Of a stretch of DNA of 64,000 nt, positions 1 through 64,000 are shown piece after piece. Made by a program: the position numbers and the translations under genes. Under the pieces are notes generated by a model. The model saw only the letters and a program-made list of their open reading frames with translations. It was not told the DNA's origin and searched no databases. The stretch covers positions 1,674,001 to 1,738,000 of the forward strand of contig CM066302.1 in assembly GCA_033807695.1 (NCBI GenBank). Direction: 5' to 3'. The stretch is from Daedaleopsis sinensis. Lineage: Eukaryota > Basidiomycota > Agaricomycetes > Polyporales > Polyporaceae. Every line of letters begins with the position of its first letter. Position 1 is the first letter of the stretch.

Positions 1-2
1 TG

Positions 3-161
3 TGCAAGCTGAGATTGAGGATGATCTCCATGCATGTGGAGGGGTTCTTCTTGGTCCAAGAACGGACAGTGGAGGAGTTCAGGGAGCTGGGTGACCTTGC
101 CGGATGCGATGGGCCACAGATCCTGATGGACAAGCACAGCGTGCACCAAATGGACTACTAG
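3..161 (+). CDS. possible 3' end of an unidentified gene
   Basis: A reading frame open from the window edge runs for about 52 codons to a TAG at 159-161. It is rich in charged residues and ends in HSVHQMDY. I do not recognise it. It could be the C-terminus of a gene starting upstream or a chance frame; nothing downstream continues it. Confidence 0.22.
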   Translation, partial: CKLRLRMISMHVEGFFLVQERTVEEFRELGDLAGCDGPQILMDKHSVHQMDY

Positions 162-3100
162 TGTAGTTGGTATCATGTCACCATGGTTGGTTTGGTTTGG
201 ATGGTTTGGTTTGAGGGTTTGGTTCAGTTCATGTGGTGTCAATCAGGGGCCACAGTTTGGTTCGTTGGGGTGCATGGTAATCAGGGGCGGCAGTTCAGTT
301 CGGGGTACTCGCTCTCTTCCAGCCACTTCAACTATCTATCATATGCCATAAGACCGTGTGACTGGCCTGAATGCTGGACCATCACAAAGTCACTTGAAGG
401 AAATAAGGGACGGACCGTTGTACTGAGCGGTCCCCACATGGACATGTAAGTATTTACCCAGTGATTTCTCTTCCCTGACTTGTCAGCACACAATGTACCG
501 CAGTGGTTGCTCCCTGCTAAGCAGGCCCCACAAAGACTAACAACCTCATTTTGAGTGTTGGTGACTTGTAAGTAACAGTTACTATGTGACTACTGCGGTC
601 TTGCTCATACCACACAGTGTTCATATATATATCGAGGAAGGCCATCCTCTCGCCAAGATTGAAGCCGTCCATGTTCAGGAGGATCAGACCTACAAGCGCA
701 CTCTCCTCACAATCACCTAGTGCTAGAACCACACCACCTTGTTGATCACAATGCCAAGCCCATTGGACTCACTGCTAAGTGGCTACTGGATGACATGGGT
801 GCATATGAATATGTCCATTTACGCCAACCTGAACTCATTATTTTCGGAAGTGTCATCAATAACCTTGGCACCCTGCCCCTTCTCAATCTCCCAGGTCAAC
901 CTGCCTTCCTGTCCCTGCATTCTCAGCTAACCTGAAGTCTTTCACAATTGACACCACATATCCCCCCATCTGCACCAATGATTGCCAGCACCAAGCACTG
1001 TTACAAACCCAACACTGATGTCTTGCGCTACTGCAAGATTTGCAGCAGGTGGTATCATGAGGGGTGTGTCGTCCTATGCACCCCTATTTCTAACCTTCTG
1101 CCTCAATTGGTGAACAAGCAACTGAGGAAGCTGTAGTGTTTGCGCAAATCACCAACAGCCCCATTATACCCAGCAATATGACGGAGTATGCTGTGTTTGC
1201 CACACAGGCACACCAGTTTACGAACAACAACATCCCTACCAGAAATGGTGCCTTCAGAACATGGCTTGTGCACAACCTCAGTGTTACTCGTGGCTGCCAG
1301 GTTGATAAATAGGAGGTTGTGCAGGGCCTCCTTCATGTGGCGCCCCCGCTGCCTTCACATGATCTGAACTCTTGAACAATGTCCTTGAGAATGTATTAAG
1401 GCTGCTCATGCACAAATATATCTCATTGCAAACCCACAAAGTGTGTATGGGCCGACATCCCGGCTGCTAGGTGTCAAGATTGAGCATGACTGGTCAAAGT
1501 GTTCTCTCTTCATCTTGCAGTGCCAGTACACTGTCGATATCCTCAAGTGTTACGGCTTGGCAGACTGCAATCATGCCCATGGACCCTGGCCTTCGTCTCA
1601 GTGCAGAGATGGCTCCCTCCACTCCTGTTGAATGCGCACAATGCAGGACATCCCCTACAACAAAGCAGTTGGCTTGCTCTTCTACCTTGCTGTTGAAACA
1701 CTTCCAGATGTTACACGCACTGTGGGCAACCTGACAGTCCCATGCGAGAAAGTGCCCTCCAACTGTTATGGTCTTCACAGGGGTGTAGACCATGTGTAAC
1801 TGCCTGGAAGGTTGTATGCTGGCAGCTACTTAGCCAGGACAGATGTGTTCAGAGAAGACCATAGTACTCACAAGACTGCACCTGGGCGTAAGACAAGAGA
1901 GGTGATGTGGAAGTGCTTTTGGAGTTGTGCTGGATCCGACAACTGATTGAAGTTGGTGGCATACTGCAGGGCTTCCTGGAGCTCGCATCCTGTCTTCACC
2001 CAAAGAGTTGCAGGGATCCAAATCTTAGCCCTACTGCATTGAAACCCAGGTGAGGTGGCCACTCCAGTAGTGTCATGATGTTGATAGGTTACAAACTCTC
2101 CTGTTGTTGTCAGTGCCCAGTTGGAGAAACACATAGTGTCTGAGGGAATTGAGTATCCACTGCTGTGTAAGAGTGTTGCTTGTAATTGTGAAGGTGCAGG
2201 CAAGTTGTCTTCATAGGCTATTCCCTGTGTGCTTTTGACAGCAGCTTCGTTGTCTAGTAAGTTACTGCAAGTTCTGTTAATGGTATCTCATAAGACTTGA
2301 TGTGCCCTCACACATGTTGTCAGTGGTGAGTGCGAAGAAATCTTCAATGGTGCCTGACTAATACTTATATTAGTTCACCATTAAAGCATAGTAGCAGAGA
2401 GTGAATGCAATTTATTGTGGCTGTGCAGTCTTGCTGGTCGGTGCGGCATAGAGCATCTACTCGATGGAGGCGTTGGCATGGTCTGTGTGGGTGAGGCAAG
2501 TGTGTGACCAGGGAGATAGTATGTGTGGTATTTGCAGAGGTGAGTTATGAGTGATATCATCAGGCCTGCCTCTGATCACACTGATATTGCAGGTTTGGGA
2601 GACCTATTCCTTCTGACAGTGCCTTACACACCATAACCGGTGAGATATGGGATGCACTATCAGGGGGAAACCTGCATACTGATTGTGCATTGTATCTAGA
2701 TCAATGTGGTATGTACTGATCTGAGGAGTAGTATAGTACATGCACTGCATACAAAAATGATCATATTGATTCATCAGGAATTGAGCGAGGTATACCCCGT
2801 ACGATATTAGAGGTAGGGTAGGAGGAGCACCTGTGCGTATCCAAGGTTCCCGTGGACAGATTAGCATGTATAAAGGTTTATAAATACCCTTTTCAATGGG
2901 TACCCTGTACACGGTGGTGCACCCACTGGTTACACCAATATAAGGCATTTAGTACCCCATTAAAGTGACCCTTTCTACCTACTACAGTGCACTGAGTAGA
3001 GGAGAATATACCCACATATTGTGCAGGGTAGTAGCCATGTAATATTCAAGCATACTACAATGTTAATGAAGGGAATCCATCAAGAAATGAGGGAGGTATG

Positions 3101-3258
3101 AGGTGAGGAAGTGGGCTCCCCTAGGGTAGCCCAGCCACCTACCTGCCTGATTGAGGTAATAAGGCAAGGGAAAAGGCGCTAAGTAAGCACCCAGTGGTGC
3201 AGTATTGATCCTAGGACAGTAGATAAAATGAGCAAGCAATCAGTAGATATAAGATGTT

Positions 3259-3276
3259 GTTATCTAAATAGATAAC
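3259..3276. repeat. 18-bp palindrome (GTTATCT arms)
   Basis: Arms GTTATCT and AGATAAC are separated by AAAT. It resembles the larger ATCTA/TAGAT palindrome about 600 bp downstream, and the two could be ends or internal parts of a small non-autonomous element. No target duplication was identified. Confidence 0.5.
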
Positions 3277-3853
3277 TGGCATGTTGCATCATTTGAGTTT
3301 AAAGGGACTATTTTCACTAGTCGAATATCCGTGCATCCCCGCACACTGGCGGGCGGAACATTGTTCGCGCACGAACATGCCCCTTTTAGACATCTGCCCT
3401 TGCATCGGTGTCACCACTGCCACTTTCGGACATCCGCTGCACATCAACATCACAACTTCCGCATTGAGTCAGCCGCCGCACGTTTGGCACATCCACTGTC
3501 AGCCGCTGCACTATAGTAAGCGAGGACGAGCGAGAGGAAAGAACTTCACTCTTTCCCTCTCCCCACTCGCTTGCTAGGTGAGCTCAGCAATTCAGAGTTG
3601 CGCGCCGCACACGGCCCTGCACTCTTTTTCAACTGGTGTTTGTTAACTGCCCAGAACATATTCTTGGCTGGTGCACCTGTTTTATTGACTGCCCTGCACC
3701 CTTTTCCCACTAGTTTCATTGACTGCCCTGCATCCTTTATCAACCAATGTACCAGCTTAAATAACTGCACTGTGCCCTTTTCTGACCAGTGACTGTGACA
3801 CTTTATAATTGTGCCCTGGACAGTTAAAATGGACAGACTCAATCTAAATAGCT

Positions 3854-3875
3854 CAGTAATCTATTTAGATTACTG
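3854..3875. repeat. 22-bp perfect palindrome (CAGTAATCTAT arms)
   Basis: The half-site CAGTAATCTAT is followed directly by its reverse complement. The same bases can also pair as an 11-bp hairpin with the copy of AATCTAAATAG at 3841-3851. The region is AT-rich and non-coding. It may be an element terminus or a cruciform-prone site; the function is unknown. Confidence 0.6.
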
Positions 3876-5889
3876 CTTTTTGTCCATTTATAGAACTGCC
3901 TACACAGATAAAAGATAGAATGAGTGTTCTGGCCGGCCAGTAGTGTAGGTGTTTATATAAGAAGTGATGACTACAGGTGGCCAATATGTGTGAGCAACAC
4001 TCCACGGCGCAAGATATTGCTAATGTGTGGGGGAGGGGCCGGTTGTCGAGATGTGCTCTACAGCATCCAGGTCCAACATGGGGGGGGCCAAGAGCTCACG
4101 AGATCTTGCTCAACAACATGAAAGAGGGTGCAGATGGGCACAGAAAGGAAGTGAGAACAAGGTGGGGGAGTGCGCTTACCCGACACAATATGTCTGCTTG
4201 CTGTGCTGGTTTGTGAAGGTGGTGGACACTTGAGCTCCCTAGCAGCAGTCCCCAAGGAGGTCTCAACAAAGCTCCTGTCTGCTGGAGGGAGTGAATTTTG
4301 GGACAGCTGTGAGTTGTCTTTACCACCGTCCACTCTAGACACATTGCAGCATGGCAGCATTGGGCAGCAGAGTGACACCACAGCATGCGCTCACCTGGCC
4401 AGCCATTGTGCAAGTCATTATCCATTTTCTCGATCTGGTCAATCTAGTTGGGGTGCATCCAGAGTCCGAGGGGAGGGCCAGTGTGCTGAGTTGGGAGACT
4501 AGTCAAAGAAGAGGTAGGGGCTTGTAAAGCCATTGCCTATTATGACACTTATGTAAGTGGGTGCCATTTTGTAGCACTCACACATATTACTGCCATGCCA
4601 GGTGCCAATCCGCTTTTCTTGAGACTGCTACAACAAGTCCTCCCAGAGACCACGCTGCACGCAAGTGTGGAGTCTCCAGGTTGTGCAATGGGCTCTCCTT
4701 GATATATCTCAGTGCAAGGCCACACATTTTGAGATGAGGGGAGCCCAGAAAAGATGTAGGAGCTTGCTCCCCCATCTTCTGCAGAACATCTCTGAGACCT
4801 CAGTCAGCAGGTGCAAGCTTGTCCTCCACTCCAGGCCTTGCTGCCCACACACAGGATGAGAATGTTAGACTGTCTATGAGAAAACCTCCATCATGGGCGG
4901 CAGCTCCTCAGGTTCCTTCACAGGACCTGACTGCGTGCAAAACCTTTTACCCATCCACTAACACCAGTCTCCACCATAGTTACCATCGCTACCTTCTACT
5001 AGCATCATCCTCTGTCTGGCCCTTTCGCATGTGGCTGACATTATCTAAGTGCAAGACCATCCCTGACTCCAGTGAGCCAGCCAAAGGTGTGTGACTCCAT
5101 CATATTCATTCACCCCTTCCTCATACCTTTATTGGTCGACCACATGGGCTCTTTCTGGTGTGCTGGCAGATGGCAGCTTGGTTGCCAACAGGAAGGTGTC
5201 AGCAACCTTGCCCTGCATCCTGGACACTGACAGCTCCCCCTGAACATGAGAGTCCACAGTGCATTGTGTGACCCAATGCAACTCATCATCTATTTTTTAG
5301 CAGATTTTTAGGGCTGGTTCCAAAGCGGTTACACACTGCAAGGCAACAATGTTGTGACCTCAAGCCAATGAGGCATAAGTACCAGGCTGGTCCCCTGATG
5401 CCCCACTTCCCTCAACCCCTCCCATAGCCACTCATTGAGAGGCTGCTTTGCTCAATGTGGTAGTGTATGCAAGACCATGCCTATAAAACTTCAAGGCACT
5501 TCTCTATGCATAGGGGCTTGAGTGCAAAAATAGGCAAGCATTGTATCAGGGTTGCTTCCCAACCATTTCACAAACCAATCTGACCCTCTACCCGGACCTA
5601 GCACCAAGCACTGAGACCGGTTAGAAGACACACATGATATCTTGAGATTGATACCTCTCTTATGGTCACTGAGAAGACCATTCCCACAAGTGCAAATGTG
5701 CAGGAGCCCAACCATCCCCTGGCCAACCCTCAATTGAGATCAAGATGGCCTAAGCAATTACTATGTTAAATACACTCAAATACAAGTCAGGCAGTTTATG
5801 AAGCACACCCCCATAATCAAAACCATGAAAACTTTTGCCAATCTGGAGATGGTGGCATGACACAAAGGCACTGTCCTCCCTGAGCTCCT

Positions 5890-6965
5890 TCAACAGTGTG
5901 ACAATGAGCTCTTGCAGCTGCCTATGTCACCTTACAGTCACATCTACAAAGACACCAACAGCTTGACTTTGGCTGCCTACTTTGGATACCAGCCCGATGC
6001 CCCGGTGAGTCTCCGTGTTTCCTTGCAATATAATGTGTCATTGACTTTTGTCTCAGAGAGGGGACAATGTAACTATCGACAACAAACTCTGATATGGAAG
6101 CGGCAAAACTGGCTGGCGGACGGTGTTTGACAGTTTTACGATAACTCAGAGTTTGTGAATGCTTATGCTAGGTCTAATGATGCAGACCCACTACATTGAT
6201 GACAAGACATGTGAGAACATGCAAGACATGTTGGTGTCCATCATCTGCTTCATTACTAGACCATGCAAGGACATCCTGATGGAGTAAGCCTGGTTTTTAA
6301 CTTGCTGTGACCCATCTGACGGGCTTCTCAAGCCTCTCATACATTCAAAGGACATTAGAGAGATACACCACCGCCCAGGCAACCACAGTCAATCATTTCT
6401 ATTACACAAGCCAGCCAGTAGCCAGCATGCTTGTGGAGATGTTCAAAGTGGTGTTCCCAGAGGAGTATGAGCGCTATCAGGAGGCCTTTAAAGCTGGCAA
6501 ATGGCTCTTGATGGACACCAGCCCATGGATTAGAAGGGCCCAGTCATGTTGGGATGGCCTACCATCTCCTTTGATTGCCGCCAATATCAGGGAGGAGCAC
6601 TCGAGTTACCTCAGCTCAAAGTGCGCCTGCAGTGAGTACAGATCAAATTCTGCCAACTTTTGGCCACACAATATGCTTACACTTCTACTAGGTATGGGCC
6701 TGGCACCATGCTCTTGTCTCAATCATGGGTCCTGGCTCATTGAGTGTTGGACTGGCTTGCCTTTCTATGTCACAAGGACCCGGCAACTGGTTGCACTTCT
6801 GGCCACATCAGGAGCATTTTTTTCTTCCCAGAAAGCACACTCAGACCACTGAAAGGGAAGCCAGAGCTGTGGGGCCAGAAGGCAAACTACAGGGAGAGAC
6901 AGAAGCAAAAGCGGCACAACAGCAACAAGGGTGAGGAAGGGTTGGGGCCCAGCCACTCTACGTAG
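5890..6965 (+). pseudogene. broken 2-oxoglutarate/Fe(II) oxygenase-like gene
   Basis: Pieces in different frames match the layout of a basidiomycete 2OG-Fe(II) oxygenase. A segment FPEEYERYQEAFKAG (about 6450-6495) is followed by PW-x2-RA. After a frame change comes QYQGGALELPQL (about 6575-6610), then an intron with a GTGAGT donor and CTACTAG acceptor, then YGPGTMLL and VLAH. This is the usual order of a GG-x-LxxP strand, a Y-x-PG strand and the distal metal-binding His. The N-terminal H-x-D metal motif, expected between PW-x2-RA and the GG strand, is missing, so that stretch seems deleted. A stop follows VLAH before LDW. The gene is therefore dead. The assignment to this superfamily is an inference from motif order; the substrate is unknown. 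Confidence 0.55.
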
Positions 6966-7174
6966 CATGGTCAAAGAGTTTTGGGGAGGTTCGTGATACG
7001 ACAGAATATAGTCTGAGGTTTTGACTAGTTAAGGATCCGGGAGAACAATGTTATCAGTGCCGTCATCTTTCCTCCGGGACTGTTGTCTCTTCATCTTCAT
7101 TGCATGATGGGGAAGGCGACTGAGGGGTCATAGATGGGGGAGGGCCAACGGAGGCCAAGCATCTGCGGGAGTGT

Positions 7175-7390
7175 GCCGATGTGGCTCCGACTGAAGGGCT
7201 ACATACACGCAACGCAGATCAACCATGCTTCACCTTTTTGGTCTTGGGCTCCTGGCCATTGTCGTCTGGGGAAATCACAGAGGTGGAGCGTTTACAGTCC
7301 TGAGTGGACTTTGCTCCGACGGAAGAGCTACGTGCATGGGACCGGGATTAACTATGCTTGGGGTTTTTCTTGCAGTGGCTCCTAGGCCTC
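7175..7390. repeat. imperfect direct duplication
   Basis: Two segments of about 80 bp, near 7175-7257 and 7309-7390, share GCTCCGAC, a GC(A/T)(A/C)ATG-like core and GGCTCCT(G/A)GGCC ends with many substitutions and small gaps. It is an old tandem duplication of unknown meaning and does not preserve an obvious reading frame. Confidence 0.4.
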
Positions 7391-7426
7391 AACATTGCTT
7401 GGGGGAATGACCGAACGAGATCTCCC

Positions 7427-8133
7427 TCACCGGCGCTTAGTGGGAACACCACTACCAGCTCCCGATGCATCTGTACCACCCGCTGGTATAGTAGGAGCTG
7501 CGGAGACAATCGGAGGAGTGGAGTGAGAGGTCGACACAGCGAGAGCTGCGAGATCTTTTGCACCAGTGGGATTGGGGTGGGGATCAGGATCACCCGGGGT
7601 GGACGTGAGGTGTTCCATGGTGTGAGGTGCAGATGGGGGATGAGGGGTAACTAGCGTATTTATTAGTATAGTCGTGCCTTCAATAGATCTGAAGCAGCTC
7701 ACCGGGTTTGACCTACCAAATGTTGCGAAGCTGATCCTCGGGGATGTACTTCAGAGGGCCCTCATCGTTCACCACATAGATCAGATGTCCAAGAGGGGCA
7801 CCCATAGGAATGGCCTCAGCATCCACAGTATTACTGCTATTGTGCGTGGCAAGGTTGTACTGGTGAACAGCCCCCATAACGAACACAGGGATCTCGATGA
7901 AGTGCGCACTGTTGAACTCGCGCATGAGGTACTTCAGATCTTTGAAAAGTGCTTGTTCCAACGAGCACTCGCAGAAGAGTCGATTGGAGGACGGGCTCAA
8001 AACATGTAGTACAGCCTGCTACAAATCTCTCGAGCTGCAACAATTTGGTTGGTGGTGGGGGAAGGAGCCCGAGATCTTGGCTTGGACTGGGAGGCAGGAT
8101 TGGGGGGACCGGGAAGTCTTGGGTAGTAGACAT
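7427..8133 (-). CDS. weak hypothetical gene, minus strand
   Basis: An ATG at 8133 opens a Pro/Ser-rich start (MSTTQDFPVPP...), with a change of frame, by intron or indel, into about 95 well-composed codons (7713-8000) containing CECSLEQALFKDL and a C-terminal IYVVNDEGPLKYIP. A Thr/Pro-rich segment near 7430-7610 may be a further exon. I do not recognise a family. It could be a decayed gene or a gag-like protein. It is divergent from the plus-strand frame that begins at 8408. Confidence 0.3.
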
Positions 8134-8407
8134 CTTGAAGAGAGAGATGCAGAGAGAGAGGTGTAGGGACTTGGGGAGCAATAAACTGGAGGGCTGGGGT
8201 TAGGATATTGAGCCGAGAGTCACTATTCAACGTTCGGTTGACGACTTACACGGCTTGGGCGAACTATTAGGTGCCCCAATGTCACGTGGCTGAGGGAGTT
8301 GAACTTGGTTCAACTGTTTCAAGTTTATCTCCCAATAGCATTGTCATGTCTACAATAACTCCACTCCTTCAAAGCTTGATTATTCAACAAATATCAGTCC
8401 AGGCACA

Positions 8408-9814
8408 ATGCCAGCAGCTCGACGTGGCAGAGGTCATCAGCCTACTCACGATTGTGGGTCTACACGGAGTCAGGGCTCCACTCGGGGTCAAGGGTTCACC
8501 TGGGGTTGTGGTACAGCACACCAGACAAGGAAACGGTCCCAAAGTCCTTCCTCCGAGTCTTTTTCATTCTCGTTTTTGTCAACACAAGGTCAGGGAGCAT
8601 TACAGACTACATACTTACACAGCTACAGTATCCACTGACAATCGGCACAGATGAGCTGCTAAATTGGAGCCTCCCACCGGTCCCGAGCCTACAATCGAAC
8701 CAGGGGGCATCAATCCAAGGTGAAATGAACAGTTTGATAGATCAATTGAGCTCCCTAAGCTAACAATGTGCCTAGATCTTGATTTCTATCGGCGATGCTC
8801 CCGTGATGTCCGGATTTGCTCGCCCACACAGAGCACGAGCAGTTCGATTGCATCACCAACAAGAGAGGCCACCCAGGAGCCTGATCCCTCAGCTGAGGCC
8901 CAGGCGTTGTTGGCAATGGAGGATGAGAGGAGACGGATCCGAGAGGTGCTGCACCAGTACTCTACCTCAGATGCCGCCTTCTGGGAAGCAGCTACGGACA
9001 AGATGCTGATGGACTTAGGGCTATGGACACCTCAGCCGAGTGGCTCCAACTGTACCCCTTCCCTACATTGAGTGGCTAGTTGGTCTATGTCGCCACCACA
9101 AGATAACATCAGGCCGAGGACCACCGTGGCTGACCAAGTTCCTTCCAACAATCAGAGTCTCAGCGACTCAGACAACGATATCCCACCTCCTCCCCCAGTT
9201 GGCGAGTGATTCTACATGGACGATGACCCACCTCATTGTGTACCCACACCCTGCAGCATCCCCCCAACACCAAGTATAACTCCGATAAAAGCTATGCACC
9301 GTGTACATTGGCGGAGCCCTTGGGTTTCTCTGACAGTGATGATGATTTTCCCCCTCCCCCACCCGCCAGCGAGGTTTGGACAGAAGATGACTTGGGGTCC
9401 ACTACCGACGTGTCTGGCACAGCCGTCGAAGACATTGACAGAGATCATAGGCCAATTTGGCACGTGGGCAAAAGATGCGATAGGAGCACCGGGGAGAGAA
9501 CAGAGGTGGTGTTTGGGAGCCAGGTCCCAAAGTGCGACACTCGCAGCAACGTGGGTCTTGAGCCTGGTCTCTTCAGCTCCGTCTTCACGCCTGTGTCTAT
9601 GGATGCTCGGAAGGGTGAAGATTGCTTGGTTGAAGAATTAGAAGAGCTGCAATCTGAGGTCGGCTACATCACACAGCAGAAGTGTCGCATACAGTATGTG
9701 CAAGACCAACTTTCCTCAACTGTAGAGGCTGGACTAGCATTGGCGCCGCAGAATTGGGAGGTGTATACCCACATACTTCGGCTCTGTGGGTTGCGTTTCC
9801 GGCAGGCTTGTTAA
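8408..9814 (+). CDS. weak hypothetical gene, plus strand
   Basis: A frame starting with ATG at 8408 encodes an Arg/Gly/Ser-rich start (MPAARRGRGHQP...) and reaches a possible GT donor after about 60 codons. Further plus-strand frames follow: an Arg/Glu-rich helical stretch (MEDERRRIREVLHQY, near 8920-8965), then an acidic/proline tract (SDSDDDFPPPPPASE, near 9330-9375) and a Glu-rich helix (EELEELQSEVGY) before a stop near 9814. The order fits a spliced gene with a disordered, partly coiled-coil protein, but not all junctions keep frame, so it may be decayed. Function unknown. Confidence 0.33.
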
Positions 9815-10243
9815 ATAATATGTATAGTGCCCTATGTACTGGCCGCATGCTCACTGTAACTTCTATTTCCACATATTGTTGGCAGTAGTCTTGAGTAAAT
9901 ACGAACGACTTCTGTCTGGGCCTGACACGGCATCCTCGGCGCTGAAAGCCATCTAGGCACCACATTGGGTCTCAGTGCCGGATGCGGTCTCGGCGCTGAT
10001 GTGTGTATAGCGCTCAATTGACATCCTGACCCTCGAAGTTTTGTGTGCCAACCAACATTGTAGCCAGTGCATCGCACAAATGCACGGATAATCCGACCTC
10101 ATCCTATTATAATTGACTACATGTTAGGAATACATCTACGACTTGTGGAGAAGGAGGCCAGGTCTGGCACGGTACGATTGATGAGTATAGTGGGCGAGTT
10201 CATTAAAATGCAATAGTTCTTGTATGTATATATAAATGATATA
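9815..10243. other. spacer before Helitron copy 1
   Basis: No gene is seen. The 3' end of the Helitron should lie here, because its last codon is at 10244 on the minus strand. I could not fix a CTRR-type terminus with the expected short hairpin by eye. Confidence 0.4.
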
Positions 10244-10849
10244 TTACAATCTAGTATAGATCGCCAGAGTCATCACATACTCCTTCTTGATAGCTTGTAG
10301 CTTTTGATAAGGTAGGTGAATGATGTTATCACTGTATGTAACATTCTCACCCATATTACCCGGAAGAGCACCATCGTGAAACCATACTCCTCCCGATTTG
10401 TCAATTATTTTACACACAAAGTGTTTTGTGAGCTCTCCAGTGGAGATGTATACTATCCCACAGAGTCTATACATCTGGTCTACTTCAGGGAAAACAATCT
10501 GATAGTCCAAGCGCATCTTGTGCCCATCAATGATGAATGAGATAAAATGAGGGCGAGCATTGTACTCCCTGTATCGCAGCATGGGATAACGGCATTGTGG
10601 GCAAGGAGTTTCTCTCTGCTGGGTTCTCAATGCATGTATCCATTTTGATGTTGTCTTCCCTCTATATGTACCCAACTTCTCTGGATTATTCTTCCATGTG
10701 TTCTCGGTACATGTCCACATTACTTGTGATGAATAGCTCTCACTAGACTTAGAATCACAGCGGCGGCAAATGTTTGTTTTAGTTAGAATGTCTTCATCTA
10801 CTGCTAGTAGTCTCTCAGCTAGCTCATAGAGATCAGTATAAGCCTTCCC
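10244..10849 (-). pseudogene. Helitron copy 1 protease-like domain, C-terminal half
   Basis: Continues in the same frame after the TGA. It has a zinc-ribbon-like pair (CRRC near 10760 and CPQCR near 10600) and then a beta-rich segment. The segment ends with HFVCKIID and VWFHDG, whose His (codon 10376-10378) matches the catalytic His position of ubiquitin-specific proteases, where a Y/W-x-x-D(D/G) box follows. Without the stop, the two halves would make a complete Cys-His enzyme. Confidence 0.6.
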
Positions 10850-11458
10850 TCATGCAGCCAACTCAGGATTCTCACAACCCAGCATATCTCTGATTTGATT
10901 TCTAGCCTGAATGATGGTCATTGTCGCCGGTGTGGCTAGAGATTGTTGGAACACCTGCTCTAGCTTGAGAAGTACATCGCTTTGTGGTGATGCCTCTGCC
11001 TTCCAAGCATCAGGACACTCTGTGTATACTGATAAGAGTATAGTCAACATGCTATCATACGCACAACTCCAATTGTCCTTGTCCCAAGGGATTCCTCTAA
11101 AGGTTTTGCCCTTAGGTGGCGGTACAGCTTTGACTTGTCTAACTTTTTTCTTTGAAGTATTGTCTATCTCATCCTCTTCCATAGAACGTTTACGTTTGGC
11201 AGTCTGCTTGGTTGCTGCATTGCTGACATTATTTAATGCTTGAGTTCCTTTCGCGCTGACAAAATTTGTTGTATCCCGTTTCACGGCCGCTTTCTTGCTT
11301 GCATCTGCATCTGCCTTGGATTGTTTAATTAAAGTCCATGGGCTATCCTCTGTTACTGGGTTCAATGGGAATGGATCCTTGTTACTCCACTGAATGGCAC
11401 TATGCATATTCTTAGGCACAAACCTTTCTCCCTTCCAACGCCTGAATGAATGGATAAG
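10850..11458 (-). pseudogene. Helitron copy 1 protease-like domain, N-terminal half
   Basis: Same frame as the helicase, between the two nonsense codons. A Lys-rich linker is followed by FRGIPWDKDNWSCAYDSM. A Trp-x-Asn/Asp-Trp-Ser-Cys-Ala-Tyr box is the catalytic-Cys motif of ubiquitin-specific-protease-like domains; the Cys codon is at 11063-11065. This half needs the next segment for its His. A TGA at 10850-10852 separates them. Such C-terminal cysteine-protease domains occur in basidiomycete Helitrons; their role (self-processing or deubiquitination) is not settled. Confidence 0.65.
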
Positions 11459-14400
11459 TTAATTGCGAGTTATACCGACCACACGTGGGGGAATTCTACC
11501 CAAGTATTGTAGCTTGGTGATCTCATCAAGTAGCTCTAACTCTCGGAACTCTTGCCTAAGACTACCTGCTATTCCCCCAGTCAGTTTGTTTGAGTCAAAT
11601 GCTTGAACAATAATAGTTCCATCAAGCGTTGAGCCCCGAGAGAGACAAGTATAGACCAACTGGTGGGATCTGCAGTTTTGTAGATCACACACATTGAATG
11701 GCCTTGTACGTCCTTGTGAAGCAAAGTCAGTTATTGCAAAATTGGGCACAACCGGGACCTGGTCTCTCTCAATCTCAAGAATACGTCCATTCGGCATTTT
11801 GCATTTGACTTTGCGCTTAGAGTGGGTCAAAGGAACCACATTCTCAGGCAGTCCATCTACTTTGACGGTTGTAGGTGCAGCGGTCAACTTGACAAATAGG
11901 GTGTCCAATCCAAACTTATCCTCAGTGTTTGGGATAGGTCTGGTAGTCCATCCCACCACTACTGCTTCTGCACCATTAGTAACGCAACATTCTGTAGCTT
12001 CGTTGACTTTGATCATAACAGGCATCCCAACGCAAAGCTCAAGTATGCCAGGATGATGCTCTGTCAGATGATGAGACAGTCCCCATAAGGTCTCCTGAAG
12101 TTTCTCATTTACGATGTTATTCTTCCTCTTAGGATTTACCCGCTTGGCACGAACCTTTTTGGTGAGCTCTGATGGGTCAGTCTCTGAAGTAAGTTTGTCA
12201 ATTGAGTAGAATGACTTCAAAGCTGTTCTATTCTCCCTTGCAAATCTCTTACATCCAAGTTCATTAATCTTATCTCTATAAGAGTTCCACGAAGTAATGA
12301 CGGAAACATTGCGGAACTTGGGTTGATTTAACTTGGGACTGTTTGGACCTCTCCCAGCCACTCTAGACTTCAGTAGTTGAATATCATCCTTGGTACATGC
12401 CCGGTACCTAAGATTTTCTAACGCCGTCCGCAACTTGGCATCTTCAGGAGTTTGAGAACGCTGTCTCATGTTCTGTCTAAGGATGACTACGGTAGTAAAC
12501 TGATGCCATAATGCTTTTCCAATAGATGCCTTTTGCTTGTTATGATCATGTGTTCGATGGATTACACGCCCTACGTCATGAGCATATAACACTTTCCCAC
12601 ACATGGCCGGAGGAAGTTGAGCAAAATCACCAGCAAAGATCATATTGATCCCTCCAAAGGGTGCACCATCATTTTGTATTGCAGCACACATTTTGGCACA
12701 TATCTTATATAGACTGCCACAGTCTACCATGCTAACCTCATCCACAAATATGTATTGCACTAATCTTAGTTGATCTCTAACTTGTTGAATGGATGAAATG
12801 GACTCGGTAGAGTCTTTAGATCGGAACCCCAGCATGGAGTGATAGGTCGATCCACCAATCAATGCTGCTGCTGACCCAGTTGGTGCTAGACACATAAACC
12901 GGTAGCTCTCCTGTCTCTCTGCAAAGAAATGGGATAGAGCTTTGATCACTTGGGATTTACCCGTCCCTGCCATTCCCCCCAAGCACATCTTCAAGTGTTC
13001 ACCACAAGATTGTACAGCATGGTTCGCAACAATACGAAATGCTCTTTCTTGCTCCTCGTTCAAACTGAATGAAGCCACCGTACGGTCAATCAGTTCCTTA
13101 GCTTGCGGGTCCCAGCCCTCAAACTCTTTAGACAAAAAGTACTGCTTGTCCACCAATTTTACTTGATTTACCACATTGTTCTCAGGTAACTGGTCCCCAG
13201 GGTTGTCTTTCTTCTTACTCGCTTCAGCAGCTCTTGCATCTAGGATATCTTTTCTCAAATTGTCCAACAGTGTTTTCCAGTCCATAGCAGGCTTATCTGG
13301 CCTCAATCTGCTAGGCAGCCTAGATTTTTGCTCATCCGAAGCACCATCTATGCGGTCCATCCATCCTGACATCTTCATTACATTCTCAGCTGTAGCCATG
13401 CGGGATTTTCTCAAAATCTCTGCTGTGCTGTCTTGATCCCAATCTTCTGCGTTCACTATATCATCCTCCCTATTGGCCGCATCAAACACAATAGCTTGAG
13501 TGTCTATCTCATCCATGTCACCATTGCTCATATACATCGGGTTGGTGCCTCCTTTCTCTGCTTGTTTACGTTGGGCGGAGAAGTCATCTCTTGCATCATT
13601 GCACTCATATCTAATGTGAAAGAATTTCATAACCTCTTTTTCTCGTTTAGTGAATATATGACTTTGGAAAACATTACTCCATGAAGTCTCAGAGTTCGGT
13701 CGCAGGTCTCTACCAGACCTCCAAGGCTTAAATAGAGTCAACATTGTCATGCAATACTCCTCTCTACTTCCAGCATCTTTTCTAGGTATTGCTCCACCAA
13801 TAAAGTTGGGTACAAATGACTCCTTCTCGTCAAGCAGGCATACCTCATGTGTTCTTGCTTGTGGATGTTTGGCTGAGAAGTTAAAGTACGAGGGCGTATT
13901 GGCCTTGGTTTGATTATCCATGGCGATGCGGACTTCACGTTCAAGCTTGGCATTAGTCTTGGATGTAAGCAATAACTCATCGTCAGAGTCATCATCTGGT
14001 ACAGCGGGCATTAGTTTCCCTCCGCCATAGCACATTGTCTCTTCATTATCTGAAATGTCATCCTCGCTATTTCCAGCAATGTCAGGTTCCTCTTCTTCTA
14101 GTTGATTACCATTGCCCGTTGCTGTATTTCTTGGAATTCCCTCGTCCACATGATAGTTGTCTTCAAATTCATCAGATTCATAGGCATTATTTAGATCTTG
14201 CTGTAAGAAGATGGTCTTGCGGCGCCGCTTGGGAACAGGTCTCTTGTGATACCGACGGACCCAGTCGTATACATTTAAGTGTTCAAACTCAATAGGTCTA
14301 TTCATATAGTCAATGACCGGCGATAACGCCACAATGCGCTTTGGGCCTTCGGTATTACTCTTTTCACAATCTACGACCACTGTGGATCTACCCTCCTGCG

Positions 14401-15922
14401 ATACATCCTTTGAATCTTCCCATGCTTGCATAATCTCAAGCACATATCCTCTCCAAAAGCATGCCCGAAACTTGTGAGCAGTATAATGGTCTGGATGTTT
14501 GAGTAGATACATAGCAGCCATAGGTCCGCCTATCTCCGATGCCGCTGTCAATGCATTAACCATCTTAGTGACTAGTGAACGAGCTTTGTCTTTGGAGCTG
14601 TGGTCGCCGCCAATTAACTCGACATTTCTCTCAAATACCTTTTGAATAGATTGGAACATGACATGAGTTTTCAAAGGTGTTTTAGTGATATAGTCAGCTA
14701 CATATGCAATAACTGACTTTATGGCGGTTCCAGACAGTAAACTTGTCACATCATGATTGCATCGGAGTAGATATGAGGCTGATGGGGTAAATGTATTCAG
14801 CCAAGGCTCTCCCTTCTTCATGAGAAGGGCTCCTGACTCCGGATCTACTGCAGTTTCAGTAAAAGTGTCTCGAGGGAACCGTGCTTTACAGACTTTAGTT
14901 ACAGGGTCTGTGCAACCGCGATTATCCACTTCTTGCAATCCATTCTGCGCACCTTTGGATACATAGTCTTTCCGGTTTCTTGTAGTACACTTGTGAACAT
15001 TAGATGTATACAAGATTTCGTCAATCTCATCTTCATACTCGGACCTCCACTTGTGATATGCTGTACAGCCATCACAATCTGTTCTGCTAGCATGAGTACA
15101 TTGTACCGGAGGTACTTGAGGTAACCTTTCCGTAGTGGGTACGCGGAATGGATTTTTCACCTTGGCATTCTCAAGTCTTTCACCTATGGATTCCATATCT
15201 CCTTGCAGAAATTCACCCTTGTGTACGCTCTCCAAGTACTCAACCATCTCCTTTTGGAATGTGGACTCAGGATCCATAATGCGTTCACGAATTTCCTGGG
15301 GAGTCAAACTGTTTTTGATCCATAGTAGCATGTGTAAGTGTAAAGTAAGCCGTCCCTGCTGCTCCACTGTTCCATAGTATCCCGCAGTATCACCATATAG
15401 TCCAGGCCTGTCAAGGCCTTCACCCAGGACGTGTTTCAAGAATAACTGCACCATTACATTGAAAAATCGAGCTCCAGCCACAGGATTGTTCGCAATGAGA
15501 CGCATCCGTTCATCTTGTGTTCTAAACTTTGGAACATAGGTCTGGTTAGTATCTGCCATATATAATGCCAGCGGATGTCTTACATTGGCGGGAGCAAATG
15601 TGATAAACCAGGAAGGTGCCCCTAAGTATGAAACCATAGACCATATTTCATTCCTCATATACTTTTTGCTAGTAATAGAACCTTGCACACAATGATTGAC
15701 ATGATCCAGGTCGTTTAGCACTTTAAAGCACTCCTTCTCTGCCTCTGTCTCAGCTTTCGCCGGTCCCGACTTCATTCTCTCCACAAGATCACGCAGCGTA
15801 GGTAAGTTAATACTAAGTATCCGACTTGCAATATCCTGGAATTTATGCCGGTCTGCCAAGATATAACCTCCTGTTGTAGACTTCTTGATTTGTTCATGAT
15901 TCAGGGCTACAAGAGGGAACAT
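11459..15922 (-). pseudogene. Helitron Rep-helicase segment, copy 1
   Basis: A continuous frame of 1,529 codons (11459-16048), of which the part from FPLVALNHEQ onward is homologous. The Rep domain carries the HUH-type metal site LHLHM (His 237 and 239 of the open frame) and the paired catalytic tyrosines YVADY (449 and 453). Both tyrosines are used to nick and transfer single strands in Helitrons. The helicase domain shows Walker A GMAGTGKS (1025-1032), the DEVSM Walker B site (1103-1104), FAGDFAQLPP and a C-terminal YTCLSRGST arginine motif near 1470. All catalytic residues are present, but the N-terminus is out of frame and a TAA replaces a Glu codon at 11459. Confidence 0.9.
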
Positions 15923-17339
15923 TGAACTCTTTATGAGTAGGTACATTGGGCCCAATATACATAAATGCCAGCACTTCATCCAAGTCTTCACGGGCAGGGG
16001 GTAGCACGCTATATATTTTTGGCATAGGTAAAGAGTGACTGACCACATTGGCTTTCATTTTCGACATTCCGGAGACATGAACTTTGACTATACATATATT
16101 ATGCTTGACTGTGGAGATAAGCATCTTTTCCGTCCAACTGAGGCCATTTAATTGAGAAGGAATCTCTCCCATCCATAAACCGTTCGCCAGGCTATCAATT
16201 GGTATCTTCCCTTGGCGCAGATCCTTTGTACAGTTTTGACACAAGTCATTGCAGTTAGGCAATAGTACGGGCCCGGGTATCTCAACAATTGCATCATCGC
16301 TGGAATGCCGTTCTTTGCGGGTTACCGGCCCATCAGGGACCAGGGGATGCAGATCAATATTTGAATCATGTACATTCTGCAGTTCTGAACAAGGCGTAAG
16401 TAAACCACAGACACAACATGCAGACTCTAGAAAGTTATCAATTGTTATGTCCTCGGCATACCCTTTGACTATATTTTCCTCCAGTTCTCTTGTTAAGGGT
16501 TTTGGTGGAAAGTTCATGTTGTCGCATTGCTTTGCAATACGCTGTCTATGCGCTTGAACCCGCTCCCGAGACGTCTTCACCGGTCCGATCAATCCAAAGA
16601 CCGCAATATATTTTGGGCATACCGAACACTCATGGTCTTTGATTTTCTCTAAGATGATCTCTTTTGAGTGATGCATGCTAATGTCAGATATATTATGCTT
16701 TAATGCAACATCCAGCAGGGCAGGTTTGGTCAATCGGGGCACTAATACCCGGAGAGGTAAATTAATCCCAACAGCGGTGTTGTTTCCGGTAAATGTGTCC
16801 TTTAGATTATACGATAAGAAACGGAACTGGGCATTTGGTTGTAAGTCTCCAAGTGCAGGATACTCAGACAATTTCGCCATTGACCATGATCTGGTGGTGC
16901 CTTTACCACCGTTGTTCCTACGAGCAACAGGACGTTCACCTCCATAGCATGTCAGAGTCTCCTTCGCAGCAGACAGATGGCAGTAGTTTGGCATCCCATG
17001 GGTATGCAAGCTACGAGAATGATTATAGATGATCTTTAGTCGTAGAATCTCACCATCGTGTTTGAGATATAATCCTCTGTGTAGACCGTGTTTGATAAGT
17101 ACTATGTTAAGCTTGAGCTGGCTCAATGAGCTGTAGTAAGACTTGCTCAAGTCATAATATGTTTCTACCATGTCTCCGTTCCCATAGACAGGGATATAAT
17201 AATCAATGGGAGTGCTGGTCAAGAGGGTGCCTCCCAAAACCCTGCCCGCAAGGGGCGCAGTACTTGTCAAGCGGGTGTCTGCAAAACCCCGAGTGCTGGC
17301 TAGCAACTCATAATAATAGGTATTGTAGATCGGCCGCAC
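15923..17339 (-). pseudogene. Helitron copy 1 N-terminal segment (DUF6570-like)
   Basis: About 475 codons of the N-terminal half of the Helitron protein. Two CxxC-type sites (ECSVCPKY and SACCVCGLLTP) suggest zinc binding. The stretch SLANGLWMGEIPSQL followed by LSWTEKMLIS and a KVHVSG strand is the signature usually labelled DUF6570 in fungal Helitrons. The frame ends at THKEF, where the deletion joins it out of frame to the Rep part. The apparent first codon at 17339 is GTG, so the true start is uncertain; an in-frame ATG lies inside at NGDMVETYY. The segment continues homologous in copy 2 to the window edge. Confidence 0.75.
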
Positions 17340-17418
17340 AGCGGTACAATGGTGTTCTATAGGGGTAGAGGATAGAGCTAGAGGGGAAAGTTAGAGAGGG
17401 CTATTCATTTGCAGTTTA

Positions 17419-17595
17419 CTACTTGCACTTACCTCCTTGAACGTCACAGTAGACTTCTAAGTTGTAAGTTTTGATCGGCCAGGAAAGAGATGTGCAAAGT
17501 GCTCGAGCATGAGATATAACTGCTGCGATTATGCAGAGCATAAAGACAGCCTTCTGTAGCCATGATAACGAGGTCATCTTTGAGTATTGAGACAT
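17419..17595 (-). CDS. possible small secreted peptide or first exon
   Basis: An ATG at 17595 (or 17577) opens a frame with a strong hydrophobic segment after a short polar start (AVFMLCIIAAVI, then SHARA), which looks like a signal peptide with a possible cleavage after ARA. A short Cys-containing tail ends at 17419. A GTAAGT donor overlaps the end, so it may be exon 1 of a gene cut off where Helitron copy 1 begins at about 17.34 kb. No acceptor was found on the other side. Confidence 0.3.
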   Translation of the reverse strand: MSQYSKMTSLSWLQKAVFMLCIIAAVISHARALCTSLSWPIKTYNLEVYCDVQGGKCK

Positions 17596-17689
17596 GTTGG
17601 TCGGTCTGATGATGTGCAGGATAGAGGTTGTTGAAGAGACAGAAATGCTAGGGGGCAACTTCAACTTCAACATGCTCGCTTGCATGAAA

Positions 17690-18009
17690 AGTCATGTGAC
17701 CGTGTTTTCTTGATAAAGGATGCGCGTCTTTCCCAGACTCCAGTTTAAGAAGCAGTCCTGTTGAAGCAGACCAAATGCGATGCTTCCAAATCTCTGGTAT
17801 AAGTAAACTGCGAACAGATTACATGCGGGAGACTATTAGGAAGTCCATACACCGTCAACACAACACTACCAAAATACTGCACCGGAAACGTATGATAGGG
17901 AGCAAAGGCGATAAGAGCAGGAGGGAGCAAAATACCAGAGTAGACGTCTGCCATTGAAGATGGCGGAGATGGGATGAACATAGCCGGAAGGAGACATAGA
18001 AAGTGAAAT
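17690..18009. other. spacer
   Basis: No gene recognised. It holds the 3' flank of the 18.0-20.9 kb gene. Confidence 0.4.
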
Positions 18010-20923
18010 CTACACGCTCTTGCTACCGTACTTGGACACCAAAGCAGCGCCATACAAGTTCATCGACAGCACCGTGTCAGCCTTGTTGTAAGCAGGAGGC
18101 TTGTCACTGGATGACCCCCCGCCCTGACGGACAAAGTCAAAGGTACTGACGCTGTGATAGACGATGGCGAGGTCACCAAACTCCAGATCCTGCTGAAGAC
18201 GAGGAAGAGAGGCCACATTCTCGTGCAAGTACTGCAGCCCTTCGTCCTTGTCAAGAGTAAAGTACTCTCGAGCATCCCAGATAGCAACTGGGCATTGGTT
18301 AGACTCTGAAGACAATATAAGCACAGCAGCAACGCACAGTTCTCAGTGGAGCTCCAGCTGGTCTTGTCCCGCATGTCAAGTAGAGAGCGTGCTGGGCCTG
18401 CTGCAGTTCGCTTGGGGGTCTGAGCCTTGCGGAGCATGGCCGGGCTGGCCCCCATTCCACCAAGAGACCGTCCTTCATGAACCGTTGTCAGCATAAGTAC
18501 TCCAAAGCGAACATCGCAAACATACCGGGGTTGGGCTTCATGCCAGGGGTATCGGGGTATGTGCGGAAAACTAAACCAATTTGACGGTGCTCTCCAATTC
18601 CAGCCCCAAAGTTCTGAACTCCAAGTACCTCTTGGCCAAAGATAGTGCCGTAGAATGCAATAGAACGCTCCAGTTCCCCCCGCAGCGGGACCCCCAAGAA
18701 CTCCTTGATTGTACGCACAGGGGCGGTGGACATCTGAGCGGGTTCAATCATGTGACAACCAAGGCACACAACCATGGTGGCACAGATCAGGCGGGGAGGA
18801 GTAGGGCTGTTGACGTTGGCAGCTAAGCAGAAGGCCCGTGAGTTGTTGTACTGGTATGCTTTGGCAAGAGTAGGATCGGCACGAGCAGCGTTGATGACAA
18901 ACGGGTCATCCGCCTTGCCGTCGTGACTGAACTTCACCAGGTCTTCTAGCGCCCTACGAGTACATAAGAATGAGCAATTTCCACAGCTTCACAATGTAGA
19001 GACTTACTGAGGGTGTACATCATAGGGACCATCGATGATGTGGTCGTAAAGAAGTGCAGAACTCATAATGCTGCTGCCAGTATCTATTGCGCAGGGCCTA
19101 CGGGAAATATTAGACGACCTCTAAAGCTTAACTTAAGATCCAAATACTTACTGCAATACCGGAAGAGACTTGTACGACTCCCGCAAGAGATCGCACATCG
19201 CCCCAGGAGTCTCAAAGTCAAGGATACCCTCGTTCATATTCTCTTCAATGTGGATGTCCTGCATCCTGGAGAAAGCACTCGGTTGAGATAGAGAACGTGC
19301 AACATGTATTAAAAGTGACACATACGCTTCCGTAACATGGGCAACATCGCCCTTAGCAGACTCATCCAAAGCATCGGTAAACAACTTCGACTGCCTGCGA
19401 TATCTATGAGAAGTGTAAAGGATATGAGAAGAGAAAACGATGTAAAGTAAGGGGAGCATTACGTGTCGGAGGAGCGGTCAATGTCAGAGGGATTGAAAAA
19501 TGCATCTGCAGAGCTATTGCCCGCAGTTAGAAGCAGAAGATGATGGACGTGTTTTGTAGTCTCACTTAGGAGCCTTAGTGTCCTTGACCTTCCTCGGAGT
19601 GCCCCGAACAGCAGCCTTGGCAGCAGTGTTACCACGGGGAAGAGGAGGTGCGGTCTGAACCTTCTTGTCAACCATCTCGACACCTCGGTGGTTGCGTTTG
19701 GGGGTGGCCCTACATAACCATCTGGGTCAGCATAGGATGTGTAGCATGGGGAATCTGTAGACACGTACTCGACCATCTCAACATCCTCGTCCTCGTTGGA
19801 AACAGGAGTTCTGATCTGAATGTCAGATAAGTGGCGCTATAAGGGGCATGACACTTACTCCTCTCTGACCTTCTTGGCAGGTGAAGCCCTACAGATCGAG
19901 TTGTCAGTATAAAGTAAATGAGCACTGTAAGTCATAAGACTCACTCCTCTTCAGAGTCCTCATCTGAGTAGGATCTACGAGTAGAGGTTAGTACAATGTT
20001 AGAGTGGAGGCCGCTGTAGACTTACTCCTTGGTGCGCTTCCTGCTAGGAGTGCTGGCAGGCGCCACAGCAAAAGTGGGCTTCATCGTGAGGGTATTCTTG
20101 GGCTTCCTGTAGACCGGTCAGTACACAGACAAGTCAGGTATATGTGAACATACTTGGGGGAGGGGCTCTCTTGACTAACTGGCACCTCACCCTTCTTGAG
20201 AGAGCGACTAGAGACAGACATCAGGGGAGGGCTGAGGGTGTGGAGATATTCACTTACCGGATCTTAGGACTCTCCGGAGTGGAGGCCTTGCGAGCAACCA
20301 GCTTGCGGTCAGTAGTGACTTTCTTAATGGCCTGCTCGACAGCCTGGATTTCCTCCTGGTAGTCCTCGTCATCTTCGTTGCTGGCAACAGAGACGTAGCT
20401 GACATCGTCATCGCTGAAAGATGTTGGTGCATGGATAAACGCCAATTTTAGAATGCACTTACGAAGTAATGTCCACACCCGACCTCTCCTCAGTGTTATC
20501 TTCCTCCCCATGGTCCTCCTCCTCCTTGGCTGCCTCCTCCTCGTCAACCTCCTCAGCCTCATCTTCAACAATCTCAGGACTGCGGTGGATGTAAGTCAGT
20601 GAGAGTGGAGATCTACAAAGAGGAGACACGTACGTGATGGGCTTCTTGACCACGGAGCGTCCTCGAGCCTTGGGCTTCGCCCTATGGAACATTTGTAAGG
20701 TTGAGGTTACTTAGACATGAATAATGAATACGCACGTAGGAGTAGGCTTTGGAGCAGCCTTGGAAGTCTTGGTAGCAGGCTTGGCTGCAGCCTTGATCGC
20801 AGCAGCCTTTGCTGTCGTGGTCTTGACGGTGGCAGCCTTGGTGGGTGTACCCTTGACGGGGGTCGGCTTGGCGGCAGCAGCCCGGCCAGAGGGAGTGCAA
20901 GTACGAGCAGCACGAGAAGACAT
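18010..20923 (-). CDS. multi-exon gene, disordered N-terminus plus unknown C-terminal domain
   Basis: The ATG at 20923 starts an Ala/Lys/Pro-rich, histone-tail-like exon (MSSRAARTCTPSGR...). About a dozen short exons follow, separated by introns of about 45-60 bp with clean GTRNGT/YAG borders (first donor at 20735, acceptor at 20682). The middle is acidic (runs of Glu/Asp near 20470-20580) with basic patches, typical of a nuclear disordered protein. The C-terminal 300 or so residues (from about 19500 to 18010) are well composed. They include SDIDRSSDTYRRQSKLF, LLYDHIIDGPYDVHPQ and a long exon (18530-18960) with LICATMVVCLGCHM. Junctions I checked keep frame and the stop is a TAG at 18010-18012. 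I do not recognise the domain. Its charged N-terminus suggests chromatin or DNA contact, but that is inference only. It appears intact. Confidence 0.72.
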
Positions 20924-21059
20924 GATAGAGGCAAAGAGTGCAGTAAGCAACAAGAAGGGAAATGAGGCGAGATGAGAGTGATGAGGGAAATGGGATGAGG
21001 AGAGAGCACGGAGAGCAAGGAGGCGGAAGACTGTGTAGGTAGAGTTCAAGAATGATGGA

Positions 21060-21599
21060 CTCTAAGGCAACAGCGGGTCAGGCAGGGCTTATATAGCCCA
21101 AAACCAAGACCCAGAACACCTTCAGCCACCCGCGGTGCCAGGAGTGCGTGCACATAGGCAACCCGCTAGTGCAGACCTCAAAATATGCGAGGGCGCGGCC
21201 CGCTGATGGAATGCACAGCGATGACCTGCAAGCCTCTTCACGAATATGCTGCAGCGCAAGTTCTTCAATTTATCTCAGGTGCTCTAGTATGTATAAGCCT
21301 GTACAGATTAAGTTAAAGGGGAGAAGGAAATGTGGAGAAGAAGAGAGCTTAAAGAGTACGCTGCAAGCCTGGACAGAGCAACCCGTCTTCCCAAATAAGC
21401 GAGTCGGGTAACTGACCGGGGCATGCGCCTGCCTGTCTGTTCTGGCACAAGTTTAGAGCCAAGCGGCCGCGTAACTGCGTAGACCGTCAGCATGTTTGGC
21501 ATGAAACGGTGTCCGAACGGCAATGCTGACCTGAGCGATGCAGACGCAGCCCGGCGACGGCGCCCGCATCCGAGGCATGCATGACTGGCTTTAATCAAT
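21060..21599. other. probable promoter region and spacer
   Basis: Upstream of the gene starting at 20923. A TATA-like TTATATAG lies at about 21091-21098 (minus-strand reading CTATATAA), about 170 bp before the start codon, so it could serve that gene. No other gene is supported. Confidence 0.3.
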
Positions 21600-21604
21600 T
21601 CGAT

Positions 21605-21745
21605 TGCTTCGACTCTTGAATCAATCCACTCACCCCACTCTCATGAATGGATCCAATCACCCCACTCTCTTGAATCAATCCACTCACTCCACTCTCTTGA
21701 ACCAATCCAATCACTCCACTCTCTGGACTCTCATGAATCAATCAT
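21605..21745. repeat. 27-bp tandem repeats, block 1
   Basis: About five diverged copies of a unit built on AATCAATCCAATCACTCCA then CTCTCTTG. The same unit recurs at 22245-22480, next to the gag fragment, so the two blocks probably belong to one retroelement or its flank. Confidence 0.7.
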
Positions 21746-22244
21746 GTTGAACTCAGTGCAATCACTCTCGTTCTATTGCACCGCTCAAGCCGCAATTTTT
21801 ACTATAGGTTACATACCATGCACTCCACCGACGCTCGCGTTCCGGTGAGGCGAATGAGGATGGATGTGGGGTGAGTACAAGCAAAACTAGTGTGTGTGCA
21901 GAAGCACCTGTGTTGGTGTTCCAGTTAGCTGCTGCCGGCGTAGAGAGCCACAAAGTGCAATTTGCGGAGAGCATAGGCACAACCAGCAACAGTAGCTGCA
22001 CCAGCGGACTCCGTGGACATCTGCTGGACGTCCTTCGAGGCCTAGGACACATGAAGTCTAAGGACTCTAGAGCTCGACACAATGGTCTATTTACGTGTGC
22101 GCCAGCCCCGTGGGAAAGACCTCTACAGGAGTCGAGTGACCGGATGGATTCTTGAGACATTGGATCTATTTCAAGTGAGTCTATTGATTCATGCTACTCC
22201 AGCTTGTGGAGTGAGCCAATCAGTGCACAAGAGTAGACTATGAA

Positions 22245-22480
22245 TTGTCATGAATCAATCCAGTCACTTGAAGAGGCAAGCAGATCGGGCGACGGAGTGT
22301 GACACTGCAACTCTCATGAATGGATCCAATCACCCCACTCTCTTCAATCAACCCAATCACTCCACTCTCTTGAACCAATCCAATCACTCCACTCTCTTGA
22401 ATCAATCCAATCACTCCACTCACTCAACTCTCTCATCAATGGATCCAATCACCCCACTCTCTTGAATCAACCCAAGCTCT
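22245..22480 (+). repeat. 27-bp tandem repeats, block 2, coding-phase
   Basis: Repeated units of 27 bp encode a nine-residue repeat (NHSTLLNQS) in the frame from the ATG at 22250. The last unit runs into the gag-like protein. Because 27 is a multiple of three, copy number can change without breaking the frame. A one-base phase difference now separates the array frame from the gag frame. Confidence 0.7.
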
Positions 22481-23190
22481 CCAATCGCAACTTTCAGTCA
22501 TGGAAGCTCGACATGGAGGCTAGGCTTCGCACTCTTGGTTGTCTTCGCATCGTGCAAGGCACTGAGACCAGGCCTTCGTTCGTCCCGCCTCTGGACGCTG
22601 GAGAACGTCGCGATCTGCGCGATTTCGACAACAAGGTGGACCTGGCAGCAGGGGAGATCTGGGGTTGCGTGGAGAGGGAGCAGCACACGCATCTGGAGTC
22701 CATTCGGGACGATCCTGCGGCGATGTGGGTGAAGTTGGAGGCCGTGCACATGCAGAAACGTCCAGGTACGCGTTTTAACACCTACAACGCGCTCCTGAGC
22801 CTCCAAAAGGCCGACGACGAATCCCTATCCTCCCTCGCCACCCGGGCTTTGCAGCTGAAGTCCGACATGAAGTCCCTTCGACCCCCGGGGTTTGGCATTG
22901 CACAACTCGACGATGAGCTCGTCCTGATGACTCTCATCCGTGCGATGCCTGCAGAGTACGCTGCTCTGAGGCAAACGCTGCTCCTCGACGACTCCCTGAC
23001 CTGGGAGAAGTTGCAGGACGCGTTCATCGCGCTCGAAAACCAACCGGGACAGTCCTCCTTGACTCCCGTCCTCTCCAACGCCGCCTCCTCCGTCGAATGC
23101 ACGTTTTGCGGCATGTCGGGCCACCCGGAGACTCCCTCCCCCAGCCCATCTTCATCACCCTCTCGCTCTGCCGCCAAGTTCCTTCTCTGA
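22250..23190 (+). pseudogene. copia-type gag fragment
   Basis: The frame from about 22462 has the typical start of Ty1/copia Gag (PKLSNRNFQSWKLDMEARL). The helical Gag core follows (about 22620-23060, including MWVKLEAVH, a Leu-rich SSLATRALQLK and LVLMTLIRAMPAEY). A single zinc-knuckle beginning, CTFCGMSGH, sits at about 23098. The knuckle lacks its last Cys and the frame turns into a Ser/Pro run and stops at 23190, so protease, integrase and reverse transcriptase are absent. Gag packages the element's RNA in intact copies. No long terminal repeat was identified. It abuts the gene starting at 23200. Confidence 0.75.
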
Positions 23191-23199
23191 CCTGTTACA

Positions 23200-24516
23200 A
23201 TGTCCTATCTCGCTCAGCTTCGTGCAGACCCTCTCAAGTACCGTGCGTACCCTACCTTCCAATACTCTTCTTTTAGAAGACCGATCACTCTTCTAGGCAT
23301 GCTCCTTGACCGGGAGATGAAGGAGTCGTCAAGGCAGGATGACGGTCCAGCATACAGAGAGCTGGCAAGCATAGGCACAGTGAGTACATTGTCATGCACT
23401 TGTGATTCATGGCAGTTCACTTACCCATCACACTTTGCAGGACGTTGACTTCCCCAAGTTTGCTCAGGTCCGAGAGCAACGTGGTGGTCGTCAGTTGATT
23501 CTGATATACGCTGAGCCTGACCGGGTTGGAGACGTCGAGGAGGTAGTCTTGAACATCCAGGGGTATCTGTTGAACGCTACGTTGCCACCCATTCGTCAAC
23601 ACAAGTACGTTGTTAAGGTTCTCTGACTTGCCTGATATTGCTCATCCATCTGCCAAGTCTTCCTCGGAACCAGAACCGGCTCATTGATCTGAAGCAGTCG
23701 GTGACCTTGACCGGCTTGGCTTCGGAGCATTTTCATGCCGGCGTTCGTGGCGTGGGCGCGATGTATCATGCGTTCAAGATGTATCTGGGTAGCCGAGGCG
23801 GTCATCTTCGTTCATGGGCACCGGGCTGTGATGGAGGAGAGAGTCTCACCTTGTCATTCTCCAACCGCATCCTCACCATGGCCAAGGATGCTGAAGGCGA
23901 GAGAGAGTACAGCTTGGAGGACATTGTTGATCCCTTCAACGTCTTGCGTCCCCTCCTCCGCTCTGAGGTCCACACAATGGAGAACCACGTTGAGTATTGG
24001 AACCGTACTCTTCACCGACCTAATGACATTGAGAGTAGCCCGTGAGTTCTTGCCCTCCCCCCCTAGTAACCCTGGTCCGTTCAACTCACCTCGTCTATCT
24101 CTTAGTGCAAGGTTCGACCGCTACAAGCCGGAGTTCTTCAACCTGAGCAACATGGTTGAAGTCCAGGTCAGCTTCCAGGCCATCCGAGTCGCTCGGCAGG
24201 ACTACATCTTTATTCCCAAGCTCCGAGCAATTTGTCTCCTCCACCGAACCGCTGAAGCAGTATGTACTCACAGTTACTGGAGACTCCCTCAGCTTCTAAT
24301 GCCCACCCCGTGCAGGATTACAATATTGCAGCGATTGAGGCACTTGCTAGAGCCCCTGTGTCCCCGATGAAGAAGGTCAAACGAAAGATTGGTTACCAGC
24401 GCGGCAATGAGGAGGATTCAGAGGACAGCAACTCTCCGCCTACCGCACTCAAGCGCCTTTGCCTTCATGAACCAGACAACTCCCACGATCATCCTATGGG
24501 CGCTCCTTCTACTTAG
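23200..24516 (+). CDS. five-exon gene of unknown function
   Basis: ATG at 23200 (MSYLAQLRADPLKY...). Introns begin with GTGAGT at about 23380 (acceptor TTTGCAG), GTACGT at about 23603 (acceptor CCAAG), GTGAGT at about 24043 (acceptor TCTTAG) and GTATGT at about 24260 (acceptor GTGCAG). The frame is kept to a TAG at 24514-24516, giving roughly 390 residues. Visible features are an LGSRGGHLRSW loop, a Glu-rich central segment, and a basic, probably nuclear-targeting tail (SPMKKVKRKIGY) followed by an acidic Ser/Asp run. It does not match a family I know. It starts only 10 bp after the gag fragment, so its promoter may lie inside the retroelement. It looks intact. Confidence 0.72.
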
Positions 24517-24703
24517 ATTTACTTACTTACTTTGCTTCTTTCTTATCGTAGTCTTTGACATATTCTATAGCAATACATGCTTAATGGTACAGCAGTTCCT
24601 GCACAGTATCTCATACACATACCGTCCATCCAATTTGTACCTAGGAGCGCCAGCACAGACACTGAATCTGCTTATACTACGCTATACTGCAGATTCAGAG
24701 TCC

Positions 24704-25465
24704 TCATCCCATAAGAGCTTTGAAGATACATTGCGGTGATCGTAGGTCGACCTTGTAGGTTCGGGAGAATTTACATAACAGATGTTCGACAGTGATCAAG
24801 TCCAAACCCACTTGCTCTTGTGCCTCGACTGGAATCGTCGCTTGTAGATGATTCCACACCCGTTTGAAGGCCTTCTCAACAAGAGAGCTGTCCGGTTTGC
24901 TCTTCTTGCCAAGGTCCGGGACCTGATGAGCGAGTTGAAGTCCACGAAGCGAACCCAAACCGTTCCGATGAATGACGAAGGCAACATCTTCCTCCGTGGG
25001 TGTCGAGACCTTGCCCGTATAGGAAAGATCCGCTGCGAGGAGATATGCAGTGAGTGGACCAACATTCGGCAGATTCATGCCCTTGATGGTCTGGAGACCC
25101 CTCCGGTTGTCGCCCATCTCCCTCTCCTGCTTGCCCTGGAGCCACAGATACGCAGTCTTGAATGGAATTGGCCCGCCGTCGTGTTGCGCGAGAAGTGCCT
25201 TCCAGTTGGGCTCCATCTTGTAGTATGCCTTAGCAATCGTCTTCCCATCCCGACGGTCCTTCTGAGCACTTCCGTAGCAATTGACGTTGAAGAAGCGATC
25301 GAGAGATTCCAAGTTGTCCGGGTCATGTCCCTCTGCGTCCAGAAATGCGGTCCACGCCTCGTAAGTGGGGAAGTAGCAGTAGGTGGTCTCGCGCATGACA
25401 GGCGACTCGAAGAGCAACGCGCGGAAGATGACTGTGCTGGCGAAAGCACCGTCTTGGTCGATCAT
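24704..25465 (-). other. HhH domain like 5-hmdU kinase / aGPT-pyrophosphorylase families
   Basis: The C-terminal 253 codons are all-helical. They contain FRALLFES early, then LPNVGPLTAYLLAADLSYT (about 25020-25075), a helix-hairpin-helix with an Asp after the second helix, and VEHLLCKFSRTYK near the end. That order (FR-x-L start, L-P-x-[VI]-G-P-x-x-A-Y...D core, [IV]E-x-x-LC-x-[YF] end) is how I remember the family of DNA-glycosylase-like enzymes that process hydroxymethyluracil or glutamyl/putrescinyl thymine in phages, with fungal relatives. The assignment is by motif memory and needs a profile search. The frame is open upstream of the Met at 25465 through the preceding region, so it probably has no start of its own here. 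Confidence 0.55.
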
Positions 25466-28400
25466 GCTGGGATGGAATGGTCCTTCTACACTCGTCGCAC
25501 GCTGACGACAAGGAGCTAGCTCCCGATAGGGGGAGTAGTGGTCCAGATTTTTTCCGTGATCATTTGGAGACGAGTCGGGTGAGAAACTCGTTCTCCGAGA
25601 CAGACCGGAAGGACGTGTAGTGCATATCTGGTGAGCTCGTTTAACCCGTCCAGTATCTTTGGTGTTAGAGACTGGGCGGTTGAAGATAGGGCTGGAAGAA
25701 CGGACGAAGTGGACATTATAGAAGGTGCTGGTGGGACGGCGGAGGACGACGGTGCAGCAGAGGACGACGGCAGGGCTGAAGACGACGGTGCGGCTGAGGA
25801 CAATGGCACGGTGGACTCAACCGTAGAGGTTTGTGTGGAAGAGCGGGACGTTCGAGATGGGTTAGATGGTCGGGACGAGTGGGAAGGCTGAGACGAGGGT
25901 AATTGACATGATGGATTCGGTGTTGTAGTCAAGCTCTTCTGTTGCTGAGGGAGGAGTGACATATCGCCGTCGATCTGGGTGGTGAAGGTTTCTGTCCAAG
26001 CGCGTACTCCTGGCATGCAGCGTTCTGCTGTCTCTGAGAGCTCCTGGAGGGCTGCAGCATGCTGTGGGTCTCCCTGTGCGAGAGGGAGCTGGTAGAGAGC
26101 TGCGGTGAATGGAGCGAGCATGGAGACAGATAGTGAAGTGGCCTTCTTCTTCTGCCCTAGAAGCGAAGAGACGACTGATCGATATGTCGTCCACACCCCA
26201 GGAAGTAAGAGGATATCAGAGGTCTTGAACGCCTTGATGATGTGCAGCACAAAGTGCCCGGCCAGCATCTCAGTATTGTTTGGGAAGCGCAGCCACATGC
26301 GTAGCATAGCGATGACATTTGCGCATACACGAGGAGCGAGGTCGTCTTCAAGCTTGCGAGGGCGTTCGACGTAACCTACTTCAGGCCGTCCAGGGAGATC
26401 GGGAAGTTTGCTAGGGTCGTACGTGCCTTTCCTGCGCCCTCGAACGTCGGAGTAGACGTGCGCACACAACGTCTCCAACCAGTGACGAGATCGGCTGAAC
26501 TGTAGAGGACCCTTGGCCAGAGTAGCAACGATCTCACGACACCGTGTCGCGATCTCGCCGTTCAGCCAGTACCACGCGGCTGCGTTACAGAGCATCAAGC
26601 GGCGTCGATGGCCCCCGAGATGGAGCTCCGCGATGTCGGTGTTCGCCTTCTGTCCCTCGTACTTGGGCCACATCTGGGCGATGGCATGTGCTAGAGACGT
26701 TGATGGCAAGGCAGAAACCCGCCCGCTCTGGAAGACCTTCATGAAATCCTCAAGGCCTCGCTCTTCGGTTTGTGATGGGGAAGATGTGCATGCAAGGAGA
26801 CATTCAACTTCACAGAGATGAACAAGTTCTGCCTTTATGGCATTCAGCGAGAACAGGTCCAACACTTTTGCATATACTACAGGCCCAAAATCAGGGTGAA
26901 GACACGCGCAAGGGTCACGAGAGGTCACATACCTGGACGCTCGTTCTCAGCACGGGGGGATTCAGCAGAAGAGGATTGATCGAGAGTGTCGGGAATGGCC
27001 TGGGGTTCTATAGCACGCTCCTTGCGTTTGCGAACACTCTGAACCGGCTGAGGCGAGGAAGCCAGATCCTCAGGAGCGTCTAGAGTGTGAACTATTTAGA
27101 AGATGTAGAACATCTAATATCAATGCTTAGCAATACCTTGTTCCTCGCTCAAGGTATGCTCAATAGCGTCGCCATCGAGAAAGTCGAGCGTGCCAACTTC
27201 ACCGAACAACTGCATAAGATCTGGGTTTGACGGCTGCTCTTCTTCACTTTCGGAGGTCTCGAAGGAAGCAGCTTGAAAAGACAATGATGAGAGGTCAACG
27301 TATGTGCAAGTGGTCCTTAATACTCACTTGCATGCGGCTGAACGTCCAGTAACCGACGACTCCGCCGAATCGCGCTGCTAGTACTGCCAGTAGTACTAGA
27401 ATCTTGAGTCTTCGTAAACTTGGCCCGCTTACGAGTACGATGGCACTCTGCTATAGATAACTTAGACACTCAGTACCACATGAAAATTGCTGAAGTAGCT
27501 ACCTTCGTAGTTGCTGTCAGCATCCTCAACGTCCGCGCTGTAGTCTTCATCCGCGTCATCTTCACGAGACCGCTTTCCCTTAGATGCTAAGAGCGCGATC
27601 ATGAGAACAGCCTGCATCTAATACACGACCTACACACCTTTATTGGAGGTCTGTGCATCGTCACCGCTCTTGGTCTTCTTCGCTGTAGGCCCTGCAATGA
27701 TGAGACTACGGTAAGCGATGTATTAACCAGAGTCTGAGAGACTGCGCCATACCACCGTCGCCACTAGCATCAGCCTTACGCTTCCTCGGTTTGCGTGGTT
27801 TTGAAGGGTTTGCAGCTCTCCGTGCCTTCTCGGCGGCCTTTTCCGCCGCTATTTGAGTAGTAGATAAGGTTAGAATGCACAGATACAACTGGAGATATAC
27901 ATACCTTGCTGTGCAGCACGAACGACCGCAGGCATTAGTCGTGCATGTTTCTCCTTGTGCTTCTTCCATCGTTCGACAGACTCTTGACGCGTGCAGTCGA
28001 ATTTGCTTGATTTGATGTCAGAACCTGGATGAAGCTCCCAGAATGTTGGGTGAAGCTCAGTCTTGTCGTCCTTGACAAGTGTGAAGCATTCTGCAAGCTT
28101 GCGGTAATCGACGTTGATGGTCGCACCACAAGGAACCTGGCATCCGAAGTGATGCGCCATCTGGCAGAATGCCTGATAGTAGAACTGAAGAAACGCCGAC
28201 GGAGTTGTGAGACACAGACCGGAGCTCAACCAGTTCCCGATGTTCGTGGTGACGTGGCTGTTATCAAATCTGGAAGAGTACGAGCAGTGTGACTAGCAAG
28301 TACAAGTGTATAAGAGAAGGTGCACTCACGCCGGGTCGATGAACTCCGGTGGCAACACGAGCAGCTGTTTGCCGGGTAGCACGGCGAACCCGAGCCGAGC

Positions 28401-29925
28401 GGTCCCATCTAGCATTGCGCGGGGAGGGTAGCATACGACTGCAAAGCGGTAGGACCAGGGCTTTGGTGTATTCCCGGGCGCTGCAGTCGGGGGATAGGCG
28501 CCATGAAAGCGTAGCCCACAGAAGTTAATTACGACGACGCCTCCAAGACCTAGAGAAGTGATATGATCAGTCGACTGAACAAGAGCTCGCACATGTTCAG
28601 TACTTACGGACGGCACAGCCCAGATCACCAACAAGAAATGAACCGGGGTGCTCATCCGGAGCAATGTCGCTGCATGTGATCATCGACGTGTAACCGCCCT
28701 CACTATCCCTACCGTCCAGGTGTTTCCCACCGAAGTTTCCGAACTCTTCCTTGAGATTGTTTCCTAATCGAGATTGTTAGAACAGTAACACTGCATGTCA
28801 ATACAAAGTACCTTCAAGGGCCTCTGCAGGTTGCGCAGCAGCGAAGTTCGCCTGCAATGTGGGATGTGCGTAGTTGCCATCGAAGCCTACTGGAGGCAGA
28901 TTTGTGACCTCAGCCTGCAGCTTCAGAGCGTCACTGATCTCGTCAGGAGCTGCTTCCATGCAAGCGATACTGAGACGTGTAGCAGCCTTGAAGAGGACAA
29001 TTTGAACTCTGAAGCGTATATGACGAAAGTGACCTCAGACTGACCTCGACGATGTACTGACGGTTGCGGAGATGCTCATCAGGCTCTTCTCCCATGCGAA
29101 TCTTGGTGGATGCGGTCGGCCCAGCGAGGTTCCGTGGGATCTGGTAGGATTGGACGAGAGAGTAGCAGCGAGGAGCGTTCCCGATGTTCATCGCCCGATT
29201 TGAGTGCTCGTACAGCACACCGTCTTTGTATCCTGTAGGAGAGGTGTTATCTTCGGTTGCTTTCGTCGGTGTCCGGAAATCCCGGTGACCAAGTGCGAGG
29301 TCTCGAGCGTGTTTTATGCGTTTTACATGCTCTTCGGTCACTATGGCACTGAAGCTATCTCTCAACAACGTACTCGACAGATCGACAAGTATACTACCCA
29401 CCTGGAAGGAATCCAGAGTTGAAGTACATCGTCTTCTTCTTTGTGAGAGCCGCTGATATCACAGCAGAACACGTAGTCGCCAGGCTCAAGGAAGAAGAAG
29501 CCTGTAAATAGGTCGATATTGGTCCAGAACAGATCGTGGATCACCGAGACGTACCTCCTTCCTCGATAGCTTCATCGGTCCCTGTTGGGAACTTCATAGC
29601 TTCGAGGAACTCATAGTACTCCTTCATGGCCGCCGCAGATGTATCTTGAAGATAAACGAATACACGTTTCGCTCTCCAGGAAAGCTTGACCTTCGCATGC
29701 GACTTAAGGAGGTACAGGCGCGGAAACCTGGGGTCACGATTCGGGATGTCGACGACTTCGCCATTCGGGCGTGGGCACTCTATGCCAGAGATGGAGGACA
29801 GAATACACCGTGATTCAATGGCATGACTTACTTGGAAACTGTTCGTCCATCAATACGGGCCCTGGTTCTTTGTTCCGGGCAGCCTTGGACTTGGCCGCGC
29901 GGGCGATTGAAGATCGAGGCAACAT
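24704..29925 (-). CDS. JBP/TET-like oxygenase spliced to an HhH base-modification domain
   Basis: The ATG at 29925 starts MLPRSSIARAAKSKAARNK. Some fourteen exons with introns of about 45-170 bp keep frame from here to the 26.9 kb exon; all checked linker junctions are phase 1. The first part (about residues 1-460) is a 2-oxoglutarate/Fe(II) oxygenase of JBP/TET type. It has metal ligands KHLDG (His 249, Asp 251) and FHGAYPP (His 302), and SYRFAV Arg 321 for the 2OG carboxylate. A basic/acidic linker follows, then a helical segment (26888 down to about 25930), a Ser/Ala/Pro tract, and a C-terminal HhH domain (25465-24704). The junction at about 25500-25700 needs an intron or frameshift that I could not resolve; if there is none, this is two adjacent genes. 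Predicted nuclear, acting on DNA bases; the substrate is unknown. Confidence 0.62.
25516..26888 (-). other. central helical and Ser-rich part of the 24.7-29.9 kb gene
   Basis: Joined by a phase-1 intron (donor GTATGT after GAGCGTCCAG, acceptor GCAAAAG at about 26889) to the linker exon, so the apparent ATG at 26928 lies in an intron. The first 300 residues are helical, with conserved-looking Trp and Leu positions (AAAWYWLNGEI, HWLETLCAHVY). A low-complexity Ser/Ala/Pro tract follows (about 25930-25690). The frame then ends at a TAG at 25516 while a second frame, open through the same stretch, leads into the HhH domain. Confidence 0.6.
27860..29925 (-). other. oxygenase half of the 24.7-29.9 kb gene
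   Basis: Exon-by-exon reading. The first exon of 31 codons is followed by an intron with GTAAGT at about 29830. The exon with MYFNSGFLPGYKDG joins only if the acceptor ATATCAG near 29460 is used. The H-x-D exon lies at about 28763-28608. After an intron of about 58 bp the distal-His exon follows (28551-28329). It ends with a helical segment containing FYYQAFCQMAHHFGC. HxD, distal His and Arg are all present in the expected order, so the domain looks active. JBP/TET enzymes hydroxylate thymine or 5-methylcytosine in DNA. Lineage-expanded fungal members are known; which base this one uses cannot be read from sequence. Confidence 0.68.
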
Positions 29926-30300
29926 GATTTGAGACGAACGGCTTGAAAGTCGATGTTGAAGGGGACAGTCGAGCTATGAGCAGTCAGTATCTGCGAGAAC
30001 GTATACCGAGAAGTGTGTATATAACAGTCGTCGTCGGCTCGAAAAGCATGGGCACAGGGCACCAGTCGGCGGCGAACACTTTTTTTTTCAGTCTACAATA
30101 GCCAGAAGATGGCAAGTGTCCATTACGACCAAGATTGGGGCGAATGAAGGAAGGTGTAGAAAGGAAAGGAACGAGACCAACTACACACCTCCTTGACAAA
30201 CAATTTTCTTCTGAGGAGAGCGATGTCGAAAAAACTGCCACCCAAGATACAGTTTCCACAGTTCGCGCGTACTGGGAGACAGGAGAGGTGTAGGTAGGCT
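29926..30300. promoter_or_regulatory. upstream region of the oxygenase gene
   Basis: The non-coding stretch directly before the ATG at 29925. A T8 tract at 30081-30088 is the only notable element. No clear TATA box was seen. Assignment as promoter is positional. Confidence 0.3.
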
Positions 30301-30423
30301 TTGACGATAGCAGAGTATGAGAAGCGGACGTTACTGGGGTCCCAGAATAGAGCAGGGGCAGGACTTAGAGCAGATATGGCGGAGAGAAAGACCGGCGAGG
30401 TAAGGACCTCGGGACCCGGTGCT

Positions 30424-30490
30424 CGGCCGAAGGAGCGTGCTGAGGCTGCCCCGCCGCTGTCGGGGCAGGCTCAGCACATGATTTCGGCCG
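30424..30490. repeat. GC-rich imperfect hairpin, 29-bp arms
   Basis: Arms at 30424-30452 and 30462-30490 pair as CGGCCGAA, a 5-base mismatch bubble, GTGCTGAG and CTGCCCC, with a 9-base loop. It is much more GC-rich than its surroundings. It could be a terminus of a small element, a transcription barrier or a structured RNA. Confidence 0.65.
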
Positions 30491-30991
30491 AAACTCCGGG
30501 AGCCAAGAGATAATGATCGTAGACCCCTCTGATTGGATAATGCAGGCCCTTGGTGTCGAATGCCAACCAGCGGCACATACCTATGGGAAGTAGGACACAT
30601 AGTCGCTGTGAGTATACTACTCTACACAACTGTAGAGCATCAAATTCTGCCGTCGCCTATTCCAAGGGTTCAATATATACTGTGTACTGGAGACACGCTT
30701 ACCTGGTCAGCGATATCCCAAAATATCGGTATCATGCATGGCGCGAGTTCATATACCCAGAGTCAGACGAGCTACACAGTACAGTAGGCTACTAGACATC
30801 GTGCATTAACAAGATTGTTCTACTGACTACTACAACATATGTAGATACTACGGTATCGAAGCACTCACCTATAAAATGTTTGGAAACGTACCTGTACTAG
30901 AAGCCGAGGCAGAATTTGAGTTTGCAGCCGTGTAAGTCGCCATGTTGGTCTTGTAGGAGGTACATAGTATAGGTACTAGCTGGGAGAGACG

Positions 30992-31252
30992 CTACACCTC
31001 GTCAAACGAGATGGAGGTCAAGAAGGAAGAAGGTTGTGTTAGTAGGCGCTGGATGGCATCGCCCCATAAGGCAGTCGGCGTCTATGCACAGCACTTGAGC
31101 GTCTCTACACAGCACGTGGGGTTCTCTGAGCACGTGGTGTCCCTGCACAGCATACCCTTTATAGATGCCTCGGACTTCTCGCTCTTTGCTCACGTCCTTT
31201 GCATCTTACCACCATCGCACCGGTGCTCTCCATCTCGTTTGACGAGGTGTAG
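30992..31252. mobile_element. 261-bp inverted-repeat element (MITE-like), TA-flanked
   Basis: Perfect 25-bp terminal inverted repeats at 30992-31016 and 31228-31252. Their outer part reads TA then CACCTCGTC, so the repeat can be read as CACCTCG...CGAGGTG flanked by TA on both sides, as in Tc1/mariner-type insertions. Each arm also holds an internal CTCGT-CAA-ACGAG hairpin. The interior has no credible gene, only CACAGCA-like repeats. The perfect arms suggest recent movement or selection for pairing. Confidence 0.65.
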
Positions 31253-31556
31253 AGTCACTCGAATCACTGTAAGCTACTGCTATACTGTAGTAAGACATTG
31301 TCAAAGATCAGTAAGTGAGCTTTAGACACTGTCAATGCGCTGGTATTAAGACTTAGAGGTTCTGAAGGCATACCTCGCACACCCGGTCAGTATTAGAACA
31401 TACACTGTCCATGTGACAGGCGAATCACCCATGTAATCTGACCATAAAGGCAGTTGAAATATCTGCACGACATCTGTGGTCTCCGCTGGTTCTAAATATG
31501 GTTATTTAGAAGTAAGAATCCAAGGTAAGCGACATTGTCGATTAAGAAACATACAC
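31253..31556. other. spacer upstream of the 31.6-34.6 kb gene
   Basis: No gene seen. It presumably contains the promoter of the plus-strand gene. Confidence 0.35.
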
Positions 31557-34500
31557 TATGTTGTTCTCTTGTAAACCAACTCCGACCGATCTATTTCTTG
31601 CACACAGTGAATATACTATCTGCTTCTGGTCTGGTCCGTATAACATTCGCAAAGCCGTGTTCATGGAGGTAAGTCCCCGACGAACAGTTTCATGATTGAA
31701 CTGTGCAGGCTATGCCACAGAGTTTGGGGCGATCTTATTGACACTGTCTTCACACAGGTCAGCCAGATGAACCACAGCAAGCGAGACGATGTTTGGCATG
31801 TATCATAGCATCTCTTTGGAATCGAATCACACTAATTGATAAATCGAATTAGGAGGGAACGCACCTACACATTTACCGACAGCAGCAGGAGTCTCTACAC
31901 CGTAACCAATGTTCCAGATGCCATTCACTTACCGGCCTACATCGACACCAATCCAATCGATACAAAATCTCTTCGAGACCTGCTCAGGCCACAGTACGCA
32001 ACTGTGGAAGCTCCGGAACTTGCCTACCTCCTGCGAACCCCGCCTCTGCACGATCCCTTACTGAGCCGGTTGTGCTGTGAGAGCCATACCCTCCATCCAG
32101 TTCAACACGATAACGGCACATGGGCCCTACCTCTTGAGCTGCGCCGATCATGGAAGCAGTTAGAAACCCTTCTAGCTGCTGCTTCCGACCGCCTCCTTCT
32201 CCTACAAAACAGCCGTGCTGCTTCGTCCATCAATATGCATGAGCCATGGCCCTACCCGTCATATTACAGGTACCTCGACATGCACTCGTCCAGGCCCAGA
32301 GCCCTTGCAGCCATCAGGAGGTCCCGAGAAGCAATGATGATACTAGCCGCGCGCTGTTCCCTGGCGTTAGCTGTGTGCATCGCGACGTCGCCGATTACAA
32401 TGTTGAATTCCACCGGTGTGCCGCCTTGGGTGCCGCTACTGGAGAAAGAAGGGATACCATCCTCGTTGATCGACGTGCTGAACAGCTCCCTAATCGCAAA
32501 CTTCTCACATGGGCTCCGGGTAGGAGCTATTGTGGACCCTACATCCTGCAGATGGCTTGATCACCTCCCCATCATCCGACAAGCGAAGGTCCCGCTGACA
32601 ATCCGGTGGGGTAATGAGCGTGCCATTCACTCTCTGTGCCAGCAATATCCTTTCCTACGCCCCTTTGCGCCTGAAGCGACAACAGACTGTAAGCTTGCTC
32701 TGACAACCCCCCTGAGGCCCGAAGCACCGTACATTTATAAACTGTACCTGAACGGTGAAGGACGACCGCATCCATATATCAAGAAGATTGAGGAGCGTCT
32801 CTATCCCCGGCCACACGGACCTTTCCAGTTGCCTGGTGAGAGTCGAAGAGACTTCTTAGCGCGTATGAAAAGACGGGAGGAGCAGAGCATTGCACGTGAA
32901 GGAGCAGCTCAACGAGCACGTCGGTTAGATCGTGAGGCGTATGCGATGAGTGGACAACTTCCGAAGGCTTATAGCCGTGTATACCTTTGGATCAACGCTC
33001 GACTTGTCAAGCCGGATCTACCAGACGTCTTCAAGGACCTCGAATTCCGTGCGGAAGTCCATTCAGCTGCGGTGCCTGGCTTATGGCATGCATATGGGCC
33101 GCTGAACCGGTTGTACACCGCGCTCTTTGATGAATGGGATCTCTGGTCCGACGAATCCGAGGTCCAAGTCCACCCCTTTGAACAGATCTTCGACGCAGGG
33201 GAAGGTTTACCTACAGAGAGAGAAGACCATGCCTTCGATATACCCGATCCCATCGCTTTCTCCCCTAGGTCTCGCGAGAACCGGTCGGCACAATCTAACC
33301 GGGACCAGGGCCGTGCTGCGCTGTTCGCAGCTGAACACGATACTTTGTATCACGAAGCTAGTCCACCGGAATATCCCATCGTTGACTTCAGCAAGTGGTA
33401 CTTGGAGACGAAGTACTTACGGGAGCGATACGGGCTGTATCCAGACCACTCGGAGGTGGATATCAGCATTGACTACAAGGTCTACTCCGGAGACAAAATG
33501 TTTGCGGTCTTCGGCTTTCCCAACGACTGCGGTAACATATCTTTCCGTGCAAGCGACATGCAGGCATACGCGGGATGGGCATGGGCTCTGCTGAATGATG
33601 CGAATGGATCGTCTGCAGCATGGGCATGCTGGGATATGGCGCGGGACAGTCCACACTTTCTGTTCAAGCCTGGTGAGTGGAGAAAGCCTCTGAGTGTCAA
33701 GATGGTCACCACAGACAAAGACGGAGTTACACTGTACGCCATCAACTATGTTGCAGATAGTGCCGACCTTGGATGGACCCTTGTCGTGAATAGCCGTGTG
33801 CTTGTGATTCTCTTGTGCCTTCTCCCTACTGTCATGGACAGTGTCGACGCTGCATTTGAACTAACTCAAATTGGTGCTCCATTCATGACCGCTGCTCCTA
33901 TATACCACGATGGACCACAGGAGGCTGGCGAGATCCACCCTTCCATCCCGTACTACCGACATCGTTTGCTTCCCTCCTACCGTCTGGACAACTATGTGCA
34001 TAGTTTTCTTGACTACAGGCAGTATTCACAACAGGTCCTCGACTTCTTGCGCTCAGGCCCACATGCTAGAGCCGCTCTATTGCACGGAGGTATTGTGTGG
34101 TGCCTCGTGACCGAATTCAGCGGGAGTAGCGACGGTATCGTAGAGCTGATCCGCTCTTATGCCTCACTCGGGCCGACGGACAATGAGAACCATCATGAGG
34201 TCATTGGAAGACTGGACGGTGTCACCCTCGTCGATGATAGGCTGTCAGAGCAGGAGCTAGCAATGATCAGCGGTGTTACAATGGTGTACACTCGTAAGTA
34301 GTACTACCAGTATTACCGTCTTGATTAACTTACTAACAGTGCAGCTATAGAACAATACAACCAGAAGGAAGAGATTTCTTGGTGGCCCAAGCCGTCGATA
34401 TGGCGAACGTCAGGGATGTATACTGGGATCTGGACACCGAGAAACGAGGAGTGGTTTCAGAGTAGGCTGGTGGAGATCAGACGCGGTATCGCAGTCCCTC

Positions 34501-34622
34501 TGAAAGTTCGACAATGGCGTTCGTTACTGGGACAATATCGGCCTTGTGCAAAGCTGGCAAATGCAGCAGACACCGCGATAACTAGCATTATTCAGGAGTA
34601 CTTACTGTTAACCCAACGCTGA
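31557..34622 (+). CDS. large Agaricomycete-type hypothetical protein
   Basis: A long open frame (about 31852-34295) is preceded by a probable first exon with ATG at 31557 (MLFSCKPTPTDLF...) ending in a GTAAGT donor. The long frame itself has no ATG at its left end and starts after a likely AATTAG acceptor. A last intron (GTAAGT at about 34296, GTGCAG acceptor) leads to a final exon with SWWPKPSIWRTSG and WTPRNEEWFQSRL, stop at 34620-34622. The total is about 900 residues. The combination of WVPLLEKEGIPSSLID, LRVGAIVD with VPLTIRWGN, a basic helical segment and the SWWPKP tail is, from memory, typical of a multi-copy family of unknown function in mushroom genomes. No catalytic motif seen. It appears intact; initial exon boundaries are uncertain. 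Confidence 0.65.
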
Positions 34623-34944
34623 GCGGATTGCGACATAGATACTTTGCCAGACTCTTCAATTTGTATCCAGATGCCAGGTGAATTGAATAGACATATTGCA
34701 ATAGCAGTGGGTACACTGGGTACTCTATCGTAGTACTAGTATAGGTAAAAGACAACACAATACAGAGCAGAGAACCTCTAGACTCATAGTCTAAGTCTAA
34801 AAGTCAGAAGCTGAATCTTCTTGTGCTTGGTATCCTGTGCGCTAGTGTTATACCGAACATCTAAAAGAACGTCGTAAGAGGTCAACTGTCAGAGTATTGC
34901 ACTATAGAATACCCATCTACATCGACTTACTCGCAGGGACATAT
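34623..34944. other. convergent intergenic region
   Basis: The 3' ends of the plus-strand 31.6-34.6 kb gene and the minus-strand 34.9-36.5 kb gene face each other here. No further gene seen. Confidence 0.4.
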
Positions 34945-36483
34945 CTAGTGGGCTCTCTCCTTCCCCTTTCTGCTTGTACCTTCGCTGTTCGACAGTTCTG
35001 ACTGTACGCTCTGTACATACTCTGTGAGATCTTGAAGTGCTCGCATGACATTGTCGAAACGACCACACTGTTCTTCCCTAGCAGCTTGAATGTCACGACG
35101 CAGTCCCTCAACCGCCAATTCTATAGGACTGGTAGATGCAATTGTGGGGCGTGAATGAGAGTGGGTCGAGCCTGCCATGCTCGTGTCAGACTGATCACAA
35201 ATCAGACGCTGCGTAGTAGTTGAAGCAGCGAGCTGATTTGGATCGACATGAGTTGTGGCAAACAGAGCGTCCGGCTGGTTCAGCTCGATGCGAGTAGCGG
35301 CGAGCAGGGTAGCAGGCTGGCGAGGCTCAACATGAATGGGGGTGAACAGAGCTGCGGGCTGGCTCATCTCGACGTAGGTGCCGGTGGACGGAACTGCGAG
35401 GGGGTGTGACTTGATGTGAGAGGTGGAGGCTCGGGCAGACATGTGCGACTCGAGGTGGGACTGAGTGGTGGAGGATGGAGTGGTGGATGAGTGTAAGGCG
35501 GTATGGAGGCTGGACAGACCGGCAGACCGGCGCGACTCGACGTGAGTGCTGCTGGAGAGAGCTGCAGGCAGGCGCAACTCGACGTGATTGTGGCCCGGGT
35601 GATCTATGCGCGCGTGGAACCCAGTGCGAGAGGCAGAGGCTCGAGCGACCAAATGTGGCTCGACGGGAGCGGTGACAGACAGAGCGGTAGATGAGCGCCG
35701 TTGGACATGACTTCTGGACAGAGCAGCAGAAGTATGTGGCTCAACATGTAAAGGGGAGGGAGTGACGTTATGCACAGAAGCAGACCTTGAAGAGCCGGAA
35801 ATACGAGACGAGCGTCGGAGGGGAGTGCTTGAATGCGTGATTGACATGTATATGGAGCTACCACCATCTGTGCTGTGAATGCCGCTACCCAGTGCCGTTG
35901 ATAGCTCGTGCTTGCGGAGCAGACTGGGTATCAATTGGAGCCCATATCTGTTGCACTCTATGGCGATCGTCAGTAAGAACGACACATAGTAAGACGAGAA
36001 CGGCGCACCAGTCATCCAATCACAGTACGACCGCCCATGATGAGAACACTTCAGACACTTCCAGGTGCATCGGCCTTGGTCCTCTTGAACACACTCGTAG
36101 CCTTTGGAACGGCAGTACGAGCAGGATTTTGAGCGTATGTTTCTCAGAATGTCGATGTAATTTGATGGCAGGGTGTGTGTTCGTAATCGTGCTGGCAGCA
36201 ACAAGGGGATAGACTGTGAGGTGTGTGGAAGTGGAGCGGACTGATCGTGAACTGGCGGTGAGGCTGAGACGGTCTGGGAAGAGATGAGAGATGCCTAACG
36301 ATTACATGCGACGATGCATACCGGAGTACCCGCTGCGTCCTCATCGATTTTCATGGGGGCTGATAATGACCGTGCATTGGGTTCAGGATCATCGGGGATC
36401 TCATCGTCCTGCTCCTCCTTAACCTTAGGGGCCTGTTTTTCACCCGCAGCTACAATCCGGAGTCCGATAGCCTGAACCCTTTA
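34945..36483 (-). CDS. Cys-rich (zinc-binding-like) protein with coiled-coil tail
   Basis: Exons read from the minus strand are an acidic/proline exon (EKQAPKVKEEQDDEIPDDPE, about 36323-36483), then an intron with GTATGC donor and CTTCCCAG acceptor. Next comes an exon with CSYCRSKGYEC followed by CTWKCLKC and a further Cys, the C-x2-C-x4-5-C...C-x2-C spacing seen in many Agaricomycete proteins, here probably binding zinc. A 50-bp intron (GTGCGC...CCATAG, about 35957-36007) follows. The rest is Ser/Thr/His-rich with repeated HVE-x-R/H-x-[SP]-A-x-L units. It ends in a Glu/Gln/Leu-rich coiled coil (GLRRDIQAAREEQCGRFDNV) and a basic tail. The stop is at 34945. The 5' end is not resolved. Function unknown; DNA or protein binding is a guess. 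Confidence 0.55.
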
Positions 36484-38710
36484 GACTTCTTTCCGCATCT
36501 TCCAATGTGTCTTCTTCCTTCATGAGACAAGCAAATGTGGGACGTAGGAGGTGAGATGCAGGCGCTGAATATTGATGCGAAAAAAAAACAGACATTAGCG
36601 GAAGTATCTGGAACTAGCTTGGCGGATCTTGCGCCGTATATTGCCACCTGACCAGAGCACGATGCTGCCCTATCCACACTTCTGCAAAGGCTTCGTACGA
36701 CTGTTCTGCTTCATACAACCGTTCTGTATATCTGAGACATGTACAATGCTTCTACTCTTTCATGTGATAACTGGTTTCAGGCTTGTCTACTAAGTATCTG
36801 GGCTCGTCGATGACAGTAGCTTTTTTGCGTACTCGTTAGGACTTGCAGTACACTCAGTTATTCACCACACGTCCAGCAGGGTATAGTATTGCACAGTAAA
36901 GTGAGTGTCTAGTTTAACTACAGGGCCAAAGCAAAAAAATGTATGGGACTTTACCTGGTTTCGACTACTTACCTTACGACCGTACACCACTTGTGGTGGA
37001 GACTGAGAGGGAGCAGCAGAGGACGTGAGAGTAAGCAGAAGAGCTCTTTAGTGAAGATCCAGCAGCTATACAGCACTCAATACCACGTCAAACGTAGTAG
37101 ACAGTGCCGGTTGAAGGCAAGAGAGAGGTGATGAGGTAGAAGATGGGGACGAAGGACAATTGAGAGCGAGCGGTAGGTAGGAGCCTGTGGCGGTGCAGGG
37201 CGCTTATAACTTTCCCACGCGAGCCAGGCCAACCCTAGGCTAGGGTTTATCTAATAGAAAAGTTACTTACACTGGACTTACATGTCTTACATAATCACTT
37301 ACAGCTTCCTTTCGGACATTAAACATTATTCCCACGGGCTCAGGTTCGCGTTACATTTTTGGCAGGAAGTGTCGTCCATAAAGGACGATTTCTTCGTATA
37401 CTCATCAATCGTAACACTGACATGCTAATCTCCACTACTTCATAGTTGGGACACCGACCGACATTGTTACAGCACATATTAATGTGGTCGGCCAAGGGAC
37501 GCTGGGGCAGTAAAAACGAGGACCCTTGCAATGAGCTCTATGATCCTTATCCCCCCTACATTCAGGACTTCATGCCATTGAAGAATATTGAAGAGTATAA
37601 TCACCCACCTATGCGTGGAATTAGATATATCCAAGGGTCGGCTGAGACAGCAGCGCTGCGTCCCGCCATTGTTCGACCAATACTAGACACAACACTACAC
37701 AAGCGTGCTCCTACCACTCACCATATTTCACCCACCCGCCGCACACCCCTGTTTCACACCCCTGTTTCGAACACCGACAGACACAATATGTAGAGGACCG
37801 ACAATTGGTGCACTGCACGGGTGTTGACCCACACATTAGGTCAGAGAACCGATATTGCTGCACCACTGCCCCAGAGATGCTCTAGGCATCCCACTGAACA
37901 TGTATATGTGGGCGGGCACGCTATAGCCATTGACTGAGGTATAGCTGGCCCCCATCCGCATCACCCCCAGTGACTCTTCCGCCCCCGTGCATCGACTGAC
38001 ACGGTACGTCAGATTGCGGACATCCCAACACCACTCACTCACCCACCCCCTCCCCGGTGTTCGAGCTTCAGCTGACATGTGATGCTCATCAACCAATGGA
38101 CTGCCACATTGTGCAGGGGCAACCCCCCATTTCGCTCCCCGAGCTCGGGGGCGTCAACCGACACTGTATAATGCATTGCTGACCTCGCAGCACAACAGCC
38201 TGGATGAAGCTCTCAGCACACCTCTCCCTGCTCACTGACTACCACAGCTGCACATGTCATGCAGGCTACCCCTGGAGGGTATCGGCAATGCTCACCATCC
38301 TATTACTTGTCTAGTGAGCGTTGACCGACTGACCGGTGCGGGCCACCAACAGCATCACTAACATATATCATTATAGGAAGGTGTTGGTCGAAGGGTATAT
38401 AATGTATATATTAGGAACCATCAGTCGATGTCGGCTGTCCAGCAAGTCAGCCATTTAGTCAACCTTGGTTATACAGTAAGTATTATACATAGAGTGAGAA
38501 GGTTGTGAACAAGAGCCACCAATGCGCATCCCCAGCCGTCCACTTTTCAAGGCTCCGGCCCCTCTACCCGAAGCTGTGAATGTGGAAACAGCAGCTTCAA
38601 CCCAGCACATCCCAATCCATGCGCTGGTGCAACACCCTGTGTCCACAACACCTGCATCTGCCCCATCTACGGAGCGATGAATTCCGACTCGTCGCATTAT
38701 CCCTTCTGAC
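36484..38710. other. gene-poor region
   Basis: Only short frames. One plus-strand stretch (37446-37793) has a plausible composition (WSAKGRWGSKNEDPCNELYDPYPP) but no ATG-led structure or family I know. A 17-bp palindrome, AACCCTAG around a central base, lies at 37231-37247. The rest appears non-coding. Confidence 0.35.
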
Positions 38711-39812
38711 ATGCCTCTACCTGATCGTCACCTGGTAGTGGCAGACATCGACATCTCCATGACCAGTCCCCCCCCCCCTTGGCGTGTCCCCAGCCAACCT
38801 CTGTTGTCGTTGGGTCCCAAAATCCCTCGACAAGCAGCAACTGCAGCAACTGTCAAAAAGGAGGGCACCAGCAGTATTGTCGTGAGTGACAATGTCCACA
38901 ATGGTGGTTCCGGTGGTGTGATCTTCAGATAGCGGTGTCACCAGATGACCTGGCTACATTGGTGGCTCCCAATCGACCGGTGGTGGATACATCAATGGCT
39001 CTGGATCAACCGTTGGTCTCTATTGGTGGGTCCAGTGGCAGGTCTGGCGGGTCTAGTGGTGGGTCCAGTGGCGGGAGTGGCACACAATCTACCACTGGTT
39101 CTCATGGTGCCCCCGATGGTGGGACATCCAACCACCACTCAGAGGGGAGCTCTCACAGCGACAGCAGCTCCAGTGACAGCGAGCTGTCCTCCATGGATGC
39201 TGGGCATTCTGCAAAGCTCACCCGCCAGCCTGGGTACATGTACATGACCATTCGTCTTTCCAAGAACCATGCTCACGCGATTGTTTCCAGGTACATGGAT
39301 ATTGGTCACTCACGGAACATCTTTTCCCAGTGCACTATGGACTTCTTCAATAGGATCGTGTACAACAATCAGCATCTTACATCATCACAGGTTGGTGAAT
39401 ACATCGACCGTAACCTCTCCTGCTACCATGATCCAAAGATGTCAAACAGTGAGTCCCAGGACAATATCAGACATGTGCTCCCCTCACCACCAACGAATCC
39501 ACCTCCAGCAGGTCCATTTGCAACCAGGGCCATTGTCAGCTCCTCTGCCTCCACATGTGCTGGAGGTGGTGGATTTTGCCACCTTCTCTCTCCGCGCGAC
39601 ACAAGAGTGGGTCATGCACGAAGCATACTTACTTGATGGGTAAGTGTGCTGGGTGGACCTACCTACAGGAGAAGTATCACCATATATATGAGTTGTATGG
39701 GGCTGATGTTGTCACGATGGGGCCAGCTGTCCCACAAAATGACATAACCGGTGCTACCTATTGGCTGGCCCCAGTTCTTTACCAGCTGGCTTTTGTCAAT
39801 TTGGACAGCTAG
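38711..39812 (+). pseudogene. degenerate gene with Gly/Ser repeats
   Basis: Plus-strand frames with coding-like composition but a frame change near 38930. A Pro-rich start (MTSPPPPWRVPSQP) leads to a Gly/Ser repeat (GGSSGGSSGGSG, about 39045-39080). A His/Ser/Asp tract follows, then a better-composed segment (MYMTIRLSKNHAHAIVSRY...FFNRIVYNNQ, 39235-39400). A later frame (39640-39812) adds YHHIYELYGADVV. I do not recognise a family. It is probably decayed. Confidence 0.3.
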
Positions 39813-40135
39813 GTCTGGGCCCCACCCATGTGGTGGCGTCCCCTGAGATCTGCCCGATGCTGGCCCTTCCGCTCCTTCCGTTTCAAGCTTACGGGTGCCC
39901 CGCCTGACGCTTGCCTTATAGTTATGTTACTCTCACACCTCCTTTTGGATTACAGGCACCCTGTTGACACTGCCCCATCCCCCCAATTCTCCTTCGTGCT
40001 TGTTGTGGATCCTCAACGCCACACGCCACCGCCTCGTTCCCGCTCGCCACCGCCTCGTTCCTGCTCGTCGACGCCACTCCCACTCCCTCCACACCCCAGA
40101 CCGCAAAAAATTTGCAAGAATCTCATCTGCCTTAA

Positions 40136-40980
40136 TGGCTTCGACCCTTGAAATACGCACTCCAGTGCGCAATGCTGCAAGCCAGCCAGCCACCTTGCCC
40201 ATGGACGATATAAACCCGGGTGACCCCCTCATTTCTCATCGCTGCACACACCCACCCCAAAGTTCGTCTCTGTCTTTTTCCTCTGCCACCACCCTCTTCA
40301 GCCTTGCACAATGTCTTCCCGCATCCCCACCATCGACTTTGCCTGTCTTGTCGCCCCCCACCCCCACCCCCGCCCCTGCTGACCTCTCCCACACAGATGG
40401 TCATGACAACCAGTTGAAGCAGGACCTCAAGACTGTCGCCACCATCATATCGTGCAAGCTGGTCAATGGCAAGCCTCGTCTTGAGGCTCGAGGCTAGTAT
40501 GTGCTATTTCTTCCATCTCTTTTCCTTGAGTTATGTCTAACTCTTTCTAGCCCTTGCAACAAAGTGAGGGAGCCCATCCTCCTCTCTGAGCTGCGCACGT
40601 ACAGCACCACCCATATTTTCATTGAAAATATCCACTGCTTCTGTGAGTACCTGTATGGGACTCGCTGCAGTGTCAGGATTATCCAGCCGGTCTTTTGCGA
40701 GTGGGCCAGCAACATCATTCTTGGATGCAGCAAGTGGACCAAGTGTGGCAAGGCTGCAAAGGGTGGCCTTGAGTTCTGTTTGTATTGGTGTAAGACCCTT
40801 CTTATTATGTTGTGCACCCCTACTGACTCAGCATCTAGTTAATCTCTCCAAGTTGTGCGTGAGCAACCACTTCGCAACAGCACTCATGCTTCAGGTGTAC
40901 CCTGTGTCTGACCGCGCATACGTTGGCAAGGCATGCAACAGTGAGCACTCACAGCCCTATTTCACGCCACCCGGCATTTA
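40136..40980 (+). CDS. hypothetical spliced gene, tentative
   Basis: ATG at 40136 (MASTLEIRTPVRNA...), a Pro/Ser-rich first exon ending in KTVATIISCKLVNGKPRLEARG, then a 54-bp intron (GTATGT at 40497, acceptor TTTCTAG ending at 40550). The next exon contains PILLSELRTYSTTHIFIEN and a Cys-rich WTKCGKAAKGGLEFCLYW. A further intron near 40790 does not join cleanly to the following ALMLQVYPVSDRAYVG frame, so the gene may be broken or my junction wrong. No family recognised. Confidence 0.38.
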
Positions 40981-42430
40981 CTGAAGCACGTAACACTTGC
41001 AGGCTCAAACCACCAGATCCTGGGGGGGTCCGCAGGCCCTTCGTCCTCGCAAGACCCGCCGTCCTCGCAAGGCCCATTGTCCTCACATATGTCTACAGCA
41101 TGGCCACCTACACAGACTGACTGGCCTTGTTTACATTAGCTACTTTGATCGTTTCTTTCGACCCAGACCAGCGTAAGTGGGCTTCAAACCCGATGCTTAG
41201 CCCCATATACTAAGCATGTCCCTACAGGCAAGGCACAACAGAAGCACAAGGTCCTCCTCCCTGGGTGCACTGCACCCTCGGGCCTGATGAAGCCAATGTG
41301 GTGCAACCAGTGCACGAAGGCCATAGGCCATTGGCCCCGGCCCCATCATTGACATCTCGGACACACAGACTGTCGCGCCTCCTCTGTCGACGTAGCTGAG
41401 CCGGTGTGCACTGCCCAGCATGCTGGCCCCAAGCCCAATGATTGACATTTTGGGGGCCGAGGCAGCTGCACCCCCACGTCCACGAAGCGGGCAAAGCTGC
41501 ATACCAAGCCCTAGTGATTTGCCTGGAGTCGTGGCCGACGTGCGGTTTGGGCTGTTTCGACTTCAGGAGTGGCGGCCTACCCTGCCGTGCTGTGGACAGG
41601 GCAGGGCGCATGGTACCCAAGACAGGAGCGGCGCAAGGCCAACATTGAAGCCAGGCTACGCCATGTAGACGTCAACCCAATGAATTTCGACGTTCGGTGC
41701 TCCAGGATTTATATGCCTGTACGTGGGATGATGGTATGATATCATCTCTGACCACATGTAAGGCTATTGCAGCGATGGGGGCAGCATAGAATGAGATTCA
41801 CTTACCTTCAATCTCCAGAGCAGGTGCATTTAGTAGATTATAAACGCCGGGCAATAGACCTTACCTTCGTACTGTCACCGCTGAGTCGACCGGCGAGTCT
41901 ATCTTCCGTATCCTTCCTTTCTGCAACCCCGCGACCAGTTTTCACTACCTGCGAGCCCTTCTGCACCCCGCGTCGAGCTATCTGAATCCCCCCGAGGAGT
42001 CGAGGACCTCCACGGACTGTCGAAGCGTTGTGATTCACGTGGTAGAGGCAAGCGTGCGGACGCTGCAGAAGACACCACCTTCCTCATCAGACAGGCCCCG
42101 GTCGAGCGACACATAGAACCTCGCAAGCTGGTGCCCAGCTGTGCCAAACCCTGGGCCACGTCGAGGCATTAGAGCATTGTAGCAGATGCCAGGAAGGCCA
42201 TTGAGCAATACACCACCGTGCCCCACCACGTTCATGTATGTGCCATAACCCTTCATAGCTGGTCAGTAGAGTTCATGCACTAAAAAGGCTTGTATTAACT
42301 GCAACTGCTAGTATAAGTACTATGGCACCCAAGAAATTGTAGTGCATGAATCGGAGCGGCAAGGAGTCTCGGACGGAAGGAGCTCCACGCGGCGCTAGCA
42401 AACTACGTACAGGACAACACGGGCAATGTT

Positions 42431-42469
42431 GCGGGGATGGGGGGCAACATTGCGGGGATGGGGGGCAAC
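42431..42469. repeat. two tandem copies of a 21-bp G-rich unit
   Basis: The unit GCGGGGATGGGGGGCAACATT occurs nearly twice in a row. It has runs of four to six G that could form a G-quadruplex. No reading frame uses it convincingly. Confidence 0.6.
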
Positions 42470-45110
42470 GACGGTAAGTGCATGGACCCTGAATGGTTTG
42501 CGACTGGCACGGTGTTTCCACATGTTACTCAGCGGCCCCAGGCCCACGGAGGTATACTGACATGTGCACCCTATGTCCTCCTTATCATCCATCCGAGTCT
42601 AGCATTCTGAGATGATCACGATCGCCTGGCTTGTCCTTAAATGGACTTAGATTTATCCAGGAATAGGAATATGTCATACTGTTCCCCGTATAGCTATCGA
42701 AAACTACTGACACCTGCGTACACCATAATCCCTTCAGCACGCAGACTGGGCAGTGGGAACTTGCTGAGAACCACCAGTCCATCGGGATTCGGTAGGTCCC
42801 GGGAGAAGCATGCGCCGCACGATTTACGCTCGGTCTGTGGGTGCCCCGGTTTGCCTCGAGGCCAAATCTAGATGATCTAAGTACGTACATTCCCCTTGAT
42901 ATATCACACATGTCTCACAGCCTCTCACAGCACGTCTCGGCTACCAGTCAGCGGTTGAGCATGAAACTCCACACCCGTCAAGCACATCGGACTTGCGGAA
43001 GGGCGTACACCACACGCACGGCGCAAGAACTAGAGGGGATAGTGCGTTCAGTGTGTCTTTCTGTGCATGCACCATCATACTCTGCCTGAGTGCTGGCCCA
43101 TTTATATAGTACAATGCATCCGACCTGTCACCGTCCTTGACTGCTACTTTCTTACCGGTCTCACGATGATAGAGCCCGCCTCCCCTGTCATTATCCATGT
43201 TCCTGAAGTATCATTCCCCGCATTTCTTGCCGTTCATGACAACCCTGTCCAGTTGAAACCCTATTCAGTCATATTGCGGCATCGTCACATCAAGCAGCAA
43301 TACACTGTGATTTTGGGGTGCATTGCATTCATCGATCCTTCGACTCATCGCGGAAGATTACTCACGTATCGTGTGCTCTAGTGTCGGGCACTCTAGTGCT
43401 TCTGCGGACAAGGCCGGGGTCAGGAAGGCCACAAGGGGTATCCCCGTGATGATGTTGCTCCAACCATCGAAGGTTCTGCTAGCTATACTTAGTCTGACCA
43501 CAAAAGGTTCCATCTGACCAGGGACACTCACACTCAGGAACACGCTGAAGCGACAGTCGACTCGACTTCGGATAGTGCCCCAAATCCTGGCACCGTCCTC
43601 ACGGTCAGCATATGCGCTTCCTCTACCCACCCGACAGCTGTCGCATCTACCTCCACATATCCCGTTGCTGCTCGACTCGCGGCCTCCATCCACCCAGCTT
43701 CCAGTGCTCGCACGTCCAATAAGCATCTAGCCAGCGGAGCCGACTCCACTGTGGCACCAACAACAGTGGCTGCAACCGCGGTCATGGACCAAGATATTGA
43801 GTCTGAATACCCAAGGTTCGTGCCGAACTCGATAATTTCACGCTTAACTCTAATAGTAGCATGAAGCGCCCTTGTACAGCACCATGAACACATCATTCGA
43901 GGCATAAAGGACAAGACGGTGTGGTTCTCGTCTCGCGGGGGTGATCTCCTGAATGCCCCGGTACCCATGCCATCTTCGTGAATTCGTACCGGAGACCTTT
44001 TCGTTCACATAGCCGAAGGTCACAGGAGGCAAATCTGGCTACAAGAGGGGGGCAGTTGGAAGCCTGTTGACTTACACCATCCCCATTCTTATCTCAAGGA
44101 TCACGTGCTGAACGTAATCTCAAGCGGGGAGCCGTCCTGGGTTACGACCGATACAGTTAGAACCTATGCGAGCCGTCTGAAGAAACGCGAGCATAAACGA
44201 AAGGTCCAGGTGACGGCTCCATAATGTAGCGTAGCATACATGTACTACTATTACTTCACCACCCTATCTATCAGGGAGTGTCAGATGACCGACACGGACG
44301 CTGACACAGAAGTGCACGTTTGAGTAATGTCACGGTAGGAGCCTCCCGGAAATACGCCCTACTGGTAACACTTGGACACTACAGCAGTCGGCGAATGACA
44401 TGTACGAGAGACCCCATAGCGAATATAACCATCACCTTAAACAGTGCACTACGTTCCGTCGCCATCCCACGTTCTCTATGGTAATACGGTCCACTGCGAG
44501 CCATGAACACGGTGAAGTCGTCATCATCGTGTATTTCCTCCGCATACGCTCTAGCTTTGGCCAGAGGAAGTGCCAGATGCAGCTTGGATGGCTGCTAGAA
44601 GTAGAATGTAGGTACTGACGATAAGGATACAATTCAGAGACAATATTACTTACCTGGCTTGTCAACCCGAGGTGATCTTTCGGATCTGGAGAGGCGACAA
44701 AAACAATGTATGCTCCATGAGTATGAAGACATTGTTGGTCGATATACCCTGTGTATCAATCGGACAGTAAGCAAACTTCTTGAAGGTACTGCGATATGGG
44801 AGGACTCACAGTGGAGAGCTTTCATGTATAATGCTCGTACAACTTCCCCAGTATCTTCCATGGCAGACGCAACAGCGGAGTCCTCGGTCGGAGGCTCCGG
44901 TGCACTCTGAGATAGCCTGTCGTTAACGAGCAAACAAACTGAGAGTAGTAAAATGATAGTACCACTGTGAGTCCGACACGACAGGCAAGAATGTCGAGCA
45001 TGGAGAAGGACATGGAGCAGGATAGGCCGCTGAGACCGGCGGGGTTGCCTTTGTTGGTAAACACAGTGAGGTGTCAGACAGGGTCCACGGTGAACTGAGC
45101 GTGGCACACC

Positions 45111-45126
45111 GCAGTACTAGTACTGC
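45111..45126. repeat. 16-bp perfect palindrome
   Basis: GCAGTACTAGTACTGC. Parts of the same core (AGTACTAGTACT) recur near 52620, in the 3' flank of the hAT transposase gene. Probably chance or a short shared motif. Confidence 0.5.
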
Positions 45127-46549
45127 TGCACGCGAGCCCAGTATTGCCATGATCACCTCGGACACCGTGCCGGGGCCTTTTCCAGATAGAAAGTTGATTA
45201 TGTACGAGTATCCCGAGATAGTTAGCTTATGCCGCTGCCAGTAGCACATCCCCCGATCCAAAGATGACAATCATGGCAGAGTCACGACTGGACAGGCACC
45301 ATCGACGACGTAACGGTACATATGTCCTCTTATTCTCAGCCAGTTGATTCCTCGGTCTTCTTACCCTCTACTGAATTTGTAGGTGCTACTACTAGCTATA
45401 CTACCATGCCACGGAGTATAACGTATCGCGAACATACGTATATCATTGTACCTTTGCCATTCCATGGCATCCGTTTGATCAGTATGCTTCAGGAGTTTAT
45501 AAGGTTCTCCGCTACCTGGTTCACGAAGGCCAGGTTGTGGTGGTCCTTCGGATTGTGCTAGAACGAGGTAAGCTCGACCAACCTCACTGGCTGTAGATGC
45601 CTTCTCTTGCTCAAATGAGGTTGAACCTAGTTCGAATGGACATCATGCATAATGATCTCGAAGTTGGCCCTCGATGTGAGAGCATGGTGCGTGCTACCCT
45701 GATAAAAGAGGTCAGCTCGTGTCAGCATGCAAGGACACTTATGCTCAAATTCATGGGTACTTTATACTCCAGGAACGATCGGGTCACCTCACAATCACCC
45801 ATGCCAGCCGAAACTCCGAGACAATCAATATCACCGCAACCGGAGAGACAGAGTTGAGTCAATTCTGATCGGGAGACTCATCTATTAATGCTTCTCCAGG
45901 TACGGATACTACGGTGTTACTCGGATGTACCATCCAGATGAAGCAGAACTGGATTAAATGAATCGTAAGCAAGTTAGTAGCCCGCTCATTCCACGACTGT
46001 GGGGTGTTTACGTCCAACAATTAGCTTGAGAGGGAAACAAAAAACCTCCGCAACGTAGCGAGCGGAATCCGAGATGTATTTGAGGAGTTCAAGCCAGACA
46101 GTGAAGCTGCGGGCTCTAATGAGGGGTTGAGGGGTTTGTGGACGGTGTGAGTTAACTTACGGTCAGTATTTGACTACGATCTTACAAACCTTCTCAGTTG
46201 CATGATCTCATAGCATCCTCCAAAGCTCTCGCAGAACAGGTATGTATGAATCACATGAGACGCCACATGCTAGTACTGACGACTCGGATGCATCAATGCA
46301 GACCACGGCATTGTTTAGTACAAATGCCCAGAATGCTAAGTGAGAGCGGTATTTAAATCGTCTCCTGAACGCAACAGGTAACATTGTGGATGCTGAAGCG
46401 ACGGGAGAGACAGGTGCCCTGCGAACTGCGCGCGGGCAACCGACTCGCGTCGCCACCGCTCTCTTGCGCGACCAGGAGGGGCCGAGCTCAAGCCAAGGGA
46501 GGAGCGAAAGGGAGAGCCGGAGGCTCGTAAGGTTGAGCGTGAGGATCGG

Positions 46550-47450
46550 CCCAATGGAGTCGGGCTGAGAGGTGGAGGACTTGGTCCCGGGGGACATCGA
46601 CGTACAGCTTGAAAGTGTCACTGCGCCAGCGCCCCCATTTGCTGGAGCTCGAGGTCAGTGTACCCTGCTGCTGCGGCTGAGGTCGCGGCGCCGCGGCGGA
46701 AGCTGTGGCTGGAGTACTTGGTGCTGTCGTACTCCAAGTCCAACAGGATGGTCTTCAGCCACGCTAGGAAGACATCCCGCGAGAGCGCAGAATTGTTGCC
46801 CATGGGCACAGCGGCAATGAGGATCGTGACACCTTTGCGGAAGGGGTCGGTCTTCGATGCCGGCAGCGTAAGGGACATGTGCGTTGCGGCCTCCATGTTG
46901 GGCCAGAACTGTACGGCGCCGCACGCAAGATGAACCGCAGGATTGAACCGCGTATCGCGTGCCGGCACCGTGAATTCGCCGCACCGCAGGAAGCCCGCGA
47001 AGGTGAGAGTCACGGCTGCGCAGATGATATTGTCGTAGGGTGAGCTTGACTGCTCGAGCACGTCGCAGATCTGGCGGAGGATGCGGAGGGCGATTGGGAG
47101 CTTTGGGTTACGCTCGTGCTCACCGTGACACCGTTTGATTCCCCTCAGAAGACGTTACACGAGCGACGACTCGCATGCGGTGAAGGGGAGGTCAGCATCG
47201 ACGTGGAGGGAACGAAGGCTGGACAGGTAGGACTTAATGGTCTTGGGTTGAAGACTGCGCGCCCCGAGTGATGCGGTCCACTCCATGACGCCCCGCTGGG
47301 TGGCCGGGACGAGCACGCCATGGGTGTTGGCATATGCTGGGTGGAGGCGTACGAAGCCGAGGTATGAGCGTTGGCCGGTGCTGTACGACTTGCGAGTGCT
47401 GGATGCGAGTCCGTACTAGAGGTAGCGGGCGACTTGTCGAGTGAGATGAG
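46550..47450 (-). pseudogene. tyrosine recombinase of the retrotransposon, frameshifted
   Basis: The N-terminal SAM-like DNA-binding part (SSTRKSYSTGQRSYLGFVRLH near 47400) contains two in-frame stops. The catalytic part has FAGFLRCGEF with the first Arg, a Lys strand (SLTLPASKTDP), and HSFRRGAATSAAAAG with His and second Arg (about 46690-46730). A one-base change near 46625 throws the frame just before WRSDTFKLYVDVP, so the nucleophilic Tyr (codon 46602-46604) is no longer joined. Intact enzymes cut and rejoin DNA to integrate the circular cDNA. Confidence 0.75.
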
Positions 47451-47453
47451 CAT

Positions 47454-48898
47454 TCATTTCATACCACTCAGCTGGGGGTCCGGCGAGCATGGTTTCGGGT
47501 GGAGGTGCGGGGCGAGCTGGAAGAGGAGGGAATACTGGAAACGAGAGGCTGCGTCAGCTAGCGCATTCTCTTTCGACGCGAGCCACTCTGACAAAAAGGA
47601 GAACTGAAGGCAGGCGGCGAGCATGAGCAGTAAATGAAGCAAAGACATGGTATGGCGCGAGCAGTTGCGGTCTGACTCAATAGCTTCAACAATGACCTGG
47701 TTGTCGATGTGGAAGACCACATGACAGCCAGACCATTGCTGTCCCCATCGGAGTGTAGCCTGAACCGCTGCATACAGCTCTTTGAACTGTATGTCACGCT
47801 TGCGGAACCGGCGTGGTACCCTGCTTGCAAACCATTGGCTGCCGAAGATGCCGCCTATGCCCTTGCGCTCTGATCCGCTTGCATCGGTGAAGACGTGGAC
47901 AGTCGGACATGATGGTGTGATGAGGTGGACGCCGTTCCACCGCGAGTGGAAAACGGACCACCACTGGATGTCGGCTCGTGCGTACTGGGGGATGTGCCGG
48001 GTGGCAAACTCGGAGGAAAAGGACGCCGAGAACTCGATGAGACGGCGTATGAAGGCACGGGCATGGGGGATGACCTGCACCGCGAATTGCAGGAAGCCGA
48101 TCAGAGCCTGCAACTCACGCAGGTGGCAGGTGCGTAGTTGTTGCCAGTGAGCTAGCAAGTCGCCAAGCCAGACCAGCTTGTCTGCCGGCATCCGAGCCTC
48201 CATCGCGTCTGTGTCGAGCTCGAGGCCAAGGAACTCGAGTGCTGTGGTTGGGCGGATCGACTTTGCCGTCTGGAACTCGAGGCCGAGCTCCTCACCGAGA
48301 GTGGTGGTCCAGTCCACAGCGTCGTTTGCAAGGGAGAGAGGTGTGCCAGGGGGAAAGATCGGGAGGTAGTCGTCTAGATAGTGGCGAAGAGATGCGGGGA
48401 TGTGGCGTTGGATGATCCAGTGGAGACCCTCTGTGAAGAGGTTGAATATATAGGGAGCGGACTTGGCGCCAAAGACAAGGACAACGCTGTAGTAAAAGTA
48501 GCCGCCCCAGGTACAGCCCAGAAGGTGCCAGTCTGCCGGACGTACAGGGACGTGTCGGAATGTGTCCTTCAGATCAAGTTTAGCGAGGAGGGAGCCTCGA
48601 CCCAGGCGGCGGATTTCGGAGACTGCCGAGTCGAATGACTCGTAGGTGATGCTGCTTTCGGAATCAGGGAAGCCGTCGTTGACGGAGGAGCCGTCGGGCC
48701 AGGAGAGGTGATTGATGACCCGCCGTTTGGCAGGGTTGCGGGGGCGTGAGACGACACCAAGCGGGGAGGTGCGGAAGGCTGGTAGCAGCGGAGCTGAGAA
48801 GTGGGTTGCCCAGCCCGAGTAGTCCCTCTGAAGCATGTCGCGGCGGCGCTTGTAGTGGAAGTCGAAGTGGTACGCGACTACCGCGGACCACTGATAGT
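47454..48898 (-). pseudogene. reverse transcriptase-RNase H of the tyrosine-recombinase retrotransposon
   Basis: An open frame of about 480 codons. Reverse transcriptase motifs are KLDLKDTFRHVPVRP (the first catalytic Asp), FGAKSAPYIFNLF and YLDDYLP (the catalytic DD, about 48364-48378). RNase H follows, with VFTDASG, a KELYA Glu and HIDNQ Asp, and DAASR at the end. The first codons of the window frame lie in the hAT; the genuine sequence starts at YQWSAVVAYHF, directly after the target duplication. All catalytic residues are present, so only the insertion and downstream lesions disable this part. Confidence 0.85.
48891..48898. repeat. 8-bp target site duplication, left copy
   Basis: CTGATAGT, identical to 53675-53682 on the other side of the hAT. 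Eight bases is the size hAT transposases make. Confidence 0.92.
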
Positions 48899-49291
48899 TA
48901 GGCAGTGGCAGGGGTAGGGGTAACCCGGGCGGGTCTAACATAATTACCCCGCCGGGTACGGGTACGGGTCACAGAATACAATTCACACGTCTACCCGTAC
49001 CCGTGCGGCTGTACCCGTACCATACTGAACGTCACAGGATGCAGACGCCCATTGGGCGTCAGTGTGGACTATAGCGGGCAATAATCAACATTTATGGGGC
49101 ATATGTGTTTGAAAAGAATTGCACATAACGCAGCACGGGCTATATAATGTATGAGTCAGCACAGATATCGTCTCGCGGCCAAGCTACCAGCGCAGTAAAA
49201 CTTCTTAAGTCCCAGTTCCCCACCACACTGACCGCCGACCGCGCCCATCACCGACCACCAGTCACCTGTCACTCCTGACACTTCTATTCAC

Positions 49292-52200
49292 ATGGCGAAG
49301 TCTGCAGCTCAAAAGCGTAAGGCCGTGGCCACACGGAAGTCTCAACAGACCAAGAAGAATGCGGGGAAGAAGCAGCTGGAGGCCTCGAAGAAGAAGAAGG
49401 CCTCTACGGCATCTGGGTCGGAGTCAGACTCCAGTACCGAGTCTAGCTCCTCGGATGACGAGGAACCGCGGCCCAAAAAGCGACGGACTACGGTGCGGAC
49501 TGAGGAGGAAGAAGACGCAGAACATGCAGCCAATGGCACAGAGGTAATCGAGATAGACCTCGGGAGCGGGGACGAGGGTACAGACGCTCCAAAGGACTCG
49601 CTGGCGGACGAGGATGAACAGCCGGCTGAGACGGCTGAGGAGGAACTAGGTGCGTGGATTCAATGTCAGCAAATATACTCAGCTGATAGCACCTGCAGCC
49701 CGGCTGCAGGCGACCTGGGACTCACCAGTGTACGCTTTTTACCAGCCTGAGGTTAAGATTGGTTGCCGTAAAGGGCGGCGCTACCATGCGTTTACGTGCG
49801 CGCGAAAGGGTTGTAAGGTGACTGGGGCTGGCAACGCGATCAAGCGCTACCTCGACACGGGCGATGCTAAGTCGACTGGGAACCTCCGCAAACACGCGCG
49901 GACGTGCTGGGGCAATGAGATCTTCGATGCAGCTGACGAGGCGCTCAATGCGGATGAGGTGCGCCGGTCGATTCTCCCAGGCCACCTGCGAGACGGGTCG
50001 ATCACTGCGCACTTCGCGCGCAAGAAGGGGAAAGCTGTGACGTACTCTCATCGTCAGCATACAAAATCTGAGACGCGGTGAGTACGCTGCACAATCCCGC
50101 AAGTGAAAATACTTACTCTGTGATTGTGGTAGGCTCAAGCTTGTCGAGTGGTGTGCAGAGGACCTTCGGCCGTTCTCGGCAGTCGCTGACAGAGCCCTGC
50201 TCTCGCTTTTGAAGACGGGACGGCCGGGCTATTACGTTCCCTCGCCGTCGACGGTCTCGCGTGACCTCAAAGTGGTCTTCAAGCGGGTGCGCAGTCGCAT
50301 CGCGAAGATGTTGCGCGAGTACGAAGGCAAACTCAGCTTCGCTACGGACGCGTGGACGTCCCCGAACCACCGCGCTCTTGTGGCGGTCACGGTGCATCTG
50401 GAGCATCATGGTCAGCCATTGACCATGCTCCTGGACATCGTGGAAGTGAGCACGGTACGTACTTTGACTCTGGATGGTCTGACCCTGTTCTCACAAGCTT
50501 GTAGTCCCACTCCGGTGCTAACTTGGCTGCTGCTTTCGCGGATATCCTGCATGAATTTGGAATTGAACACAAGGTGAGCACAGGGCGACAACGACCAGCC
50601 AGAAGTACTTACCGCGACGTTTAGATCTTGAGCGTGACATGTGACAATGCATCGAACAATGATACGATGGTCAAGGACCTCTCGGAGCGACTGGACAACT
50701 TCGAGGGCTCGTTCAGCCACACGCGGTGTTTCCTCCACATCCTCAACCTTGTCGCCAAAGCCGCTTTGAAACAGTTCGATGTGAAGAGCGGTGGGGACCC
50801 GGGAGAGGCTGCTGACGAGGACGTGCGCCGGTTGGCCGAGCTGGCGCGGGAGCTCGAGGGAGAAGAGAGTGTGACTGAGGAAGCACGTCGTCTCGAAGAG
50901 GGCGACGAGTACGAGGTAGATTGTGAGGATGATTCCGTATGGACAGATGAGCTTCAGTCCGTGGATGCAGAGGATCGGGTGGTGTTCGAGCAGGACGTAC
51001 TGCCAGTGAAGATGGCGTTGGTCAAGGTCAGTCCGAAATTCCGTATCTGCCTGTCTGATTCGAACATTAGTACTCACCGGCACCCTGTGATAGATCCGGA
51101 AGATAGCTTTCAAAATCGTCAACTCTACTACAAAGCTGCTCCCCGCCTGGCGTGCCACCTTGAAAGAGCTGAAGCTCGAGGACCGACTGCTGCCGCGTGA
51201 CGTCCGGACCCGCTGGAACTCGACGTTTGATATGGCGGTGGTGGCGGTGAAGTACCGGCCGGCGATCGACAAGCTTTGTGCGCAACGAGATGGTGGTCTA
51301 AGAGCGTATGAACTCACAGCGCGGGAGTGGACTATACTGGAGCAGATGCGCGACGTGTTGAAGGTGAGTCTTTTAGAGTTAGAACTCTGTTTCAGCCACT
51401 TCTCGCATGTACCGCCCGTGCGCCCACAAACCTCAATACGAATGTTTGCACCTTATTTTGACCGGTCTTTCACCTGCATACCGCTCTGTGCTGATCACTG
51501 TCTCTCCCATGCGTATCCGATACCCTCCTGCTCTCGTTCACGACGACTTCAACACGCTCGCGCCTTCTGGGCCTCCGGAACACTCAGATATTCAAGGACG
51601 CGACTCTGTTCTTCTCGAGGAAGACCCCCAACGTCGCCAAGGTCCTGCACGCTATGGATCATATCGATACCATGCTCACCAATCAGGTCCGCAACGAGTC
51701 ATTCGACAACGCAATCCGCTTCGCTCTTCGCCTTGCGAAGAAGGTCCTTAACCGGTACTACAACCTCTCGGACTTATCGGCAGTGTACCGACTCGCTCTC
51801 TGTCAGTGGTCCGTCATCAGAGTGTATGGACATGGTACTAATCGACCCGCATCTACAGTGCTTCACCCATCTTACAAGACTGAGTACTTCAGACAGGCCG
51901 GGTGGCCTTCGGCTTGGGGCACGGCCGCCGAAGAAATGTTATACGAGGAGTTTGCACGCACATACAAGACTCCGGACGCGGACGACGGAGAACCGGAAGG
52001 AGGTGCGACTGCGATGGCTGGCAGTATGGGCAAGGACGGGGACCTGGTGCGTCTCATATTCTGCATGTATTGCATATGCACACTCACTCGGGACTGTACA
52101 CAGGCCATGAACGACTTCGACCATCTGCCAACGCCGTCGTCGAAGACGCAGCAAGTCTTAGCTGAGGATGAGCTCGCTCGTTACCTCGCCGCCCCGACTG

Positions 52201-52603
52201 AGGAGACAACAGAGCCACTCCAGTGGTGGACTGAACGAGCTGCTCTCTACCCCTGCCTGTCACGTATGGCCCGGGACTATCTTTCCATCCCGGGTGCGTC
52301 ACATCCCCCCGTTCGATTCTCCCTGTACTAATGCAGCTCTACACTACGTCTATAGGCACCTCGGTAGATGTTGAACGAGTCTTCAGCCGAGGGCGCCGGG
52401 CGGTAACGTACCTTCGCAGCCGACTCAGTGCCCAGACGACCCGGGCCCTTCTTTGTGTCGGTGCATGGTCGCGGCTGAACCTTCTACTGCCGTCCGACGC
52501 GAAGGCCCTTGGTAACCTTCCGGTGATAGAGAACGATGATTCAGATTACGAGATGGAAGAAGGGTGGGATCGCATTGAACAGACTCTTATGGCAGCGACG
52601 TAG
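49292..52603 (+). CDS. hAT transposase, ten exons, apparently intact
   Basis: The ATG at 49292 opens a Lys/Ser/Glu-rich exon to 49649. Exon 2 (from 49699) has a BED-like zinc finger (FTCARKGCKV then STGNLRKHARTCWG). The DDE-type core has FATDAWTSPN (first Asp), TCDNASNND (second Asp) and TRCFLHILNL (C-x2-H). VRTRWNSTF follows in exon 6, and the C-terminal hATC dimerisation part has YPCLSRMARDYLSIPGTSVDVERVFS (with the catalytic Glu) and LRSRLSAQTTRALLCVG. Nine introns, most about 45-75 bp and one of about 225 bp near 51370-51590, have GT/AG ends and keep frame at every junction checked. The product is about 850 residues. No stop or frameshift was found, so it may be active. It cuts the element out and inserts it with 8-bp duplications. 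Confidence 0.9.
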
Positions 52604-52789
52604 TACTCTTTACGCCGCAGTACTAGTACTCATCTTTACATATGCACTACAAACCGATGGGCCTAGTAGTATGCGTGTTCGACCGTGATTAAGATGATAA
52701 TCTATGGCGGCACGTGATTATGGTCAGTACGTCGCAAATACATGAGGAGCAGGTCACTCAGTTGTACTCTCAACCTTTGAGCTACCACC

Positions 52790-53402
52790 ATGCTAGTTAC
52801 TCAGCGGCCGTCCCCGCTCACGCTACCCCTCGAGTCCTCCTTGCAGCAGCCCATCTCCATCTCATACGATGACATACCTCTTCGTATCAGCTTGCTCCAG
52901 GACGTCTGGCAGGGGGGATTAGGTCGAAAATCGATGCTGGTATCCACAATTATGCTGGCTCAAGACCGTCCTGATGCTCCGGTGAGTGCTAGACTTGTAT
53001 AACTGACCACTAAGCTGTCAATCTCATCGCTTGACTCTCGGATGTGCAGGAGCAAAGCACCTGCACACTTTGGGCCCCCTCGACAGCAAGCTTCCTTCGA
53101 TGGCTAAAACTACTCAACCTCAGGCAGTCCCCTTTTGCTGCTGAATCACTGAGTGCTCGCGAACGCGAGCTTCTGCTGCTATTTGCTCAGAACTGGCAAG
53201 TGTCGTCTGGTGCGACCCCGGAGAGCGACGTGGAGATTATGGCTTTGGTTCAGATGGTCAAAGCTCGCAGTCCGGTGAGTTCTTACATTACTGCCATACT
53301 CCACGCTCCGATGGCCGCAAGTTCCGACCATATGCACACCCCCAGGCCATTTTCATTCTGCAGAATCAAGAGCTTCGCACAGAGGGAGGGGTCAAAACTT
53401 AA
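52790..53402 (+). CDS. second gene inside the hAT, 151-residue unknown protein
   Basis: ATG at 52790; exons 52790-52981, 53050-53274 and 53364-53402. Introns have GTGAGT donors and GTGCAG/CTGCAG acceptors, and the frame is kept to TAA at 53400-53402. The protein is largely helical, with SYDDIPLRISLLQDVW near residue 25-40 and a Leu-rich ARERELLLLFAQNW segment near residue 100-113. It has no transmembrane segment or metal motif. It is not homologous to anything I know. It lies between the transposase and the right inverted repeat in the same orientation, so it moves with the element. It may be a captured host gene or an accessory transposition protein; it could also be a chance frame, but two well-formed introns argue against that. 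Confidence 0.6.
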
Positions 53403-53674
53403 CTATGCAGATTAGTCGCTGCACGATGGATCTCAGATGTTGCCATGTGTACTGCAGCTAATCTACTGTAATAATGATGGAAAATGTGTCTATTGAAGCT
53501 CATTACTGTGGTGAATGAGTACCCTGGGGTGAGACCCCCAAAGGGTATGTACCCTGCATTGACCCGTACCCCCACTTCTAGTACCCGTACCCTGGGGTAG
53601 AAGTTCACGGGTAATTTGGGGTACGGGTACGGGTACATGCCAGGATACCCCAGGGTTACCCGTGCTATTGCCTA

Positions 53675-53682
53675 CTGATAGT
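53675..53682. repeat. 8-bp target site duplication, right copy
   Basis: CTGATAGT, exact match of 48891-48898. Confidence 0.92.
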
Positions 53683-54364
53683 CCTGACTGAATTGCACCA
53701 GTCGCGCAAGGTACACCGTCGTGCTTGCTGTGAGCTGATAGAGGGCGGTTGTGTCGCCGCTCGTGGACACGAAGCCCACGAGCACGTTGAAGAATGTGCT
53801 CAACGGGACATAAAGAGAATGAAAGGAGGGATAGTCTCGGGGTGCTTGATCGCGCACCGAGACTACCCCACTGCTCAGCTCCAAGACCTGCCGAGATGCG
53901 CGGTCTTTGTGCCGTGTATCGAATTTATACAGGTCGCCTGGCTTAAACTCATGCCGTGCGATATCGAGGAGGATTGCTCCGTCGACAGTGGGGAAGAGGT
54001 CGAGGAGGGACGCACCAGATGGGGGAGCGATAGGTGGCGCAAATGTGAACGCGGGGAAAGTGGCTGCCGTGACGGGCGCTGCAGCGGCCGCGGGTGCAGG
54101 CTGTGCGGCTCCATTCTGGAAGACCGCCGCAAACGACTGGAGGAAGACCTAGACTTGATCCAGCGTGAAGCTGACTTAGCCCGCCACTGCCGCTAGAGCT
54201 TGAGTAGCAGCCGTGGTAGCTGAGGACACTCCGGGCGCGGTCACGGTGACTCTGGTGGCCTGACTCAGAGTGGCGTTCTGAGTGGCGGGAGCGGCTGTGT
54301 TGGACGCTGCAGCCGCCGTGCTCGAGCTGGACGCTCTGGCGGAGGGGTTCGTGGGATCGGACAT
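53683..54364 (-). pseudogene. gag-like part of the tyrosine-recombinase retrotransposon
   Basis: The ATG at 54364 opens an Ala/Ser/Thr-rich start (MSDPTNPSARASSSSTAAAA) that stops at 54176. The frame from about 54150 continues with an Ala/Pro-rich part, then SLLDLFPTVDGAILLDIARHEFKPGDLYKFDTR, and ends at LVQFSQDYQ where the hAT is inserted. The HEFKP-x-DLYK box is, as I recall, typical of the first protein of basidiomycete DIRS-like elements. The change of frame near 54176 is an intron or an indel. Confidence 0.65.
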
Positions 54365-56430
54365 GTCGTAAATTGGTGAAGAAGCTTTGGTAGCTTTAAA
54401 AAGCGGCTGTCGGGGCCACGGGGCGGTTGTTTACGTTGGCGTGGAGCCGTGACCTGAGAGAAAAACGAGAGTACTCGAAGTCGCGGACTTTAAAAAACTG
54501 GAAAGAATTCTGACCATAATTAGTGGAGATACACTGACCCCTCCTCCTCCTTATGGGGCAGGGAAAGTATATCTCCCCAACCACTGGATGAAATTCTATG
54601 ATCATGGGCTTGTTGGAGAGTGCTCTTGTACTGTATTCTAGGAAGATATAACACTCATATGTCCACCTAGAACTAAGTAGGCTATACCCCATTGAAAACC
54701 TGCATTTATGCCTATCAGGTTGCAATTTATAGCATGCATGTAGCTAGAGTATACCCCCTCTATAGTGCACTTGAATGGCCCTTACAATACCTTTCCAATG
54801 CACCTACAACCATCCAAATCCATCCAGAATTGAGGGAGCAATAGTAGAACCAATCCCCCCACCTATAGTAGCCCCCCCTGCAAATTACCTAATCAGGTGC
54901 AGGAGGTGTGGGAATGCTGGAACGAAAATAAGCGCCCAAAGGTGCGCCCAGGACAGGCCTAATAGTGCTATTATCTATAGAGATAAGCCTTTGATGTGCT
55001 TAATTTGCCAGATATCAAGCCTTTTGCACCCTTTTGCCTAATTGGGTTTGCCAAGCTGATGGTGCCCAGGACCTCCCCAGGGCTTCGTAATACATCATAT
55101 GCCCTGCCTGTTCCTATTGCAATAAGGCTTAGACAAAGTACCTGTTTGTAATACATCAGAACTACAACAGCTAGTGCCTGGCGCTCGTATGCGACGATGG
55201 CGACTGTATCGATAAGATGTGTGCAAGGGTGAGAAGAAGCTGTCAACTTACATCGATTATAACGACCAAGTTCAACCACGGCTAGTTGGACGTCCTGCCA
55301 GGCAGTGTCTTCTACCATGTTATCAGCATTGCAGGCTGGATGTGCGGTTTTACCGATACACATGCGGGCGATTGCTAAGAAGTGTACGAGGCTTATGGAT
55401 TGAAACGAGACCCATGAGTTACGCCGCTACAATCACTGTACCATACACATACCAGGTGTCCATAGTTACGATGATTGGTCTTGAGATGGTAGAAGGATCA
55501 AGGGATCAAGGAGCCGGTCGCAAGTTTGAATGGTCTGCTATAATGACATGTTGTGCGCGTCGGGCCAGAGCATACATGCTCGTCTCAAATGGAGTCACAG
55601 AGGGCCACATGCGACGTGCTCGTCAGGTGCCATAGCTATCAGCTTCGAATTCGAGAGTGTTGGGGCACACCGCCAGCCCGCGAACGTACAGCGATGTAAG
55701 GTAGCCTAATGCAATGTGGTGTCAGGCACCGTGTGCATGTGGCAGAGGCAGCGTAGAATACGGAGGACAGGCTCTATATGGCCATACATCGAAGTCGCGA
55801 CAGAACAGGAAAGGGCGGGATAGCGCTGGAAGCAACAGTTGACACTGCGCGTTCCCACAGTTCGATTTTGAACCGCTGCTCCTCCCTCCGAAACTCCACC
55901 CAAATCCTCCCTTCAAGCTTCTCTACATATCCTGTCAAACCGTACGTCTCCTGTCAACCTGTCCTACTCCTATCAACACGTTTACTGATGTCATTTTGTG
56001 GGACTGCTGGCTGTCCCATCGTCACTTGGCAACTGTACAATGTGAGGTTAGAGGCTGTAGCAGCTGACTGGCAACCCTCTGATGACTAGCTGGTGGCATC
56101 TAGTTCTTACGTCTGGTGGTCTATTAGCACGTACAATCCTGGGTGTATGTTACAGACTGGTGAGTGTACAGGTATGACTGGAAGCTGTTTGCTGGCACAT
56201 ACTGCCGAGCATCTATATTTCTTATGACAATATGCATTTATTGGGCTAGTTCTCCTGACTAAATGACTGGGGATATTTCTTTGCAAACCGTGTGCGCCCT
56301 GTAAGCCCTTGCCTCAATCCACCTCTATAACTTGGCACCAACAGCAATCTCTTGGTATCTTACTGTGTTGTTACAGGTAAGTCATGATGAGTTATCAAAC
56401 ATTGTATTGATAATCAGCTAGCAAAGGCTG
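54365..56430. other. non-coding or decayed region
   Basis: The first part (54365-54500) is the probable leader of the retrotransposon. The rest shows only short frames. About 54840-55010 contains TTATCTATAGAGATAA, a palindrome-like motif resembling that at 3259-3276, in similar GCxCCxxxxGTGC surroundings, and may be another copy of the same small repeat. No gene recognised. Confidence 0.35.
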
Positions 56431-56590
56431 ATGCAGGAGCCACCAATTGAGCCACCAATTGAGTTGCCAAATCATCTGCCATATGAGCCACTTGCAGTGT
56501 CACCTCAGGGGCCACCATGTGAGCCACCGGCAGAGTCACCTGAGGGGCAGCCTTCTGAGCCACCGTTGGGAAGCTTCCAGACACCGGCTT
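56431..56590 (+). repeat. degenerate Glu-Pro-Pro coding repeat
   Basis: Repeated GAGCCACC units encode EPPIEPPIELP and related EPP/ESP peptides in one frame. The frame leads into the 34-bp minisatellite and is probably not a functional gene. Confidence 0.5.
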
Positions 56591-56723
56591 TGCAGTTAGA
56601 GGTGTATTGTGTACCTCGTCTCACAGATGTGAGTCCTGGCTGGCAGCTCTTTTCAGGAAAATTAGGTGCATTCTTGATCAGGATGTCCTTGGACATCTTT
56701 TTGGTGCAGGAGTGTACACATCT

Positions 56724-57116
56724 GCAGACAGGTGCTCCCCAGCAAGTCCGCACGTCTGCGGACAGGTACTCCCTCATGAGTCTGTGTGTCCGCAGACAGG
56801 TGCTCCCCCGCCGGTGTGCACATCCGCAGATGGGTTCTCCCCAGCAAATGTACATGTCCGCAGACAGGTGCTGATCCTGCTCGAGCTTGCACATCCACAG
56901 ACGGGTGCTCCCTCGCAAGTCTGTGCGTCCGCGGATGGGTGCTCCCCCACCAGTGTGTATGTCTGCGGACAGATGCTGACCCTGCTCGAGCTTGCGCATC
57001 CATGGACGATTGCTGATGCTGCTCAAGCATGTGCGTCTGCAGACGGATGCTCCCTTGCATGTCCGTGGACGGATGCTCACCGGCAAGTATACATGTCCGC
57101 GGATGGGTGTTGACCG
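56724..57116. repeat. 34-bp minisatellite, about 12 units
   Basis: The unit starts GC(A/G)GA(C/T)(A/G)GGTGCTCCC and ends (C/T)GT(C/G)C; most copies are 34 bp and three are 37 bp with GATCCTGCTCGAGCTTG-like interiors. Since 34 is not a multiple of three, the repeat is read in all three frames in turn, which explains several overlapping Cys/Ser-rich frames on both strands. The 34/37 alternation suggests a higher-order pattern. Confidence 0.8.
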
Positions 57117-57630
57117 TCGAGTTATGATTGATGAGTTTATAAATCAATTGTTCTTTATGTTGATGATTTGGCCTAAGCACCGTAACAGACATTGACCCCC
57201 ATGGGAATATATTTTGAACTTAGCTTACTATTTTGTAATGATAATGTAATCCATGGTAAGAACCTTTCTTACCTTCCAGACCCTAGCCTAGGGTTATGGT
57301 GCACAGCTTTAGGGTTGGATAGACGCTCACTTACATTGACCCTACTCTACTCATAACAGAGTCTATACACCTGTTAATAGTGTATTTGCCTTACAAAGCG
57401 TAGTTTATAGATTTCATTGTATGCTCATCTTAGTTGAAGATTCAATCAGTGTATTTATATCATAATATAGTGCAAGTATGTGGATGGATTGCATATCGAC
57501 ACTATGGATGACAGCAGTTATTATCAATTTCACATTAGTATGGCATGGCTTAAATGAGTATATTTGTGCAGATTAAACTGCTGTACAAGCACTCAAAGCC
57601 TGCATACTTGCAAACAATGTTTATGTACCG
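57117..57630. other. AT-rich spacer
   Basis: No gene. It holds a short palindrome (ACCCTAG-C-CTAGGGT, 57280-57294) similar to the one at 37231-37247. Confidence 0.4.
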
Positions 57631-57709
57631 TGAAATGTCTGTCTATATGCTGTAGCAGCCCTACCATTTCATGGTAGCCATATAGAGCATATAAAGTAGA
57701 CACATTTCA
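57631..57709. repeat. nested hairpin at the truncated end of Helitron copy 2
   Basis: The outer arms TGAAATGTCTGTC...ATGCT (57631-57651) and their near-complement (57686-57709) pair with small gaps. The loop contains a second perfect hairpin, CTACCAT-TTC-ATGGTAG (57661-57677). Homology with Helitron copy 1 stops at the right foot of this structure. Confidence 0.65.
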
Positions 57710-60057
57710 AGGCTGCTTGCTTGCTTGCATCTGTATCTGCCTTTGATTGTTTAATCAAAGTCCATGGGCTGTCTTCTGCTACGGGGTTCAATGGGAATGG
57801 ATCTTTGTCACTCCACTTGATGGCACGATGCATAGTTTTGGGCACAAACTTCTCTCCCTTCCAACGCCTGAATGAATGGATAAGTTCGTTGCGAGTTATA
57901 CCGACCACGCGCGGGGGAATTTTACCCAAGTACCGTAGCTTGGTGATCTCATCAAGTAACTCTAACTCACGGAACTCTTGCCTAAGACTACCTGCTATTC
58001 CCCCTGTCAGTTTGTTGGAGTCAAATGCTTGAACAATAATAGTTCCATGAAGTGTTGAGCCGTGAGAGAGACAAGTATAGACTGACTGGTGGGATCTGCA
58101 GTTTTGAAGATCACAAATATTGAATGGCCGTGTACGGCCTTGTGAAGCAAAGTCAGTCATTGCAAAGTTGGGTACAACTGGGACTTGGTCTCTTTCAATC
58201 TCAAGAATACGTCCATTTGGCATTTTGCACTTGACTTTGCGCTTAGAGTGTGTTAACGAAACAACATTCTCAGGCAGTCCATCTACTTTGACCGTTGTAG
58301 GTGCGGCAGTCAACTTGACAAACAACATATCTAATGCAAACTTGTCCTCGGTGTTTGGGATAGGTCTTGTAGTCCATCCTACCACTACTGCTTCTGCGCC
58401 ATTAGTAACACAACATTCTGTAGCTTCATTGACTTTGATCATCACAGGCATCCCAACACAGAGTTCAAGTGTTCCGGGATGATGCTCAGTCAGATGATGC
58501 GACAGCCCCCATAAAGTCTTCTGAAGTTTTTCATTCACAATGTTATTCTTTCTTTTAGGGTTTACTCTCTTTGCACGAACCTTTTTAGTTAGCTCCGATG
58601 GGTCAGTCTCTGAAGTAAGTTTATCAATAGAGTAGAATGACTTCAATACTGTTCTATTCTCTCTTGCAAATCTTTTGCAGCCGAGTTCATTAATCTTGTC
58701 TCTATAAGAGTTCCATGAAGTAATGACAGAAATGTTGCAGAAGTTGGGTTGATTTAATTTGGGACTGTTTGGACCTCGACCAGCAACTCTAGACTTTAAG
58801 AGCTGAATATCATCTCTAGTACATGCACAATATCTAAGATTTTCCAAAGCTGTGCGCAACTTTGCATCCTCTGGTGTTTGAGAGCGCTGTCTCATGTTCT
58901 GTCTAAGGATGACCATGGTAGTAAACTGATGCCATAATGCTTTTCCAATAGATGCTTTCTGCTTGTTATGATCATGCGTCCGATGAATTACACGACCTAC
59001 GTCGTGGGCATATAAATGCTTTCCCACACATGGCAAGAGGAAGTTGAGCAAAGTTGCCGGCAAAAATCATATTGATTCCTCCAAAGGGTGCACCATCATT
59101 TTGTATTGCAGCACACATTTTGGCACATATCTTATATAGACTGCAGTGGTCTACCATGCTAACTTCATCCAAAAATATGTATTGCACCAATCTTAGTCGA
59201 TCTCTAACTTGCTGAATGGATGAAATGGACTCCATAGAGTCTTTAGATCTGAACCCCAGCATGGAGTGATAGGTTGATCCACCGATCAATGCTGCCGCTG
59301 ACCAAGTGGGTGCTAGACACATAAACCGGTAGCTTTCCCGTCTCTCTGCAAAGAAATGAGATAGAGCTTTAATCACTTGTGATTTACCGGTCCCGGCCAT
59401 ACCCCCCAAGTACATTTTTAAATGTTCACCGCAGGATTGGACTGCATGGTTCGCAACAATACAAAATGCTCTCTCTTGCTCCTCATTCAAACTGAATGAA
59501 GCAACAGTATTGTCAATCAGTTCCTTGGCTTGCGGATCATGGATCTCAAACTCTTTAGAGACAAAATACTGCTTGTCTACCAATTTCACCTGATTAACTA
59601 CATTGTTTTCAGGTAATTCTTGGCCTGTATTATCTTTCTTGTTGCTGGCTTCTGCGGCTCTAGCATCAAGGATATCCTTTCTCAATTTGTCTAATAGAGT
59701 TTTTCAATCTGTGGTGGGCTGATCTGGTTTAAATCTCTTAGGTAGATGGGATACTTGCTGTGCCAAAGTATTATCCATACGGTCCATCCATCCAGACATC
59801 TTCATTACATTCTCAGCAGTAGCCATGCGTGATTTTCGTAAAACTTCTGCAGTGTTATCTTGATTCCAATCTTCAGCATTAACTATATCATCCTCTCTGT
59901 TGGCAGGGTCAAACACAATGGCCTGAGTGTCAATCTCATCCATGTCGCCATTGCTCATGTACATTGGATTGGTACCTCCTCTCTCCGCCTGTTTCCGTTG
60001 GGCAGAAAAGTCATCTCGGGCATCATTACATTCAAATCTAATGTGAAAGAATTTCAT
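57710..60057 (-). pseudogene. Helitron copy 2, helicase part
   Basis: Three fragments. 59704-60057 ends at a TGA replacing Trp. 58972-59685 has the Walker A GMAGTGKSQV and a changed Walker B (FLDEVSM, still with DE), and ends by frameshift after LAMCGK. 57710-59063 has the helicase C-terminal motifs including YTCLSHGST, where copy 1 has SRG: the motif arginine is changed to His, a further disabling change. It keeps GITRNELIHSF, showing that the copy 1 stop at 11459 replaced a Glu. Confidence 0.82.
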
Positions 60058-60105
60058 GACTTCTTGTTCTCGTTTTGAGAACTGATGACTTTCAAAAATA
60101 TCACT

Positions 60106-62795
60106 TCATGAAGTCTCGCCATTTGACCTCAAGTCTTTACCCGACCTCCAAGGTTTGAATAGCGTCAACATAGTCATGCAATACTCCTCTCTACTTCCTG
60201 CATCCTTTCTAGGGATTGCTCCTCCAATGAAGTTGGGTACAAACGACTCTTTCTCATCAAGTAGACATACTTCATGTGTTCGTGCCTGAGGATGTTTAGC
60301 AGAAAAGTTAAAGTATGAGGGTGTATTGGCCTTGGTCTGATGCTCCATTGCGACTTGTACTTCGCGTGCAAGCTTTGCATTACTCTTTGATGTAAGCAAT
60401 AACTCATCGTCAGAGTCGTCATCCTGTATAGGAGGCATCAGTCTACCTCCGCCAAGGCAGGTTGTCTCTTCTCCATCTGATATCTCATCATCGCTATTTC
60501 CAGCAATCTCAGGTTCTTCACCCTCAAACTGATTGCTGTTGTCTGCTGCAAGATGTTTTGGGATTCCCTCATCAACATGATAGTTGTTTTCAAATTCATC
60601 AGAGTCATAGGCATCATTGGTATCTGACCGTAAGAAGACGGTCTTGCGTCGTCGCTTGGGAATAGGTCTCTTGTGATACCGACGAACCCAATCATATACA
60701 TTCAGGTGTTCAAACTCAATAGGTCTATTCATGTAGTCAATGACTGGAGATAATGCTACAATACGCTTTGGGCCCTCCGTATTGCTATTTTCACAATCTA
60801 CAACGACCGTAGATCTACCCTCCTGGGCTATGTCCTTTGAATCTTCCCATGCTCGCATGATTTCAAGCACATAGCCTCTCCAAAAGCATGCTCGGAACTT
60901 GTGACCAGTGTAATGATCAGGATGTTTCAGTAGATACATAGCAGCCATAGGACCGCCTATCTCCGATGCTGCAGTCAATGCATTGACCATCTTAGTCACA
61001 AGTGAACGAGCTTTGTCTTTGGCACTACAGTCGCCACCAATCAACTCTGCATTTCTCTCAAAGACCTTTTGAATAGATTGGAACATAACATGGGTTTTCA
61101 ATGGTGTTTTAGTGATATAGTCAGCTACATAAGCAATCACCGACTTTATGGCAGTTCCAGACAGTAAACTTGTCACATCATGATTGCATCTCAGTAGGTA
61201 CGATGCAGAAGGTGTAAATGTGTTTAGCCAAGGTTCACCCTTCTTCATGATGAGTGCCCCAGACTCTGGATCTACAGCAGTTTCTGTATATGTATCCCGA
61301 GGGAAACAAGCTTTGCAAACTTTTGTCACAGGGTCTGTGCAACCGCGATTATCCACTTCTTGCAATCCATTCTGAGCACCTTTGGATATATAATCTTTCC
61401 GGTTTCTTGTAGTACACTTGTGAACATTAGACGTATACAGGACTCCACCATTTCCTTCTGGAAGGTGGATTCAGGATCCATGATTCGCTCTCGAATCTCT
61501 TGGGGAGTTGGACTGTTTTTAATCCATACCAGCATATGTAGATGCAGAGTAAGACAACCCTGCTGCTCGACCGTTCCATAGTACCCGGCAGTGTCACCAT
61601 ACACCCCTGGTCTGTCAAGGCCTTCCCCCAAAACATGTTTCAGAAATAATTGCACCATTACATTAAAGAATCTTGCTCCTGCCACAGGATTATTGGCAAT
61701 GAGACGCATACGCTCATCTTGAGTTCTAAACTTTGGTACGTATGTTTGATTTGTATCTGCCATGTACAGGGCTAGCGGATGTTTTACGTCAGCAGGAGCA
61801 AATGTGATGAACCAAGAAGGTGCTCCTAGGTAAGAAACCATAGACCATATTTCATTCCGCATATACTTTTTGCTAGTAATAGAACCTTGTACGTGGTGAT
61901 TTACATGGTCTAAGTCATTGAGAACTTTAAAGCATTCCTTCTCTGCCTCAGTCTCTGCTTTCACAGGGCCGGATTTCATCCTCTCAACAATGTCACGCAA
62001 TGTAGGCAGGTTGATGCTAAGTATATGTCGTGCAATATCATGGAACTTTGTTCGGTCTGCCAGAATATAGCCTCCGGTAGTAGACTTCTTGATTTGTTCA
62101 TGATTTAGAGCCACTAGAGGAAATAATGGTTCAAGTTGGAAGCGTTTGTGGTGATACATGAGTAACTGTTGTTTGTGTTGTTCCTCAGAAACAGCCTTCG
62201 TCCCATGACTGTACATATTATTAAGTCCACCAAGACCATAAGGGAACAACCATGGAAACATTTGTGGATATAGCTGGGGATTGTCGTATATGCTCTCAGG
62301 TTGTTTGGCTTGACCTATACCTAAGGCTTTCCCATTCGACTTGAAATGTTCAACCGCTCGGGCGGTGATCTCATATGGACATATTTCAGCAAGTTTGTTT
62401 AAGTTTGTCCCGGTAAGTCCATGAACTACAAATGGGCAGTCGCCTTCCTCTATCCCTTCATCCTCTTCAGTATCATTGACTGCAGTAGCCTCAGGGTCTT
62501 TGTTGGTCTCCATACTCTGAGTATAGTTGACTATTACAGGGGGCTCATCCTCAGAATACTCATTCAAGTTCGAGTAAGAGATGTCCAAGTCCACATAGTC
62601 AGAGTGATTTAATTTCAACCATTCTAGTGCTTCCTTTACTTTATTTCTGCGTACAAGCATTGGAGTACATTTGAAATCTTTGTGAGTAGGAACATTAGGC
62701 CCAATGTACATAAAGGGCACTTCATCCAAATCTTCCCGAGCTGGAGGTAGCACGCTATATATCTTAAGGCATGGGTAATGAGTGACTAACCACAT
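60106..62795 (-). pseudogene. Helitron copy 2, replication initiator part
   Basis: Two fragments (61326-62795 and 60106-61365). The first contains the region missing from copy 1: an acidic stretch, then HKRFQLEPLFPLVALNHEQ. It also has the HUH site LHLHMLVWI. The second has the paired Tyr motif YVADYITKT. They are separated by the roughly 230-bp deletion at 61441. The frame ends at a TGA (60106-60108) where copy 1 has TGG. Confidence 0.8.
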
Positions 62796-64000
62796 TAGCT
62801 TTCATCTTAGACATTCCAGAGACATGCACTTTAACTATGCAGATATTATGTTTCACTCTAGATATGAGCATCTTTTCCGTCCAACTTAAGTCTTTTAATT
62901 GAGGAGGTATTTCTCCCAACCACAACCCATTGGCGAGGCTGTCACTGGGTAGCTTCCCTTGACCAAGATCCTTCGTGCAGTTCTTACATATGTCTGTGCA
63001 GTTAGGCAACAGTACTGGCCCGGGTATTTCAACAATAGGGTCGTTAGCAGACCCTCGTTCTCTACGGGTCACTGGGCCATCTGGTACTAAAGGGCTAAGA
63101 TCAAGGTCTAAATCATGTAGCTTCTGTAGTTCAGAACGATGAGTAAGCTGACCGCACACGCAACAGGCGGACTCTAGAAAGTTCTCCATTGCTATATCCT
63201 TTGCATAGCTGCTGACAATTCTGTCTTCCAGTTCCAAGGTTTAGGTGGGAAATCCACCCTCTCACTTTGCTGTGCAACTCGCTGGCGATGTGCTTGAACA
63301 CGTTCTTGAGATGTTTTTGCTGCAGGTCCTATCAATCCAAAAACTGGAATATACTTTGGGCATACCAAACAGGCATGCTCATTGATCTTGGCAACAATAA
63401 TGTCCTTAGGGAGATGCTTGTTGACATCTGGCATATTATGTTTTAAAGCTATATCCCAAAGTGCAGGTTTTGTCAAACGAGGAGATAGTACTCTTAGAGG
63501 TATATCAATACCTACGGCAGTTTGGTTTGCAATAAATGTCTCCTTTAGGTTGTATGACAGGAAGCGGTAGTGAGCCTTGGGTTGTAAATCCCCAAGGATT
63601 GGATACTCCGACAGTTCAGTTGTAGACCAAGCTCTAGTGGTACCTTTACCACCAGTGGGGTTCCGAAGGGCTGGCTGTTCGCCTCCATAGCAGGTCGGAG
63701 TCTCCAGTAAGTTGAAAGCAAAATGGCGGTTTAAAGCTGGACATCCATACTTCCTATATAAGTGATTGTAAATGATTCTGTATCTTAATATCTTACTATC
63801 ATGCTTAAGATATAAGCTTCTATGTAGATGATGTTTGATAAGTAAAACAGTAAGCTTGACCTCGAGGAACGCATGCTGATAACATTGGCTCAGATCATGG
63901 TACACGTCTAGGAAATTACACTATTCATAAAGAGGTGGATATTGATCGTTGGGAGTGCTTGCCAAGAGGGTGCCTCCCAAAACCCTGCCCACAAGGGGCG
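62764..64000 (-). pseudogene. Helitron copy 2, N-terminal Cys-rich and DUF6570-like part
   Basis: Two frames (63192-63905 and 62764-63237) separated by a small deletion near 63230. They carry ACLVCPKY, SACCVCGQLTH and LANGLWLGEIPPQL with LSWTEKMLIS, equivalent to the copy 1 N-terminal segment. A further one-base difference near 62770 leads to the next fragment. Confidence 0.7.

Follow-up and report, generated by a model that had tools for sequence, protein, structure and literature searches.

A giant Helitron of Daedaleopsis sinensis carries a gene of a family that joins a predicted Fe(II)/2-oxoglutarate oxygenase to a domain distantly related to the phage HMUDK/aGPT-PPlase helical domain

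We analyzed a 64,000-bp stretch of the Daedaleopsis sinensis genome (contig CM066302.1, positions 1,674,001 to 1,738,000 of the forward strand), hereafter called the window. We find that it holds a giant Helitron with the gene order E-D-A-C-B-RepHel (Table 1). Gene A, the subject of this work, is the cargo of this autonomous-type element, a context that was absent from an earlier note on the same DNA.

Table 1. Coordinates of the giant Helitron, its genes and the parts of gene A in the window.
Feature	Position	Strand	Basis or remark
Giant Helitron bearing gene A, 27,273 bp	10142..37414	- (RepHel sense)	Terminal motifs and hairpin
Helitron 3' terminus: subterminal inverted repeat CTCATCAATCGT, hairpin, end CACAAG, then T	10142..10190	-	
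RepHel (DUF6570, Helitron_like_N, PIF1)	10247..17390	-	Introns unmodelled
Gene B (approximate)	18010..21060	-	73-98% nucleotide identity beside other copies
Insertion with copia-type gag ORF inside the Helitron	21583..23131	+	Absent from the twin
Gene C (approximate)	23191..24513	+	71-78% nucleotide identity in 7/13 paralog loci compared
Gene A (oxygenase, charged linker, helical region, C-terminal HhH-like domain)	24704..29925	-	Frameshifted here
C-terminal domain	24704..25510	-	HMUDK_hel match at 24755-25075
Site of the missing base (comparison with the C12 twin)	25552..25553	-	Alignment with the twin; frame stop 25518-25516
Central helical region	25998..26876	-	No Pfam match
Oxygenase core exons	28330..28763	-	Motif codons read by eye
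R	28448-28446	-	Codons read by eye
Distal H	28505-28503	-	Codons read by eye
HxD	28722-28714 (H 28722-28720, D 28716-28714)	-	Codons read by eye
ORF D, 821 aa	31836..34298	+	No match above the Pfam cut-off
ORF E, 449 aa	34948..36294	-	No match above the Pfam cut-off
Helitron 5' terminus TTACGATTGATGAG...	37355..37414	-	Motif; first 14 bases identical in 7/7 other copies fetched

The ends of the element recur elsewhere in the genome. All seven other copies for which both ends were fetched have the same termini, and they lie in seven different flanks, each of which then continues with T; the base before the insertion is A, G or T and the base after it is T. Four of the RepHel DNA matches in other copies end at about window position 10137-10141. 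Six of the seven other copies are 24.25-24.49 kb long and one is 33.5 kb; with the window included, 24-27 kb holds for 7/8 copies measured. A twin stretch on C12, whose gene A (L044) is 95% identical to the window copy, is interrupted, at the position equivalent to window 31067, by 24,454 bp of inserted DNA, and the insert is another copy of the Helitron. The two sites (window 31067 and C12:2555497-2579950) form an empty/filled pair and a clean record of a transposition. A target duplication is absent from this pair, the sole site compared. We thus find the characters of a Helitron: a RepHel protein, asymmetric inverted repeats, a 3' hairpin and, at the C12 pair, no duplication.

Two other markers of the element's extent were rejected. 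An inverted repeat at 30984-31260 is not an element end because the 5' end lies at 37414, and the C12 twin is unusable for this purpose because homology continues past both ends of the gene, the C12 and C3 stretches being either duplicated or allelic. This Helitron family is represented by a second element, a decayed one, which occupies window 57705-62801 and C3:1738839-1751245 and holds RepHel pieces, genes B and C, a broken gene A and D. Elsewhere in the window, a reverse-transcriptase ORF (RVT_1, E 1.2e-9) lies on the minus strand at 47457-48968.

We also checked the other genes of the Helitron. The RepHel frame, read from 10250 to 16054 without intron modelling, contains two stops. Neither the four ORFs searched in gene B nor the three searched in gene C gave a significant Pfam match. 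We considered a transposase for two conserved blocks, one at 18-21.5 kb and one at 23-24.5 kb, and dropped this candidate as the ORFs searched there gave no significant Pfam match. The insertion with the gag ORF also has 27-bp spaced tandem repeats. For the synteny tally, 27 of 78 RepHel rows and 28 of 56 D rows were entered, mostly one per place. RepHel lies downstream of gene A on the same strand at 18/26 gene A places within 40 kb (16/26 within 13 kb). D lies upstream on the opposite strand at 18/26 places within 40 kb (16/26 within 11 kb), two of the D assignments, at 21 and 34 kb, being doubtful. One place on C12 (C12a) was left out of the D count because another copy inserted there; the D pieces belonging to C12a are found on the far side of that insert. 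A RepHel match in the expected position is missing at 8/26 gene A places, and 9/27 RepHel places have no assigned gene A.

The earlier note had read gene A as one spliced gene in which every junction checked from the oxygenase through the linker to the helical exon keeps frame, so that an apparent start at 26928 would be intronic. Our exon chain agrees with this. Fifteen minus-strand exons run in frame from the ATG at 29925 to the stop at 25518-25516, and 26928 is indeed an intronic position (intron 26932-26877). The predicted product up to this stop has about 1,210-1,215 aa, a range set by alternatives at four junctions; acceptor 29341, one junction alternative in the gene, leads to an early stop. 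The last in-frame exon in the window copy contains the central helical region. The C-terminal domain, with the LPNVGPLTAY and VEHLLCKF motifs named in the note, is on the same strand as the rest of the gene. However, its frame in the window copy (25816-24704) differs from that of the helical exon.

In the C12 twin, the helical and C-terminal parts read through in one frame. Compared with the twin, the window copy has lost one base near 25553, and its helical frame therefore terminates at 25518-25516. Trying five last introns to splice the helical exon onto the C-terminal domain, we found that only 25605-25520 kept the frame. We prefer a frameshift over this intron, given its weak splice sites and the fact that the twin uses the corresponding stretch as coding sequence. 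Gene A of the window is frameshifted, through mutation or sequencing error.

Searching the 51.6 Mb assembly (24 contigs), we find 26 matches to the helical region of gene A genome-wide. The paralog exons translated from ten of these 26 places all hold the helical part and the C-terminal domain in one open frame to the stop (10/10, counting C10b and C4a, whose shared frame was inferred from coordinates). Gene A is broken at three places (L013, L023/L039 and L038), the window copy being the fourth. At the remaining twelve places, the match lies in an open frame of 670-724 aa ten times and in a short frame twice.

Related NCBI proteins number 16 and are listed from Earliella, Lentinus, Daedaleopsis, Ganoderma, Polyporus and Sparassis, all of which we take to be Polyporales. 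Ten of these proteins were examined at full length and P0004 by alignment; for the other five we used the listing, a summary alignment and the motif counts. The domain combination is shared by other fungi: the oxygenase, the helical region and the C-terminal domain stand together in 4/16 models (P0001, P0003, P0004 and P0006), with P0004 lacking the R and P0006 the HxD of the oxygenase. P0002 ends within the C-terminal domain, and P0007 is without the end of that domain and without the oxygenase core. The ten models left are shorter and are uninformative on an absence of the fusion because eight of them came from a search restricted to short proteins.

The paralogs and the other species together support, at the family level, one gene for both predicted modules. 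The single spliced fusion gene of the earlier note thus holds for the family, but not for the window copy, in which the C-terminal domain is out of frame. As it stands, the window sequence reads as two genes, one for an oxygenase-helical protein that ends at 25516 and one for a small HhH protein with its ATG at 25465. The one-base deletion relative to the twin, the single frame in all ten translated paralog exons and the independent NCBI models that join the parts argue against this arrangement, which we consider highly improbable.

An HxD motif, a distal H and an R make up the signature of Fe(II)/2-oxoglutarate oxygenases, and the window copy carries all four residues (H, D, distal H and R). 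We counted these motifs in 26 aligned rows, namely the window, nine paralogs and 16 NCBI proteins. Among rows with letters at the position, HxD is present in 23/25 (lost in P0006 and changed in P0015), the distal H in 22/22, and the R in 18/21 (replaced in P0004, P0008 and the C12 twin); P0005's R and P0013's H sit in doubtful alignment stretches. All ten first-exon matches, obtained by searching 13 paralog loci, keep KHxD. From these residues, the oxygenase is very likely an Fe(II)/2-oxoglutarate enzyme, a confidence that we lowered slightly because the recount found three cores without the R.

The earlier note had gone further and called the oxygenase JBP/TET-like. Our comparisons did not bear out this identity. 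Pfam gave no Tet_JBP match in the oxygenase. A profile comparison with six Tet_JBP sequences of the same genome and CcTet scored 13.8, below the best of 80 shuffles (21.2), with HxD and the distal H in register; neither of two attempts at such a TET/JBP comparison was significant. Searches against PDB sequences, solved TET structures included, gave no noteworthy match, one of them using a chosen nine-row alignment without P0004, P0006, P0008 and the twin and with three unsupported residues at the exon join of its L048 row. In all, Pfam, PDB sequence and profile comparisons gave no significant match of the oxygenase to any 2-oxoglutarate family. HxE, the PE-type TET signature, is in none of the 26 aligned rows. 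The genome has 22 Pfam Tet_JBP matches, all at loci other than gene A.

In another reading, the oxygenase targets protein or RNA (e.g. histones), and the C-terminal domain only binds DNA or nucleosomes. The lack of a significant sequence match to TET/JBP and the linker, which in translation is highly charged and has basic stretches, would suit such a role. However, the partner of the oxygenase in the fusion is related to a domain found in phage gene sets for DNA modification, and the gene is carried by a DNA transposon. We consider a protein or RNA substrate unlikely.

For the C-terminal domain, the earlier note had proposed a link to the HhH group of HMUDK and aGPT-PPlase. We find a distant relative of the HMUDK/aGPT-PPlase helical domain, with the likeness confined to the C-terminal half. 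Pfam PF18723 (HMUDK_hel) matches the window domain with E 1.9e-7 and 31.2 bits (cut-off 25), and matches the C12 twin above the cut-off with 27.6 bits. Two paralogs, C11d and C11b, score below the cut-off (23.5 and 15.5 bits), and the three other paralogs tested and P0001-P0008 gave no HMUDK_hel match in Pfam. Comparing a profile of twelve relatives (window copy excluded) with one of six phage proteins and a gene on C5, we obtained a score of 46.7 over 129 columns, in comparison with a best of 22.8 from 60 column shuffles. A comparison using one HMUDK sequence had given no clear signal, and the six phage sequences were then added. We take the last half of the C-terminal domain to be homologous to the last half of HMUDK_hel because of this excess over the shuffles. 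The first half of HMUDK_hel is unaligned in the profile comparison, and the match thus falls short of a full-length domain. Within the 129 aligned columns, G-x-x-x-A-Y...D-L and V/I-E-H-x-L-C are common to both. Searches of PHROGs and NCBIfam gave nothing significant.

In phage HMUDK/aGPT-PPlase systems, the helical domain has a partner kinase domain or gene. The phage genes with an HMUDK_hel-type domain adjoin genes annotated as thymidylate synthase or thymidylate kinase. The gene on C5 (L043, C5:2051834-2052760) is a stand-alone HMUDK_hel gene whose two exons, scoring 231 and 112.8 bits, together cover the full profile. It matches 287 phage records, phi_M6 among them at 4e-15. The available text of PMC6449724 gives M6 as a phage with 5-(2-aminoethyl)deoxyuridine.

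These phage relatives bear on another reading, hypermodification. The oxygenase would make hydroxymethyl-uracil or hydroxymethyl-cytosine in Helitron DNA, and the HMUDK-like domain and the products of B-E would build a larger adduct on it, protecting the Helitron or its rolling-circle intermediate in a phage-like manner. The relationship of the C-terminal domain to a phage domain that is encoded beside thymidylate synthase or thymidylate kinase genes and is present in phi_M6 is consistent with it, as are the full-length stand-alone relative on C5 in the same genome and the travelling of genes B, C and D, which have no assigned function, with gene A. However, HMUDK_hel is matched in its C-terminal half only, and the Helitron ORFs searched, though their gene models are incomplete, include neither a kinase nor a glycosyltransferase nor any further modifying family that is known. 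We regard hypermodification as unlikely. Still less probable, in our estimate, is a giant Helitron family equipped with a phage-like hypermodification set, in which the oxygenase-HMUDK fusion and B-E would make a new base that marks or shields the transposon.

Comparing the window with its twin, we find dN 0.053 and dS 0.465 in the C-terminal domain, 98-99% identity in the helical part of the protein, and dN 0.006-0.014 with dS 0.007-0.044 in the rest of gene A. Residues 1-140 alone have a clearly lower dN (0.006 vs dS 0.044). In the diverged paralogs dS is saturated, and raw pN/pS is 0.37-0.53 across the eight such pairs. The divergence of the C-terminal domain would fit an exchange with another subfamily together with constraint on the domain. 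The window and twin copies may be dead because the rates outside the C-terminal domain are near neutral. The window Helitron also looks like a decaying copy because of the copia gag insertion, the RepHel stops and the frameshift in gene A.

For the family, action on DNA bases is the most likely role of an oxygenase that is borne by a transposon and fused to a domain related to one of phage DNA modification. The oxygenase would probably oxidize the methyl group of a pyrimidine in DNA, and the HhH-like module might bind, flip or hand on the oxidized base. In effect, host 5-methylcytosine on the Helitron could be removed or masked and the element could escape from silencing, to which we give about an even chance. 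A similar role has been suggested for other transposon-borne TET/JBP genes; Kojima 2025 (PMC12730594), in its available text, proposes that TET+ transposons counter methylation silencing. Our observations suggest that the Helitron brings its own DNA-modifying tool. Taken whole, we lean modestly toward a Helitron-borne oxygenase-HhH fusion that would oxidize bases and help the element to escape from silencing. If the enzyme acts on DNA, counter-silencing by mushroom mobile elements would be tied to phage base-modification chemistry. For testing, the family offers a concrete gene, several open-frame copies and a clean insertion pair.

In open-access titles and abstract openings, a scope outside which the 2013 and 2014 papers of Iyer et al. 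fall, we found neither an oxygenase-HMUDK fusion nor a giant Helitron bearing one. Both papers reportedly treat basidiomycete TET/JBP and aGPT-PPlase genes, and the 2014 paper is said to cover the TET+ DNA transposons of fungi as well. The AG-type Tet_JBP (CcTet-like) genes of the same genome have HxD and the distal H in register with the gene A oxygenase. However, they occupy separate loci, and their H-to-R spacing is 9-10 in the five aligned, in comparison with 19 in gene A. To the AG-type sequences compared, the gene A oxygenase has no significant similarity. Relative to the phage HMUDK/aGPT-PPlase1 helical domain (PF18723), gene A adds the oxygenase and the helical region.

The TET+ fungal DNA transposons of Kojima 2025 (PMC12730594) likewise bear a dioxygenase-like gene, and some of the carriers are Helitrons. 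The available text distinguishes the classes AG, PU and PE and, for Polyporales, gives no carriers other than Kyakuja. Unlike the PE-type of that paper with its HxE, the gene A oxygenase has HxD, and unlike its TET+ transposons, gene A has an HMUDK-like domain joined to its oxygenase. The available main text has 0 occurrences each of 'Fusion', 'HMUDK' and 'helix-hairpin'. Helitron2/FoHeli, as described in the available text of PMC5148889, likewise has a RepHel gene, asymmetric inverted repeats of which the 3' one is subterminal and, in some elements, a 3' hairpin. In comparison with FoHeli (about 5-11 kb), the window Helitron family measures 24-27 kb in the 7/8 copies given above; it also differs from Helitron2/FoHeli in its end sequences and inserts before T, after A, G or T. 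The HELPO elements of Pleurotus ostreatus (PMC4289320) are likewise basidiomycete Helitrons with captured genes. HELPO1.1 is smaller, at 6.6-7.2 kb among the rows listed, and the available main text on HELPO contains 'TET' and 'oxygenase' 0 times and 'dioxygenase' once. Dioxygenase-bearing transposons are already known in fungi; the one described here is a 24-27 kb Helitron that has mobilized an oxygenase-HhH fusion gene repeatedly, along with one and the same set of accessory genes.
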